Shown here piece after piece: positions 1 to 64,000 of a DNA stretch of 64,000 nt. Source of the DNA: Paracyclopina nana (lineage: Eukaryota > Arthropoda > Copepoda > Cyclopoida > Cyclopettidae); NCBI GenBank assembly GCA_019096065.1, contig JAGUCH010000002.1, positions 6,460,501-6,524,500 of the forward strand, read 5' to 3'. Numbering within the stretch: position 1 is the first letter of the stretch; each line of letters begins with the position of its first letter. A program made the position numbers and the translations under genes. The notes under the pieces are model-generated. The model worked only from the letters and a program-made list of their open reading frames with translations. It did not search any database and was not told the origin of the DNA.

Positions 1-2
1 CC

Positions 3-749
3 TTAGCCCTAGACCTGTTTTACTTTCATCGTCAAGAAGAAACCAATGATGGGTATGCTTTCATCATGTCTGTCATTGACTGCTTCACCAAAAAAGCTTG
101 GTGTGTTCCCCTCCAAAAAAAGAGTGCTGATGTTGTATTGGCAGCATTCACCAACTTGCATCAAACTCACCTTGGTGACTTTAAAGTTCTTACTTGTGAC
201 AAGGGTTTAGAGTTTGTAAATATGAAAATGAAGACCTATCTAGCAAAGCATGGTATTGAAATGTATCACCCAACAAGATTGGGGAAGGCAGCAATGATTG
301 AACGCTTTCAAAAGACCATTCAAGTAAAGATTTCCAAGTACTTGCTGGAAAATCAAACCTCAAAGTTTGTGGATGTTCTTGACCAACTTACTGAGTTGTA
401 CAACAACACCAAGCATCGCTCTTTGCAATGCACTCCCAATGAAGTAGAAGCAAGTGCAAAGAAACAAACACAAGTGCGAGGACTCAATGAAGTGAAATAT
501 AAAAAAGTGAAATCCAAGAAACCAAAATTTAAAATTGGACAAACTGTTTTGATTTCAAAACCAACCTCTAGGTTTCAGAGAGCCTACCATGAACAATTTG
601 CCAATGAAGTATTTCGTATTGTAGCCATTGACAAAAAGTTTCCCATTCCATTGTATACCATAAGTAGCTTAGATGGAAGTTCAATGATTGATGGCAAGTT
701 TTTGCACTCTGAATTTTCTCCCATCTCTATTTCTGAACTCTTTGTATAA
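3..749 (+). CDS. Polinton/adintovirus-type DDE integrase, 5'-partial
   Basis: The frame is open from the window edge, so the N-terminus lies to the left; the first internal ATG is at 66. It reads as the catalytic core and C-terminal part of a retrovirus-like integrase of the kind carried by Polinton/Maverick elements and adintoviruses, which inserts linear element DNA into chromosomes. The three acidic residues are visible: D in LALDLF at the left edge, D in TCDKGLEFVN, and E in AAMIERFQKTI. A small basic tail with PKFKIGQTVLISK and the ending LDGSSMIDGKFLHSEF matches the SH3-like C-terminal region of that family. It ends at a normal stop followed by an AATAAA-containing tail near 770. The frame is undamaged in the visible part. 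LTR-type integrases have a different sequence around the third acidic residue, so I prefer the Polinton assignment. Family assignment rests on recalled motif patterns. Confidence 0.75.
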   Translation, partial: LALDLFYFHRQEETNDGYAFIMSVIDCFTKKAWCVPLQKKSADVVLAAFTNLHQTHLGDFKVLTCDKGLEFVNMKMKTYLAKHGIEMYHPTRLGKAAMIERFQKTIQVKISKYLLENQTSKFVDVLDQLTELYNNTKHRSLQCTPNEVEASAKKQTQVRGLNEVKYKKVKSKKPKFKIGQTVLISKPTSRFQRAYHEQFANEVFRIVAIDKKFPIPLYTISSLDGSSMIDGKFLHSEFSPISISELFV

Positions 750-850
750 ATAATGTACAACAATAAACATTTTGACTTTACATTGTGTTGGTCAATACAG
801 GGGTGTGTGAATATTCCTTCCAACTCGATATTTGAGATAGGGAGAGACAA

Positions 851-1042
851 TTAAATGTGGTGACGTTTGAGTGTCTCACACATTTGATGTATCATCAATC
901 CCAGAGTTTTGCGTGGGCGTCGACGACGACGTCTGTTGCGTTTGCGCCGTCTGTGGAGCGATTTGGAAGAAACCTTCTTCCCTGAAGCTGTATTCACTAA
1001 TTTGGGGTTCTGTCTTTGGTGTTGACCATTGCTATTTCCCAT
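851..1042 (-). CDS. Arginine-rich 63-aa ORF convergent to the integrase
   Basis: Short ORF on the opposite strand, about 100 bp beyond the integrase stop, tail to tail with it. The centre is a run of about 20 residues made almost only of Arg and Lys (RRRKRNRRRRRRPRK), followed by a tail with a Met/His/Cys composition. Small strongly basic proteins are known as DNA-condensing core proteins of adenoviruses, and comparable small basic ORFs are described in adintoviruses, so a core-protein role is possible by composition and by its neighbour. No fold or family match can be claimed, and simple-composition ORFs do arise by chance. The ATG at 1042 is the only in-frame one giving the basic run. Confidence 0.4.
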   Translation of the reverse strand: MGNSNGQHQRQNPKLVNTASGKKVSSKSLHRRRKRNRRRRRRPRKTLGLMIHQMCETLKRHHI

Positions 1043-1593
1043 CTTGAGAAAATATTTGCTACAATCATATTAGTTTTTCTCCTTAAGAATGAACCCAATT
1101 AATCTCAATGTATTTCCAAGTTGAGCTCGAGTCAACTGATAAAAATGTGCTAGTTATGGTGAATTTGTCAGTCATTGAAAAGTCTTCTTGAATTCAAGAA
1201 TTCCTCTTCAATATTGTGATTTTCCAGGAAAAGTTTTCTTGACCAGATGTTATGAATTGACATCATGCTGAGAATGCAGTTGGTGTCAAATATTTTTGAC
1301 AAATCAGGCTAAGAAAATTGTACTATGACTTTTCATTGTGTTGACCAAAATAGGGAGGTACCAGGTGTGAAAATTGTACACTTTCAAATCGCCAACATGT
1401 TAATCAAAAGAGCCAAAATCAGAATTATTTCTGTATCAGTCACAGTGGCTTGTCTTCTCATTGTGTCTCATCCATTTGCTTTCCCACTACTATGACAGAG
1501 AGCAATGTATTATAAAAGACTTCACTGGGACACAAATCACCTCAATTATGTGAGGTTGCAGCGTTACCAGATGTTTCATCAGGGTTTACTACT
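1043..1593. other. AT-rich flank between integrase unit and BEL element
   Basis: No convincing gene. A 32-codon ORF on the plus strand (1397-1495) has a hydrophobic stretch after a basic start, but nothing else supports it. Base composition changes from AT-rich to GC-richer at about 1.6 kb, which probably marks the 5' break point of the retroelement. No LTR is recognisable here. Confidence 0.4.
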
Positions 1594-4311
1594 ATGAGCC
1601 CTTCAAGGTCTATTAAGCAAAGCAAATTGCCAGAATTGTTGGAAATGCAAACTACTGCCGTGGTTGCAGAAGATGGGAAATTCCTTGGATGCGCACTTTG
1701 CGACGCCGATAATTATACCGCGAAGCATCACCTGTCCGGCTGCCGAGTTTTCAAGAACTTGAGCAGAGGCGAGCAGCGATCCGTGATGAATCGGTCCAAG
1801 GCGTGCTGGAAGTGCTATGAGTATCAGCATTTCGCCCGTGATTGTAAGAGTCCTGTCAAGTGTGCGACTTGTAATAAAGCTCACCCCACCTTTTTGCACC
1901 GCTACTCGAAAGTTTCGTTACTTGCGACCGTACCGCGCTCATTCAGTAAAATGCGTACTCTTTTTCGTGTCATTCCTGTGGAGATTGCGCGTGATCCGAG
2001 TTTTTCAAATAGCTTGGTCATCAATGCCACCTGTGATGATCACGCTGGCGCAACTTTCATCGAAGAATCGGCGGCGAAACAGATTAAAGCCAAGCTGCGG
2101 CCACAAACGCAAGTGGTAAATTATCTCACTCGGTCTGAAGTACTGCAAAATTATCGCGCGGCTTTCTACCTGCGAGCAATAAATAAAACTTGTGTCGTTA
2201 AAATAAACGCGAATACGGCGAAGAAAATTTGTAGCGACATTCTCCCGCCGCGTGTCGAGCAACTCACTGAGCAGTACGCTCATCTCAGCAAAATACCATT
2301 TGAGGAATATCCAGACGAGCCTTGCCGCATGTTGATTGGGTTGGATTATATGAAATTAATGGTGGCCGAAGAACCTGATGTAGTTGGCCCTCCTGGTTGC
2401 CCTATTGCCCGGCGAATGCCCTTAGGCTGGACTGTAGTGCACGGGCACGCAAAAGACGACATCAGCTTGGCCGTCGGTGTGCAGGACACCATGGCTGAGC
2501 TTGAAGCAGCCGTGCAGCGCATTCTGGATTACGAAATTGAACCGTGGATCAGTAACAAGAGATGTATAACGATGGAAGATAAAAAGGCCGAGGACATTGT
2601 CAAGTCGTTCCTATTCCAAAGCAATGATCATTATGGGACCGCTGTGCCGTGGCGCAACCATCCAGACCCTCCACATCTCCCGGATAATTACGAGCAAGTG
2701 AAGAAATGGCAAACTAGGCACGAAGCCGAACTGCAGAAAAATCCTGCCATCTGGTCCCAATATTTGGCAAACTTCGATGAATGGATCCGGGAGGGCTACA
2801 TTAGAAAGGTGAGTGCCGCAGAAAAAACCGGGTATTTCATTCCTTGCTTCGGAGTTTACAGGAAGGATTCGGCTACGATGAAGTTGCGAGTTGTTACGGA
2901 TTGCAAACGGAAATTCGGTTCTGATCGCAAATCTATCAATGATGAAATTCTAACGGGACCAAAATTACAAAATGACGTGCGAGAGGTTTTGTTGAGATTT
3001 CGGGAAGGGCCTTTTGCATTCACTTCCGACATAGCTCGCATGTACCTACAATTTCTTCTCCGGGAGGAAGATATGAAGTACCATCGGATAATCTTTTGTG
3101 AGGAAGCGTACGAATTCACTAGATGGCCATTTGGTAATGTGGCAGCCCCCTTCGCGACCCTCTTCTGCCTTAATAGTCATTTCAAGTCCCTAGGAAAGGA
3201 AAATCTCATCTCCACGGTGCAGAGGTCGTTGTACATGGACGATTTGATGCCCTCGGGGTTCAACGAGTCTCAGCTAGTCGAGTTGTTCTCAGAATTGCGC
3301 GACGCGTGTCAACGGGCCGGTCTGGAACTACGTAAGGTTGTCACTAACTCCAAGGAAATGATTAGACAGCTGGACCCGAAATTGCTTGGACTACAGGCAG
3401 AGATCAAAGGCGAAGAGGTTGCCCTAGACGGCTCATCTAAAGCACTAGGTTGCAAATGGACTCCTGCATCTGACATGATGGGCTACAAGGACCTTGAAAT
3501 CGCTCCGGACCACAAAGTGCTTACCAAGCGCAACTTATTCCGGCTCAATGGTCTTTGTTTTGATCCTATTGGCTACCTCGAACCTGTAACCCTCAAAGGG
3601 CGTGTTCTGTTGCAAGACGTGTGCCTCAAAGACCCGCGTCCAGATTGGGATGATCCCTTTGATGAGCATGAAGAACAATGGCAAGAATATATTCGTGAGC
3701 TAGAATCCGTCAGTCGAGTCGAATTTCCTCGCGCTATATTGCATTCCAGATCCGTGCCGACCAAGTTGCACGTGTTCTGCGACGCGTCCAAGCGAATGTA
3801 CGCGTGTGTCATGTACGCAGTCCAGGAGATTCAGCCAGGGAAATTCCGCTCATCATTTGTGCTTTGCCGGCGCAAACTTTGCAAAAAGGGAAAAAGGACG
3901 ATAGCTCAAAAAGAGCTGATGGCGGCAGTGCTAGGAGCCAAAGTAGCTAAATCAATAAGCAGGCTATTGGACGTTCGGGATGTTAGATTTTGGTCTGACT
4001 CAACCACGGTCCTCAAATGGATTTTCAAGCCGCTTGCCATTGATGAAGATTGGGTCTCGCGACGAGTTTTCGAGATCCTTGATTTCACCGAGCAGGAACA
4101 ATGGGCATACGTGAACACTAAGAATAATAGTGCGGATTTGGCTACTCGTGGAGTTACGTTGGACTTTCTGGCAAGTTCCGATCTTTGGAAAAATGGACCA
4201 GAACTAATACTCGCGGATTGCCCAATGTCTGAACGCCCCGATGTCACGATGAAGGAGGGGCAGAAGGTAAAAATTATGGCGGGTCGAAATTCTGTGTTCG
4301 CTATAACGTGA
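1594..4311 (+). CDS. BEL/Pao Pol part 1: zinc knuckle, protease, RT, RNase H
   Basis: 905 codons. Residues about 71-84 form a CX2CX4HX4C knuckle (CWKCYEYQHFARDC), with a second Cys/His cluster at about 90-102, as at the Gag-Pol border of BEL/Pao elements. A divergent retropepsin segment follows (around ATCDDHAGATF). Reverse transcriptase motifs include FTSDIARMYLQ and the catalytic YMDD at residues 547-550. RNase H acidic residues sit in VFCDASK (about 729), KELMAAV (about 774) and FWSDSTT (about 801). The frame stops at a TGA, and the same frame then continues open into the integrase. The normal N-terminal Gag is missing. The product would copy element RNA into DNA in cytoplasmic particles, but here it is probably not functional. 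Confidence 0.85.
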   Translation: MSPSRSIKQSKLPELLEMQTTAVVAEDGKFLGCALCDADNYTAKHHLSGCRVFKNLSRGEQRSVMNRSKACWKCYEYQHFARDCKSPVKCATCNKAHPTFLHRYSKVSLLATVPRSFSKMRTLFRVIPVEIARDPSFSNSLVINATCDDHAGATFIEESAAKQIKAKLRPQTQVVNYLTRSEVLQNYRAAFYLRAINKTCVVKINANTAKKICSDILPPRVEQLTEQYAHLSKIPFEEYPDEPCRMLIGLDYMKLMVAEEPDVVGPPGCPIARRMPLGWTVVHGHAKDDISLAVGVQDTMAELEAAVQRILDYEIEPWISNKRCITMEDKKAEDIVKSFLFQSNDHYGTAVPWRNHPDPPHLPDNYEQVKKWQTRHEAELQKNPAIWSQYLANFDEWIREGYIRKVSAAEKTGYFIPCFGVYRKDSATMKLRVVTDCKRKFGSDRKSINDEILTGPKLQNDVREVLLRFREGPFAFTSDIARMYLQFLLREEDMKYHRIIFCEEAYEFTRWPFGNVAAPFATLFCLNSHFKSLGKENLISTVQRSLYMDDLMPSGFNESQLVELFSELRDACQRAGLELRKVVTNSKEMIRQLDPKLLGLQAEIKGEEVALDGSSKALGCKWTPASDMMGYKDLEIAPDHKVLTKRNLFRLNGLCFDPIGYLEPVTLKGRVLLQDVCLKDPRPDWDDPFDEHEEQWQEYIRELESVSRVEFPRAILHSRSVPTKLHVFCDASKRMYACVMYAVQEIQPGKFRSSFVLCRRKLCKKGKRTIAQKELMAAVLGAKVAKSISRLLDVRDVRFWSDSTTVLKWIFKPLAIDEDWVSRRVFEILDFTEQEQWAYVNTKNNSADLATRGVTLDFLASSDLWKNGPELILADCPMSERPDVTMKEGQKVKIMAGRNSVFAIT

Positions 4312-4398
4312 TCAAAAAAGAAAGCCGCAATTCGGTCACCGTACTGGGACTTCCAGCCGCATCCGGAGCCACAAAAAAAAGCAGGTGAACTACGAAAG

Positions 4399-5925
4399 TT
4401 GGACTGGGAAAGTTTCTTTCACCTAGAACAAGATTCCGCGCCCACGTTCTGGAAAAAAGCTAAGCTCGCGGCTAAGTTAATGGGAGAAACGGGCGTGGCG
4501 GCGATGAGAATTCTCTTGAGAAATTTGCAGATGCGCAGCTTTCGCCAGGATCTCGAAGTGTTCGAAAAGCAAGGTCGCTGGCCAGCCGGATCTGAGCTTG
4601 AAAAGGTCAATGCTTACATCACCGCCGATAATATGATCCGTGCTAAAGGCAGGCTGGATGGAGCATCGTGGCTTGACTGGACTTTGCGAAGGCCAGTAGT
4701 GCTAAAGAAGGATCAGCATGGTGAACTTTTTTGTGATGTCATTCATCGCATGCACGGTCACACGCTGACGATGGGGGAACTTTTGATTGCGGTTAGAAAA
4801 AGAGCGTTTATTTCCAGGTCGAGGCAATTGGTAAAAAAGGTGTTTAACAAATGTATAATCTGTGCGCCGAAAAACTCACCCGTGCAACCGCAGATGGGGG
4901 AGGTTCCAAAGTTCGAAGAGCCAATGAGACCTTTTTCCAGAGTTAGCATGGATTTCTGCGGGCCGTTCCAGATCTCCATCGGGAGGGGAAAAGCTCGGCA
5001 GAACCGCTACGTGCTGATTATAGTGTGTCATCAAACCAAGGCAATTCACCTGGAGGATACGAGCGATCTGAGCACCGATTCCTTTTTAAAAGCACTTACT
5101 CGGTTTGCTGCGCGACGGGGCGCTCCAATCTTCATAAGGTCAGACCAAGGGAGCAATTTCGTTGGGGCCGCTAAGCTGATATTTAGGACCAAAATGCAGA
5201 AGATCGATTGGAACAAGGTGCGAAACTTTGAACATGACGGACTGATTGCCAGGTGGGACTTCAGCCCCGCCCGCGCACCGGAATTCAATGGTCTCGCCGA
5301 GGTCATGGTCCGCACTTTTAAGCGCCATCTCCTGCGTATGGCTCAGCCTCATCTGTGGACGTGTGAAGATTTTCGCACGGCAATCATTGAAGCTGAAAAT
5401 ATGATCAATAATCGCCCGCTGCAGTACGTACCGGCTGATCTGGAGGAGAGTGCCAAAATCATCACCCCCAATCATCTGATCATCGGCCGAGTATCATCCA
5501 CTCTCGACCTCGCACCCACCGCTGCAAACCTGGCAAAGCACTTCTCGAAAGTGCAAGGCGATGTCCAAAAACTGTGGGATTGCTGGAATGCAGAATTATT
5601 CAATCAACTCGTGTCTCGACCATGCTGGAGAAAAATGCAACAAAATTTGAAGGTAGGGCAGCCCGTGCTGATACGTAATCGTGGTCAATTCAAAAATAGC
5701 CGAACGGAGTGGAAAATGGGAATTGTCAAAGATTTACAGGTGGATCGTAATGGCATTAATCGTACAGCTACAGTCGAGGTCACCAATGTCTCGGATGTGA
5801 AAGCTCAATATGAATCAAAAAAGAGGACGAGCCCGTCCGGGATTGCGAAGGCGCTGGAGAGGGTTGAAAAATATGAAAGGATTGAGGCCATCTCCAACCT
5901 CGTCCCGGTGGACCTTTTGCAATGA
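4399..5925 (+). CDS. BEL/Pao Pol part 2: integrase
   Basis: 508 codons in the same frame as the upstream Pol segment, separated from it only by the TGA at 4309-4311, with no other stop between. An N-terminal HHCC zinc site is visible (HRMHGH then CIICAPK), followed by the DDE core: D in VSMDFCGPF, D in FIRSDQGSNFVG and E in APEFNGLAEVMVRTFK. A C-terminal domain typical of BEL elements (VGQPVLIRNRG and WKMGIVKDL) completes it. Integrase joins element cDNA to host DNA. Domain order RT-RNase H-integrase is that of BEL/Pao. The ATG at 4399 is unlikely to be a natural start; the part belongs to a single Pol polyprotein. Confidence 0.85.
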   Translation: MDWESFFHLEQDSAPTFWKKAKLAAKLMGETGVAAMRILLRNLQMRSFRQDLEVFEKQGRWPAGSELEKVNAYITADNMIRAKGRLDGASWLDWTLRRPVVLKKDQHGELFCDVIHRMHGHTLTMGELLIAVRKRAFISRSRQLVKKVFNKCIICAPKNSPVQPQMGEVPKFEEPMRPFSRVSMDFCGPFQISIGRGKARQNRYVLIIVCHQTKAIHLEDTSDLSTDSFLKALTRFAARRGAPIFIRSDQGSNFVGAAKLIFRTKMQKIDWNKVRNFEHDGLIARWDFSPARAPEFNGLAEVMVRTFKRHLLRMAQPHLWTCEDFRTAIIEAENMINNRPLQYVPADLEESAKIITPNHLIIGRVSSTLDLAPTAANLAKHFSKVQGDVQKLWDCWNAELFNQLVSRPCWRKMQQNLKVGQPVLIRNRGQFKNSRTEWKMGIVKDLQVDRNGINRTATVEVTNVSDVKAQYESKKRTSPSGIAKALERVEKYERIEAISNLVPVDLLQ

Positions 5926-6123
5926 CTATATGGTAGTTTAAATTTTCGCGCGCTTGTAGTAGTAATAAATTTGAATTTTGCCGCCGTTAATTTGTCCGCG
6001 AAAAAGCTGAGTGAGTCGAGCTCGCAGCCAATCACAGCGCGAGAAGCGGCGAACAAGTTCAGCATCATTTCCGTTTCCAAGATAATTCGAAAACAATACT
6101 GCGTTCCAAAAGACCGAAGAACC

Positions 6124-8706
6124 ATGGATCCTCGTAAATCGGAGAAATCCGATGACAATGGGAGCCGAAAACGAAGAAAATCGGAGGTCTTCAAAGTACC
6201 CAATCCGCCGAAAGAATCAAAGGATACCAAAGGCCGCTCCAAATCGTCCTCTCACCGTTCGCGGCCACCCGCTGATCTGCAAAGTTTGGTCGAGGCCGAA
6301 CGTAACCGTTTGCAGGACAAGTATCAGGTCGAAGAGGCCGTGTTCCTGGAAGATTTCAAGAAGTTCATCGATGCGGGGGACTTCGATATGGTCCGCAGCC
6401 TCTACGGTAACCCAAACGTGTATATCGCCGGTACTAATGAAAATTATGTTTGTCTCGTGGACCGCGCCGGAAAATCAACAAAAAATGCGCGTAATAACGA
6501 CCAAAGAACAAATTTCTCGCGTGTCACGCTTTTAGCAGAGAATGCGATGGTGAGCAAGATCATGGCTCTCTGCCATCCGGAGGTCTTCGACTTGTGGATC
6601 GAGGGCTGCATCAAGCTCAACTCGGATCCCACGCTCCCGTCGTCTAATCACGCGGCCGAAGCAAAAGAGGTGGAGCAAAGGCTGAGTGACATCTCCTACC
6701 AATCCTTGGGACATCTGCTGGCCGCGCAGGAAGGAAAAACCGGGTTGTTGCGACATCTGGCGGCTCGCATTAAAACGCCGACTGCAGGAGCCCTTCGCGC
6801 AGCATCTGAGGTGGAGGTCGAACTCGGTAGACTGCCAACCAGCAAAGAAAAGGTGTCAGGTATCACGCGTAACCTTGTTGATCCTGATCGAGCGCCTCGT
6901 ATTTACGATTCTGCTACGCGTAGTTCGGCTACCGACGCTGATACTTTGGGTTGCGCGCTCGTGGAGTATTCCGTGTTACAGAATCTGTATGACAAGCTCG
7001 CCGAGGCTGGAGTTGAAGTACCTGGCATCACTGATCGAACGTGGGAAATCACCACGACCCCAGAAGGAGTCATTCGGTATGGCCAAGCTGAGCGGTTTGT
7101 CAGCAGTCAAGCCACATCCCCCGATCCAATTGCACGGGTGAAGATAACGTTGACGCCAGGAGCAGATGTGGTGGATCCTGAAGCTGAAACTGAGGTCGAG
7201 TCTGACGCCGAGCTTGCGCCCGTGCGGCTGTTTGGACCACAATCGCGTCACGTTTCGCCCCCACATGAAGGACGACCTAGCCGCTCAAGTGAACGCCGAC
7301 GACAAGTTGCAGAAGTCATACGCACTTCACCGAAGCCATCATCTCGCATTTCGCAGCCTGTCACGATGGAGCGGATAAAGAAGGTAGTGCAAGAGCACGC
7401 CACTCTACCTGAGGTGCCGCAAGAGGATGAAATCTTGCTCCAGACTGATGACGAATTCTCTGACGTCGAATCGGTGCGGTCAATGAAGCAACGCCCAGGT
7501 GGGTCAAATCCTGTGCCCAGCTGCCCGCTAGCTATCGACCGCAAAAGATTTATAACGGGTAATCGCGACGGGTTGGAATGCGCGGATCAGTTTTGCGTGT
7601 TGTCGGCCAAAGATCTTCGCCAAACCGATATGGAAAGATCCACCCGCGTCGCCTTTGGCACTATTTCTGTTGCCGCTGCCAAGTTACAAACCTTTAGGAA
7701 GGGGCCGAGGCGTTTCGAAGGGCATCTGCCTCCAGTAGCTGTCCATGTGCGAGCAGGAATGGACCCGGCCCAAATCAACGTGCTGCTGGAAAAGAACCAG
7801 GTGATTCAAGAAATGAAAACTTTTGGGTTTTGTAATATCAAAATATTGGGGCCAACTCAAGTCGAGCGCGAAGCTTTAATCAAAGTAAATCCGTCGAGCT
7901 GGCAGAATGCCTTCGTGGCCGTCGCGTTCGTGTCTTTAAACCACCGCGCACTGGTAGTCCACATGCTGTGGGATGGGAGCGTGCTGAGGGGAGCTGATTT
8001 GCCATTTCAGATCAAGGAAGTGCTGAAATGTCCTGGCGTCATCAAGATTGGAGATGGCATCCATCGGGCAGTCAGACAACTGCAATCCGTCCCGGGACAA
8101 AATCTGGTCATTCGGCACGTAGTGGAATCTGCCAACCTCGTCACCTTTGCGTATCCACAAGCTCACCTCGGTGAATTGTATGCTCAAATCCGCACGGATC
8201 CGGTGTACTTGTCCGAGCAACTTGGATCGCCTGTCAGGTTCTCCTTGGCCGACAACGTTGATGGCTACCACATTCTCGCGGAGCCAGGCTACAGCTTCTA
8301 CCACACTCCGGACAATTGGACGCTGGACATGCAACTGTTTGCCATTTTTGACGCGGCCATGATTTTTGAGCTGTTGCGGTTTCTTGCGCTGCGCGCCGCC
8401 TCGATCGAAAGAATGGGTAACCACGCGGACGTCATTCGTATTATGCATGTAATCTCCCTACAGTGCGTTGGCTTGGAAAGATGCATCGTTCCTAATCGAG
8501 CCCTCTCAGACGTTCAAGCAAGACCTTATGGTAACTGGTTCACCCATGACACCTTCTTTGACGTCGATCGCAATGAATCGGTGCGCCACCGCGCTTGGCC
8601 GCTGTTCGTGACGCAAATGCAGCAGTTTAATCAGGCGGAAATTGTACTAGGGGCTATCAAATCTTTCACGAATGTACGGCAATGGACGCGAAGCCGGATA
8701 TTTTGA
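6124..8706 (+). CDS. BEL ORF with degenerate 3'-5' exonuclease-like fold
   Basis: The first in-context ATG (ACCATGG) is at 6124, giving 860 aa; the frame is open further upstream without an ATG. The N-terminus is basic and Ser-rich. The C-terminal third resembles RNase D/WRN-type DEDD exonucleases: a segment like LPFQIKEVLKCPGVIKIGDG (residues near 644), then NWTLDMQLFAIFDAAMIFEL (Asp near 743), which fits the family Exo III site with Asp kept. The Exo I Asp-x-Glu pair is not visible, and the usual Exo II Asp position appears to be Ala. An active nuclease is therefore unlikely; a structural or RNA-binding role, or decay, is more plausible. It follows pol by 198 bp and overlaps the next ORF by 25 bp in another frame. 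Confidence 0.55.
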   Translation: MDPRKSEKSDDNGSRKRRKSEVFKVPNPPKESKDTKGRSKSSSHRSRPPADLQSLVEAERNRLQDKYQVEEAVFLEDFKKFIDAGDFDMVRSLYGNPNVYIAGTNENYVCLVDRAGKSTKNARNNDQRTNFSRVTLLAENAMVSKIMALCHPEVFDLWIEGCIKLNSDPTLPSSNHAAEAKEVEQRLSDISYQSLGHLLAAQEGKTGLLRHLAARIKTPTAGALRAASEVEVELGRLPTSKEKVSGITRNLVDPDRAPRIYDSATRSSATDADTLGCALVEYSVLQNLYDKLAEAGVEVPGITDRTWEITTTPEGVIRYGQAERFVSSQATSPDPIARVKITLTPGADVVDPEAETEVESDAELAPVRLFGPQSRHVSPPHEGRPSRSSERRRQVAEVIRTSPKPSSRISQPVTMERIKKVVQEHATLPEVPQEDEILLQTDDEFSDVESVRSMKQRPGGSNPVPSCPLAIDRKRFITGNRDGLECADQFCVLSAKDLRQTDMERSTRVAFGTISVAAAKLQTFRKGPRRFEGHLPPVAVHVRAGMDPAQINVLLEKNQVIQEMKTFGFCNIKILGPTQVEREALIKVNPSSWQNAFVAVAFVSLNHRALVVHMLWDGSVLRGADLPFQIKEVLKCPGVIKIGDGIHRAVRQLQSVPGQNLVIRHVVESANLVTFAYPQAHLGELYAQIRTDPVYLSEQLGSPVRFSLADNVDGYHILAEPGYSFYHTPDNWTLDMQLFAIFDAAMIFELLRFLALRAASIERMGNHADVIRIMHVISLQCVGLERCIVPNRALSDVQARPYGNWFTHDTFFDVDRNESVRHRAWPLFVTQMQQFNQAEIVLGAIKSFTNVRQWTRSRIF

Positions 8707-9197
8707 CGCAGGAGACGAAACGGGATCTCTATAAGGTTTTTTGCGTGTACCCGCATGAGATAGACTTCTACAATCGCATGCTAATGTTTAGCGGGACGGG
8801 CAAAACTTTTCCCCATTGTTGCCACAGTTGCGGGAAAGAAACACACGCGACGCAAGATTGCCCCGCTAATCCCGTTGATTTAGTCTGTCGGTATAACTTC
8901 TGCCAACAGAATGGTCACGTCGAGGATGTCTGCCCCCTGCTTCATCATCGGTGCGAACTGTGTGGACAGCTAGGCCATCTACCTGACCAGCACGCACATT
9001 TTACGGTGCTCGCCATGGTGGAAAATTTCCGAGCAGCCCTCGCCATGGGTCGACTGACATCCCGGCTCCACGATCATGGATATGTGATTGAATATCGCAT
9101 TGACTATCGTCAGGGCCGTGGCTATGCCGTTTTTCAACGGGCAACCCCCGCGGAGTACCGCATCATCAAACCTATGGACCCACGCCCCGAAAAGTAG
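8682..9197 (+). CDS. Zinc-knuckle ORF, tail of the exonuclease-like protein
   Basis: 171 codons, in the -1 frame relative to the ORF ending at 8706. It carries CHSCGKETHATQDC, CRYNFCQQNGHVEDVC and a final CELCGQLGHLPDQH, three Cys/His clusters spaced like those that end the 1140-aa protein of the intact BEL element at 34.1-34.35 kb, where they are fused in frame. So this ORF is probably the detached C-terminus of its upstream neighbour, separated by a frameshift mutation, or less likely expressed by frameshifting or reinitiation at the ATG at 8682. No canonical slippery heptamer is present in the overlap. Zinc knuckles of this type bind single-stranded RNA or DNA. Confidence 0.65.
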   Translation: MDAKPDILTQETKRDLYKVFCVYPHEIDFYNRMLMFSGTGKTFPHCCHSCGKETHATQDCPANPVDLVCRYNFCQQNGHVEDVCPLLHHRCELCGQLGHLPDQHAHFTVLAMVENFRAALAMGRLTSRLHDHGYVIEYRIDYRQGRGYAVFQRATPAEYRIIKPMDPRPEK

Positions 9198-9531
9198 CCC
9201 ACGCTCCCTGGAGAGGGCGAATATGATAAGAAGAATTCGATGCAAGTTCACGCCCCGCCGGAACTGAGATATAGATTACTGAATATGTAAAATTGTTGAG
9301 ATAACACGTGTAAATCGGCTCAGTCAATATAAGTATTTCATTAAGAACACATCTTTTCTTTAAAGCGTATATTTCAATGTACAACTCTTGTTTAAGTCTC
9401 CATTAGATTCGCGTTGTCGTTGTTGGCATTTTCCCAAACACAAACAAAATTGAAAATTGTCAAAATGCCCTGTGCAGCATTTTTGTGTCATTCTGGAAGA
9501 ACCAAGGAGCTTAAAGCAGTGTGCACTGCCA
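9198..9531. other. 3' flank of damaged BEL element, possible LTR
   Basis: No gene. After the stop there is a purine-rich stretch (GGAGAGGGCGAA) and a segment starting TGAGATATAG with a TATAAG box near 9329 that ends near 9442 in CACA. This could be a 3' LTR, but no matching 5' copy exists in the window. Confidence 0.25.
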
Positions 9532-10003
9532 CTGCAGTGCTAGAAATTCCAAGATTTACTCAAATATGATGAAGAATTCGCGGCAATGCTGGAAATCAAC
9601 TAATTCGTGGCAATGCTGGAAATTCCAAGATCAAATGATGACAAATTCGTGGCAATGCTGGAAATTCCAAGATCAAATGATGACAAATTCGTGGCAATGC
9701 TGGAATGACCAATATCATTTAAAATAGGATGACTATTCGTGGCAATGCTGGAATGTCCAAGATCTCTTCAAATTGGATGACTAATTTGTGACAATGCTGG
9801 AAAGTCCAAGATCTCTTCAAATTGGATGACTAATTTGTGACAATGCTGGAAAGTCCAAGATCATTTCAAATTGGATGCCAAATTTGTAGCAATGTCGGAA
9901 GCTCCAAGATCATTTCAAATTGGATGACTAATTCATGACAATGCTGGAATGTCCAAGATCAATTCAAATTTGATGATGAATTCGTGACAATGCTGGAATT
10001 TCA
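9532..10003. repeat. Minisatellite, unit about 42-49 bp, roughly 10 copies
   Basis: Imperfect head-to-tail copies built on the core GGCAATGCTGGAA followed by TCCAAGATC and GATGACAAATTCGT. The unit is about 42 bp in the left copies and about 49 bp in the right copies, which carry an extra TTCAAATTGG segment. No coding signal; a 68-codon ORF inside it is only the translated repeat. Confidence 0.85.
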
Positions 10004-10471
10004 GAAGCTTTTGGATTTGAGCACAATTGCCAATTTTTATAAAGGATGGCAAGTCATATTTTAGTTCTATTCTCGTGTCTTATCAGAAGTACAAAATTTG
10101 GCTTTTTAGAGCATATTTTTACTACTTTTGAGATGTATCTGGCAACACTGAAATAAATGTGAGAAATGCCCATTCGGAATTTGATTTACTTAACAAGAAG
10201 TAAAAAGTTAAGGTCATGGAAAGCTTAAATGAAACTTTATGTCTCAAAGGACATTTTATGAGCTGATATGATAGTTTTAATGAATATAAAAGGAGAATTT
10301 AAAGAATTTAGAATTTAGGTGGCTGATGTTAGGCAACATCAAGCCGGCCACAATCTGCCAGGCTGACAGCTGTTCCGAATTGGTTCCTAATAAAGAATCT
10401 CTAAAACCTCTCATTTTCGGTGTATGTTACCCTATTACGTAGTGGAGCGAAGTGGGCGGAGTTATATCTAG
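10004..10471. other. Non-coding stretch with an LTR-like relic
   Basis: No gene seen. The segment from about 10328 (TGTTAGGCAACATC) through an AATAAAG signal near 10390 to about 10440 looks like the R-U5 part of an old LTR, but no partner copy or flanking duplication was found. Confidence 0.25.
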
Positions 10472-10653
10472 AACACTATTCTTGCTGAAAAATATAATTG
10501 ATGAAATAAATAAGCAGCTGACTTTTTTTACAACATTATTCTTGCCAAAAAATATAATTGATAAAATGTAAATAAGCAGCTGACTTTTTGTAATAGTCTT
10601 ATTTGTACTAAAAAAATTTATTTGGCAAAATGGGAAAAAGTAGCTTGACTTTT
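10472..10653. repeat. Tandem repeat, about 60-bp unit, three copies
   Basis: Two close copies, each containing ATTCTTGC, AAAATATAATTGAT and AATAAGCAGCTGACTTTTT, followed by a third more decayed copy ending in GTAGCTTGACTTTTA. Non-coding. Confidence 0.65.
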
Positions 10654-10920
10654 ATGTTTATGTTAAAATCATTTTGAATTTAGAGTAAAGCTAAAGAAGT
10701 CAGCAGAGAAATGTAAGTAAAGAGCTATTACAATTTTTAAACTATTATTTTTTTAAAAATATAAAAAAGTAATAAAATATTTAAAAAAATAATAAACATG
10801 TTTAGTCTGTGAAATATCAGAGTTTTGATTCCATTAATTCATTCCAGGTGCAAAATGCATTTCACAAGTTTAAAGCATGAAGAAGGTATGTCTTTTTAAA
10901 AAAAATAATCATGGTTATTG

Positions 10921-11045
10921 CACATGTTGCGCACTTTAGTAGTTGCGCATGTTGCGCATTCTAGTAGTTGCGCATGTTGCGCATTCTAGTAGTTTGTTGC
11001 GCATATTGCGTATATTGCGTATATTGCGCATATTGCGTATTTTAG
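10921..11045. repeat. TGCGCA-rich tandem array
   Basis: Three units of about 25 bp, each with two TTGCGCATG/T blocks and a CTAGTAG spacer, then about five 9-bp units of the form TTGCGCATA or TTGCGTATA. The palindrome TGCGCA occurs many times in 125 bp. Flanking sequence up to 11304 is AT-rich with nothing recognisable. Confidence 0.8.
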
Positions 11046-11304
11046 TATATCCCAAATTTTTTGCAGCACTGTGCTGGCTCATCAGAAAGGTGGATGATTC
11101 GAAAGGATATTTTTTATGGTAAAAAGGTGGAAGACATAAGGCCTCTGGCTACTAAAAAAAGTTTCAAAATTGTTTATGAACATCAAATGTTTAACCAATT
11201 TTAAGTGAAATTGAATAAATGATTTTTTCGTGAAAGTGACTTTTAATCAATTCAGGTAAAATGGGCCTGAATTTTGAGTAACTATGAATTTTGTGGTCTA
11301 AATC

Positions 11305-11471
11305 AAAAGGGGATGTCTCACAATTGGCATTTGGCGCGCGGGATTTCTCCACATATGCATAAGAGGAAAGAAGCGAAGTTTAGCGAGCTGCTGCAGCAGC
11401 CTCGCTGCTGACCTTACGTACATGCTGAGAAATCCCGCGCTCCAAATGCCGATTTTGAGACATCCCCTTTT
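11305..11471. mobile_element. Foldback MITE with 40-bp inverted repeats
   Basis: Left arm 11305-11349 starts AAAAGGGGATGTCTCA and runs to GGGATTTCTC; the right arm 11427-11471 is its near-perfect reverse complement, ending GAGACATCCCCTTTT. A few mismatches lie in the GGCATTTGG region. The 77-bp centre contains CTGCTGCAGCAG. No target duplication could be fixed because both flanks are A/T-rich. Confidence 0.8.
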
Positions 11472-12157
11472 TTAAAATGAAACTTTTTAAAAATCTCAAA
11501 ACTAAAAAAGATGGCTTAAGTTTCACGCTTTCCAACGCAACGGTATCCATTGTGCCTAGTATTTCTAGAAGTTTTAACACATACTTTTGATTTTAAAGTG
11601 TACAGAAATCTCCGGGACAAACTGTATGTGGCTAATATAAAAGTAATTATGAAACAAGCTTTGCTGCGCAGCTCACAATCGTACGCAGCACGTGGTTTAA
11701 AAAGGCTAAAATATTGTGCTGATGCTAAAAACGGAATACAATAGCCTTCACAGATGACGTGGAGTGAAAAATATCGTGCAGCTTCGCAAAAGCCATCCAT
11801 CAGATGATCCAATCCTTAGATCCTTTACATGGGAGAGTCAGGGCAGGGAGAGCAGCAACAGCAGCGACGTTTCTCCCTTTATAAAATCCGCTTGGGATGC
11901 GTTGAATGGCTTCAGTTGCGGCTGGATCGCGCTCCCTGTACGTTGTAGCTGTCGACGACGCGGCTTTGGCACTCCCAAAGAGACAGGAGAAAACCACGTC
12001 GCCAGATCTGCGGAATTCACGACCGAAATCTAGTAAGTCTATCCGCCAACTTTTAGACGTTGTTGATTTTTTATGCCGTTCACGGCCAAGTTACGGGTTG
12101 GCGCTCGCCGGCACGCCGGCCTGTCGTCGGCTCATTTGTTGTTTTGAGGCCGTGAGG
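11472..12157. other. Flank and probable 5' region of GUK1
   Basis: No separate gene. The right part (about 11830-12157) is GC-richer and has several short open frames, and it is probably the 5' UTR and promoter of the guanylate kinase gene. Confidence 0.3.
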
Positions 12158-13064
12158 ATGGCCACGCTCACAAAAACATTGCTCCGGGCCGAGTGCCTCG
12201 TGCTAAGACGCCGTTTTTCTTGCAGTACCTCCGCACTCAGCATGGCGGCCAGACCCTTGGTAATGTGCGGCCCTTCGGGCGTTGGCAAGTCGACCATCGT
12301 TGCCAGGATCACGTCAGCCTACCCAGAGGCCTTTGGTTTTTCAGTTTCGCACACCACGAGGAAACCCAGGGAGGGCGAGGCAGACGGCGTCAATTATCAC
12401 TACGTGACGAAGGAAGTCATGGAAGCCATGATCGCCAACGATGAGTTCATCGAACATGCTGTGTTCTCTGGCAATATGTACGGCACGAGCAAGGCTGCCG
12501 TCAAGGCGGTCAAGGACCTGGGTCGCATGTGTATTCTTGATATTGTGAGTAACATCAAACTTTTGACGATTTAGCGGAATTTCGTTCAACACCATTTATT
12601 GTAGTTTGACAGTATATTCAAAGTTGATTAATTAAAATTAACATCATGCGGTAGTCAATGCAGAGCTATACTCAATTTTTAATCAATAAAAGGAGCTTTA
12701 GCAGACGATCTCCCTATACTCGTCCACGTCATGCCATAAAGCGCTTCAATCAGTAATCTCATATTTATAGGACATGCAAGGCGTTAAGCAGATCAAGAAG
12801 ACTGACTTGGACCCTTTGTACGTGTTCATCAAGCCTCCCTCAATGGACGAGCTCGAGCGCAGATTACGAGGCCGCCAAACAGAGACCGAGGAAAGCATTC
12901 AGAAGAGGCTGTCCGCAGCTGCTGCGGAGATGGAATATGGCGATACGCCGGGCAACTTTGACCTTATCATTGTGAACGACGACGTTGAGGCTGCTGGCAA
13001 TAAGATGATGGAATTCTTACAGCCTCATGTTGAAGCTCTGCTAAAGGAGTTGGCAGAAAAATAG
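12158..13064 (+). CDS. GUK1: Guanylate kinase, two exons
   Basis: Exons 12158-12544 and 12771-13064, joined across a 226-bp GT-AG intron in phase 0 (ILDI then DMQGVKQIK). The enzyme transfers phosphate from ATP to GMP to make GDP. The P-loop GPSGVGKST and the GMP-binding segment SVSHTTRKPREGE are intact; the C-terminal helical region ends LLKELAEK. From the ATG at 12242 (MAARPLVMCG) the protein is 198 aa, the usual cytosolic length. The upstream in-frame ATG at 12158 adds 28 residues (MATLTKTLLRAECLVLRRRF and on), Arg/Ser-rich with one acidic residue, which reads as a mitochondrial presequence. Both products may be made from one mRNA; which start dominates is not decidable here. Tail to tail with PSMB4, 323 bp apart. 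Confidence 0.93.
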
Positions 13065-13387
13065 ACCTTTATGGATATACTTACATAGAGTTGATGTGAT
13101 AAAAAGTACCAGCCGAGCAGATTTGATTGCCTAGTATCAAATGCACATTATTTACCTTTACGAAAAAATCACGCCAATCTACAGTGAGATCTAGATGACC
13201 TACAATGGATATCCGCAAGAAGAATATACCTCCTACTATCATACTATGCAATTTGATATAATTTTATCGTTGTAGAGCTTGCACCATTGTCCACTTTTTC
13301 CATGTAAAAATAAATCCACGCCAACATTATTTCTTATCATCGATTTATTTTAAAGTAGAAGTACATCATGAACAAGACCATCTTACT
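13065..13387. other. Convergent 3' UTRs of GUK1 and PSMB4
   Basis: No gene. An AATAAA near 13308 on the plus strand lies close to the PSMB4 3' end, so the two mature transcripts may overlap. Confidence 0.4.
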
Positions 13388-14292
13388 TCATTCATAGCCG
13401 ACAATAAGCTTGGCCACTTCCCAGTTGGAGTCAATTCTGATGGGACCCTCAACTTCCGTACCTTCGTCAGTGATGGTGGCAATGTGGTACTTGTCAGTAG
13501 CTCTGCAATCTCGCAGAAAGGAGAGGCGAATGCATTTCAAGATTAACTCACGAGCTTGCTCTTTAGTTAGGTTGTCTGTGGTTCCAATTTTTTCCAAGGC
13601 ATCACTGAAATGGGCAAAATTAATAAGAAGACCGTACGCAAGAAAGCGAATTAGTTACTTTATCAAAGGAATGGCCATAGCTGCACCGATTCCAGTGGCA
13701 ATCGCATTTTCGGTGAAAGCAGTTCCAATCATGTCAACGCAGCCCAAAAACGGCTTTCCTTCTTGCATTCCACCAACAATCAGCTTGTTCCACAAAGGGT
13801 CGAACCTGACAAATGAGTAGGAGAAAATGAACTGGGGAATATATTCAAATGAGTCTTTTCGCAATACTTAGACCGACGATTGTACATGACTCGAGTAAGC
13901 CAAGTGTACAAAGATTCCGGGCGCATGGTCACACCACCTCCACGAATTTCCTCGTCATTCTGCTTGCTCTTAATAACATCGTGAAGGTACTGGAAATCGG
14001 CGATGTCGCCAGAGCTTGCAATCGCAGTGGTGTCGTTGATTTTGTGGACACGTTGAATGTCAGGGTAACGAGCGAGGCTTCCATAGCTGCCCAAACAATC
14101 AGCAGCAAGGATCACGCCGTCTTTAAATTTCAGACCAAAGACGGACGTTCCAGTTGTAATAGGGTATTGAGAACGAGTATCGGGTCCATTCTTTGACTGA
14201 GACTTTCCAGGGAATTGGTAAAATCCCGAAGGAGATGGGCCATTAGCCCAAAAGGGACCAGCTTCTGTACCAAAAGGACCGCTAAACGCCAT
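13388..14292 (-). CDS. PSMB4: 20S proteasome subunit beta type-4 (beta 7)
   Basis: Three exons on the minus strand: 14292-13868, 13805-13659 and 13604-13388, with introns of 62 and 54 bp, both in phase 2. The product is 262 aa, as expected for the family (human 264). It is a non-catalytic beta-ring subunit of the 20S proteasome. Family marks are TTGTSVFGLKF at the processed N-terminus, GSYGSLARYPDI, ASSGDIADFQYL, LTRVMYNRRSK and the C-terminal WEVAKLIVGYE. The Thr nucleophile arrangement of the active subunits is not conserved, as normal for this subunit. Start at 14292 is the only ATG before MAFSGPFG. It shares a 500-bp divergent promoter gap with ATP5PD. Confidence 0.96.
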
Positions 14293-14792
14293 AATAATTG
14301 GAGGGCTTCAAAGCTTTCGATAGACGAACTTTTCTGAAATCCAGCTTATCCTGATTTTATTTACCAAAGTCGCTTTGTCACGAATCAGCTGAATTCGCCG
14401 AATAGTGAAATTGGAATGTCATGATTTAATTTACGCTTAGTATTGCATGAAATAATTATTAAAAATCAATTATAACTTCATTTATCATTGGTAAAATCAC
14501 TGTTACTAATGGAAAACAAAAATTAAACGAATTCATTGCTAATGGTCTTATAATTTTTACTACATCTGCATGAGCATTACAAGCTTACAAGCTACCAGAA
14601 GATTGGCCAATAAGCTGCACTTTAGTATTCTGGCATTACTGGAAAATATTTGGCGAAATTTTTAGCTTTACACCCTTAGCTCTTGTTTTGATTCTCGTCA
14701 GCCATCAACCTCCATCTTGAAAGGTAAAACTCGGTGTTTTTTCCTCTCATTTAGAGCCGCGTATAGCGACTATATTTCATTGAGGTCTCAAC
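14293..14792. promoter_or_regulatory. Divergent promoter gap PSMB4/ATP5PD
   Basis: A 500-bp non-coding interval between two head-to-head housekeeping genes. It must hold both promoters. No clear TATA box is seen close to either start; the middle is AT-rich. Confidence 0.5.
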
Positions 14793-15396
14793 ATGGCTGC
14801 TCGTCGGGTTGCTACAACAGCTGTGGACTGGGCCGAATTCGCTCGCAAGATCCCTGCTTCTCAAAAACCCTCTTTCCAAGCTTTTAAGCAAAAGTTTGAT
14901 GGCTACTTGAGGACGGTGAACGCATTGCCCGAAGCCTCACCCAAGATCGACTTTGCTGCCTACAAGTCGAAAATCGCTGTTGCTGGAATGGTAGATGATT
15001 TTCAAAAGAAATACGATGCTCTGCAGATCCCTTATCCCAAGGACAACTTCACCTCGGCGGTGAGATCTCTGTTGTAGAATGCCACGTTCAGATCCTATTG
15101 GTCACATATTATGTTCTTTTTAGATTGATCAGCAGGCTGTTGCAAAGAAGGCAGAATATGAAAAGTTCGTTGCCAACTCGAAGCAGTCCATTGTTGCCCT
15201 CGAGGCTGAACGTGCTAAATGGGAAGCCATGTTGCCAGTTGAGGAGATGAACTTGGAGGAGGCCTTGACCATGGTCCCTGAATTGAACATCGCCGTCAAC
15301 GTAAACAAGCCCCGATTCTGGCCCCATGACGAAGACTACGAGGAATGGAAGAAGAACGCCATCAAGATTCAAAAAGAGATGGGCGATGAACATTAA
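14793..15396 (+). CDS. ATP5PD: Mitochondrial ATP synthase subunit d
   Basis: Exons 14793-15059 and 15124-15396 joined across a 64-bp phase-0 intron; product 179 aa, close to the insect subunit. Subunit d belongs to the peripheral stalk of the F1Fo ATP synthase on the matrix side of the inner mitochondrial membrane. Typical features are MAARRVATTAVDWAEFARKI at the start, a long charged helical middle (EYEKFVANSKQSIVALEAE) and the C-terminal segment NKPRFWPHDEDYEEWKK. Without splicing the first exon would run into a stop at 15075. Tail to tail with C2orf42, only 38 bp between stop codons. Confidence 0.95.
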
Positions 15397-15434
15397 ATAA
15401 TCTATTCATCTTGCAGTTCGAATACATAGTGATC

Positions 15435-17390
15435 TTAAGTCGGATCGTCGGTCACATTAGAAACCACTTGGCCATTGCGCTGATGTCCATACTCAAATTT
15501 GATGCGCATCTCTCCAATTTTACTTTTGGGTAAGATATCAGGTACCTAAAAAGAGAGTAGTCCAAGTCTACTAGTAGCGCCTCGTTTGCTTGCAATATAA
15601 CTCACATATTCAATTGTGAACGGCGTCACGTTGCGAGGGTCAGACGACATTTGTCCCACTTTGAGAAAAGTCTTGAACTCCAGAGGTCGAATCAATTTTG
15701 CCTTCTTATTGGGAGTCCCGTTGTTCTCACAGCTTTCATTTGCAACTAGTTTGAACGTGCCGTCAGCGGCCTTGGTGAATTTCCGACTCACCTCAAGAGC
15801 GACAAGAGGCGTATCAAAAACTTGCTTCACGTGAAGAACATTGGTTAACAGCCAGGTATATCGGGTGAAGGTGCCCGTTGGCAGAACTTGCTTTTGCACA
15901 AATGCCTGGGTCGAATTGGGTAAGCGTTTTTTGCGACTTCCCGCAGAGATGCGCTCCATCAAAAAGTTGAAGAAATGCTGTGGCACAGTAGAGAACACTA
16001 GAGGCTCCGGCTGACCCGAGAATCCATAATGCATGGTCACGTTAATTCTTTCAGTCACGCCAGCAAGCCAATCTAGAGCTGTTAGGAGTGGATATGCTGC
16101 AGGGTTATTCACTCTAGTCCCATCGGTGCTACTCTCCAGCGAAAAATTGGAGCGCTGAGCTTCGCTGCTGCTTTCTTTCAACTTAAGAGGCCCTAGAATG
16201 TCGTCAGGTGTGATAGACTCCATTTCAATTTCGAAAGCTGAATCCAGATCTGAGCCGTTTTTGCTCGTGATCACGACATCAGCTGGTAATGAGAAAAGGT
16301 CCGAATTGTCTCCCTCTAATACTTCCACCTTGATGTTGCTGCCGTCTTCTCCCAAAATGGCTATGACCTGCTGCATGCTAGAAACCACTTGCTCATCTGA
16401 GATAAATCTGGTGAATTCCTTGGCCAGAATGTGCTCGCTGGAGAAAGCAGCCATGCACGAGTAGAAATGGATGCAACGGGCTTTCACTTCAGGTGAATTA
16501 GAGGCATACATTTCTGGAGAGTTCAGTGCAACTATGGAGGCGTTTTTCTTCTTGTTTTGCTGATTAGATGCATTCAATGAGCCCGTCAAAGTACACGTGC
16601 AACCAAATCTTCCGCTACTGTTATCAGAAGTTGAGCTGCTGAGGAAACTCGTATGCAGGTATCCCAGAGGAAAATCGTCCTCTTTATCACATTTCACAAC
16701 CATGCACGAGCGAGCGACTCGTTGAACGAGTGGGCCATCTCTGCGTGCTTTAAGCCAAATTGTTTGCTTCCAATCAGGCGAAATGCACATCGAATTCAAT
16801 ATGGAATGTTTGACCGTGAAGGGCTGCGATTCCACCTGGTCTCGTTGCGAGACACATGCTGTCACATGAACGCACGCATCATTCTCCGAGAGTTTGACCG
16901 GTTGATTGCGTTTTGCACATCCCCCGACGTAACACGTTCCTTTTGACGGCGTCAGATCCACGCTTTCAAGCTGTAGCAAAATCGGGTTGGGGGTTGCGTT
17001 GCTGGATTCTTCGTTGTTTACGTCCTCATACTCGATTTGGACAAAACCGCGCAAATGCTCAGGGCAACGCTCTTTTACTCGAACAGAGAATGTGGTAGCC
17101 CACGAAAGGCAAGAGGAACTTTGGTCTGTGATGATCTTGCACGCATCCAGATTGACTCTGCGGGGCTTGTCAATGATCTCCTTGAACACCATATCGCAGA
17201 GGCTGTTTTTGCAACTGAGTCCTCGGGTCCCATTTAATGTTCCACATTGGGGGCAACTGAGGAGATCATTTAATCAGTGCTAGTGGTACTTGCAACATCG
17301 AGCTTACCTCCTAATTCCTCTACGAGTTGCCTTGCCCAAGTCTCCAAGAAGGAGCTTCTTCTTTAATTTGAGATCAGATGACATTTCCAT
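15435..17390 (-). CDS. C2orf42: C2orf42 homologue
   Basis: Three exons on the minus strand: 17390-17308, 17256-15606 and 15545-15435, introns 51 and 60 bp; product 614 aa. The protein family is conserved in animals but its function is not established. The short first exon ([13 protein letters not shown]) and the CX2C-type site [15 protein letters not shown] that spans into exon 2 match the vertebrate N-terminus. Conserved blocks follow: [67 protein letters not shown], and in the last exon [20 protein letters not shown]. An in-frame second ATG sits two codons after the first. It is head to head with YJU2 (362 bp) and tail to tail with ATP5PD. Confidence 0.93.
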
Positions 17391-17752
17391 CCCACACTTT
17401 GATTCACCCACAGTCAGTTCTCACTTCGGTCAGTGCGGTGCTACACTATTTAGGCGACAGATCGAATTGTATTACAATTGACAAATCTGTGATCTCAAAA
17501 TGGGCTTTAGTTCAGCTATGATAAATTTTTGTCGTTCCTAGCAATTTCGAAAAATCATAAAGGATCTTAAAAAAATCTTTTATTTTCTTGGGAAAGAGTC
17601 TTTTATTCAATAAAATGTTGTAATTTGTGTTCGTATTGGCCTTAAAGCTACTGAACTGACTAATCATAACAAAACTAATCAAAACAGTCAAATTATCGAA
17701 ATAAGAACGTTCACTGAGCGAAAGGTAGGAAAGAGGAAAATCGTTTATCAAA
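17391..17752. promoter_or_regulatory. Divergent promoter gap C2orf42/YJU2
   Basis: A 362-bp non-coding interval between two head-to-head genes. No TATA box close to either start. A long AT-rich block lies on the YJU2 side. Confidence 0.5.
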
Positions 17753-18694
17753 ATGTCTGAGCGAAAAGTTCTCAACAAATATTACCCTCCGGATTTCGAT
17801 CCGTCCAAAATTCCGAGGAATAAGGAGCCTCGCAATAAAACATTTACTATTCGTCTCATGGCGCCATGTAACATGCGTTGCACAACTTGTGGCGAGTACA
17901 TTTACAAAGGACGCAAGTTTAATGCTCGCAAAGAAGACGTGGATGATATGAACCACCTCGGGCTGAGAATCTACAGATTCTACATCAAGTGCACAGCTTG
18001 CCTTTCCGAGATCTCGTTCCGCACAGATCCTGCAAATACCGACTATGTGCTTGAAGCGGGCGCAACTCGTAACTTCGAGGCCTTGGCAAAGGCCGAAAAG
18101 CAAGCCGAACTCGAAGATAAAGCCCATCAAGAAGAGCTACAAAATAATCCCATGAAATTGCTGGAGGAGCGGACTGAAGTCTCAAAAAATGAAATGGAGA
18201 GGATGGAGGCTCTGGAGGAGCTTCAAGAGATGAACAAAAGGATGGTCAAAGTTGACTACGACTCGATGCTTTCAAAGTACGATAGGATTCGAGAAGAGGA
18301 GATAAAATTGCAGGAGAAGGATGACGAAACGTTTATTAAGAGTGTCTTTGGCCAAGAGCCGTCTGGATCCAAAGTGAAACGCATTTTAGACGATGGTAGC
18401 AGTAGTGATGAAGATCGGCCTAAAATGAAGCTCGCCAAGCCAGATAAACCAACGGATTTATTGGGCAAAGCTCCAGAAAATCGGGATCAGAAAGCAACCT
18501 CAAAAGCATGGGAGAAAAGCATAGGCGCTCTTGGGTCATCAAATAGTTTGAAGAAAAACTTGCTTGTTAAGCCCAAGAGCAGTAGCAGTGCTCTCGTGAA
18601 AAAAGTCGAGCCTGTCGTAACTCCAAAAAAACCTACCAATAATTCAATTGGTCTGATTGCCAACTACAGTGACTCTGACAGTAATGGAGAATAG
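17753..18694 (+). CDS. YJU2: Splicing factor YJU2 (CCDC94 family)
   Basis: Intronless, 313 aa. YJU2 joins the catalytic spliceosome and promotes the first transesterification. The N-terminus MSERKVLNKYYPPDFDPSKI is almost invariant in the family. A zinc-binding set of four cysteines is present at residues 43, 46, 80 and 83 (MRCTTCGEYIYKG and FYIKCTACL), followed by SFRTDPANTDYVLEAGATRN. The middle is a charged coiled coil (residues about 115-200) and the C-terminus is Ser/Lys-rich and disordered, ending NYSDSDSNGE. Start context is AAAATGT. Shares a divergent promoter gap with C2orf42. Confidence 0.96.
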   Translation: MSERKVLNKYYPPDFDPSKIPRNKEPRNKTFTIRLMAPCNMRCTTCGEYIYKGRKFNARKEDVDDMNHLGLRIYRFYIKCTACLSEISFRTDPANTDYVLEAGATRNFEALAKAEKQAELEDKAHQEELQNNPMKLLEERTEVSKNEMERMEALEELQEMNKRMVKVDYDSMLSKYDRIREEEIKLQEKDDETFIKSVFGQEPSGSKVKRILDDGSSSDEDRPKMKLAKPDKPTDLLGKAPENRDQKATSKAWEKSIGALGSSNSLKKNLLVKPKSSSSALVKKVEPVVTPKKPTNNSIGLIANYSDSDSNGE

Positions 18695-18767
18695 CCATGA
18701 TGGCAATAAAACAATTTTTTGTGTTTTGCTATTTGACTTAGTTTATAGCTACCATTGAGATGACGAT

Positions 18768-19350
18768 TTAGGCTTGCATATTTTTATAGTTTTTATGGCA
18801 AAAAGGACACTCGTATAGCTTTATATGCACATTGAGGTGTTCTCTCGAGTTGTTCTTTGGGTAAAACGCCGATGACAAATATCACACGAGAATGGTTTCA
18901 CTTCTGCGTGCACTACACTATGAGCACGGAGGTGTGACTTGGATTTGTCTTGCCACACTCTTGACATAAGTAATTTTTCACAAGATTGTCCGTCCCAGCA
19001 TGCCTATCTAAATGCTCTTAGTAGCCCTTCTTAGTATACAATGTTTGGCCACGCGTTGCACACAAATGCACCTCACGCTTTTCTTTGTGACTCGGCGTTT
19101 TAATCACACTCATGCTCGTGTGTTCGCTCCATTCATCATTAGTCTTGAAAGACAAGGGGCATCTGTGATTCTTGCAATTATACGGCGAGGCACTCGTATG
19201 GGCATTGACGTAGTGAGAGTTTCGGTCAGCGAAGGTATTATTTGATTTATTTGGCACATTAGCACCATCATCAAGGCGAGTCTTGAGGTCAAAAACATTA
19301 AAGCATCTTGAGTTGGTGTTAAAGCATATGAAGCACTGATTTAGGCCCAT
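18768..19350 (-). pseudogene. C2H2 zinc-finger pseudogene
   Basis: On the minus strand, pieces of C2H2 fingers appear in different frames: YNCKNHRCPLSFKTNDEWSE near 19190-19130, a piece with EHLDRHAGT and YLCQECGK near 18990, then in another frame SHLRAHSVVHAEVKPFSCDI near 18890 with CHRRFTQ, and in a third frame REHLNVHIKLYECPFCH near 18800. A stop follows KKGY (about 19018), and at least two frame changes separate the fingers. The linker-like VKPFSCDIC shows it once was a true poly-zinc-finger gene. Introns cannot explain all breaks because no matching splice sites lie between the finger pieces. It sits about 70 bp after YJU2. Confidence 0.75.
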
Positions 19351-19692
19351 GTCTCTCGTTTGAAGGCTATGACGATCTTCCCTAAGACTCTCAGAATTTT
19401 CACATGTAAAGTCGCATTCGTTTTATACCCGTTTTTTGGCAATGTCAGACTCATATATAGATCAATTTCAAGATCAACTTTGAGTTTTTGTTTACTAGCT
19501 AGAAATTATTATAGTGCTACTAGGCAAGACTTCTTTGGCTAAGCGCATGGGTCCAGTTTTACAAAAGATTGCAAAGTATTAATTTCGTATTCTTGGAACA
19601 TATCAAAATGTTCCGTAGCCAATAAGGTTACAAGGCAACATTATTTTTACTGAACAAAAAAAGGACCCATTACTAATTGACCCTAAGATTAT
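19351..19692. other. Non-coding AT-rich stretch
   Basis: No gene or repeat recognised between the zinc-finger pseudogene and the 15-bp satellite. Confidence 0.4.
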
Positions 19693-19902
19693 GTTACATA
19701 GTTTCATGTCTCATAGCAAATGGTCTCATAGCATAATGTCCCATATCATTTGGTCTCATACCATATAGTCACATAGGAATTTGTCACATAGGCATTTGTC
19801 ACAAAGCATATTGTCACACAGCACAAAGGCCCATAGCAAATTGTCTCATAGCACAATGGCTCAAAGCATATTGTCACATAGTTTTTTGTCACATTGCAAA
19901 CA
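19693..19902. repeat. 15-bp satellite, 14 exact-length units
   Basis: Fourteen units of exactly 15 bp with consensus GTCACATAGCATATT and variants such as GTCTCATAGCAAATG. Length is kept strictly while letters vary, mostly in the last five positions. Stops occur in the frames checked, so it is non-coding. Region 19903-20154 beyond it holds nothing recognised. Confidence 0.88.
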
Positions 19903-20154
19903 TGTCGCGCGCGAAACTTGTCACGTGATCACGAGCGGCAGTTTGATTGGCTGATCTGCGGAGCCAGGCTAGAAAAATTTGGTTTCAACAATGAAAAGCT
20001 TCGAAATTTGTGTGAGTTGCATATGGTTTTATGGCTTGAAAGGGTGCCATTCTATCCGTAGGTAATGACATAGTTTGTTAGATAAGAAAAATGAAAATAT
20101 TTATGCGATGGAGAAATGCGCCTAAAGTATACATTTTAGACAATGGAAAATTCC

Positions 20155-20941
20155 TCAATAGAAAACCACAGTATGCAGAACCTGCCGATCACATTTGGCC
20201 TCGAACTCATGAACAACCTCGTCTATCTCGTCATCTAAGTCCTCACATGACTCTAACCTAGTAGCTAGTTCAAGAAAAAGGAAAGCTCCCAAGGTTGCGT
20301 CTTCGGGGTTGTCGATCTGGAGAAAAAAGAAAAACTGTCGTTAAAAGGCAAGTCTCTCTGAGCTAAAACTTACGATGTCTATGTTAATGACATGAGCAAG
20401 ATGCGAGTGCGATGATGCTCCCGATTCGAATTTTTCGACCACTTGATCGTACACCTTTTCTTCGCAAGTGAAAATGACGTCGTGCATTTCAGCGGAATCT
20501 TGAAACTTCTCGGGTTTGGGTTTTATGCGAATGTTTCTGTCGAGAATGTGGAGCATTCCATTCTCTAATTATTCAAAATTGCTTCATTAATATGAGCTTC
20601 AATTACGAATCTTATGCTAATTCAGTTATTTATTTTCATGGATTCTAGGCAAATAACCGAATCGCAACCTCAACATAGATAATGTTCTCTAGGCACTAGG
20701 GAAAAATACACCAACCTGTGTAGAGCTGTCGATCTTGTCCGACGAGATCTTGGTGAATCTCTTCGTACGAAGTTCCAAAGGGATATACGTTAGGCTCTCT
20801 AGCCGACCGACCAGGAATCTTGACCTTGTCCCCGGTGCCGTAAGATGCTACGTCAAAGTCACGCTTTTGGAGCACCGAATGGGCCTCCATCGACCTATTC
20901 ATATTACTGGAGCAAACAACTGCCATTTTTAGCCTAGCCAT
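20155..20941 (-). CDS. SSU72: RNA polymerase II CTD phosphatase SSU72
   Basis: Three exons on the minus strand: 20941-20716, 20564-20374 and 20316-20155, introns 151 and 57 bp; product 192 aa, the usual size. The enzyme removes Ser5/Ser7 phosphate from the polymerase II C-terminal domain and acts with the cleavage/polyadenylation complex. The low-molecular-weight phosphatase loop CX5R is at residues 10-16 (VVCSSNMNRSMEAH). Further family blocks are SYGTGDKVKIPG, NVYPFGTSYEEI, NGMLHILDRNIRIKP, TCEEKVYDQVVE, ATLGAFLFLEL and the C-terminal VLHTVVFY. The first junction codes T-E-N-G, matching the family. It shares a 379-bp divergent gap with TAF7. Confidence 0.95.
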
Positions 20942-21320
20942 TTCTACGAGATTCTAGCTAAACGCTCGCTCGATGAGAAAAAATTCCGTTCGTAGGCGGC
21001 ACAAATTTCGGGCTTAGAGAATGGAGAAATGCTAGATCGATTTAGAAGTCGATAATGCTAAATTCATTGAAGAGCCCAGATCGAAATTCCAAATTGTCCC
21101 CAATTGTGGCAGGAATTAAGAGTTTTCCCTCTTTAAGCTTCAATCAAGCTCTTGTCCATGAAAATCTATTCAATATGAAAAATGGGCTTGAGAAGAATCT
21201 CGTATTTAGTTTGCCTTAATTTTATAGTATCTTCATGTAAGGTGAAAACGTAAACATAAGCGTTGTTTTGACACAAAAATAGTCGAGCTTGGTTTTTGAA
21301 TAACTTTTATTCCGTTCAGA
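20942..21320. promoter_or_regulatory. Divergent promoter gap SSU72/TAF7
   Basis: A 379-bp non-coding interval between head-to-head genes; no TATA element stands out. Confidence 0.5.
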
Positions 21321-22412
21321 ATGGAGCAACAGCCTCACAATCCCGTGCCTATTGAGCTCGAGAATCAGTTTTTAATACGTCTGCCTCCAGAACCAGCGGC
21401 AGCTCTCCGTGAGGCCGTTCGGAGCGGTGCCTCTAATTTGAAAGAAAGGCTCTTCATCCAAATGGAGCCGGACAAACCCAATCACCCTAATTTACGCCGA
21501 GGCACCGTGAAATTTGACGGCTGGACAATGAGTGCAAAGCTCGTTGATTTACCTGCCATTATTGAGTCGCACAAAACAATTGATCGCAAAAACTTGTACA
21601 AAACTGCTGACATTTGCCAAATGCTCATATGTAAAGAGGGCGAACCCTCTGAGGACGAATTTATTGAGGAGGAGGATAAGAAAAAGGACCCAGCCAAAGT
21701 GGAGAAAAAGTTCATTTACCCTCATGGTATCACACCGCCGCTGAAAAACTGCAGAAAACGTCGCTTCAGGAAGACTCTGAAGAAAAAGCACTGCTTAGAC
21801 GAGCCGGAAATTGAGAAAGAAGTTAAGCAGCTATTTAGAACAGACAATGAAGCAGTCGACGTAAAGTACCAATTATTGACCGAAGAGGAGCTGAACGCAG
21901 GAAAAAGTGGAGCTGGCACGTCCGGCGGAAGAACGGATACCAACTTGGGCGAACAGGACCTCTTTGGAGCTTTGTCTGATATCGAAGATGATGGCCCGGA
22001 TCACGACCGATCGGACAGCAAAATCGAGCCCGCCTCAGAGAGCGACAGTACTGCTTACGGCGAGCTGGACACGAGTAGGGCATCACAGTCCCAACAGCAG
22101 CTCGTGACCCAGTTTAGCAAAGATATGTTCAAGCCACCTTCTGCTGCAGATATTAAGATGCCGTCCACGTCGTCTGGTGGTGGAGGAGGAGGTCGTCCAG
22201 CTACGGCTGGGGAGGATGCAGTGGCAGTGCAACTTACAAAAGTCAAGGGCCAAATCATGGAACTTCGCCAGAGGAAGCAAGAAATTGAGAGGAACATTGC
22301 CTCTTGTCCCAACTACATGCTTCAGCAAAGATTGCGAGAAAATCTGATCAGCGTGGAAATGGAGCTGCGCAATCGTGAAATGGAAGCAGATGCATTTTCA
22401 ATGTTTTCTTGA
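21321..22412 (+). CDS. TAF7: TFIID subunit TAF7
   Basis: Intronless, 363 aa. TAF7 binds TAF1 inside TFIID and restrains its acetyltransferase activity until transcription starts. The N-terminal TAFII55 domain spans about residues 10-175, with [55 protein letters not shown] and the KYPHG-like [20 protein letters not shown]. An acidic Ser-rich middle follows, then a Gly run and a C-terminal coiled coil (about 305-358) of the kind found in the family. Tail to tail with the next gene: 36 bp separate the stop codons. Confidence 0.96.
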
Positions 22413-22448
22413 GAAACAACGTCAAGCATTTTATTGATAGGAAGTCTC

Positions 22449-23567
22449 CTAGTCGTGAGTGCTTTTGAGAATTCTGTCAAGTTCATTCGTAGCCTCTTCT
22501 GTAAAGAGAGCCTGCTTTGCCTTCCACTTTGTGGGCGTTTCCATAGAAGCTTTCTCCACCACGAAATTGACAGGGTCACCTTTGAAACAAAGAATCAAAA
22601 GGTTATCCTCTCTCAACTTTAGCCTACTACCTTCTTTGATGTGATCTGAGAGCTTCTTGTTGGCTAAATTTGTTCCAAATTTAAAAGTCTTGCAACTTTC
22701 GAACCAAACACTTTCGAAGTGGTTGCTGCGTTTCACCCACCAAATGATGCCAGTGTTAGCGGAGACAATTTTGGCTACCATTCCTGTACCCCGTTTCACA
22801 AGTCCATTCGCCTTTCCGCTTGTGGGCAAGATGAGGAATGATCCAGAATTTGAGCACGAATCTTCAGTGTTCAAGTCAGAGCTGCTCGTGCTATCCAACG
22901 AGTCTTTCCTTGTCAAAGATACTAGCGTGGGAAGGGACTCGAAGTTATTTGGGTCCACCTGTGGCCTTTTGCCTTTCCATACTAGGTTGGCCTGCCAATG
23001 ACAGTAATCGGTAGCTGCGCAGCAATTGTCATTTGGAGCAGCCTCGAAATACACCTGGTCGCCTAGATTGAGCAAGCCAATCAGACTCTGCCTTGGCCCC
23101 AACCTTTTTTCATACAGGTACACCTTGGCAGCGGAAAAGGAGACCCTTTCATCAGTGTTTGAAATAAAAGTGATTACCCCAGATCGAGGATAAACTTCCG
23201 ACAGCCAACCCGTTGAGTACTTGGTGTTTGAGACCAAGGGAAAGCCATTGCCAATTGGTTTGCTGTCATCACTTTTCCAGGCCTTCATGGCAAAGTAGTT
23301 GCAGCGATCTTTACCTGATCCCACCCCACCTTTGTCGTAGATGTGACAGTCAAAGAAAACTACTTCATTCACTTTCAAGTAGTCTGACATGGTCTGCTTC
23401 TCCTCCAAAGGTTTGCCATCAATGTGTAGCATCTTGGATAAGAGTATGGCACTCTCTTTGCTGCCACTGTTGAGTCGAAATCCAAGAATGGCTTTGTTAA
23501 AAAACACTTGTTCAACTACACCGTGAACATTAAAATGGTACTTGAGGGCAGACTGTTGCTCCGCCAT
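22449..23567 (-). CDS. Unrecognised 372-aa protein with three similar modules
   Basis: Intronless ORF with an ordinary ATG (MAEQQSALKYHF). I do not recognise the family. Three stretches of 80-100 aa look related: residues about 12-95 (HGVVEQVFFNKAILGF to YFAMKAWK), about 117-205 (GWLSEVYPRSGVITF to YFEAAPN and WQANLVWKG) and about 255-345 (GMVAKIVSANTGIIWW to LCFKGDPVNF). Each starts with a G-x3-x-V strand, then a GI-I/L-F strand, and later has a V-x-F/Y-F strand, which would fit a small beta-barrel (S1 or cold-shock like), but this is inference from pattern alone. A Ser-rich linker (about 215-250) separates modules two and three. The 3' UTR overlaps that of TAF7: its AATAAA (near 22427-22432) lies just past the TAF7 stop. 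Confidence 0.7.
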   Translation of the reverse strand: MAEQQSALKYHFNVHGVVEQVFFNKAILGFRLNSGSKESAILLSKMLHIDGKPLEEKQTMSDYLKVNEVVFFDCHIYDKGGVGSGKDRCNYFAMKAWKSDDSKPIGNGFPLVSNTKYSTGWLSEVYPRSGVITFISNTDERVSFSAAKVYLYEKRLGPRQSLIGLLNLGDQVYFEAAPNDNCCAATDYCHWQANLVWKGKRPQVDPNNFESLPTLVSLTRKDSLDSTSSSDLNTEDSCSNSGSFLILPTSGKANGLVKRGTGMVAKIVSANTGIIWWVKRSNHFESVWFESCKTFKFGTNLANKKLSDHIKEGSRLKLREDNLLILCFKGDPVNFVVEKASMETPTKWKAKQALFTEEATNELDRILKSTHD

Positions 23568-24116
23568 TATTTCTGTCTTTTCACTAGCAGAAATGAAGAA
23601 AGAATGTCATAGCAACTCAAGCAACGGAGGAACAACAAAACTACCCACTCAAAAAAGTTGAGCTCTCTCTCAACTAATATGCTCTCCACAAGTCTCCCTT
23701 TCTCAACTTCGCATAGTGCTTTCACAATATACGTCCATAGCAGTCTTTAACTGTAGGTGGGATTGTATTGGGTTGCAGCTTAGCTGGTTGTGTGGGTTTT
23801 TCATCTAATGAAAGCTAGCTTTGGATGACAGTTATGCACGAGGAACTACTAACAGGTGCTAACGAAAACCTGCACACTCTGAACAGGCCGCACCAGAAGG
23901 ATAAGTGAAAGCAAGACTCTATAGCCTCAAGCAATGACTTAAAGAACGAATATTTTAACTATCTTATTTTTTGGCTTTTAAAAAGCTTACGTAGATCAGA
24001 GCAAGCCTATCACTCAGTTCAATTGATTTTCAATAAAATAGTTTGATTTGAAAAGAGCCCACTTCTTTTTCTTTGATCACCTTTATGGTTTTCATTAAGA
24101 TTATTAGATTTTCAAT
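23568..24116. other. Non-coding stretch before the intact BEL element
   Basis: No gene seen. It ends with TCAAT (24112-24116), the left copy of the target duplication of the retroelement. Confidence 0.4.
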
Positions 24117-24415
24117 TGTATATTCCTTTATGGAGGTTGCGTTTTGCGTAACTTGAAAGTTCCGAAACAATAACAAATGTGACAAATCAAAACAAATTGA
24201 CGATCAGTTGTTATTTAGATTTCCTTGCGAAAAGTCTAAATAAACGACACTTCACCGCATTTCTTAGTTTCACACTTTTATTTAGTGATTCTCATCATAT
24301 CCGACCTCAGACGGCCTCCAAGTCTCCGGCAGCTCCTCGAGGTCCCCGCCGCTAACCGCGGCCTCCGACGGTCGGATTCCAGCTCGTGATTGCCCATTTC
24401 TGCAATACGAGAACA
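24117..24415 (+). repeat. 5' LTR of intact BEL element
   Basis: 299 bp from TGTATATTCC to ATACGAGAACA. Contains an AATAAA near 24238 and a GC-rich 3' third with the palindromic CCGACGGTCGG. Confidence 0.95.
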
Positions 24416-24426
24416 TGGCGCCCAAC
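24416..24426 (+). promoter_or_regulatory. Primer binding site candidate
   Basis: TGGCGCCCAAC directly abuts the 5' LTR, the position where a host tRNA 3' end primes minus-strand synthesis. It begins with TGG, complementary to the CCA end of a tRNA; the tRNA identity is not determined. Confidence 0.75.
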
Positions 24427-24499
24427 TAGCAAATTCACGCGGGAGATTCAGTCTCAGCCACTGACAATTTCTACGCTGGGAAATTTTCCCGGGTAGCTA

Positions 24500-27400
24500 A
24501 TGTCAAAAGACGAAGACGACCGTTACCCATCAAGGAAGAGGAAGGCACCTCTGAGGCTGGGGGACTGGGTATACGGCAAAGAGATCAAGAAAAAGGACAG
24601 CAGACTCGACAGGACTCAGCAGCTGAGCGAGGACTTCCAGGCCAGGATAAACCTCGACCAGTCACTCTTGGATTATACGCAGGCCGTGGAAAACTCCAGG
24701 CTAGAGCTGTCCACCGAGGAGGACGTCGTAGTATCAGAAGACATTACTGAGAACACTATGGCATCAGCGCAGCCCATGGAAGACTTGCTGGCCTTGACAC
24801 CAGAGGAGATGGTCAGCGATTGGGTGGATGACATTGAGGACAGGCTGGAGGGCATCAAGACGATAAACAGTGCAATGGCCAAGAAGGACCTCAAGGAGAA
24901 AGAGGCGAAGGCCATGTGGGGTCGCCTCGTCCAGCTGCAAAAAGACGCAGCCAACACTGCACAGGGGGTTATGGGAGCCTTGCCACAGGCCGCCGCCGCG
25001 GAGTTCAAGTCCACACACGTCCAGCCACTACTACAGGAGTACAAAAAAGCGGTACAAAGAGCACAGAAAATCCATCGGCAGCTGTACACCAGAAATTGGG
25101 CTGAGGACGTGGAAAAGAGCCCACCGCAGAACACCCAACCAACCGATCCTCCACAAGAAGGCAACAGTCAAGAACAAGTCCCAGCGACGCAAGTGGAACT
25201 GGAGGAGTTGCTCAAGAAGCACAACGAACAAGTGAAAGCAATCAAGGACTGTTCAAGGAAAGGAAGGGACGCTTCTGCGGAGGTGAGAATGAGATTGATC
25301 GAGGAAGCAAAATCCAGGGAACAATCGAGAGAACTCATTGAAAAGAACATCAAAGAGGCCATAGCAAGAAGTGACCTCAGGATTGACACCTCCACCATGG
25401 TCTGCGAAGCACGACAGGTGGCGGATGAGATCAAGTTCATGCAAACTACGTGGACACAACCAATAACGAACTCAACAATGAGACAAAGCATGGCATTCTT
25501 TCCATATGTCCCGCCACAGACACCCATCACATCGGGGGGACAACAAAGCTTCAGTGGGATATCTCCCGCGAGCTTTGGTCCCCACATGGCAGGAACCACA
25601 ATAAAACCTGAAGAATACGACAGCAGGTGCGTGGAGGAGCAAAAATTCCTGGCCCAAAACACCCCGATAGAAAGAGCAAGACAAATTATAAGGGACGATG
25701 CATGCTGGGCTGACCTCATCCAGAGGATCGACCTCGACAAATATTATGACCCCACGCTCCCCAGAGACAACTACAAGGATAACTTTAAGATGATTTTCGA
25801 TGGGGAAAATCCAGACAAATACAGAGTCTTCAGAGAATTCGTGCACGCAAAGATAGTGATGAAGAAAAACATGGACTGGTTCGAAAAGATGGCCACCTTG
25901 AAGAGCTGGACAGTGGGGAGAGCATTCGCAAAAATCTACGATTTCGATTGCAATGCCACAGGATTTATCACAGCACTGGACACCCTGGAGACAGATTATG
26001 GTCATTGGCCTGGAGAAGCAAAAGAGCTAGTCCAAACACTGCTGGAAAAGCTGCGTCAAATGCCACAGATGTCGATCAGGAACGCAAACACGATTGACGA
26101 CGTGCAAAATCTCGTGAGCAAAATCTTAGTCCAGAAAGCAAAACAAGGAAAGGATCCACTAAATGGTGAGGATGAAATCCTATCGACGCTGAAAATGGAC
26201 AAAGAAACTGAAAGAGATTACAAGCTATACAAATCACAGAGGTGGCAATCGGAGAACTCACTAAGACTGTTTTTCACTTGGGCAAGAGAGCGAACAAAAG
26301 AACACATGAGCAGCCTCAAGGCCGAGAACATAATGAAAAACATCACAAGTACGGGGGAGGCTAAAGACGACCAACATCGCAAGAAGAGCAACTTCAAACA
26401 ATATACGAAGTACAAATCAGCATACTCAAAAAGTAGCAGCGAACAAGTCTTGGCCATCGACGACTCGAGTGATGCAAACTCCAGCGAGGAGGAGACCGAG
26501 GAGGTGTTCACCGACGAAGAGAACACAGTGATGCTCGCAGAAAGGGGAGGCCCATGCTTTGTTTGCGATGTAGACGGACACAAAGGGATAGACTGCCCAA
26601 AATGGGGGGACTACCCATTGAAGGAGATCATGGCAAAAATTACAGAGTCTCGACTGTGCCCAAGATGCATCGCTGGAAGACACAAACTTGAAAAATGCAA
26701 GTCAAAAGCCAATTGCACCAAATGTGGCAGCGACAAACACCACTCGAAAATACACTCAAACCAGAAGAAAAGAAGTGCCTCCGAAGGCCAGATCAACGCA
26801 GCCCTGCTAGCATCAATAGCTCAACTAAACCTCAACGTTGAAAAGTTAGTGAAAAAACACGACGACGGAGTGGCTCTTGTTGGACTGGGTAAGATCCCGG
26901 CTAACAAACCCTCAGCAGACGAAGAAGTCGTGGCACTATTCGGCAGCATGACCAAGTCATGGAGAACAATCCCTGTCGAGATATCAAAGACCGATGACTT
27001 CAAAGAAACGATGAAAATAAACATGGTCATGGACGAAGGATCAAGCGTAACCATAAATGACAAGGTCATAGAGAAGGAGCTGAAGCTGGAAGGAGCCGTC
27101 GAACCAATGACAGTGCATGTAGTGGGAGACAACACAAAAATTAAGAGGGACTCCATGAAGAGCAGGTTGTTCATGAGGGCCATTGGTTCCAAGCAATCAT
27201 TTGAAGTCAAAACAAGGACATTTGGACTACCAGGATCAATAGAAGCAGTCGATCCAAACGAAATAAAAACGGCTTACAATCAGATTTCTGACATCAACTT
27301 CCCAAGGCCAGTCGAGGGACCAGTGAGGATGCTACTAGGATTCGACAACCTAAAACTCATGAAATCACTGAGGGACATATTGGTAGAAGATGGACCACTG

Positions 27401-30400
27401 GTGAGAAAAACACCATTGGGATGGACTATGCTTCACCATCCGCTGGCCGGGGAGAGCGAGTCGGCACTGCTAGTAGACAATTGGTCACAAAGAAACATCG
27501 GAGACGCACTGGCAGATGACGAGCTTCAATACCTGATGGAAAGGAACAATGGAGTGGAAGCTTTGGGCATTCAGAGTGGAGAAGAACCAAAACCGAGGCT
27601 CACTCTGGCAGAAGAAATAGCCCTTAACAAAATGAAAGCCAGCATTAAACAATCGGAGAGCGGCCACTACGTTGTAGACATCCCATTCCTGACAGAGCCA
27701 CCAGATTTGCCAAACAACTGGAAGCAATGCAAAGCGATACAAAAAGGCATCGACATCTCACACAAGGCCGAGGGAGACGTCTGGGCAGCGGTTTTGAACA
27801 CGATGGATGAGTACGAAAAACGAGGAATAATTGAAAAAGTACCTGAAAGTGAAATAAAGAACGGTTATTTTATGCCCTACTTTTGTGTCCCTAAAAGAAC
27901 AAGTCTCACAACAAAATATAGGTTCGTCTACAACGCAAAGCAAAAATTCCAAGGGAAAAGCATCAACGACGTCCAGTATCCAGGCCCAAACTTTCTAGCT
28001 GACATATACGACACGCTGATTCAATTTAGGTTGGGTGACGTAGCAGTAGCGGCCGATATCGAAAAGATGTTCCTGATGATAAAAGTTGCAGATCACCAGA
28101 AAAAATATTTGAGAATTTGGGTAGATGGCGTTGCATATCAGTTCCTCAGGTGGCCGTTCGGCCTTCGATCAGCTCCCAGCGTCGCGAACTTTGTAATCAA
28201 ACACCACATAAACAAAGAAGGCTCGCAAGAGTTGAAGGACAACGTCAGGATCTACATGGACGACCTCCTGGTGGCCTTCAAGGACGAGCAAGTGGCTAGG
28301 CGAGTCATAAACGAGGCCAAGAGAGTGCTGTCAAAATGTGGAATGGAACTTCGAAAATTTGTGTCAAACAAGCCCTCAGTTCTCGAGGACATCCCAGTGG
28401 AAGATAGGGAGACCTCTATGGCAATCATGACAACCCAGGACGACGGCGACTACACACACGCGACGCTCGGGCTGGATTGGAACACCGACAGAGACACATT
28501 GGGCTACAAGTTCGTCAAGCCGACGCTGGAAAAAATAACGAAGAGGACAATAGCACAAACAATAGCAAGAATCTTCGACCCTCTGGGGATCATTAGCCCA
28601 TTCGTGCTCCCGGCAAGGCAGTGCTTCCAGATGATATGCCAGGCTGACGTCAAGACCCAGATCAAGTGGGACACTGACCTCGAAAAGATCGACAACGAGC
28701 AAATAAGGCTGGCCTTGAGAAAATTTGGGAGGTGGATGGCAAAAATGGAGGAGGCATCCAAGATAAAGTACCCAAGAAGAGCAGGACCAAAAGGCGAAGA
28801 TCTCAGACTCATGATGTGCAGCGACGGATCTGATACAGCCTTCGCGTGCACAGCATTACTACAAGAAAAAGAGTCAGGCAACATCGAACTGCTAACGACA
28901 AAAACAAAGCTCCAGAAAACAAAGTCACTCAACATCCCTAAGGCGGAATTGGCGGGAGCATTGATGGCAGCGAGGCTCGCAAAGAGATTGGCAAGGTCGA
29001 TCGGGATAAAGGAGAAAGACATCTGGTACTGGGTGGACAATAAGCCAGTCCTCTGCTGGATCAGAAAACCCGGAGTGGAACGTGATGTGTTCATAAGAAA
29101 TAGAACCATCGAAATAAGCGACACGACGAGGCTGGACAGATGGCACTACATAAAGACAACTTATAACTCGGCTGACTTGCCCAGCAGAGGGGGAACACCA
29201 GAAGAAATCATGGATCACCCAAACTACTGGAAGGGAGCTCCATTCTTCGAAGACGAGGAAGAAGAATGGCCAAAGTTCGACTTGAAGGTCACAGAAAATG
29301 AGTTGCTGGGAACCGAACTCGAAGTCACGCTGTGGACAGGATTGGGCCCAGGATGCCCGACCTACTTAAAAACCACACAGTGCGGAGTAGTCACCCAACA
29401 CGAAATAGCCCCAGCAGACGCAGATTGGCTCCACCGGTTTGCAGTCACGCACCAAAAGATGAGGAGACTACAACTTGAAAAACGAATCTTATCTTGGCCA
29501 AGAATGGTGAGGTCGCTAGCCAGAGCAAAGAGCATAAGGAGAGCTCAAGGAGAAATTATCGACGCAGACCTGTTGGCAACAGTAGTGAGAGATTTGATTA
29601 TCCACGGCCAAGGACTAGCACTACTGGAAGACGTGGAGCATTTTGAAAAAACCAAAAACTGGAGGAACAAGAAGCTGATCAAGTACTGCCCATTCGTTGA
29701 TGGAGAGGGCATAATCAGAGCGAGCACAAGGAGCGTGAATCAGTCGAACATGGAACAATCAAGGAAATATCCAATAGTGATGACAAAAACTTGGCCGTTC
29801 CTGATGATGGCTTGGCACATCCACAAGACTGAAAACCACCCCACCCTGGACACAATGTGGTTGCTGTTGACGAAAACCTTTGGTGGCCCCTACGTCAAGC
29901 AGGTGGCCCACCACATCACTAAGCAGTGCCCAATGTGTATGCGAAGAAGCTCAAAACAGCACACACAGCTGATGGGACCGGCACAAGAAATGAGGCTGCA
30001 CGAAATAAGACCATGCAAGTTCATCGCGATGGACTTCACCGGATTTTACTGGGTCAAGCTCCTACGAAAACGCCTGAAAGCATATGTGCTGGTGACAGTG
30101 TGCCTCCAAACAAAGGTTATAACCCTGGAAGCCACAATCAGCAGAAACACGGAATCACTGATTATGGCAATGGAAAGGTTGGCAGCCAGGAGGGGTCAAA
30201 TAGATGTCGTGTTCAGCGATAATGAAGGATCATTCGGCCAAATGGGAGTGGCAATGACAAAACAGAGTCGTGATGACAGAAATGTCGTACACTCCACAGG
30301 AACAATCCCAAATGAAGAAATATATCATAGCACTGAAATGGACTGGAATAGAGTCCAACTGATGACAAGCAATCAAGTGCGAGAATGGAAGTTTAACGCC

Positions 30401-30973
30401 CCAAAAGACCACGAAGCAAATGGTCTAAGCGAGGCCTATGTGAAACTGACAAAGAGAGCTCTCCAACACTGCGAGCACGGGGAGGTTCAATTCGAGCAGT
30501 TCAGAACCCTAGTAGCCACATCAGAAAATCTGATCAATGGAAGACCAATCGCAACTGTGAGAAAATTAGACGGCTACGACGTCATAACACCAAATCACCT
30601 GCTGGTTGGCAGACAGGGCTACGTTAGCGAACTAGCAAGAGGGGCCGAATACATCCCAGAGCTCAGATTGCTCGCAAAAGACCAAAGAAGATACCAAGAA
30701 ATATGGGTAGACTACTACGTGCAAGAACTGCAAAAAAGAGCAAAATGGACAAGAGCAAACCAAAATGTGGGTGTCGGAGATAGAGTGGTGATAGCTGAAG
30801 AAGATTTGTTGAAAAAACACAGGCCACGGTGGTTAGTAGGCACTGTGACAAAGGTATTCAAAAGTGAAGATGGTATGGTCAGATCGGCAGTGGTAAAAAC
30901 AAGTCAGGGGTTATTGGAGCGGGGCATCAGACAATTGGCCCCAACACAAAACCTTCCACTGATCCAGGAATAA
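24500..30973 (+). CDS. BEL/Pao Gag-Pol polyprotein, 2157 aa
   Basis: Single uninterrupted ORF starting 84 bp after the LTR. Gag part: long helical charged region (residues 1-660) and Cys/His clusters at about 685-745 (CFVCDVDGHKGIDC, CPRCIAGRHKLEKC, CTKCGSDKHHSKIH). Protease segment at about 838-855 with VMDEGSSVTI. Reverse transcriptase with VAADIEKMFLMI and YMDD at 1252-1255. RNase H around 1440 (MMCSDGSD) with KAELAGALMA. Integrase with HHCC (HIHKTENH about 1773, CPMC) and DDE residues in AMDFTGFY (about 1843), VFSDNEGSFG (about 1905) and EANGLSEAYVK (about 1972). Domain order and the BEL-type RNase H to integrase spacer fix the superfamily. Gag and Pol are fused in one frame, so no frameshift is needed. 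Confidence 0.95.
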   Translation: MSKDEDDRYPSRKRKAPLRLGDWVYGKEIKKKDSRLDRTQQLSEDFQARINLDQSLLDYTQAVENSRLELSTEEDVVVSEDITENTMASAQPMEDLLALTPEEMVSDWVDDIEDRLEGIKTINSAMAKKDLKEKEAKAMWGRLVQLQKDAANTAQGVMGALPQAAAAEFKSTHVQPLLQEYKKAVQRAQKIHRQLYTRNWAEDVEKSPPQNTQPTDPPQEGNSQEQVPATQVELEELLKKHNEQVKAIKDCSRKGRDASAEVRMRLIEEAKSREQSRELIEKNIKEAIARSDLRIDTSTMVCEARQVADEIKFMQTTWTQPITNSTMRQSMAFFPYVPPQTPITSGGQQSFSGISPASFGPHMAGTTIKPEEYDSRCVEEQKFLAQNTPIERARQIIRDDACWADLIQRIDLDKYYDPTLPRDNYKDNFKMIFDGENPDKYRVFREFVHAKIVMKKNMDWFEKMATLKSWTVGRAFAKIYDFDCNATGFITALDTLETDYGHWPGEAKELVQTLLEKLRQMPQMSIRNANTIDDVQNLVSKILVQKAKQGKDPLNGEDEILSTLKMDKETERDYKLYKSQRWQSENSLRLFFTWARERTKEHMSSLKAENIMKNITSTGEAKDDQHRKKSNFKQYTKYKSAYSKSSSEQVLAIDDSSDANSSEEETEEVFTDEENTVMLAERGGPCFVCDVDGHKGIDCPKWGDYPLKEIMAKITESRLCPRCIAGRHKLEKCKSKANCTKCGSDKHHSKIHSNQKKRSASEGQINAALLASIAQLNLNVEKLVKKHDDGVALVGLGKIPANKPSADEEVVALFGSMTKSWRTIPVEISKTDDFKETMKINMVMDEGSSVTINDKVIEKELKLEGAVEPMTVHVVGDNTKIKRDSMKSRLFMRAIGSKQSFEVKTRTFGLPGSIEAVDPNEIKTAYNQISDINFPRPVEGPVRMLLGFDNLKLMKSLRDILVEDGPLVRKTPLGWTMLHHPLAGESESALLVDNWSQRNIGDALADDELQYLMERNNGVEALGIQSGEEPKPRLTLAEEIALNKMKASIKQSESGHYVVDIPFLTEPPDLPNNWKQCKAIQKGIDISHKAEGDVWAAVLNTMDEYEKRGIIEKVPESEIKNGYFMPYFCVPKRTSLTTKYRFVYNAKQKFQGKSINDVQYPGPNFLADIYDTLIQFRLGDVAVAADIEKMFLMIKVADHQKKYLRIWVDGVAYQFLRWPFGLRSAPSVANFVIKHHINKEGSQELKDNVRIYMDDLLVAFKDEQVARRVINEAKRVLSKCGMELRKFVSNKPSVLEDIPVEDRETSMAIMTTQDDGDYTHATLGLDWNTDRDTLGYKFVKPTLEKITKRTIAQTIARIFDPLGIISPFVLPARQCFQMICQADVKTQIKWDTDLEKIDNEQIRLALRKFGRWMAKMEEASKIKYPRRAGPKGEDLRLMMCSDGSDTAFACTALLQEKESGNIELLTTKTKLQKTKSLNIPKAELAGALMAARLAKRLARSIGIKEKDIWYWVDNKPVLCWIRKPGVERDVFIRNRTIEISDTTRLDRWHYIKTTYNSADLPSRGGTPEEIMDHPNYWKGAPFFEDEEEEWPKFDLKVTENELLGTELEVTLWTGLGPGCPTYLKTTQCGVVTQHEIAPADADWLHRFAVTHQKMRRLQLEKRILSWPRMVRSLARAKSIRRAQGEIIDADLLATVVRDLIIHGQGLALLEDVEHFEKTKNWRNKKLIKYCPFVDGEGIIRASTRSVNQSNMEQSRKYPIVMTKTWPFLMMAWHIHKTENHPTLDTMWLLLTKTFGGPYVKQVAHHITKQCPMCMRRSSKQHTQLMGPAQEMRLHEIRPCKFIAMDFTGFYWVKLLRKRLKAYVLVTVCLQTKVITLEATISRNTESLIMAMERLAARRGQIDVVFSDNEGSFGQMGVAMTKQSRDDRNVVHSTGTIPNEEIYHSTEMDWNRVQLMTSNQVREWKFNAPKDHEANGLSEAYVKLTKRALQHCEHGEVQFEQFRTLVATSENLINGRPIATVRKLDGYDVITPNHLLVGRQGYVSELARGAEYIPELRLLAKDQRRYQEIWVDYYVQELQKRAKWTRANQNVGVGDRVVIAEEDLLKKHRPRWLVGTVTKVFKSEDGMVRSAVVKTSQGLLERGIRQLAPTQNLPLIQE

Positions 30974-30995
30974 AAAAAAAAAAAAAAAAAAAAAA
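30972..30995 (+). repeat. Poly(A) tract between the two BEL ORFs
   Basis: A run of about 24 A that begins within the gag-pol stop codon and is followed by an unstructured A/C-rich stretch up to the next ATG at 31022. It may help ribosomes reach the second ORF, or be a relic of how that ORF was acquired. Confidence 0.9.
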
Positions 30996-31021
30996 CCCAC
31001 GCCAAGACCAACCACAAAATA

Positions 31022-34000
31022 ATGAATACCAAACCACCAAACACCACGAAAACCACATCAACACCACCAACCAACAACACCACATCAAAGAAGCCCAATC
31101 CATTTATGAAGTGTTTTTATTCAATTATGACATCAATAAAACGCAAATTTATAATGTACTCTCGCAACCTAGCGGAAATGAGTAAGTTGAGAAATATGAA
31201 AAAACAAAACTCGTCAAAACAAACCGGGTCAAAAATTCGAACCGTTTCCGGCGAATTCGACTTTGCAGCGAGAATATTCGACGCTAAGAAAATGTCCGAC
31301 CGAAAAGCGAAGCGCGAACGAAGCAGAGACCGCGACCGTGAGCGCGATCGAGATCGGGGCCGTGAAAAGGATCGGGACCGCTCGAAGAGCTCGAAGAGGC
31401 CGAAAACCGCAGAGGAGGAGGCCGTGATCAAGAGAGGCCGGGAAATCCAAGCGTCGACCGAGCGGAAACCAAAAACGCCGAAGCCAGTCAAAGAAGAAAA
31501 GCCCAAGATTGGCCCACCGTCGAGGTCCTCAACGCCGTTGTCGCCCAAGCCGGGGACGAGCAAGAAGCCAATCAGGGAGAGATTGGGGAAGAGGGAGTCA
31601 TCCGCATCGAGCCTCAACGACACGACTGAGCAGATTGTGCTCGGCGGGTCGTCCCCCACACGAAGAGTAGTCATTGAGACCAGTGACGACGAGCCGTGGA
31701 AAATAGACGAGCAGCAAGGGAAACCATTCGATGTCGAGGCGGTCAAGACAACATGGAGTGAGAAAACTAAGGTACCCCGAGTTGTAATCTACGATGAAAA
31801 TAATCTCGAGCAGATGATGGAGGTCTTCACGAAAGACTATGTCGACCCTGGAACATTGATCCTCGGCAGCAGCTACAATTACGGACCAAAATCGGCAGAC
31901 GACAAGCGCACACAGAAGCAGAGGTACAAGGCCCAAAGAGGAGAACAATTCAAAGCGCTGAGGAGGGCTCAAATGTTGTCGATGCCAATTAGGCCAAATT
32001 TCGCCCTCGCAGTCTCTCATGGCCCACAACTGGCAAAACTGATGGAAAAGTATGGCGACTTGCAAGAGATGGACATGTTGCAACCGGTGGATCAAGTACA
32101 GTTCGAACAGCAAAGGAAGTTGCTCGAGGGAGTCATCAAGAACTGCTGGGACCACAAAATGTCCGACGAGGAGGTCTACCTGGTCTTGGAACAAGGTAAA
32201 GGAGCATCCTCAATTCCGATTATGTCCCGCGTTATTCAGACCGGCCCAATGAGCGGCAAAATATACCTGGCACGAACTGGGGAGGTCATCACTGAGGACC
32301 AAATCACGCAGATCGCAAAGCTTCCAAAAGGATTGCGGATCTACACGGACAAGACCGAGGAGGAGGTGCTGGACTTGATCAAGACCACAAACAAGGCCGC
32401 CAGACGCCAGTTCGAAGCAATCGTGGTGGAAGAAAAAGCAGTCCAGTCAGAGGCAGTCGAAATCAAAGACAATGAAGCTCAGACCGACGCAGTGGCTCAA
32501 CACACTGGTGCCGGACTGGGCCAAGGTTGCCCGGCTGGCACTGGTGGCCCGGAGCCCATGGAGGTCGAAGAAGCAAAGAGCGAGCCAAGATCAGCCTCAC
32601 AGGGACCATCGTCAAGGATGTCATCGGCAGCCCCATCAGAGCACACAACCTACATTCCAGCAGGAATGGAGGACGAGTTGGCCGCCGAAAGACTCACTGA
32701 AATAACCGGAGACGAAGTCTACTGCGATATGAGAGCACTGACACTGAAGCTGCCAAGCAAACAAATAGATGTGCCTGGGAGAGACGAGGACGCCAAAAAG
32801 ATCACCAAAGAAGGCTGCCCTGAAAGCATCGCTGGAGCACTCTACAAACCCGTGGACATCGAAAAGTACGAGAACAAACAGTGCAGAAAAGTTCTCTGTC
32901 AAGCATCGACCCCATTCCTGGAAAAAGACTGCGTCAATAGAAAAAAAGGTACATTCCCTTATTTAGCTGTGGCAGAGGCGATGAAGAGAGCCAAGATGGC
33001 AAAGGGAGGCGTGTATGACCTCGAAACTCCTGGAAGAGGTAAAACATACATGTACGGCCTCGTCGAGGATGCAGAGAGCGAGTACTGCTCACAACATGGC
33101 GAGGAGTTCGACATCATGCTGGAGAGATCTGGGTTTTACAAGGAGATCAAGCAGACGAGACTGATGACATTCGACACCGAGGGGCTCTCAGAGGACTACA
33201 AGGTCACTTACCATTGCCAAAAGCCAGTCACCATCGGACAGGAAAGCAACACGTTCGCGTACGCTCACTTTGGAGCTACAAATGGCGTGGCAGCAGGCGT
33301 GAGAGTGATGTATGTGGGCCACAGCACATTGGGTAAGCAAATTCCTCTCAAAATCAAGCAGCTGCTCGAGGACGAGACCGTGTGCAAGCTGGGCTTCAGT
33401 GTCTACGAGGACCTGCCAAAGTTCGCAAGAGTGGGGATAAAAGTGAGGAATTGGATGGATGCAAGGCACCTCGTGATACTGCTGAATCCATCATGGGGAA
33501 AACAGCAACCACCATCATCGAAGTCGGCAGCCATCAAGATACTGGGAGTAAAAACGACTATCAAACCTCCGTTCTGGAAAAAGGAACACAGAGCAATGCC
33601 CGTCGACAAGTACCTACCTAGCACGATGTACTACGACCGCGAGGATCAATTCACACCGTTGGCCTTACTCGAGTTCACTGCTGCGAAATTGGCGCTCCAA
33701 AATGGAGCCACTATGGAAACGTGTGTTAGGGGCTACATGATGTACCTGACGGCAATGTACATGGGCAGACCGATCGAGATAGGTGGCAAAACCGTGCGCT
33801 ACTTCGAAGGCCTCCTGCTGGACCAAAGTTGTCCGGAGGAGGCTGACGAAAGATCGCTGAGGCCGCTGATCCACACCTACCACTACTACAACAACCACAG
33901 GGAAACATGCGACAACTTTACCAAATATGGCATGGAATTCATCATGGATAGGACATCGATCAACATGGTCCCAGACGTTGACCTTACTCAGTGGGAGTGC

Positions 34001-34444
34001 GAGGTTGGTAGCAGCGTCAAGGAATGGATGGACCAGTCAGAGATAGACATCTTCAAAGACAGGGTTGCCGCGTTGTTGCTGCCATTCAAGGATGTCCAAA
34101 AAACCTACGCGACAGAAACTCCACACCCATGCTCAGTGTGCGGCCTCAGTGGACACAAGGTTGAAAATTGCAATAGAAAAGAGGGCTGCACTGTACCGAC
34201 GTGTATGGGAGACGACCACACAACTGGAGCATGCCCAATGTTGCTGGAACGATGTGAGGAGTGCGGACAGCTTGGCCACCGCCCACAGGATCATCAAAGG
34301 TTCAACTTGGTGCAACTACACGCCATCAGACGAACCACAGCTCACCTGCACGCGATAACGGTGATGACACTAGACGTTGATCTGAGGCTGAAAATGGTCA
34401 AACGCGGCAGCACCTTCGAATTCAAGAGAATCGGCGACCGTTGA
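31022..34444 (+). CDS. BEL second ORF: exonuclease-like domain plus zinc knuckles
   Basis: 1140 aa from the first ATG; an ATG at 31292 (MSDRKAKRERSRDRDRERDR) gives 1051 aa and fits better with the related ORF at 6124. N-terminal part is an Arg/Asp-repeat basic region and disordered. From about residue 710 it reads as a WRN/RNase D-type 3'-5' exonuclease: Exo I Asp718-x-Glu720 in MTFDTEG, Exo II Asp797 in CKLGFSVYEDLPKFARVGIK with preceding LLEDETV, and an Exo III-like site TPLALLEFTAAKLAL whose acidic residue is Glu884, not Asp. Residues about 1037-1100 hold zinc knuckles (CSVCGLSGHKVENC, CMGDDHTTGAC, CEECGQLGH). A nuclease or nucleic-acid-binding role in the element's life cycle is inferred. 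It occupies the env position but shows no signal peptide or membrane segment. Confidence 0.7.
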   Translation: MNTKPPNTTKTTSTPPTNNTTSKKPNPFMKCFYSIMTSIKRKFIMYSRNLAEMSKLRNMKKQNSSKQTGSKIRTVSGEFDFAARIFDAKKMSDRKAKRERSRDRDRERDRDRGREKDRDRSKSSKRPKTAEEEAVIKRGREIQASTERKPKTPKPVKEEKPKIGPPSRSSTPLSPKPGTSKKPIRERLGKRESSASSLNDTTEQIVLGGSSPTRRVVIETSDDEPWKIDEQQGKPFDVEAVKTTWSEKTKVPRVVIYDENNLEQMMEVFTKDYVDPGTLILGSSYNYGPKSADDKRTQKQRYKAQRGEQFKALRRAQMLSMPIRPNFALAVSHGPQLAKLMEKYGDLQEMDMLQPVDQVQFEQQRKLLEGVIKNCWDHKMSDEEVYLVLEQGKGASSIPIMSRVIQTGPMSGKIYLARTGEVITEDQITQIAKLPKGLRIYTDKTEEEVLDLIKTTNKAARRQFEAIVVEEKAVQSEAVEIKDNEAQTDAVAQHTGAGLGQGCPAGTGGPEPMEVEEAKSEPRSASQGPSSRMSSAAPSEHTTYIPAGMEDELAAERLTEITGDEVYCDMRALTLKLPSKQIDVPGRDEDAKKITKEGCPESIAGALYKPVDIEKYENKQCRKVLCQASTPFLEKDCVNRKKGTFPYLAVAEAMKRAKMAKGGVYDLETPGRGKTYMYGLVEDAESEYCSQHGEEFDIMLERSGFYKEIKQTRLMTFDTEGLSEDYKVTYHCQKPVTIGQESNTFAYAHFGATNGVAAGVRVMYVGHSTLGKQIPLKIKQLLEDETVCKLGFSVYEDLPKFARVGIKVRNWMDARHLVILLNPSWGKQQPPSSKSAAIKILGVKTTIKPPFWKKEHRAMPVDKYLPSTMYYDREDQFTPLALLEFTAAKLALQNGATMETCVRGYMMYLTAMYMGRPIEIGGKTVRYFEGLLLDQSCPEEADERSLRPLIHTYHYYNNHRETCDNFTKYGMEFIMDRTSINMVPDVDLTQWECEVGSSVKEWMDQSEIDIFKDRVAALLLPFKDVQKTYATETPHPCSVCGLSGHKVENCNRKEGCTVPTCMGDDHTTGACPMLLERCEECGQLGHRPQDHQRFNLVQLHAIRRTTAHLHAITVMTLDVDLRLKMVKRGSTFEFKRIGDR

Positions 34445-34565
34445 GAAAATTCTGGATGAGAATAATAAAATATGATTGTAAATTTTAATTGTAGAACCAA
34501 ATTTCACAGACTACGCGCAGATCGACAAACATTACTTCAATGACGCCAAAACTTAACGGGGGGAC

Positions 34566-34864
34566 TGTATATTCCTTTATGGAGGTTGCGTTTTGCGTAA
34601 CTTGAAAGTTCCGAAACAATAACAAATGTGACAAATCAAAACAAATTGACGATCAGTTGTTATTTAGATTTCCTTGCGAAAAGTCTAAATAAACGACACT
34701 TCACCGCATTTCTTAGTTTCACACTTTTATTTAGTGATTCTCATCATATCCGACCTCAGACGGCCTCCAAGTCTCCGGCAGCTCCTCGAGGTCCCCGCCG
34801 CTAACCGCGGCCTCCGACGGTCGGATTCCAGCTCGTGATTGCCCATTTCTGCAATACGAGAACA
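34566..34864 (+). repeat. 3' LTR of intact BEL element
   Basis: 299 bp, identical to the 5' LTR by direct comparison. Preceded by the G-rich polypurine tract and followed by TCAAT, the right copy of the target duplication. Confidence 0.95.
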
Positions 34865-34869
34865 TCAAT

Positions 34870-35562
34870 CAGCTTGCTTGATTTAGTCAAAGAGTATTTG
34901 ATTTTACAAAATTCCATTAATAAATAACGTAATCTTCATAATTCTCACAGAGCTGTGAGCGGTTTTTAGGCTGGATTTTCTAGGTTAGGAGGTACAGAAA
35001 TCACATTAATATTTTCAAAATTTCGGAATTCCTAACCTAAGCTTAGCTACTTTCTTTTATAAATGAAGTCATTGCTACAGAAGTCCATTTACTCTGAATT
35101 ATTTAAAATCAAACAATCTTTTTGAATAAATTAGAAACTTTACCCTTCTTTGCATAGCCATCTTTTTAGTAACTTTCTCCTGAACTACCATTTTAATTTG
35201 CTTTCACCGCCCTAGCTATCCAATGCGACGAAGAACCAACCTCCTATCAATCAACTAAGCACTACTAGAGAACCTCCTTCTTAAAAGATGTTAGACAAAT
35301 GGTTTCGCCAGAAGCTGACAGAAATTGCCAATCGCGTAGGTGTCTAATTCCATCTGAAAATAAGCTCACTTTTGTCACACTATCGATTCAACAGAAGCTA
35401 GTAGCTAACAGTTTGCAATCTCGACAAAATGGAAACTTGCTCTTTACACAATACCCTAAGGTGTAATACTTTATTTTGTTGTTGCAGAACAAAAGTAGCA
35501 TTAGATGTGAATTGCAATTTACAACAGGAGCACAAAAACTGATGTCAGGGTGCCGTGATACT
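34870..35562. other. Non-coding stretch, includes hnRNP 3' UTR
   Basis: No gene. The part from about 35400 to 35562 is probably the 3' UTR of the minus-strand hnRNP gene. Confidence 0.4.
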
Positions 35563-37557
<1,995 letters not shown>

Positions 37558-38213
37558 GATTGATTTTCTTCCTTCAAAGAAATGAACAAACTGCAACAAA
37601 TTTAACTTTTGCGTTGAGGGAAAGCTGTCTCGTCCTCCCGGCGCTTGATCGTTAACTAGAGTTATAGCAGACTTTTTCCTTTTCCCGCGAAATACTCGCA
37701 AAAACCGCCAAATAGCGCGACATAACTAAATAATTGCGAGACTACAATGACTAGTACCAACTTTGAATTCGGCGAAAGGAGCCCTAGAAGTGGTGAACGC
37801 TGGAAATTACGGCAATTTCTGATTGTTATCAAGTGGGCCAGTGGGGCACTTGATGAATCGATAGATTATTTTCATAAACACCCGACGAGTGACGAGTTTC
37901 ACTGAAACAGTGCAGGTTTTTATTGCAGGCAATTTTTCGTGAAACGAAACTCATACGAAAATCCCATCAAATCGCCTAGCAAGTAGAAGAGCAAAACGTC
38001 AACAGAGCAGTTTGGACTCGCGAGCTCTCATTTGGCGCAATATTGATTTGGTGAATCATCAATTCTTCATATTTTCGGCTATCTGTCACAAAAAGAGAAA
38101 AGACGGTAAGTGCACCTGTAAAAGTGTGGCTACATCTGCTCATTTGTATTGTTTTGGCGCGTGTGAGTGTCTCGCGTTCTTCCTTTGAGATTTTTGAATG
38201 AATGTGGAAAGCA
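37558..38213. other. hnRNP promoter side and flank
   Basis: No gene recognised. The first 200 bp upstream of the ATG presumably hold the hnRNP 5' UTR and promoter; no TATA box is evident. Confidence 0.4.
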
Positions 38214-38221
38214 GTCATGGG

Positions 38222-38711
38222 TAGTGATGGAACGAGCCGGAAATTTTCAGCTTGATCAAGCTTCAAGCTTTTACAAATGTGTTCTAGCGATCCCAAGCTT
38301 TTGAAAATTATAATCAAGCTTTTTCAAGCTCAAAATTTCACATTTCAAGCTTTTTTCAAGCTTTTCACTTTTTAGTATTCTGACATAAAAAATGGCGATT
38401 AGTCACCAGATTTGACAAAATTACCCAAAAAGCGCAAATAATGATAGAAATAGCTTTAGCTTTGATTAAGTACTTCACTCCCTCAAGTATTTGCTAATTT
38501 TAAAATCCGCCCTTTTTTGTTTTGATTAAAAATGGATAAAGTTTTGAAATTTTTTGGTGTCAAGCTTTTTCAAGCTTTGCATTTTTTGGGTTCAAGCTTT
38601 TTCAAGCTTTTCAAAATTTGGTTCGAGCGATCCCAAGCTTTTTGCTTATGTAGCTCAAGCTGGGTTTCAGCTTCAAGCTTTCAAGCCAAGCTGAAACTCG
38701 TTCCATCACTA
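38222..38711. mobile_element. hAT-type MITE, 490 bp, 8-bp target duplication
   Basis: Ends are TAGTGATGGAACGAG and its reverse complement CTCGTTCCATCACTA, flanked on both sides by GTCATGGG (38214-38221 and 38712-38719), the 8-bp duplication expected for hAT insertion. The inside has no transposase; it is filled with repeats of CAAGCTTTTT and related words, and TTTCAGCTTG continues the inverted repeat after a short gap on the left. Non-autonomous. Confidence 0.9.
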
Positions 38712-38719
38712 GTCATGGG

Positions 38720-39396
38720 TTGTTTGTATTTGGCACCGCCCTGCTAGCTGCTTACTGCTGCTGGTCTTGGTGATGGCGGCGCCTCTCAAGGACGGCCACC
38801 ACCATGCTTTTCGGCGGCGAGCCTCGACGACATCACGCGCTCTACCTTGTGAGGCTCTTTTCTGGTTGGTTGTCGGGGGGAAAGCTAATCCGAGGCAGTT
38901 TCGACTTGCTGCGAAAGGAACCACCACGATCAATACTCGTGTCGCTCTCGCAGCTTCCATCCATGTGATCATGGAAAGAGTAGAGCGCTGCTGAACTTCT
39001 CCACCACCACCACCACATTGCAAAGTCTTCTCGAGGCCGAAACAGCCATTTTGGTCTCAGTGACGCTACAATCCAGGCAAAGCTTGTAGGCATCAAAGTG
39101 TACGCACATTTAATAGAGTTTTCGTGTGCTGTCAGCCTTTTGGGAGCGTAATTTCCTTTGATTTGAGCTGGAGGATTAGCCGGTGGTGCTATATCATAAA
39201 AGATACTCTAGATAAAGGGGCGAAGGTAATATACTATGTATGATTGCACCGTGAAAAGGTTTTATCTGTATGGGCACGCAATCTTCTTGATAAGCAATAT
39301 TTTCTCTGCTGTAAAAGTGTCGTCGCAGTTGTCACATGACTGGCGGAGAAAGTCACAATCCCTTCTTCTAATTTTTCAGGCTAAAAAAGCTCCACA
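38720..39396. other. 5' region of endophilin gene
   Basis: No separate gene. A GC-rich block (38740-39000) may be a non-coding first exon. A good acceptor (TTTTTCAG, ends 39380) lies 17 bp before the endophilin ATG, suggesting a 5' UTR intron. Confidence 0.4.
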
Positions 39397-40626
39397 ATGG
39401 CTTTCCTACCAGGCTTGAAAAAGCAGTTCAACAAGGCTAATCAGTACATGACCGAGAGGATCACGGGAGTGGAAGGCACCAAGCTTGACAATGAGTTCCA
39501 AGACATGGAAAAACGCACCGACTTGTTCAGCGAGCTCGTCGAGGACTTGCAGCTTAAAACCAAGGAGTATCTTCAGCCCAATCCCACTGTCAGGGCCAAA
39601 ATGGCCGCCGTGAAGGGCATCTCCAAGCTGTCTGGCCAGGCCAAGGCTTCCACTTACCCACAGCCCGAGGGCACTTTGGGCGATGCCATGTGCACCTATG
39701 GTCGTCGTTTGCAAGATTTTGACAACGACAGCGTCTACGCCGGGGCACTAATGGAAACCGGGGAGTCCCTCAAGCAGATGGCCGATCTTAAGTACGCCCT
39801 GGACGACAATGTGAAGCAGAACTATCTGGAGCCGATGCATCATACGCAAAGCAAGGACCTCAAGGAAGTTTTGCACCATCGGAAAAAGCTGACCGGCCGC
39901 AAGCTCGACTTTGACTGCAAGAAGCGTAAGGGCGCCACGGACGAAGAGCTGCGTCAGGCCGAGGAAAAGTTTGCGGAATCGTTACATTTGGCCCAACTGG
40001 GCATGCACAATCTCCTCGAAGGCTCGGGTGTGGAGCACATTTCGCAGCTGACTCAGTTCTCGGAGGCGTTGCTCGAGTACCACAAGAAGTGCGCCGAGAT
40101 CCTGCAGACGCTCACTGACACGCTCTACGAGAAGACCAACGAGGCGTCCGTGAAGCCCAGGTCGGACTTCAAGCCGAAAACCCTCGAAGATTTGGGCATC
40201 GAGAGGTCGAGCGACTACAACTTGTCCGCCAGGAACAGCATGCCTCAACGGCCGGGATCATCAAACAGCAACTTGCCAGTGAATCACGGCAACTTGATCT
40301 CCACGACGCCGGGTGCCTCTCCCATGAACTCTCCCACCAATGCCTCATCGAGGGCAAGTCCCAATTTCGGTGACAGTGCCTGGGGAGGCCCTGCCGTGTC
40401 CCCGAGGCCTTCCCCTGCCTCAACACCAACTAGGTCGACCAGGCCCTGCTGTCGAGCCTTGTACGACTTCGAGGCTGAGAGCGCGGGTGAGCTTGGCTTC
40501 AAGGAGGGCGACATCATCAACCTAAAGGCCAAGGTTGATGACAACTGGTACGATGGTGAGCTCAAGGGCAAGACAGGATTTTTCCCTGTGGCCTATGTGA
40601 GCATCATCACCCCGCTCTCCAAATAA
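39397..40626 (+). CDS. EndoA: Endophilin A, intronless coding region
   Basis: 409 aa. Endophilin A bends membrane and recruits dynamin and synaptojanin during synaptic-vesicle endocytosis. Residues 1-22 (MAFLPGLKKQFNKANQYMTE) are the amphipathic H0 helix, the N-BAR domain runs to about residue 245, with the insert helix near KLSGQAKASTYPQPEGTLGD. A Ser/Pro-rich linker follows, and the SH3 domain occupies about 345-405 (CCRALYDFEAE, DDNWYDGE, GFFPVAYV). Start context is CACAATGG. The whole coding region is in one exon, unlike most animal endophilin genes, and a splice acceptor just before the ATG suggests the intron lies in the 5' UTR. All key residues are kept, so it looks functional. Confidence 0.95.
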   Translation: MAFLPGLKKQFNKANQYMTERITGVEGTKLDNEFQDMEKRTDLFSELVEDLQLKTKEYLQPNPTVRAKMAAVKGISKLSGQAKASTYPQPEGTLGDAMCTYGRRLQDFDNDSVYAGALMETGESLKQMADLKYALDDNVKQNYLEPMHHTQSKDLKEVLHHRKKLTGRKLDFDCKKRKGATDEELRQAEEKFAESLHLAQLGMHNLLEGSGVEHISQLTQFSEALLEYHKKCAEILQTLTDTLYEKTNEASVKPRSDFKPKTLEDLGIERSSDYNLSARNSMPQRPGSSNSNLPVNHGNLISTTPGASPMNSPTNASSRASPNFGDSAWGGPAVSPRPSPASTPTRSTRPCCRALYDFEAESAGELGFKEGDIINLKAKVDDNWYDGELKGKTGFFPVAYVSIITPLSK

Positions 40627-41364
40627 TCCTTAGGAGGTTTTCACGTTAAATGATGTAAATCACACCATCACTTGTAATTGTTACAACTCTCTATTGCTAC
40701 TATTTTTTCCATAATTGGTGTTGTCATCGTCATAGTGTGAGTGAAAAATCAAGATATCATCTACTGCTACTACCTATGCATTATCATAATGTCCGCCGAG
40801 CAAGTGCTGCTGCTGCTGTGTGATATCGACATTACTTAATTAAAGAAGATGTTTCACTCCATCCATTGCAGAGCGTGTGAGTGTTGAACAAGCAGATCTA
40901 GTCACAGTGAAAGGAGTGACGCGAGAGAGTCTGATTGTCTTTTTGGTTTTTTATTGTTTGCTCACCTCATCATATCTACTGTACGCAAGAATAGTGGGCA
41001 AAAACGCCTCAGCAACTTTTAGCAGCAAGAGTAGCTATTTACCTTCATTCCAGCTTTTACAGAACATGAGTGTCATCATCATTACCGTGTGTGCAGTGCT
41101 GCTCCTTTTAAAGTTAAGATATTACAGTCGACATATACCATTACATAGAGGATATATAATTATTAGGGTGGCCGGAAGGAACGTTATGCATTGACAACTA
41201 CTTAAGAAATAATTGCATTAAGAAACCACGATGCTAAAATCAACTAACAATACTACTGCGAAATATAAATAATACTATGAATGGTTATAATAATATAATA
41301 GAGCACAACCTTCGTTTTGTGTAATAAGCGCTTCTTCTCATGGAGTGATTGACGGTGTGCTTCT
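40627..41364. other. Endophilin 3' UTR and intergenic
   Basis: No convincing gene. A 105-codon ORF at 40877-41194 has a hydrophobic segment but unsuitable context and lies in the probable 3' UTR. Confidence 0.35.
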
Positions 41365-41936
41365 TCAGTCGACGAGCACCAGATCCATTCTGTCCTCGGA
41401 GCAGGGACAGCAGTCGCAGCAATCGCAGCGACACACGCAGTCGGAGCCCACGTGCTTTTGCAGCTTGGGGCTGACCTCGAAGAAGGGGTGCATGTCCAGC
41501 CTGCTCGTCTCCACGAAGTTGTTGTCGTAGAAGTAATCGCTGGGGCTCGTTTGCTGGGGCTCCTCGTCCTTGAAATACGAGGCCATTTTGTCGTTTGGTC
41601 GGCGAGGTCGAGGGGCCTCGAGTTTGCGCCCTTCGCCGCTTTTTGGGTCAAGCACGATGAAGGTGGGCTCCTCCGCGGAGTTTAAGGCCAGCCTTCGTTT
41701 TTGCAGTTGGCCCTCTGCATCCAGTTGCCTGTCGTTGGAGCGGCTGTTGAACCAAGATAACGGGTTGAGCCACTCGAGGCCTCGGCCTTCGCGACCCTCT
41801 TCGATCTCGATGCACGAGCAAAGGGAGACCGTGCTCGCTATCAGCAGCAAGGCAATCTGCAAATATATATGGCATTAACTATAATGTGCGCCTAATTTCG
41901 CTATTTGCGTAATTGATTTACCTTGATGACGTCCAT
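41365..41936 (-). CDS. Secreted 168-aa protein with Cys-rich C-terminus
   Basis: Two exons on the minus strand: 41936-41922 (MDVIK) and 41856-41365, joined by a 65-bp phase-0 intron. The joined start is a clear signal peptide (MDVIKIALLLIASTVSLCSC). The middle is charged and Pro-rich with possible dibasic cleavage points (QKRR, RPRR). The last 25 residues hold eight cysteines in CVCRCDCCDCCPC followed by an acidic end. No family recognised; the Cys cluster could bind metal or make disulfides. A TATA box lies 110 bp upstream. It follows the ITIH gene on the same strand, 559 bp away. Confidence 0.75.
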
Positions 41937-42045
41937 CCTTTAGTGATTGAGCTTAGAGATCGATGTGGGTGCACCGTGTATATGAACAACGCAGTTAATG
42001 CGGCCGATGTGAAAATGTGTCTGGAATGTCGCCGGTGTGCGATCC

Positions 42046-42054
42046 CTTTTTATA
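42046..42054 (-). promoter_or_regulatory. TATA box of secreted Cys-rich gene
   Basis: TATAAAAAG on the minus strand, 110 bp before the ATG at 41936; the expected start site is about 30 bp downstream, near 42020. Confidence 0.6.
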
Positions 42055-42495
42055 CTATAAGGAGCAACATGCGCGAGGCCTGCCCCGTACGTCAGACAAT
42101 TTTCCGATTTCTGCCTCCAGATTTTGCGGCCGCGACGCTAATTCCTCGGAGACGCGCGACCCCGGGATTATCTGCGATTAGCCAGAAATTCGTTGAACGC
42201 CACGCGCGCATCACCCCAAAACATCATCGTAAACGGCATTTAAACACACTTTAAAGGGCACTAGGCCAAGCGCCGAAAACTGCCCGCTTTGTCGCCTACC
42301 AGTGCGCACCGGTCCGCCCAGATACCTATTACCCATGCGGGAATATGTAGGTTACATATGCACGCGCATGCCAGCGAGTTCTGGAAGGTACGACAACTAG
42401 CTAGCATGCATGAGCGATGATGTCGCGTGAAACTGCGCAAAAACCACGTTCGTACTCTCCTCCAGCGAGGCTTGGGTAATAAGTATCGAGTGTAT
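42055..42495. other. Spacer between Cys-rich gene and ITIH
   Basis: No gene seen; GC-richer than the flanks. It holds the upstream promoter of the Cys-rich gene and the ITIH 3' UTR. Confidence 0.4.
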
Positions 42496-45400
42496 TTATA
42501 GCATTAGATATGCGAATGACGTCAGAAGGAGCACGTTAATTGCGAGCGCATTCGGTGAGCTACCGCTCCACAAGTTGACGGCGGCTCTTCGCTTGTGTCC
42601 TTCCACTTCACTGAGATCACCCTCCCTTGGGTCTGCGTCTGGACTCACGACCACCAGAGACGTCAAAGGGGTCACGAATTCGTACTTGAGGGACAAATAG
42701 AGCGCGCGCTCGATGTTGTCGCAAATCACGATGTTCTCGTCGTCTCCCACCTCGTCCATCACGGCCTCGAGGTCGTGAGGCTTCGGGGTGGAAGTGACGT
42801 CCTCGACATAGTAATACTCGTCACCACCGGACCCCGACTCGTCCGCGTAGTCCTCGTCGTCTGCTGCCACCGATCGCTTCTGCACCACCGCGGCGCTGCA
42901 CGAAGAAAGCTCCCCCTTGGCCACTCTTTCGAGCAGGTCCCTGATGGTCAAATAGGCCCAGAGCCGCTCCAAAAAGTTGACCTCATTTGCCACAGAAGAA
43001 GTACCATCTTTGCTCGCCACCCTTGGGAGAATGTCAAAGACAGTTTCCGTAATTGTTTGCGGGTAGAATTCAGCCTGTAAAAGCAAATCATAGTAGTTCA
43101 TTCTTACTGCGTGTATATTATGCATTGCCCCGGGGAAAACAAGCTTTTCACCTCGATCTTTCTCTTTAGTTTATGTAAAAATAACCCGTTGCATTCATCC
43201 CATTATTGAATCACAATTAGTACACAAATTGAACGCACCAAAAAGCATGCTTTCTTGTTGCTTCCTTCAACTAAAAAAGCAATTTATGGTGCAAACATGT
43301 CTTACGACAAATGACATTGACAAGATCGTGACTTGAATTTAGCTGTGATGCAGCCATAGTTCAGAGTAGTGGTGAAATTCAGAAGTGAATTTTCGATTTT
43401 TGTACGCATACCGTTGGCTGGTTGAGGGGAAGATGCTTTTAAAAGGTCTTTGACGTATCAAAATGTAAATATAGCAGTTTTACACAGGCTTTCAAATCAT
43501 TATTTTCTCCTCTGTTCTCGAGTCAGCCTGTGCAGCTGTGATTCGAGGCAAAGTTTCCCTTCGCTTTCTATTCACTGCTTAGACAATGACCACCAAGTTG
43601 TTGGCTTCTACATACAGCATGCATTAGCCTCCATACAGAATAAAAGACTAAGCATTATTGTGCTGCGTATTATGACAAGGATTTCTCGTACTTCTGTTGC
43701 ACATTCTAGGCGATACTCAGCAGTTTTTGAGGGTACCTTAGAGGAAGTGTTGTAATGTCCGTCCACATGATACTCGCCAAAAGCTTGAGTGGCCAAGATT
43801 TCGTACTTGATGAGGTCATTGGAATCGGCCTGGAAACCAGCCAAGTGCCTCGGCAGGCGTCCAGCTACTACCAGTTCTGAGCCTTGGTAGTAGGTGTGGA
43901 AATTAGTGGATGTTAAGGAATTGGCCAGAATGTCGTCTTCCTGGTACTTGAAGCGCACATTCCTCAATATAGGACTGCTCACCTATTTTAATATTGGATG
44001 AAAAGAAAATCGCACTATTATAATAATTTAAGTAGCGGCAAGCAAAAAGTAGATCAACTATAGTCGAACATTGCAAAAGTCAGACTTTGCGCTTAATTTC
44101 AATCCCAGCCTTATTTGCTATAAAAAAAAAGTAAGACCATGATAAAAAACTCTGCCTTAATTCAAACAGAAAAAAAGTGAAGCTCGATTTTGAGAAGCGC
44201 CTTTCCAATTCTCTCTTTGCGTCTCTCTTTGTTCTTATTACAATATGCCATCTATCAACCAGAACTACCATTTTCAATGACAGCTTATTGTACTAAATGT
44301 ACTTAATTATCAACCCAAACTGTCAGAAAGGTGTGTCGCGATGCTTTCACAAATTAGAATTCACATGTTGAGCCGAAGACAAGGTTTGCGGGATTTTTCC
44401 ATACGTACCTCTTTGTAGAAGCCTTCGAGCTGCAAGGCAGCATCTGCAGCAATGTATATCTTCCTGGTGAAAGCATGGTTTTGCAAGGAGAGCGTTTTCA
44501 TGAGGGCAAAATCGGCAAACCTGCCAAACGACAGGCAAAATATGGGCGCGGATGCATTTGCATTTGCCAGCATAACATCGAGCAAGATGTCCTGGTTACT
44601 CGTGACTCCCACGGTGGCGTGACCATCGGTCAAAAAAATGACCATCGGCTGCACGTTGTCCAAAGGCCGACCGATTTTCGCGAGGCCGCGTAACAGCCCT
44701 TGGTGAATATTGGTGCCACCGGTGGCCTCCAGGCTCTCCACATATTCCCTAGCTTCTCGTGTATTTTCTGTCGTCGCCGATGCGGCCTCCGGCCTCCATT
44801 CGGTGACGTCATCGGAAAACTGGAGGACGGAGAAGAAATCAATAGGGCGAAGTTCCGACAAAATGGCCACCATGGCGCTCTTCAACTGGACCATTTTTTT
44901 GCCCTCCATGGAGCCGGAGACGTCCAAAACAAAGACCACGTGCTTGGCCATGGGCGGAAGGTCGTCGGGAGCCACAAAGTGCGCAAAGTAGCCGTCCAGC
45001 AGTTGGATTTCATCCCCCTTGTCTTGCCTGTCCACGTCGTACTTGACGGAAAATTGCAGCGCATGATTGCTGATGAGCAACCTTTGCAGCGGCTCCAGGT
45101 CGGGGCGGTAGCTAATCCTGGCCGATCCTGGGTGCGAGGGGTCCTTGAGGATTTGGGCGCCCTGAAGGGTCCGGTTGGAGATGGAAATTTGCTGCTTCTT
45201 CAAATCGGGCACGCTCAGATCCCTCAGCGCTCGATTTTCAACGATTTGCACCTAAAGCATGCGAAGAGGTTGCGTTACGCAGAGCAAAGTTCCGAGACGC
45301 TTCAGCCCGTTTATATATATTCGAGAAATGCATTAGTAGGCGTGATTGAAAAAGCAATGCTCACATCAATGCCGAATTCCTTGAGCTTTTGCCTCGGCGT

Positions 45401-45821
45401 CAGATTTATCACATGCTCGTAGATGCCTTTCTTGCGTTGCAGCAATTCCTCGTACAAAAGGTAGAAAGTCACCGAAGACTTGGCCTTTGTGTTCACCGAC
45501 ACTCGAAACTGATTGGAATGTCTCGCAGATATGCCCACATGCCCTGAAATAATCAGGGAGCAAATATAGTATATGACACACGTACTTAACCTGCGCATAA
45601 CGTAACAGCCATCACCTGCCGTTTTTCCTTGGCCCACGGCCTCTTGATACTCGCGCCAAGCCTTCTCCTTTTCGCGGACGTAAGCCACGAATAATTGGCC
45701 GCCAATTTCGATGGCGAATCTAGATATGAACGCAGTCTCGGGCAAAATGACCGTAAGGAAAATTTCACGGGCTCGACTTTCGGGATTGTAGACCTCGCTT
45801 GTCACCAGGGTCGTAGCATAC
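42496..45821 (-). CDS. Inter-alpha-trypsin inhibitor heavy chain-like, 5' exon missing
   Basis: Five exons on the minus strand: 45821-45616, 45543-45365, 45251-44409, 43982-43737 and 43074-42496; phases agree throughout, giving about 684 aa. The first exon starts with one base of a split codon, so an upstream signal-peptide exon exists but was not found. VIT domain: YATTLVTSEVYNPESRAREI, TAFISRFAIEIGG, then VGQGKTAGHVGISARHSNQF. VWA domain with the metal site DVSGS in VVFVLDVSGSMEGKKM and TGGTNIHQG and FLTDGHAT. C-terminal region with ERLWAYLTIRDLLE. The protein ends in a small-residue patch then a hydrophobic tail (NALAINVLLLTSFAYLML), which suggests a GPI anchor instead of the hyaluronan-linked DPHFII end. 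ITIH proteins are extracellular and bind matrix. Confidence 0.9.
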
Positions 45822-46702
45822 CTGCAACGCATAACAATCTCGGCATCATTTGGTTAATTGAGGGGGGGTCGTAAAGTGGCTTGTTTCAATGGCAGCCATT
45901 GCTGATGGACCGATTTGGACGTTGACGGCATTTTCGCCTTATTAGGCGTGCCAAGGGGTTATCCATAATCTCCCACTATATTCCATGCATACAATGTCAA
46001 GCCTACAATATTTCGATCGTTATTTTTGATCCGAGAGAGGCTACTTCGGGCACGTCTGGAAAAATGCTGCCGCAGCAAAGCAAAACGCAAACTTTTATTC
46101 AAATCTGGATGATTCGGAGATTCGTGAACACTTGAGTTGGGAGTTGAAGCAATTCTCTGGTGCAGGCAGTAAATGACAGCAGTCGCACAAAAGACGTTGC
46201 AACGATGCCTTGGTGGCTCTAGCGAAAATTAGTGAGCTAGCCAGATTGCGACCAAACAGGGTATATAAAGAAGATGCTATCGTCATCCCTGCAATCAGAT
46301 GTGTATCAAGGCTCGCACCACCAAAAGGAAACTTTCTCGATTTAGTTTCCAACTAGCAGCCCCACGCATGGAGAGTCCATAGAGAGATTTGCATCAGCAA
46401 TACGCACTGCATCAACTTTTGACACATTTCCCCGAGATCCAATTATCACTGAACAACTCCATTCGCGCATTTCAGTACTGAAGTAGTAGCTTTTGAGACA
46501 AAAAAGTCAGTTAATTTGACAGAGCTAGCAAATGCCGGTTTCCTAAGCAAACAATTTATGCACACAAATGACCACACCCAGCGCAGTAGTCATGTAGTGG
46601 CCTAAACATGCATGTCTTTTTTCATGTAGTATCTTGATCGCAGATGAAGTGCGCTTGTAATTTGGCCATGCTCAAGAATTCTAAGCATTTTGTGCGTTTC
46701 TA
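45822..46702. other. Upstream of ITIH; no exon recognised
   Basis: The expected signal-peptide exon of ITIH could not be found. A palindromic TATATA box (near 46262) could serve either strand: on the plus strand an initiator-like ATCAGATG follows at a suitable distance, but no ORF of note follows. Confidence 0.3.
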
Positions 46703-47294
46703 CGCCCCACTAATAAAATTTGCGCTCGTTTAGCCGTCAGGAAGTCAAGGTTCTCTAAAGGATTATCTATTTGGTTCTTGGCTTTTTGCGGCATGTATTG
46801 CCCAACCAAGTCGAAAATGTTAAGAATTATGTACTTGGGATTTTAAGATCTGAAGTACTTGACAAGTCCTTGGCGAGTCAAGATTTTCTAGAAAATACGA
46901 ATGTTTACGTTTTTTAGGGTTTTAGCGACTAGAAGCAACAGATACGATGAAGAAATGGTTATGTCGATTCGATGCCAAGAAACTGGAGATGATTCAAGTC
47001 GGCTTAATTTTACTGCCGTGGCCAAGCCGCCACCAAGGAGATGTACGATGGCAGAGATTTTTGAAAACGGGATGAAATTGGTGCCAAAAGTAGGATTATT
47101 ATTGCATTATATCACATAAAATTTGCATCTCAATAAATATGAAATAATTAGATTAATATTTTTGGAAGCTCTTCTGTCAGAATCGATCAATCTATGTACA
47201 GGAAAATTGGACGTCGTCTTCTGGGCTTCAAAAGTGATGGCTGGTATCTTCTTATTTGTCAGGGCTGACTCAACGCAAGAGAGATACTGCAAAT

Positions 47295-50200
47295 CTACTT
47301 GTCGACAGCTTGAGAATTATCTGAGGACGAGTCCGTCTGGAATTGTGTGGGAACGTCGGGTGCAGAAAGGACGGCCTAAAAGAGTGTAAAGGTTATGTGG
47401 TGCAAATACATACATTGATATGTAAAGGTTGAGTAGGAGTTTATGATTATGTAAAAGAATGAATGAAATGTTGTTGTATGATTTTGGGAGGATGCGATAA
47501 AGTTAAGAACGATTAGAAAGAAGGTAAGTCTGGACTCACAGGCGGCTCAATTTCCTGCTCTTCTTCTTCTCCATAGTCGGACTCGTAAAGGCTCTGGTCC
47601 CTGGTAAGTTCAGCAGCCGCAGCAGCCTATGTAAGTACACGAAGAGGAAAGAATTATAAGTTGCCCTTCATTAATCAAATTTTGCATGTCCTTACCGAAG
47701 TTGAAGGCTCTGGCTCCGATTCTGATTCGAATGCCGCAGAGAGGTTGCGGACTGATGCTGCTGTCTGCTTTCGCTCCGATTTCTTGCTACTTTTCTTCCC
47801 AGATCCTTTGGCCTTAGCAGTCTCAATCTGAACATCTGGCAAGTATGAAGACGCATCGGCGGAAAATCTTCTGACAAGGGTGTTAATGTCAGTAGTCTCA
47901 GCGACCACCTCTTCATACAACCGGGGAAACTATAAGTTGACATGCACAATATGTAATTTTTAATAGAAATGAATGCTGCATTTGAGAAACATTACCTCTG
48001 GAACAGCCTTGATTCTCATGTAGGTCAAATTTTGCCAATCCTGGCCCATGAGATGAGCAGCCACAATAACATGACGAATGACCTCTTTTACGTCCAACAC
48101 TTCTTGACTGCTATTGTTGAGAACGCTCAAGATATCCTTGGGATTGTCGCACACGCCGGAGAAGGACGTTTTGGAAAACTCGCTTCTTTTACGAGTAGCA
48201 GCCAAGTGCTCGTCATAAGATGGCACAACTTTTTTAGGATCTTTGTGGTGCATGTTAGCCACATAGAACTCGAAATCCACATCAGTGACGGCAGTAGCAG
48301 CCTCGTCCAAGTTTTGAGCTCTGTTGCCCGCCGTAGTCAGCATGGTGCCACGGTCCGTGTTCAGCATTGTTGCCACATACTGATCAATCTCAGAGAGGTG
48401 CTTGCCCTCTGGCGCGTCCTTGACTTTGTATAAATCTTGCAAAGCCGGAACAATGCTCTTATCGATCATGGCATGAACGCCTTCCGGTATTGGCCGCTTG
48501 TTGAAGTACAAGTTCTTCAACGAGCTTTACAAGAAAGACATAGTTTTTCAATGACATGTAAGATAGCTGTACTTTGTAATTGAAATACTATGCATATCAA
48601 TAATTTTGCCTAGCTACATGTGTAATGTGCCGCTCTTCTAACTAATTATGTTAAATTTCTTTAAAGATCTGCACTTACTTGGTGTTTTTGCCAACAATCA
48701 TGTGTGCCCGAGCTAAAGTTGTGAAGATCGTGTGCATGACTCCTTTGGCCATCGTGTAGTGCAATGTTGACAGTGGTTGACCTCGAAAGTATGGTAGCAG
48801 AAAAGCAGCCACTTGTTCCTGCATCATTAGTAGTATGTGTAATATGTTCTTGCCATTTTGACTCATTGTTATTGAGTGTCTATGTGTCATAAAGTGCCAA
48901 AAATATTACCTGAACAAAGTGGAAAGCAAAAAACACGTCACACGACTTGCCCATGAGGTTGAACGGAATAAGGCGAAGCAGAATAGCTCTAGCTTTCGAT
49001 CTGATGTCAATATTGCCTAAGTAGGTCTTAGAAGGACTGTTCTTGACCTGTTGTGACACATCAATGAATTTCTCATTCATCGACTTAACAGTCTTTTTGA
49101 CTTCCTGAAAAATAGTCGCATGGCATTTGAAAATGAGCATGATTGAATGTTTGAGCAACAACATAAGACCTGTCATTGAAAGAAATAGTGAAAAAAGGTA
49201 CTTACAAGCACCGTTGCAAACTTGTTGTCTAGTTTCTTAGACATAGAAGTCCTGTCTTTGTCCATCACTCCTTTTAGCTCCTCGATCTCGTCTTTCAATG
49301 CTCCTTTCATCTTGAGAAACAATTCATGAAGGCACTTCTCCAAATATCCTCGAGTTACAAGCTCGTGCTTGTGCTGACCGCCCTACAAGTGCACATACTA
49401 TAGTTAGGCATGCATGATATTGGCAGAACATTAAGTAACTTACAAAGTCTGGCTCCTTCCTAGCAACAGGTGCATTGTACCGGGAGCCAAATGGTTCCTT
49501 GGTGGAAGTAGTCTAATTGAAGAAAAGTCATATACTAAATGTTGCATTTGTATTACAAGTAAGATCATTTTAACTTACCGTAGTTTCAGCTATTCTTGTT
49601 CGCGACGATGTTGCTTGCATGGGCATAGGTGACTGCAAAAAGTTTAATGTTTGGTTTACATTGCTTCAATCTACCAAATCATTGAAAGTTTCTTAAAAGA
49701 TTATGAAGCACTTACTTCTAGTTCTAATTCGCCAGAAGATGTCACTTTGAACGTGATGTTCATATTATCTGCCTCAGTGACATTGGTGAGGAGTTGAGAA
49801 GCATTTTCCTCGCTAACCATAAACGTGACTTGTCCTCCATCAGTTGCAGTCAAGATGTTTGACGAAACATCTTCGCCAGAAGTAGCAGCTCCAATGAAAG
49901 CAGTGTCCAATCCTACTGGCTCTCCTGTTGGCTCTCCTGCTGGCTCTCCTGCTGGAGTGCCCGGAACGGAGGTCGATCGACTTGACTGAGGGTTCGACCT
50001 TGCAAGAGCCATTATCTCACTGAAAGTTGTCGGATCGTTGTCAATGTTCCTCTGGAACGCTTCAAGGTCGGCAGACGAGGCAATGATGCTTGCGGCCCTA
50101 GCTTGGGAGACAATGGCGGCCTGCTTTTCTTGTTCCTCCTTTTCAAGTCTTGCAATCCTGGCTTGGGCAGCCATTGCTGCAGCCTCCTGGAAAGCCCTTT

Positions 50201-51189
50201 CAGACTCCTTAAGAGCGGCTTCTTCTTCCAAGTACCGTTTGGCCCTTTCAATCGCAGCTGCCTTGCGAGCTTCATCTTCAGCCTTCTTCTCTGCTTCTTC
50301 ACGGCGAGCAATCTCCAACGCTACTTTGCGCGCAGTGGCCTCTTCAGCAACTTTTCTGGATGCTTCTTCCAACCTCCTTTGGATCATTTCCTTCTCTTTA
50401 GCTTTGGCAGCCTCAGCTGCGGCAGCTGCTGTTGCAGCGCTACGAGTCCTTTTGGCAGGTGATTTGTCGGCGTTGGCTGCAGGTTCGCTGCTTGCAACTT
50501 TCCTTTTGTTGCCCATTCCAAGTGCCTTTTGGATAGTTGTAACACCTAGGCCATCGTCAGTTTCATCGGTGAACATTGGTGGAGGATTTTCCACCATACG
50601 TCTTGTTTGGATGCTCCACGGAGTGTACTGGAAGTTGCCGTCAGCTTGTTTTCTCGAGTAGACGAAGTCTTTCATGAATTTCTCCAGCCAATTGTCGACC
50701 ATGGCTGTGTAGCGCGCCAATCGCTGATCTTCCTCGACTTCCTCCAGCTCATTGTTTAGGTCTCGCAACGTGTTCTCGACTCGAAAAGATTCAGTTCCTA
50801 TGGAATGAATGAATTTTGAAAGTTAAAAACGTAAAATATGACAGCGAGAATGAAATTGTAATGCTATGTGAAAAAGCTCGAGCATGCAGAATGTTTAAGT
50901 CAAGGTTTATACCTCTTTCAATTCGACAGAACAGAAAGGCTTCCACCCGTCCTCCTTCAGTCAATAACTGGAATGGCCTTAAACGAGATGGTTGGTACAA
51001 TCTCCTTGTAATGTTGCCCGAGTAGTAGTGGCCGAGGCGATGCCCTTCTGGAGAAGTCCAGTCCGTTGCAAGGTAGGAAAACGCTGGCGTCTGCCCCAGG
51101 CAAGCGATGATGACTCGATCATACTCTCCAGGAGGCTTTTTCTCGCTGGATAACTCTAAATTTTTCGGATTCGGATTTCGATTCGCCAT
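47295..51189 (-). CDS. Conserved companion protein of the transposon, copy I, 974 aa
   Basis: Eleven exons on the minus strand: 51189-50913, 50797-49716, 49632-49579, 49512-49444, 49382-49206, 49104-48910, 48818-48679, 48524-47996, 47929-47696, 47626-47540, 47375-47295; all phases agree and the sum is 975 codons. I recognise no known family. N-terminal part: YDRVIIAC, then FCRIERG and ESFRVENTLRDL. A long Ala/Glu/Lys/Arg coiled coil (about residues 200-330) carries a basic AKRTRSA patch that could be a nuclear signal. The best-conserved block is ILLRLIPFNLMGKSCDVFFA and EQVAAFLLPYF, followed by LARAHMIVGK and NKRPIPEG. The C-terminus is acidic and Ser-rich. By position it is likely the DNA-binding accessory protein of the transposon (TnpA-like), which is inference. 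Confidence 0.8.
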
Positions 51190-51591
51190 TTCGGAAACTG
51201 AAATTTTGACCGATTGCGATTTGGCGAACAATTTTTAAGTATCCTGCGCAATTTTTAATATTTTTTAATTGCTTATTATTTGACGGCTTTGCAAGTACTT
51301 ACCAAGTCGCTGTCAAGGAATCAAAAGTCGTGAACCTGACCTTCCTAAACTGGTTTTTGCTAAAAGCTTCCGGTAATTTTTAAGTACTTGTCAGCGCCTT
51401 GACATTGCCTTTTCAAGTCAATGTTATTGTAGTTGTTTCTTTTGTGAATTTGTTGCTGAGATATTGAATGCACTACTCCACTGACCTTTTCAGCAATTAC
51501 GGAGTAATAATTAGACCTAATTAGTGCTGAGAAAACCTTAAGCTGTTTCCTACTTTAATTTCAGAAAGTCTTTCGAAAGCAAAAGGCAGCC
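51190..51591. promoter_or_regulatory. Divergent promoter of copy I
   Basis: 402 bp between the two start codons. Contains several copies of a motif in the AAGTCAAG/CTTGACTT group, including AAGTACTTGTCAG and TTTTCAAGTCAATG (51380-51425) and GCAAGTACTTACCAAGTCG (near 51291). The same motif recurs at both outer ends of the element. Confidence 0.6.
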
Positions 51592-54454
51592 ATGCCGAAA
51601 GCCAAAGAGAAAACACGAGGATCAGAGAAACCGAAGCAGTTAAAAACGAATCGACAATGGAAACCCGTGAACCGAAGGAGGACGGCTCGAATGCTAAAGC
51701 GAATCAGCAACACTTTGAGTGTCTTGAAGCAGTCCGTCAGCACAGAGGTCCAAGTTTTGACCAACATCGAGAATATACGTACACGGAGAAGGTAAGAAGT
51801 GTAGAGTTCATGTGCTAATCAATTATGTCTCACGTGCCAATATCTTAACTTTCTCTTTCAGCACTCAAGGTCTCGAAGAAATACCTGAACGTATTAAGAA
51901 GTTGCACGATCAGGAGAACGAGCTGTTGGAATGCCGACAAGAAATATGTGCAGCCTTGGATGATGAGTTCAACTCCGGAATCTCTAGTGACGACTCAGAC
52001 ATTATTGTTGTCAACCAGCACATCGCCAAGCCAATTCCAAGCTCCATCGTTGAGGCCATGCGCATTCCATCAACTAGCTCGACTACATCAGTTTTGGAGA
52101 CCGAGCACAGTTTGCCTCTTCAAAATGCCTTGGATGAGGAAACATTGGCTATTTTGAACCAGACGGTCTCCTCCGTGTCATCAGTCATTCCGGACTTGGA
52201 GAGGGAAGATATGTTTGAACCTTACAGGACTGAGATTGCTCACATCAAAGCAAAGATCAAGGATAACGATCTCCCATCCAGCTGTGATGATTCCGATTAC
52301 AGCCCAAACAATGTCTCGAAGAATGAGTTCCTGGAAGGAAACGACGACTACTTGGCCATTCAAGGTATTGTCACCGAAGAGCAGATAGCGATGGACCAAG
52401 AACAAGGATTTGACCACGTTGCCAATGCCCATGGGGATTATAATCTCTTGCCTTTGAATGACGAGGGCGTGGAGCTGGCCAGTGAAGAAATCGAGGCATT
52501 CATTGATGTCTTGGATCCAGATGTCGATGAATTTGCTATGGGCACGCCTGAAGAGTTTGTAAACGTGGATGATGAAAGCTCGTCTAGTGTGAGGGGTCGC
52601 CTCAACTACGAATACTTCAAGGAGATGGCCAGGAAAGAAATGGCAATCGAAACTCAGGACGAGAAGAATCGTCTTTTCTTTGAGCTCTTTGACACTGTGT
52701 CAGTTGATGGCTACATGACGAAGAGGGCGACGAAGAATGTGTACAATTTGTTCAGAGCGTTTATGGAAAGCCGTCACATGAGCTGCTACGAAACTTCCAA
52801 GAAAAGGTACCTCGCTGATAGTCCTCCAATCACTATGTGCTTTGAATTCCAAAACATTGAAACGGGGGAAATCACAAGAGTCAACGGCGAGACTTACCCT
52901 AGAAAGGAATTCCCTCGAGATAAATGGATTAAGATAAGCGAGTATGCAACAGTAGACATCATGGACGTGTGGAACCATGCATTCCAATGTCATGGCGACA
53001 AAGAGAACTACTTGCAAAGTCGAAAGCTAGTGCTCTTTATGGATGGGCTTCCATTGTCGAAGTCTGGAGATGCTCAGTTGAATGCGGTCTGCGTCCGAAT
53101 TCCGCCTTGTCGTAGCGGATATGTGCTTGGCATGCACATTTATCGCAAAGAATCTGGATTGACCCCTAATGGCATCATGCACAACATCTTGAGAGATTTC
53201 CGCTACTACAAGTTTGAGCTTCGGCAAATGATCGGTGATGCTCCTGTGCGTAGCAAGTTGCGAGGCCTGAAACTTCACAGTGGTTGCTTCAGTTGCGAGT
53301 TCTGTTTCGCGAAAGGTCTACGAGTGGAACGACGACAAGTTTTCCCAGCGATCACGTTTGATGAGGAGAAACGAACCAGCTTCTGGTACTACGATACAGC
53401 CACTCAAATTGAGGAGAGAGGAATCGCTGATTTCACTGCTGATGAGCTGAAAGGCATGACAAGTGCAACTCCTTTGTCTCTAATCCACGAATTTGAGCAG
53501 ATGAAGCAATTCTTGTTGGAGCCCATGCATAACTTCTCGGGATGCATTAAGCAGTTCATTCGGCTCATGCTGAAGCTGCCAAAGACAAAGCAACTCCATT
53601 TCACGGCTCGTCAGCAGAAGATATTGAAGAAATTTGACAAGCGCTGGCAAAACATTGTCCTCCCGAGGGAATTCAACAGACGCGCAAGATCACTATCAGG
53701 CTGCTTCGTGTTCTTTAAGAGCCAAGAACTGATCTCGTTGGCTATCGCTGCACCTTTTGCTTTCGCCGAGTCTTTCGATGATGAATTGGACAAGCCTGCT
53801 CGTGCGTGCTGGTTGACTTTCGCCATGATCTTGCGAGCCGTCTGCATGGACGATCATGGTCTATGGCTGAACGACGTGACCAATCATTTGGAAATGTACT
53901 CCAAAAATGCTTACCAGATGTTTGAAGACACTTTTGGATTGGTCAACTGCGGGTGGAATATCCACAACTTCTTCTCTCACGCCTACCACGTCCGCTTGAT
54001 CTCGCGATACCCAGCTTTGAGCGCCCTTGGATTCGAGTCGGACTTCAATATTTTCAAGAAGTGGATGCAATCAAACACCCCCAGCCTGGGAAAGCAGATC
54101 ATTCAGAAGGTCTTCCAGAGAAACTCGATGAGCCATGACTGTCAAAATATCGTGAGGTTCAGCCCATTCGAAGCAACTAGGTTCTCCGACAACTTGTGCT
54201 ACACTCGCCACATGGAGTTCTTTCAGATTGTTGACATCAAGAGTACTTGGTACGTTTGCAAGAAAATCAAGACACGCAAATTTAAGACAGGGGATACTCC
54301 CACCATTGACTGGTACGTGAATGGTATTATGCTCTACCTTGGGTTTGTCGATGAAGATGAAACTTGCCATGTCGAGAAACGTGACGTTACTGCCAAGGCT
54401 GTCATTGACGGCAAGTATATTGTCTCCATTCCATTTGATGCATTGTTCATCTAA
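51592..54454 (+). CDS. EnSpm/CACTA-like DDE transposase, copy I, 930 aa
   Basis: Exons 51592-51791 and 51862-54454, joined across a 70-bp phase-2 intron. N-terminus is basic (MPKAKEKTRGSEKPKQLK). An acidic Ser-rich region follows. The catalytic core resembles transposases of the EnSpm/CACTA group: LVLFMDGLPLSKSG (Asp461), MIGDAPVRSKLRG (Asp526) then a CxxC in SCEFCFAKG, FLLEPMHNFSG (Glu620), then LPREFNRRARSL, WLTFAMILRAVCM and FGLVNCGWNIHNFFSHAYH, which parallels the conserved C-terminal block of that superfamily. The protein ends KAVIDGKYIVSIPFDALFI, shared with copy II. It would cut and join element ends. No frame damage, so it may be functional. Subclass is uncertain because the element ends are not CACTA. 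Confidence 0.75.
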
Positions 54455-55261
54455 GCTGATTTCTGCTCAGTCTTTACATGATAAAGACGTGCTACTTATT
54501 ATTTGTGTTTGACGATGTAATCGGGGCTGCTGTCGCAAAAGAAATGACAGTAGACCCCTTCTCTTTGACCACTATGATTATTAATATGCAAAAGCTTTTC
54601 CTTATAAGACGTGTATTGATTCAATTGTAAGGAATAAAAGTCAAGATTTATGTGTCATTTTGACAGATGTCATTTTGTTGCGTCACTAATCACAGTTAAC
54701 GCACTAGCTGCTTATTACAGTCTCTAAATACAATGCTTCCAATCATCAACCTCTTTGATCATAACTGGTTATTGAGATATACATGTAGATTCAAAGAATA
54801 TCATTGACTGGTTGCTCTTGTTGCCACTTGACTCACTGAGTCCTTTGAGCGTTCCTGCTGGCAATCGCTGAAGCATATGGTTTGCAAATTGAGTCCATTG
54901 CATGAGGACGTCGATCGTTTATTGTAATGTTAATCATTTTTTCCAATATTACAGTCAAGATAGATGTAAGAATTCCTGTTGAAATTGCAGTCGTTCGTCG
55001 TTACTTGCCAAAAACGCGATACTGAAAGAAAAATGTCAATATTAGCTACATGACATGTCAACATATCTAAAGCTTTATCTCTAAAGGAGAAAATGGAGCT
55101 GTCGAGTAGATGGTGACGTCACCTATTCGTAATAATAGCATAATGTCAAGTTCATCTCCTTGAAGTCAATAGTTTCTCTAGATGATTCTTAAAAATGCTT
55201 CCAGCCGAAAACAAGGACTTTCCTTTTGAGATCGAGTTTCAGAAAGGCACGATTTATTTTG
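54455..55261. other. Right subterminal region of copy I
   Basis: No gene. Holds further AAGTCAAG-type motifs (near 54636, 54825, 54953, 55143, 55160). Transcript end signal AATAAAAG near 54633. Confidence 0.4.
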
Positions 55262-55269
55262 GTGGGGCG

Positions 55270-56054
55270 ACACCGCCTCCGCCATATTTATTTTCACCGA
55301 GCCTTCATTGCGCTCCTGCAGCAGAAGCAGCTTAATTTCAAGGATAATTATGACGTTTTTGGCCAACCGAGCGTAGGAGCAATTTTGCGAAGAAGATGCC
55401 CCCTTACGAATTTTAGCAAAAATTAAGATTCGTTTTTGTGGCGCCACGCCAAGTAGCGGACCAAGCAAACTTCAACGCCCACTTTTAAAGAATTTTGTGT
55501 GCAAATCAAATTAACGCGGCGTTATCGACTTTTCCTGCTGAAATTCGGGATTTTGATGACAGACTGTTCATTTCGCAAAAAATTAGGCTCAGGCTCTTTA
55601 GTATCAATTTTGAGCCTCGTATTTTGTTTATGACCGTCATAAATTGCGTCTGCTCCATAAATCATTCGATGAAAATTAACTTTTTGGGCTACATTTCTCG
55701 AGCATTGCAGCACAAAAAAAGACGCTGAATTGAATCGGGATCATAATGTAGGCACCATGCGTGACATATGAGGAGAGGGGAGGTTCATGCATAGCTTAAA
55801 AATCATCGGTCAATGCACGACTGGCCGCGAAAAAAATGTCCTGTTTGTCTCGCGTTCATTAGCAGGACGCTGGCGAAAAATTGGGTATAAATAAGTAGCT
55901 AACGCGAATAGCTGCAGCGCCTCATTAACCAAATGACGGCCGCAACAGGATTTTGTCAAAAAAAGTTGAAAAGTCAAAACAGAACTTGGCCAAGTAAAAA
56001 CATGCAAATCGCGGTAAAAAAAGGAACGTGTTCTCCACTCACTCGCTGAGCACC
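55270..56054. other. Spacer between the two transposon copies
   Basis: About 785 bp with no gene or repeat recognised. Confidence 0.4.
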
Positions 56055-56074
56055 AGCTACCCCACAAAATTTTT
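56055..56074 (+). repeat. Left terminal inverted repeat of copy II
   Basis: AGCTACCCCACAAAATTTTT, exact reverse complement of 63644-63663. It lies 466 bp beyond the last exon of the companion gene. Confidence 0.88.
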
Positions 56075-56539
56075 GAAGCGTCCGATTGACGAAACCACGT
56101 TGGAATTATCGTGAGAATTTACTTGAGTATCTCATTGATTTTCGTTCGCTATGTGCCAAACCTGACGTGGAAATGTAAGATGAGCTGATGATAAATCGTT
56201 GTTTTTCTTAACAGGGTTTCATGAGAAGCTGATGCCGGAGATGACGATAGTTGACGCCAAGCAAAGACACAGGGTGGCCGCGGTCTTGGTTTTTCAACAA
56301 TTTCTTATGTTAATTAATGAGATACTAACGCAAATGCTGTAGTGAATAAAATGCTAAAAAATGAAAAACTGACGTAGGAAAAAAACAGTCATTTGTGAGA
56401 AATGAAGGCCAGTTTGGCCTTTTTGGCCTTGTAGGCCTTTAATCTTTTAATTTGCAATGTGTTATTGTAATAGTAATATCATTCATTCATTTAAATAATT
56501 TTCTTCTTGCATTGTCAAGTCGTCGAATCATACTGCAAT
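56075..56539. other. Left subterminal region of copy II
   Basis: No gene. Carries repeated TGACG words (near 56086, 56162, 56239, 56249, 56369). Confidence 0.5.
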
Positions 56540-59500
56540 TCATTGTGCCTCGGGGGTCGTAGCATCGTCAGAAGAAGAAGTCAATCTGCGGGTGGGATCC
56601 GCAATCCTAGCCCCAGACGTTCCAGGGTGTGCCTAAAAATGTAAAGGAGCATGATTTGTAAAAGGTAATTATGATAAAATGAGTTGCGGGCTTACAGGTG
56701 GGATGGAGGCAGGGTTCTTCTTCTTCTTTTGAGGCTCTTCATCACTGTCCGGATCGGGGGAGCTTTTCCTCTTCTTGGATGAGTTAGAGCCCTGCAATGA
56801 GAGAAATTATTGTGAGCCTTTGCTCATTTCTCTACAGGTCAACTTACAGAATCGTCATCATCATCGCTGTCGGTAAGAATGGCCTTTTCGAGTTTTCTTT
56901 TTGCACTTGTCTTGCCAGATGTTGATGGCAGTGCAGTTGGATCCAATGCTTTCTTGGGGCTGTTGATGGTGCCGATGAAAACTTCTGGCTTGTAGGCAGT
57001 TCCCTCAGAGGAGTAGAAGTTGAGCAAGTCGTTGATGTTATCTCCGATCTCTTCAACAACCTCGTTGTAAAGTCGTGGCAGCTAAACAATGAAAGGTTAT
57101 TAAAACCGAAATGTCTTTGCATTATGATATTGCGATTACCTGAGGCACTGATGGCAAAGCATCAAACTCGAGCGTTCTAAAGTCTCGTTTGAAGCAATGA
57201 GCCGCAGCACAAATCCTCTTCAAGACTTCCTTCACATCCAGTTCTTCTTTGACGCATGACGATTTGAGTTCGTCAAACACATGGTTGGGGTCAACATTAC
57301 GGGTCTTGGTGAACGCCCCAGCTTCTTGGCTCTTCTTGGCATTCTTGAACTGACCTCGATTCATGATGTAATCCAAATGTTGATTGTATGACGAGATGCT
57401 GACTGAGCTCTTCAAGATGTGCTTGTTGTGCTCATGGAATCGGTAGTCCTCATCTGCAACCTTGTGAGCCGCATCTTCAACATTGTCAAACGAATCCACT
57501 GCCAACTGAAGGTACCTCTTCCTATCAGTGCTGAACAATGTGGTGCAGGTTTTCCTCAGATCCGAAATGTTATTTCGGTGGACTAATGGCGATAAGTTGA
57601 ACATTTGTTCAATCGCGAGCACCAAAAACTTGTCGACCATATTGTGTAGGCCTTCTGGCAATGGTCGTTTGTAAAAAACGAGGTTTTTGATGGAGCTGTA
57701 AGAGAAGTGTTAGTATTCGTAAGTATTTCAATATTTCATCCCCTTTTGGTGTATTTTTGGGGGTACATTAATTGATTATGTTAGTGTTAGCATTTTGCTT
57801 GAGAAAATCATCACTTACTTGTCAATTTTGCCGTAAATGAGGTGAGCCCTCGCCAAAGGAGTGAAACAAGTCACAACGCAGGTTTTAGCCAACGTGAAGT
57901 TGATGCCAGCCAACTGCATTTTCTGGAGGTATGGCGTGATGAAGGCGCAAAGCTGCTCCTGAACTAACGGGCTCGCAAAAAATACATCACATGCTTTCCC
58001 CATGTAGTTAAAGGGGATCAGACGAAGCAGTATGTAGCGTCCTCGAGTCTCGGTCTGAATCTGCATGCTCACAGACTTCTTTGGACTGGCTTTTGCAACT
58101 TGCTCGCTTACTCCAACTATCTTGTTGTTGAGTCCCTTGACATCACGTTTGATTTCCTGGATGGACATTTCAGGTTGATATTACTTGTGAAATAAAGAAA
58201 GGGAATGATGATTTACTTACGAGGACATATCCAAACTTATTGTCGATCTTCTTGTCTAGCTTTTGGTACTTGTCATTGACAGCCTCACGAATTTCGGCAG
58301 TGATCTCTTGAGCATGAGCCTCCATAACCTCTTGAAAACTTCGCAGCAACTGTGTCATTTCTCTTTTCAGGAATGCCTTGGTGACCAAATCGCTCGCAGA
58401 CACAGAGTCCTCTTCGCCCTAAGGTAAGCAAACAATGAAATCTGAAGTAAGAGCAATTAAAATTAACAACTATTAATATTACTTCAACTTGAGTTGGCAT
58501 CGGCGGCTGGTTTGGCTCCGATGTGGACTCGTTGTTGTTATCGTCACTTCCCATCATTGTGCTCGATGTTGTTGGAGCTGTTGGAGCTGTCGCAGCTGTA
58601 ACGAGGACATTGGCTGGTATAGGTAGGACATCAGCAGCAGTGATGTTGACATATCGCGATTCCCCAGGTTGAGTGACAACAACATCCTCAAAGATGTCGG
58701 CAGGCAAATCTTGGGAGACTGTCGTTGGCATTGTCTCCGGGAACCAGGATGACATCGACGACGTCGCGCTCATACTGGCCTTGATTTCTTCAATCGTGAG
58801 AGGCACGGCTCTCTTTGACGAGAAATCAACGGGGGCATCTGATGATGGAATGATCTTGTATCCACCCAATGTCAATGGCGTGGTGGCTGATGATCCGGGC
58901 AAGCTTGCCGATGAAGTCATAGGCCATTGAGATGTCGTTGCAGGTGGCAACGTCATCTGCTCGTGGGCGGCAGTCTGCCTTCTTCTTTCTTCAGCCTTCT
59001 CAGCTAACGCCTGGTCCAACTTGGCCCTTATCTCGCGAGCTTTCTCCTCAGCAATCTTAGCTTCATCAATGGCCTTTCTGGTCTTCGGTCGAACGTGATG
59101 TTGGCTCGGATTTGGCATGTTGATGTCTGATCCAGCATTGTCATCAGTCAATATTCCAGCGCTTCGGCTGGTGTCTCTTGAGAACCGCGTGCGAACCTTG
59201 TTCCACGGGTTGAAGTCGAACGTGTTGGTGATCGGATTCCTCATTTCGTAGTGGATGTCCTTCTCGAGCCTTTCAAAGAAGTCGTCGACCATGTGCGTGC
59301 GATAGATTTCGACCCATTCCTCCTCAGAGTACTTCATGATCTCATCATTCAACATCTTGACGGCCATATCGACTCGGAAATGTTCGAAACCTGAGAATTG
59401 AATGAGTAGTAAGGATTTGAGCGCGCGAATGGAGAAGAGAGTAACTTTTGAAAGGATTTAAGTGCGAGAACGGAAAAGAGAGCAACTCGTGATATAATCA

Positions 59501-59748
59501 CCTTGTTCAATCCTCGCAAAGTAGAAGATTTCCTTTTCAGATCCGTTCATCAGTACTGAGACTGGGGTTGAGTGCCTCAGCTCCTCGATCTTCTTGTAGA
59601 CGTTGATCTTCTTGGCGACCGCCTGATCGAACGTTTTGCCGTTGTCCAATTGCAAGTTGAGGGGGACAAACGAGAAGGGAGGGGACTCCGATGGGCAGTA
59701 GATGATCCCGCGATCGTAGATTCGCTTAACTTTTGCAGATTTCGCCAT
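56540..59748 (-). CDS. Conserved companion protein of the transposon, copy II, 889 aa
   Basis: Eight exons on the minus strand: 59748-59502, 59390-58483, 58418-58221, 58156-57819, 57695-57140, 57081-56848, 56791-56696, 56632-56540; sum 890 codons. Clearly related to the copy I protein: YDRGIIYC for YDRVIIAC, ARIEQG and EHFRVDMAVK at the first junction, ILLRLIPFNYMGKACDVFFA and EQLCAFITPYL in the conserved core, LARAHLIYGK, YKRPLPEG and LPRLYNEVVEE. The exon of 78 codons has the same length in both copies. It lacks one intron (inside VQEQ) and the two small exons of copy I. N-terminal coiled coil with KAIDEAKIAEEKAREIRAK; C-terminus basic then acidic (KKRKSSPDPDSDEEPQKKKK), consistent with a nuclear protein. 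Function is not known. Confidence 0.8.
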
Positions 59749-60162
59749 TTCAATAATTTTAAAAAGAGCTGCGTCTTCTTGGGGGGCGGTTTTTTTAACG
59801 TGTTGCCGGTTGACGACAAAAAATATTCAAATATATTATTTTCACGCAATATTTAATCACTGTTGTTTTGACGTTGTGAAATCACGAAAAACTGACGCTG
59901 TTATTAATAGAAGCGACGACGACGGACAACAGCTGAAAAATATTTGCTGAGAAGATTAGCGTCGTCAAATTTCTAGTAAAATGTCATTGTCATCTCACGA
60001 AAAGCAAACTTAACAATGATTTAAGTTTAATTAAATCAGGAAATGCCTAAAAAACTGAAAAACTGATCCATTTCCGTCTCATTCAATTTCAGGCCCACAA
60101 TTATCGAAAACGGTCGTTTGCAAAGGATTTGCAAATTGCGAGTACTGCTGCAAAAGCTCAAC
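59749..60162. promoter_or_regulatory. Divergent promoter of copy II
   Basis: 414 bp between the start codons, matching the 402 bp of copy I in length but not in sequence. Contains TGACG-type words (near 59812, 59868, 59892, 59961) and a GACGACGACGG cluster. Confidence 0.6.
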
Positions 60163-63054
60163 ATGGTTAGGAAACGAAAGCCAGATGATGGCATGCCTGG
60201 CAGCCTCCAACGGAAGAAGTGCCCAAAAACGAAGTCTGCATTGAACAAGATGAACAACCGGCGCACGCAACGAATGCTATTGCGCATGAATGAAGCTCTC
60301 GCCAACATCAAGTTGAACATTCATGAGGATGCAACGAAGATTGATGGCATCTTGCGAGACAACAACAAAGGGTACAAATCTAACTCTACATTAAATATTT
60401 GCATTTAAACATGTCAGCCAAATTTTAACATTTTCAGGGACCACGACGAGCCCATCAGCGACCTCTTCAAGCAAGAAGGAGAGATTCACGCGATCCAAAC
60501 TGAAGTTGCAAATGCTGTGCAAACGAATTTCTTGACGTCTAGCAGTGAAACTGACGATTGCCAAGCGAAACTGGATGAAGCTAAAAAACGCAACGTTTTT
60601 GTGTCATCAAGTGAAGATGAGTTGCAAGCCATCACTCCTGTGCAAATATTGCAGCCTTTGCCATCAACTAGTGTGAGACGGCAATATCCTGCGGGTATGG
60701 CGAGAAAGGCACTGGAATCCACTCGAGCACTTGAGCCAGTCGTCCGTCCCGAACTTCCACCAGTGCTGTTCACAGGATTGGATCCTTCAATAAGCGTGAT
60801 TCCTGAAACAGAAGGTTTTCTTTTCAATGATGGCGATTTGCTTGAATATGACGATAGAGTGAAAATCAAGATTGATCATGACAGTGAAGTTTCGTCTGGT
60901 GATCCTCAAGGATTTGACTACAATGTGACATCGAATCCATCATCACACAGCGAAAATGAAGAGTCATCGTCAGAGCTATCATCAGAAGATGAAGCTATTC
61001 CATTGACGGATGCTTTGGCAACTCCAGCGGACACTCTCGGAAGTATTGCTGATGATGAGAGCACTCAAGTTGAGCCTTTACCTGGTACCTCACGAGGTCC
61101 TGGTGTGTATGTGAACAATGGTAGTGCAAGTGCCCCACCAATCATGGAAGTTATTGAGACGGATCCAAGGCTCGAGGCATCTGGAAACGTCAAACTATCC
61201 TTCAAAGCATTCAAGGATCATGCAAGAAGAGCTGAGCGAATTTGCGACATTGACTTGCGAAATAAGGCCTTCTTTGATATGTTTGACACAATTACGTCTC
61301 GCACTTGCACTAATGACACTGTGGCCCAAATGTACTACGATTTCTGCCGCGCCCAGTGTGAAATGAGGTCGCGTCTAATACCAAATATCGCGAGATACCG
61401 AAGAGAAGCTGACGCTGATAGGCCAACGGTGGTGATGGACTACGAGATAATGAATGTCAGAAGCAAGGAAGTGACGTTCATCGAAAATGCATTCAAGTAT
61501 CCGCAAAAACTGTACCCTCGGAAGGATTTCGTGAAAGTCAGTGAATATGCTCACACGGACATTCGAGAGATATGGAGCCATGCCAACAAGTCTCATGATC
61601 ACTTGCACAACTACAGGCCTTCAAGCAGCATCATTTTATTCATGGATGGCTTGCCATACTCCAAGTCTGGCATCTACAAGTTGAACATGGTGCAAGTGGA
61701 AGTGCCGCCATGCAACACTGTCTACACCTGGGGCATGCACATTTATCGTAGTGAGAGCAACCTTAACGCTAACAAGATTTTGGCGAGATGCATTTCAGAG
61801 CTCAAAGATGCAGAGTTGCGACTCGGGCGAGTTATTGGCGATTGCCCAGTGAGACATGAACTTAGCGGCATTAAAGGTCATGCAGGGTCCTACTCGTGCT
61901 TGCTGTGCATTGCCAAGGGTGAACATGTGCAGCATCGTCAGGTCTTTCATCCAGATACCAAGAATGCCCCAATGCGTGATGACTTTTGGTTCAAGGATAT
62001 GGCGAGACGCATCAACAAATATGGCATTGAGTACTTTGACCCTGAGGATCTCGTTGGCCTGACTGCTGCAACACCTCTTGCGTGCTTGGATGGTTTCAGC
62101 ATGATCAAGGATTTGCTGTTGGAACCTATGCACAACTTTTCGGGTTGCGCTAAGCAAATGATTCGGCTTATGATGGGTTTCTCGTCAAAGTACAAGTGCA
62201 AGAAGAAGACAATCACTCAGATGGGTTTGCTTCATGCCTTTGATAATCGATGGGAAGACATCTCCCTCCCGCGTGAATTTAATCGTCGAGCTCGCACAAT
62301 GGGTGAACATTTCAATCACTACAAAACTCAGGAGATCATGTCGATCATCACGTGCGGATTGTTTGCATTTGGCGAAGCATTCGAGGGCGATTTCTACAAA
62401 GGTTATGTCGAGACGTGGTACACATTCTGCTTCATCATCCATGCCACCCTGTTTGATGATGAGATGTACGCCTACATCGACGAGAAGTGCAACCTGCTGG
62501 AAATGCAAGGTACTTTCTATGATCTCTTCTATGAAAACTTCGGTCTCGTGAACTGTTCGTGGAATATTCACACGTTTTATCACACTTACTACGCGAGGAG
62601 CATCTCACGAATGCCTCACATAAGTGCACTAAGATTTGAAGGAGACCTTAGCTTCATTAGCCGCAACATCAAGCCAAACACGAAATCAGTACCGAAGCAG
62701 GTCATGCGTCGAGTTTTCACCAGAAACTCGTCAAACCACAGCTGTGAAAACAAAGTGACCTTCTCCACCGCACCTGCCTCTCGCTTTTGCGATGATATTG
62801 TGTATACAAAGGATAGGCGTTTCTTCCGTGTCACTCATGTCTCTGGAGCTGACTACATCGCTCGTCAGTTTATCACGAAGCCATTCAAAACTCCAGCAGC
62901 ACCAGACCTGAAATGGGAAGTCATTGGCATCGTTGAATGGGTCAAGCTTGATCTTGATGTCGACCATGTTGTGCCAAAGAAAGAGTGTGTTGGCAAGGCC
63001 ATCATTGACAAGCGCTACCTCATCTCATTGCCATTCGACACTTTTTTCACTTAA
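60163..63054 (+). CDS. EnSpm/CACTA-like DDE transposase, copy II, 941 aa
   Basis: Exons 60163-60371 and 60438-63054 across a 66-bp phase-2 intron at the same position as in copy I. Core residues: Asp473 in LFMDGLPYSKSG, Asp538 in VIGDCPVRHELSG, Glu632 in LLLEPMHNFSG. The distances 65 and 94 are identical to those of copy I. CxxC (SCLLCIAKG), LPREFNRRARTM and FGLVNCSWNIHTFYHTYYAR are also conserved. N-terminus is basic (MVRKRKPDDGMPGSLQRKKC), with an acidic Ser-rich stretch before the core. Ends KAIIDKRYLISLPFDTFFT. No frame damage. The ORF starts at an ATG after CTCAAC; an upstream in-frame ATG at 60118 adds 15 residues and is not favoured because it lacks a counterpart in copy I. Confidence 0.75.
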
Positions 63055-63643
63055 GAAGACAACGACGAAGAAAATATGAACTATGTATAGCTTTCAAAAC
63101 TATGACAATTTTGATTCCACCACTTGATTCTTGTCATGCAATGACAAGCTTTGATTTCTTTTCCACCACTAGGGTAATGCATCGTAATCATTGAAACTAA
63201 TAATACTTGTCACATTGTCTAGTTCAAAATAAACGATATAAAACATGAAATTTTGTTTAAGGGAATTTTCATTTGCTCATATGAAATGCAACCAGAGCTT
63301 CTTTCAATTCAATTCATGTATTTGTTCATCGTTCATCAATCCAATTGATTGCGATCATCAAGTTTCATCAGATGTGCCTAAGAAAAACACAGAAAATATG
63401 AATTAATTTTACTAATTTAATTATCATGATATGCTTGCAATAAGTCGTTATAGTTTTCATAAGTATTCTTTTCTTTGGATGACAAAAAAAGATCATGAGA
63501 TTTCTAACTTCCATCTGGCCTAGCTTTTTCCGTCAATCTGGTATCATGAGAACCTGACGGTTATTTCATAAGTTTATGACGATCATTCTTAACTGATGTG
63601 AATCTGACGCATGACCACGATCTACTCATTAAGAAATGCGTGT
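63055..63643. other. Right subterminal region of copy II
   Basis: No gene. AATAAA near 63228 ends the transposase transcript. TGACG words at about 63553, 63575 and 63603 lie close to the terminal repeat. Confidence 0.5.
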
Positions 63644-63663
63644 AAAAATTTTGTGGGGTAGCT
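63644..63663 (-). repeat. Right terminal inverted repeat of copy II
   Basis: Exact reverse complement of 56055-56074, about 590 bp past the transposase stop. Confidence 0.88.
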
Positions 63664-64000
63664 TGCAGGCAACTCAAGTTTATTTTGCATTTCAAATCAA
63701 AATTGTGGGAGAGATGATGAAGCGCGAGTGGGCAACATCATCCATAAAAGTCAAGGCAAAAAAAGCAGTAGACTGACTATAGCACCGGGTTCGAGCTCTA
63801 TCAGCTACGGCAACGCGATATAATTCCACAAATACTTATGCTACATAGATGTATGCGTACATAGTAGTCTGCTACGTTTATGCATTCTTTCCCAAGTGAA
63901 TATTTGTTCCGATGGTGCTCAGATTGCTTTTTCCGAGGAATCGTTGCATCGAGTTAAAGATTTTTAATAACCATATATTTTCTTTTGATCTACTGAATCG
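63664..64000. other. Right edge, nothing recognised
   Basis: No gene or repeat seen up to the window end. Confidence 0.4.

Follow-up and report, generated by a model that had tools for sequence, protein, structure and literature searches.

Two-protein transposons and CACTA-like elements of animals are already known. RAG and ProtoRAG combine a RAG1-like enzyme with a second gene; RAG2 is a Kelch propeller, and the target duplications of RAG1/RAG2, ProtoRAG and Transib are 5 bp long. Most members of the CMCT clade have CA..TG tips, without this being a strict criterion, and cargo genes are known in DNA transposons, as in the TET/JBP genes of fungal elements of this clade (PMC12730594). In plant CACTA elements the subterminal repeats are bound by TNPA-like proteins and differ between elements (PMC2613891). 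The possession of two genes is said to distinguish PIF/Harbinger from other DNA transposons, and the second PIF protein is credited with transporting the transposase into the nucleus (PMC9710019). Among the animal TRC elements, the one from Aedes is 9.2 kb long (PMC1636069).

We analysed a window of 64,000 nucleotides (the whole stretch of DNA under study) from the copepod Paracyclopina nana, together with the genome that contains it (92 Mb, 10 contigs). Two complete transposons, referred to here as elements 1 and 2, lie 792 bp apart in the window, and each carries a transposase gene and a multi-exon companion gene in divergent orientation. The neighbouring genes encode TAF7-like (TAFII55_N), Saf4/Yju2, BAR-SH3 and VWA proteins and a Pao-type retroelement. 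The features are as follows.

46703..46704 and 55268-55269, no strand: target site duplication CG of element 1, left and right
46705..55267, no strand: element 1, complete transposon of 8,563 bp, CCCCAC at the left, GTGGGG at the right, CG flanks on both sides
47500..51189, minus strand: element 1 companion gene, multi-exon, ATG at 51189, 3' limit approximate
About 48910-49104, 48679-48818 and 47987-48526, minus strand: conserved exons of the element 1 companion
51190..51591, no strand: element 1 intergenic region, 402 bp between the divergent starts, presumed shared promoter
51592..54454, plus strand: element 1 transposase gene, 930 aa, exons 51592-51791 and 51862-54454, terminal stop only
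56058..56059 and 63659-63660, no strand: target site duplication TA of element 2, left and right
56060..63658, no strand: element 2, complete transposon of 7,599 bp, terminal inverted repeat CCCCACAAAATTTTT
56080..56379, no strand: element 2 companion-side subterminal region, 5 TGACG/CGTCA copies
56580..59748, minus strand: element 2 companion gene, multi-exon, ATG at 59748, 3' limit approximate
About 57818-58180 and 57125-57709, minus strand: conserved exons of the element 2 companion
59749..60162, no strand: element 2 intergenic region, 414 bp between the divergent starts
60163..63054, plus strand: element 2 transposase gene, 941 aa, exons 60163-60371 and 60438-63054, terminal stop only
61645..62640, plus strand: catalytic signature of the element 2 transposase, from invariant alignment columns with codons checked (first bases: D 61645, D 61840, C(2)C 61897/61906, H(3)H 62569/62581, E 62638)
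63339..63638, no strand: element 2 transposase-side subterminal region, 4 TGACG/CGTCA copies

The original prediction had described this locus as two diverged, intact copies of one two-gene transposon, with gene starts 402 and 414 bp apart. Both spacings were recovered exactly on recount, and its outer limits match the element boundaries, with the CG duplication starting at 46703 and the inverted repeat AGCTACCCCACAAAATTTTT / AAAAATTTTGTGGGGTAGCT ending at 63663. Unbroken reading frames were found in both transposase genes, which are open to the terminal stop, and in the companion exons read. Strong divergence between the gene pairs was also borne out, with an identity of 0.41 in the transposase core (618 residues) and 0.33 in the conserved companion exon (180 residues). 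The two gene pairs appear intact as described, but the elements belong to different subfamilies of one lineage and are separate insertions rather than two copies of one transposon.

Both boundaries could be read in 22 elements of the family (a set of 17, element 1, two by copy-to-copy comparison, C3:3.10M and L068), and the target duplication is 2 bp in all 22. Outside these 22, at least one end was not found in the sequence examined for L011/L041, L012/L042, L014/L044, L033/L056, L034/L055, L006/L064 and L067. The duplicated dinucleotide varies (TA, TT, AG, CA, TG, AT, GT, CG and TC). The tips are CCCCAC..GTGGGG, with CCCCAC in 20 of the readable elements and the variant CCCAAC in the other two; in element 1, 14 of the 20 outermost bases match between the ends. 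The family has neither CA..TG tips nor the CACTA tips with 3-bp duplications of plant-type CACTA elements. Its 2-bp duplications lie within the range of 2 to 5 bp seen in the CMCT clade, and it shows both end traits of TRC elements, the CCC tips and the 2-bp target duplication.

Concerning the transposase, alignment columns D162, D227, C246, C249, H470, H474 and E493 are invariant in 19 of 19 sequences. By the definition and residue naming of the excerpted PMC12730594, the aligned residues indicate that the protein bears the signature of the CMCT clade (EnSpm/CACTA, Mirage, Chapaev, Transib and others). The top structural matches of the predicted fold are RAG1 chains and BbRAGL, followed by HzTransib, so the modelled enzyme is assigned a RAG1/Transib-like fold. 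A search of the PDB by sequence found no relative. Transposase_21 (PF02992) gave no match in the two window transposases (E<=1) or in the 19 transposases (E<=10), and therefore the element family is not filed as a TRC member. No transposase match was found in a collection of 5.8 billion proteins, which may hold few animal proteins, either at E<=0.001 (best 7,992 candidates) or at E<=0.01 (best 7,999 candidates). Pfam scans of single exons and whole alignments of both proteins gave matches at chance level only; among the weak ones, one of 19 members matched DUF1258 at E 0.0055 and one of 21 matched DUF4806 at E 0.043. Genome-wide family searches with DUF4806, DUF1258 and Transposase_21 produced no signal, and these searches are uninformative because their controls were equally silent.

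The companion is helical with a coiled coil in its modelled part, the N-terminal exon being outside the model. Its structure has no clear match (best Foldseek E 1.5 in the PDB and 0.83 among viral models), and no sequence match was found at E<=0.01 in the same protein collection, with its possible scarcity of animal proteins (1,705 candidates). In the companion pieces scanned there was no Pfam match to Myb, SANT or MADF, nor to Kelch. Two BEN chains occur among the structure matches that are not coiled coils; a BEN domain is unsupported by the sequence tests, and this identity is a lead only. The lack of a sequence match and of a clear structural match to a DNA-binding protein counts against a role of the companion in binding the ends.

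The first genome search used one exon of each element 2 protein as query. The companion exon gave 74 matches and the transposase exon at least 72, corresponding to at least 69 places (70 of 236 candidates scored), three rows being extra pieces of one broken copy. With queries from more distant members (71 of 237 transposase candidates scored), the totals rose to at least 76 distinct transposase places and to 146 companion matches merged into 114 places. The original prediction had called for a search for further pairs in the same head-to-head layout: in this genome a companion lies within 8 kb at 66 of the 76 listed transposase places, whereas 200 trials of random placement gave 1.7 on average and never more than 6. 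In all 66 a companion is upstream and divergent, with 3.0-4.5 kb between the core exon and the companion exon; in three cases, including element 1, the nearest companion match belongs to a neighbouring element. The linkage extends to transposases about 30% identical to that of element 2, as in L067, which has recognisable conserved companion exons.

Of the listed transposase places, 10 of 76 have no companion match. These are one partial copy and nine with similar scores, which have open frames of 647-706 aa (a length shared with some companion-bearing members) and may do without a companion. Conversely, 48 of the 114 companion places have no transposase within 8 kb among the matches listed, which counts against an obligatory pair, although part of this number may be due to the limited share of transposase candidates scored. 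At C7:1828822 a well-kept, stop-free companion exon has neither a listed transposase nearby nor a recognisable element end; it looks like a genuine orphan, as its partner should have been findable.

Differences in selection were assessed by pN and pS, and no dN/dS figure is given because synonymous sites are saturated. Among pairs whose transposases are at least about 66% identical, 11 are diverged, with pN of 0.11-0.22 and pS of 0.73-0.85 for both genes; four more are near-identical, with almost no changes. Element 1 and its nearest relative, C3:3.10M, are 88% identical in both proteins, with pN of 0.069 and 0.077 and pS of 0.79 and 0.74, and on account of the saturation their ratio is given only as an upper bound near 0.1. 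The comparison between the two window elements proposed in the original prediction was itself uninformative, since they are too diverged (pN 0.44 and 0.48, pS 0.74 and 0.79); among close relatives, pN lies far below pS, which is the opposite of the companion ratio near 1 that would have spoken against it. These computed values indicate that both genes are under purifying selection of similar strength. Transposase and companion distances are also correlated (Mantel r 0.921, 16 dereplicated elements, reached by none of 9,999 permutations), and this comparison gave no sign of partner swapping. Parallel divergence of this kind is co-inheritance and does not prove interaction. The earlier view of a two-protein animal transposon lineage in which both proteins are selected is supported by the linkage, the low pN and the distance correlation.

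Several pairs of copies at different places are 99.3-99.98% identical over the 2.8-4.9 kb compared. Of four pairs compared, three lose their identity at the element end on one side or both, while C4:4.93M/C7:3.30M lose it elsewhere. A second copy of element 2 lies at C3:10.92M; two stretches of it (about 3.1 and 3.0 kb) are 99.4% and 99.0% identical to element 2, and it is flanked by TT as against TA at element 2. Small gaps account for most of the differences, with 14 and 20 openings in the two stretches beside 2 and 6 mismatches; the gaps break frames and may reflect decay or assembly error. Also, three derivatives of the C3:3.10M subfamily combine an internal piece with the left end of that subfamily and with sequence from its right end, and are 95-99.5% alike. 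No companion or transposase match is found near them among the matches listed in the genome searches, as expected of passengers moved in trans, which they would fit; we infer that their outermost right ends lie just past the sequence examined. By sequence comparison, these copies show that close relatives of the window elements moved recently.

For 13 dereplicated elements, the subterminal regions of all 26 ends (outer 20-320 bp) were surveyed against shuffles and flanks of equal length. TGACG occurs 54 times (9.8 in shuffles, 7 in flanks), GAGAT 69 times (25.3 and 11) and TTAAGA 36 times (9.6 and 10). End groups were drawn from end sequence and similarity, with no tree, and the ends of related members are not independent. 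In the element 2 group, all 10 ends contain TGACG; the 41 copies compare with an average of 4.9 in shuffles (maximum 13), while the flanks contain 5 and bases 320-620 contain 3. GAGAT takes its place in two further groups (17 copies each, against 2.7, maximum 8, and 4.9, maximum 11). In the group of element 1 and L035/L052, GAGAT is found 10 times against 3.8 (maximum 8), with little in element 1 alone. In the L019 and L021 groups both TGACG and GAGAT are unremarkable, which counts against universal arrays. The TGACG and GAGAT counts cover the ends, the flanks and bases 320-620, the gap between the two genes being outside them. Shared 9-mers between the two ends exceed at least 95% of shuffles in 10 of 13 elements; in L007/L037 (element 2), L030/L061 and L031/L051 the sharing is no higher than in many shuffles.

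The explanation that we consider probable is that these are autonomous two-gene CMCT transposons, in which the companion is a dimeric DNA-binding partner that brings the RAG1-fold transposase to the ends. The enzyme, a DDE transposase, would cut at the CCCCAC ends and insert with a 2-bp staggered duplication; this half of the mechanism is proposed because of the ends, the predicted fold and the invariant residues. The companion, as a helical coiled-coil dimer, would recognise short, group-specific repeats within 300 bp of either tip and deliver the transposase to them, the job of TNPA in plant En/Spm. It is from the linkage, the constraint and the arrays that we infer this half, and with it that transposition needs the companion. 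The short intergenic region would drive both genes. Further points against this reading are that the arrays are sparse in element 1 and in the L019 and L021 groups, that three elements, element 2 among them, show no marked 9-mer sharing between their ends, and that the tips depart from the CA..TG of most of the clade.

The main rival is a nuclear-import or other partner role, as for the MADF/Myb-like gene of PIF/Harbinger. On this account the companion is needed for import, target choice or protection from silencing, and it is the transposase itself or host factors that bind the repeats; we regard it as unlikely. Any obligate partner would fit the linkage, the selection and the parallel divergence, and the carrier role described for the second PIF protein provides a precedent. 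TGACG is the core of a common host transcription-factor site, so its repeats could be host-factor sites; against this, the arrays are concentrated at the ends, relative to both the flanks and bases 320-620, and are group-specific, which fits an element-encoded reader diverging with its sites. A second rival makes the companion a passenger gene captured once by an ancestor, with no part in transposition. The TET/JBP cargo of fungal CMCT elements offers a parallel, but cargo would be expected to be lost often, whereas this companion persists beside transposases as distant as that of L067, in a fixed divergent layout and under constraint similar to that of the transposase; we find this reading improbable. 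Domestication, also raised by the original prediction, in which one or both loci serve the host or are on the way to it, is the least probable of all: open frames and purifying selection could by themselves point to use by the host, and the orphan exon at C7:1828822 would suit it, but both window elements retain matching ends and 2-bp duplications, element 2 has its near-identical copy at another target site, close relatives have moved recently, deletion derivatives have multiplied, and constraint across many dispersed copies is the pattern of elements that persist by moving.

Returning to the transposon with an end-reading companion, a wider claim has in our judgement an even chance of being right: that an animal CMC lineage with a RAG1 fold depends on a divergent partner of a new family that reads subterminal repeats, forming an independent two-protein machine beside RAG1/RAG2, TNPD/TNPA and PIF/Harbinger, in which enzyme and reader diversify together inside a single genome. 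If true, a RAG1-like transposase with a dedicated partner would be the rule in such a lineage, which bears on the origin of two-protein recombinases such as RAG. The genome holds dozens of diverged sets of enzyme, partner and site, many with open frames, so that partner specificity and co-evolution are directly testable, and the near-identical copies suggest recent activity of the system.

RAG1, BbRAGL and HzTransib are the best structural matches of the transposase, and RAG and ProtoRAG likewise couple the enzyme with a second gene; the present family differs in its 2-bp duplications, as against 5 bp in RAG1/RAG2, ProtoRAG and Transib, and where RAG2 is a Kelch propeller, the modelled part of the companion consists of helices with a coiled coil. 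Plant En/Spm (TNPA, TNPD; excerpts of PMC2613891) also has a DDE transposase and a second protein for subterminal repeats, a role that is proposed by us for the companion, and in both systems the repeats vary by subfamily while the tips are kept. En/Spm has CACTA tips, 3-bp duplications and one alternatively spliced unit, in contrast to CCCCAC, 2 bp and two divergent genes here; the likeness would be one of function. PIF/Harbinger (PMC9710019) resembles the present family as an animal transposon in which transposase and partner are encoded by separate genes, and the present family would be an exception to the distinctiveness claimed for PIF. It differs from PIF/Harbinger in lacking a Pfam match to a Myb/SANT/MADF partner in the companion pieces scanned, and in having the CMCT signature and the RAG1-like fold. 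What appears to be new here is a CMC lineage built of two divergent genes, with a partner family of its own: no animal element of the CACTA/CMC kind that has a distinct second gene in divergent orientation was found in the titles, opening lines of abstracts and excerpts (PMC12810828 and PMC12730594 among them) of the open-licence literature searched, a body of papers that does not include Repbase Reports or most of the subscription literature. The excerpted description of SmTRC1 has no separate divergent second gene but several alternatively spliced transcripts, likened to Spm (PMC1636069), and the Transposase_21 domain of TRC is not found in the present transposases. The animal TRC elements (SmTRC1 and relatives in Tribolium and Aedes) share with the family an EnSpm-like transposase, a terminal-repeat start of CCC that likewise departs from CA..TG, and 2-bp direct repeats, seen by the ends in 7 of 14 SmTRC1 copies (excerpts of PMC1636069). 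The nearest end structure is that of these CACTA-related TRC elements of animals.

Companion exons and transposases also seem to occur apart from each other in this genome (C1 to C7 with a position denote places outside the window). The companion exons in question are stop-free and have no transposase match within 8 kb, the latter four being only possible cases:

C7:1828822-1829397 (L015), companion exon
C2:14814124, possible companion exon
C4:4581960, possible companion exon
C5:2357651, possible companion exon
C6:4950374, possible companion exon

No element end can be recognised at L015 either; this exon, and possibly the other four, are candidates for orphaned or domesticated companions. A companion is undetectable at nine transposases (C1:9042228, C2:11856225, C5:2262208, C3:10609769, C1:1395893, C1:13307263, C1:13198028, C6:3530151 and C1:600923), which possibly form a one-gene sister group or have companions diverged beyond detection.

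Further copies comprise three deletion derivatives of the subfamily of C3:3.10M, the nearest relative of element 1, and a second copy of element 2:

C2:14.97M (L003), deletion derivative, ~2 kb
C3:8.89M (L004), deletion derivative, ~2 kb
C2:9.10M (L005), deletion derivative, ~2 kb
C3:10920926-10930925 (L016, L023, L063), second copy of element 2

The derivatives are 95-99.5% alike, and their internal piece is inverted relative to the full element. The second copy shows 99.0-99.4% identity to element 2 over the stretches compared. Mismatches are few, but small gaps are numerous and may reflect either decay or assembly error.

In L041, L042 and L044, match spacing in the copy-to-copy comparison indicates an apparent tandem repeat of a ~238-bp unit, 3' of the transposase and near the transposase-side end of that subfamily.

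The window also contains two long retroelement-like regions:

1516-8706, reverse transcriptase and Pao peptidase domains
24497-34444, ~10 kb, two frames still open over 2158 and 1156 aa

The second has a strong AT skew (0.24-0.38) and looks Pao-like; in its scanned part the sole domain match is DUF1759, slightly below its cut-off.

Concerning the transposase model, structural matches scarcely cover residues 546-624, which are predicted to form a C-terminal beta-rich domain past the RAG1-like part.
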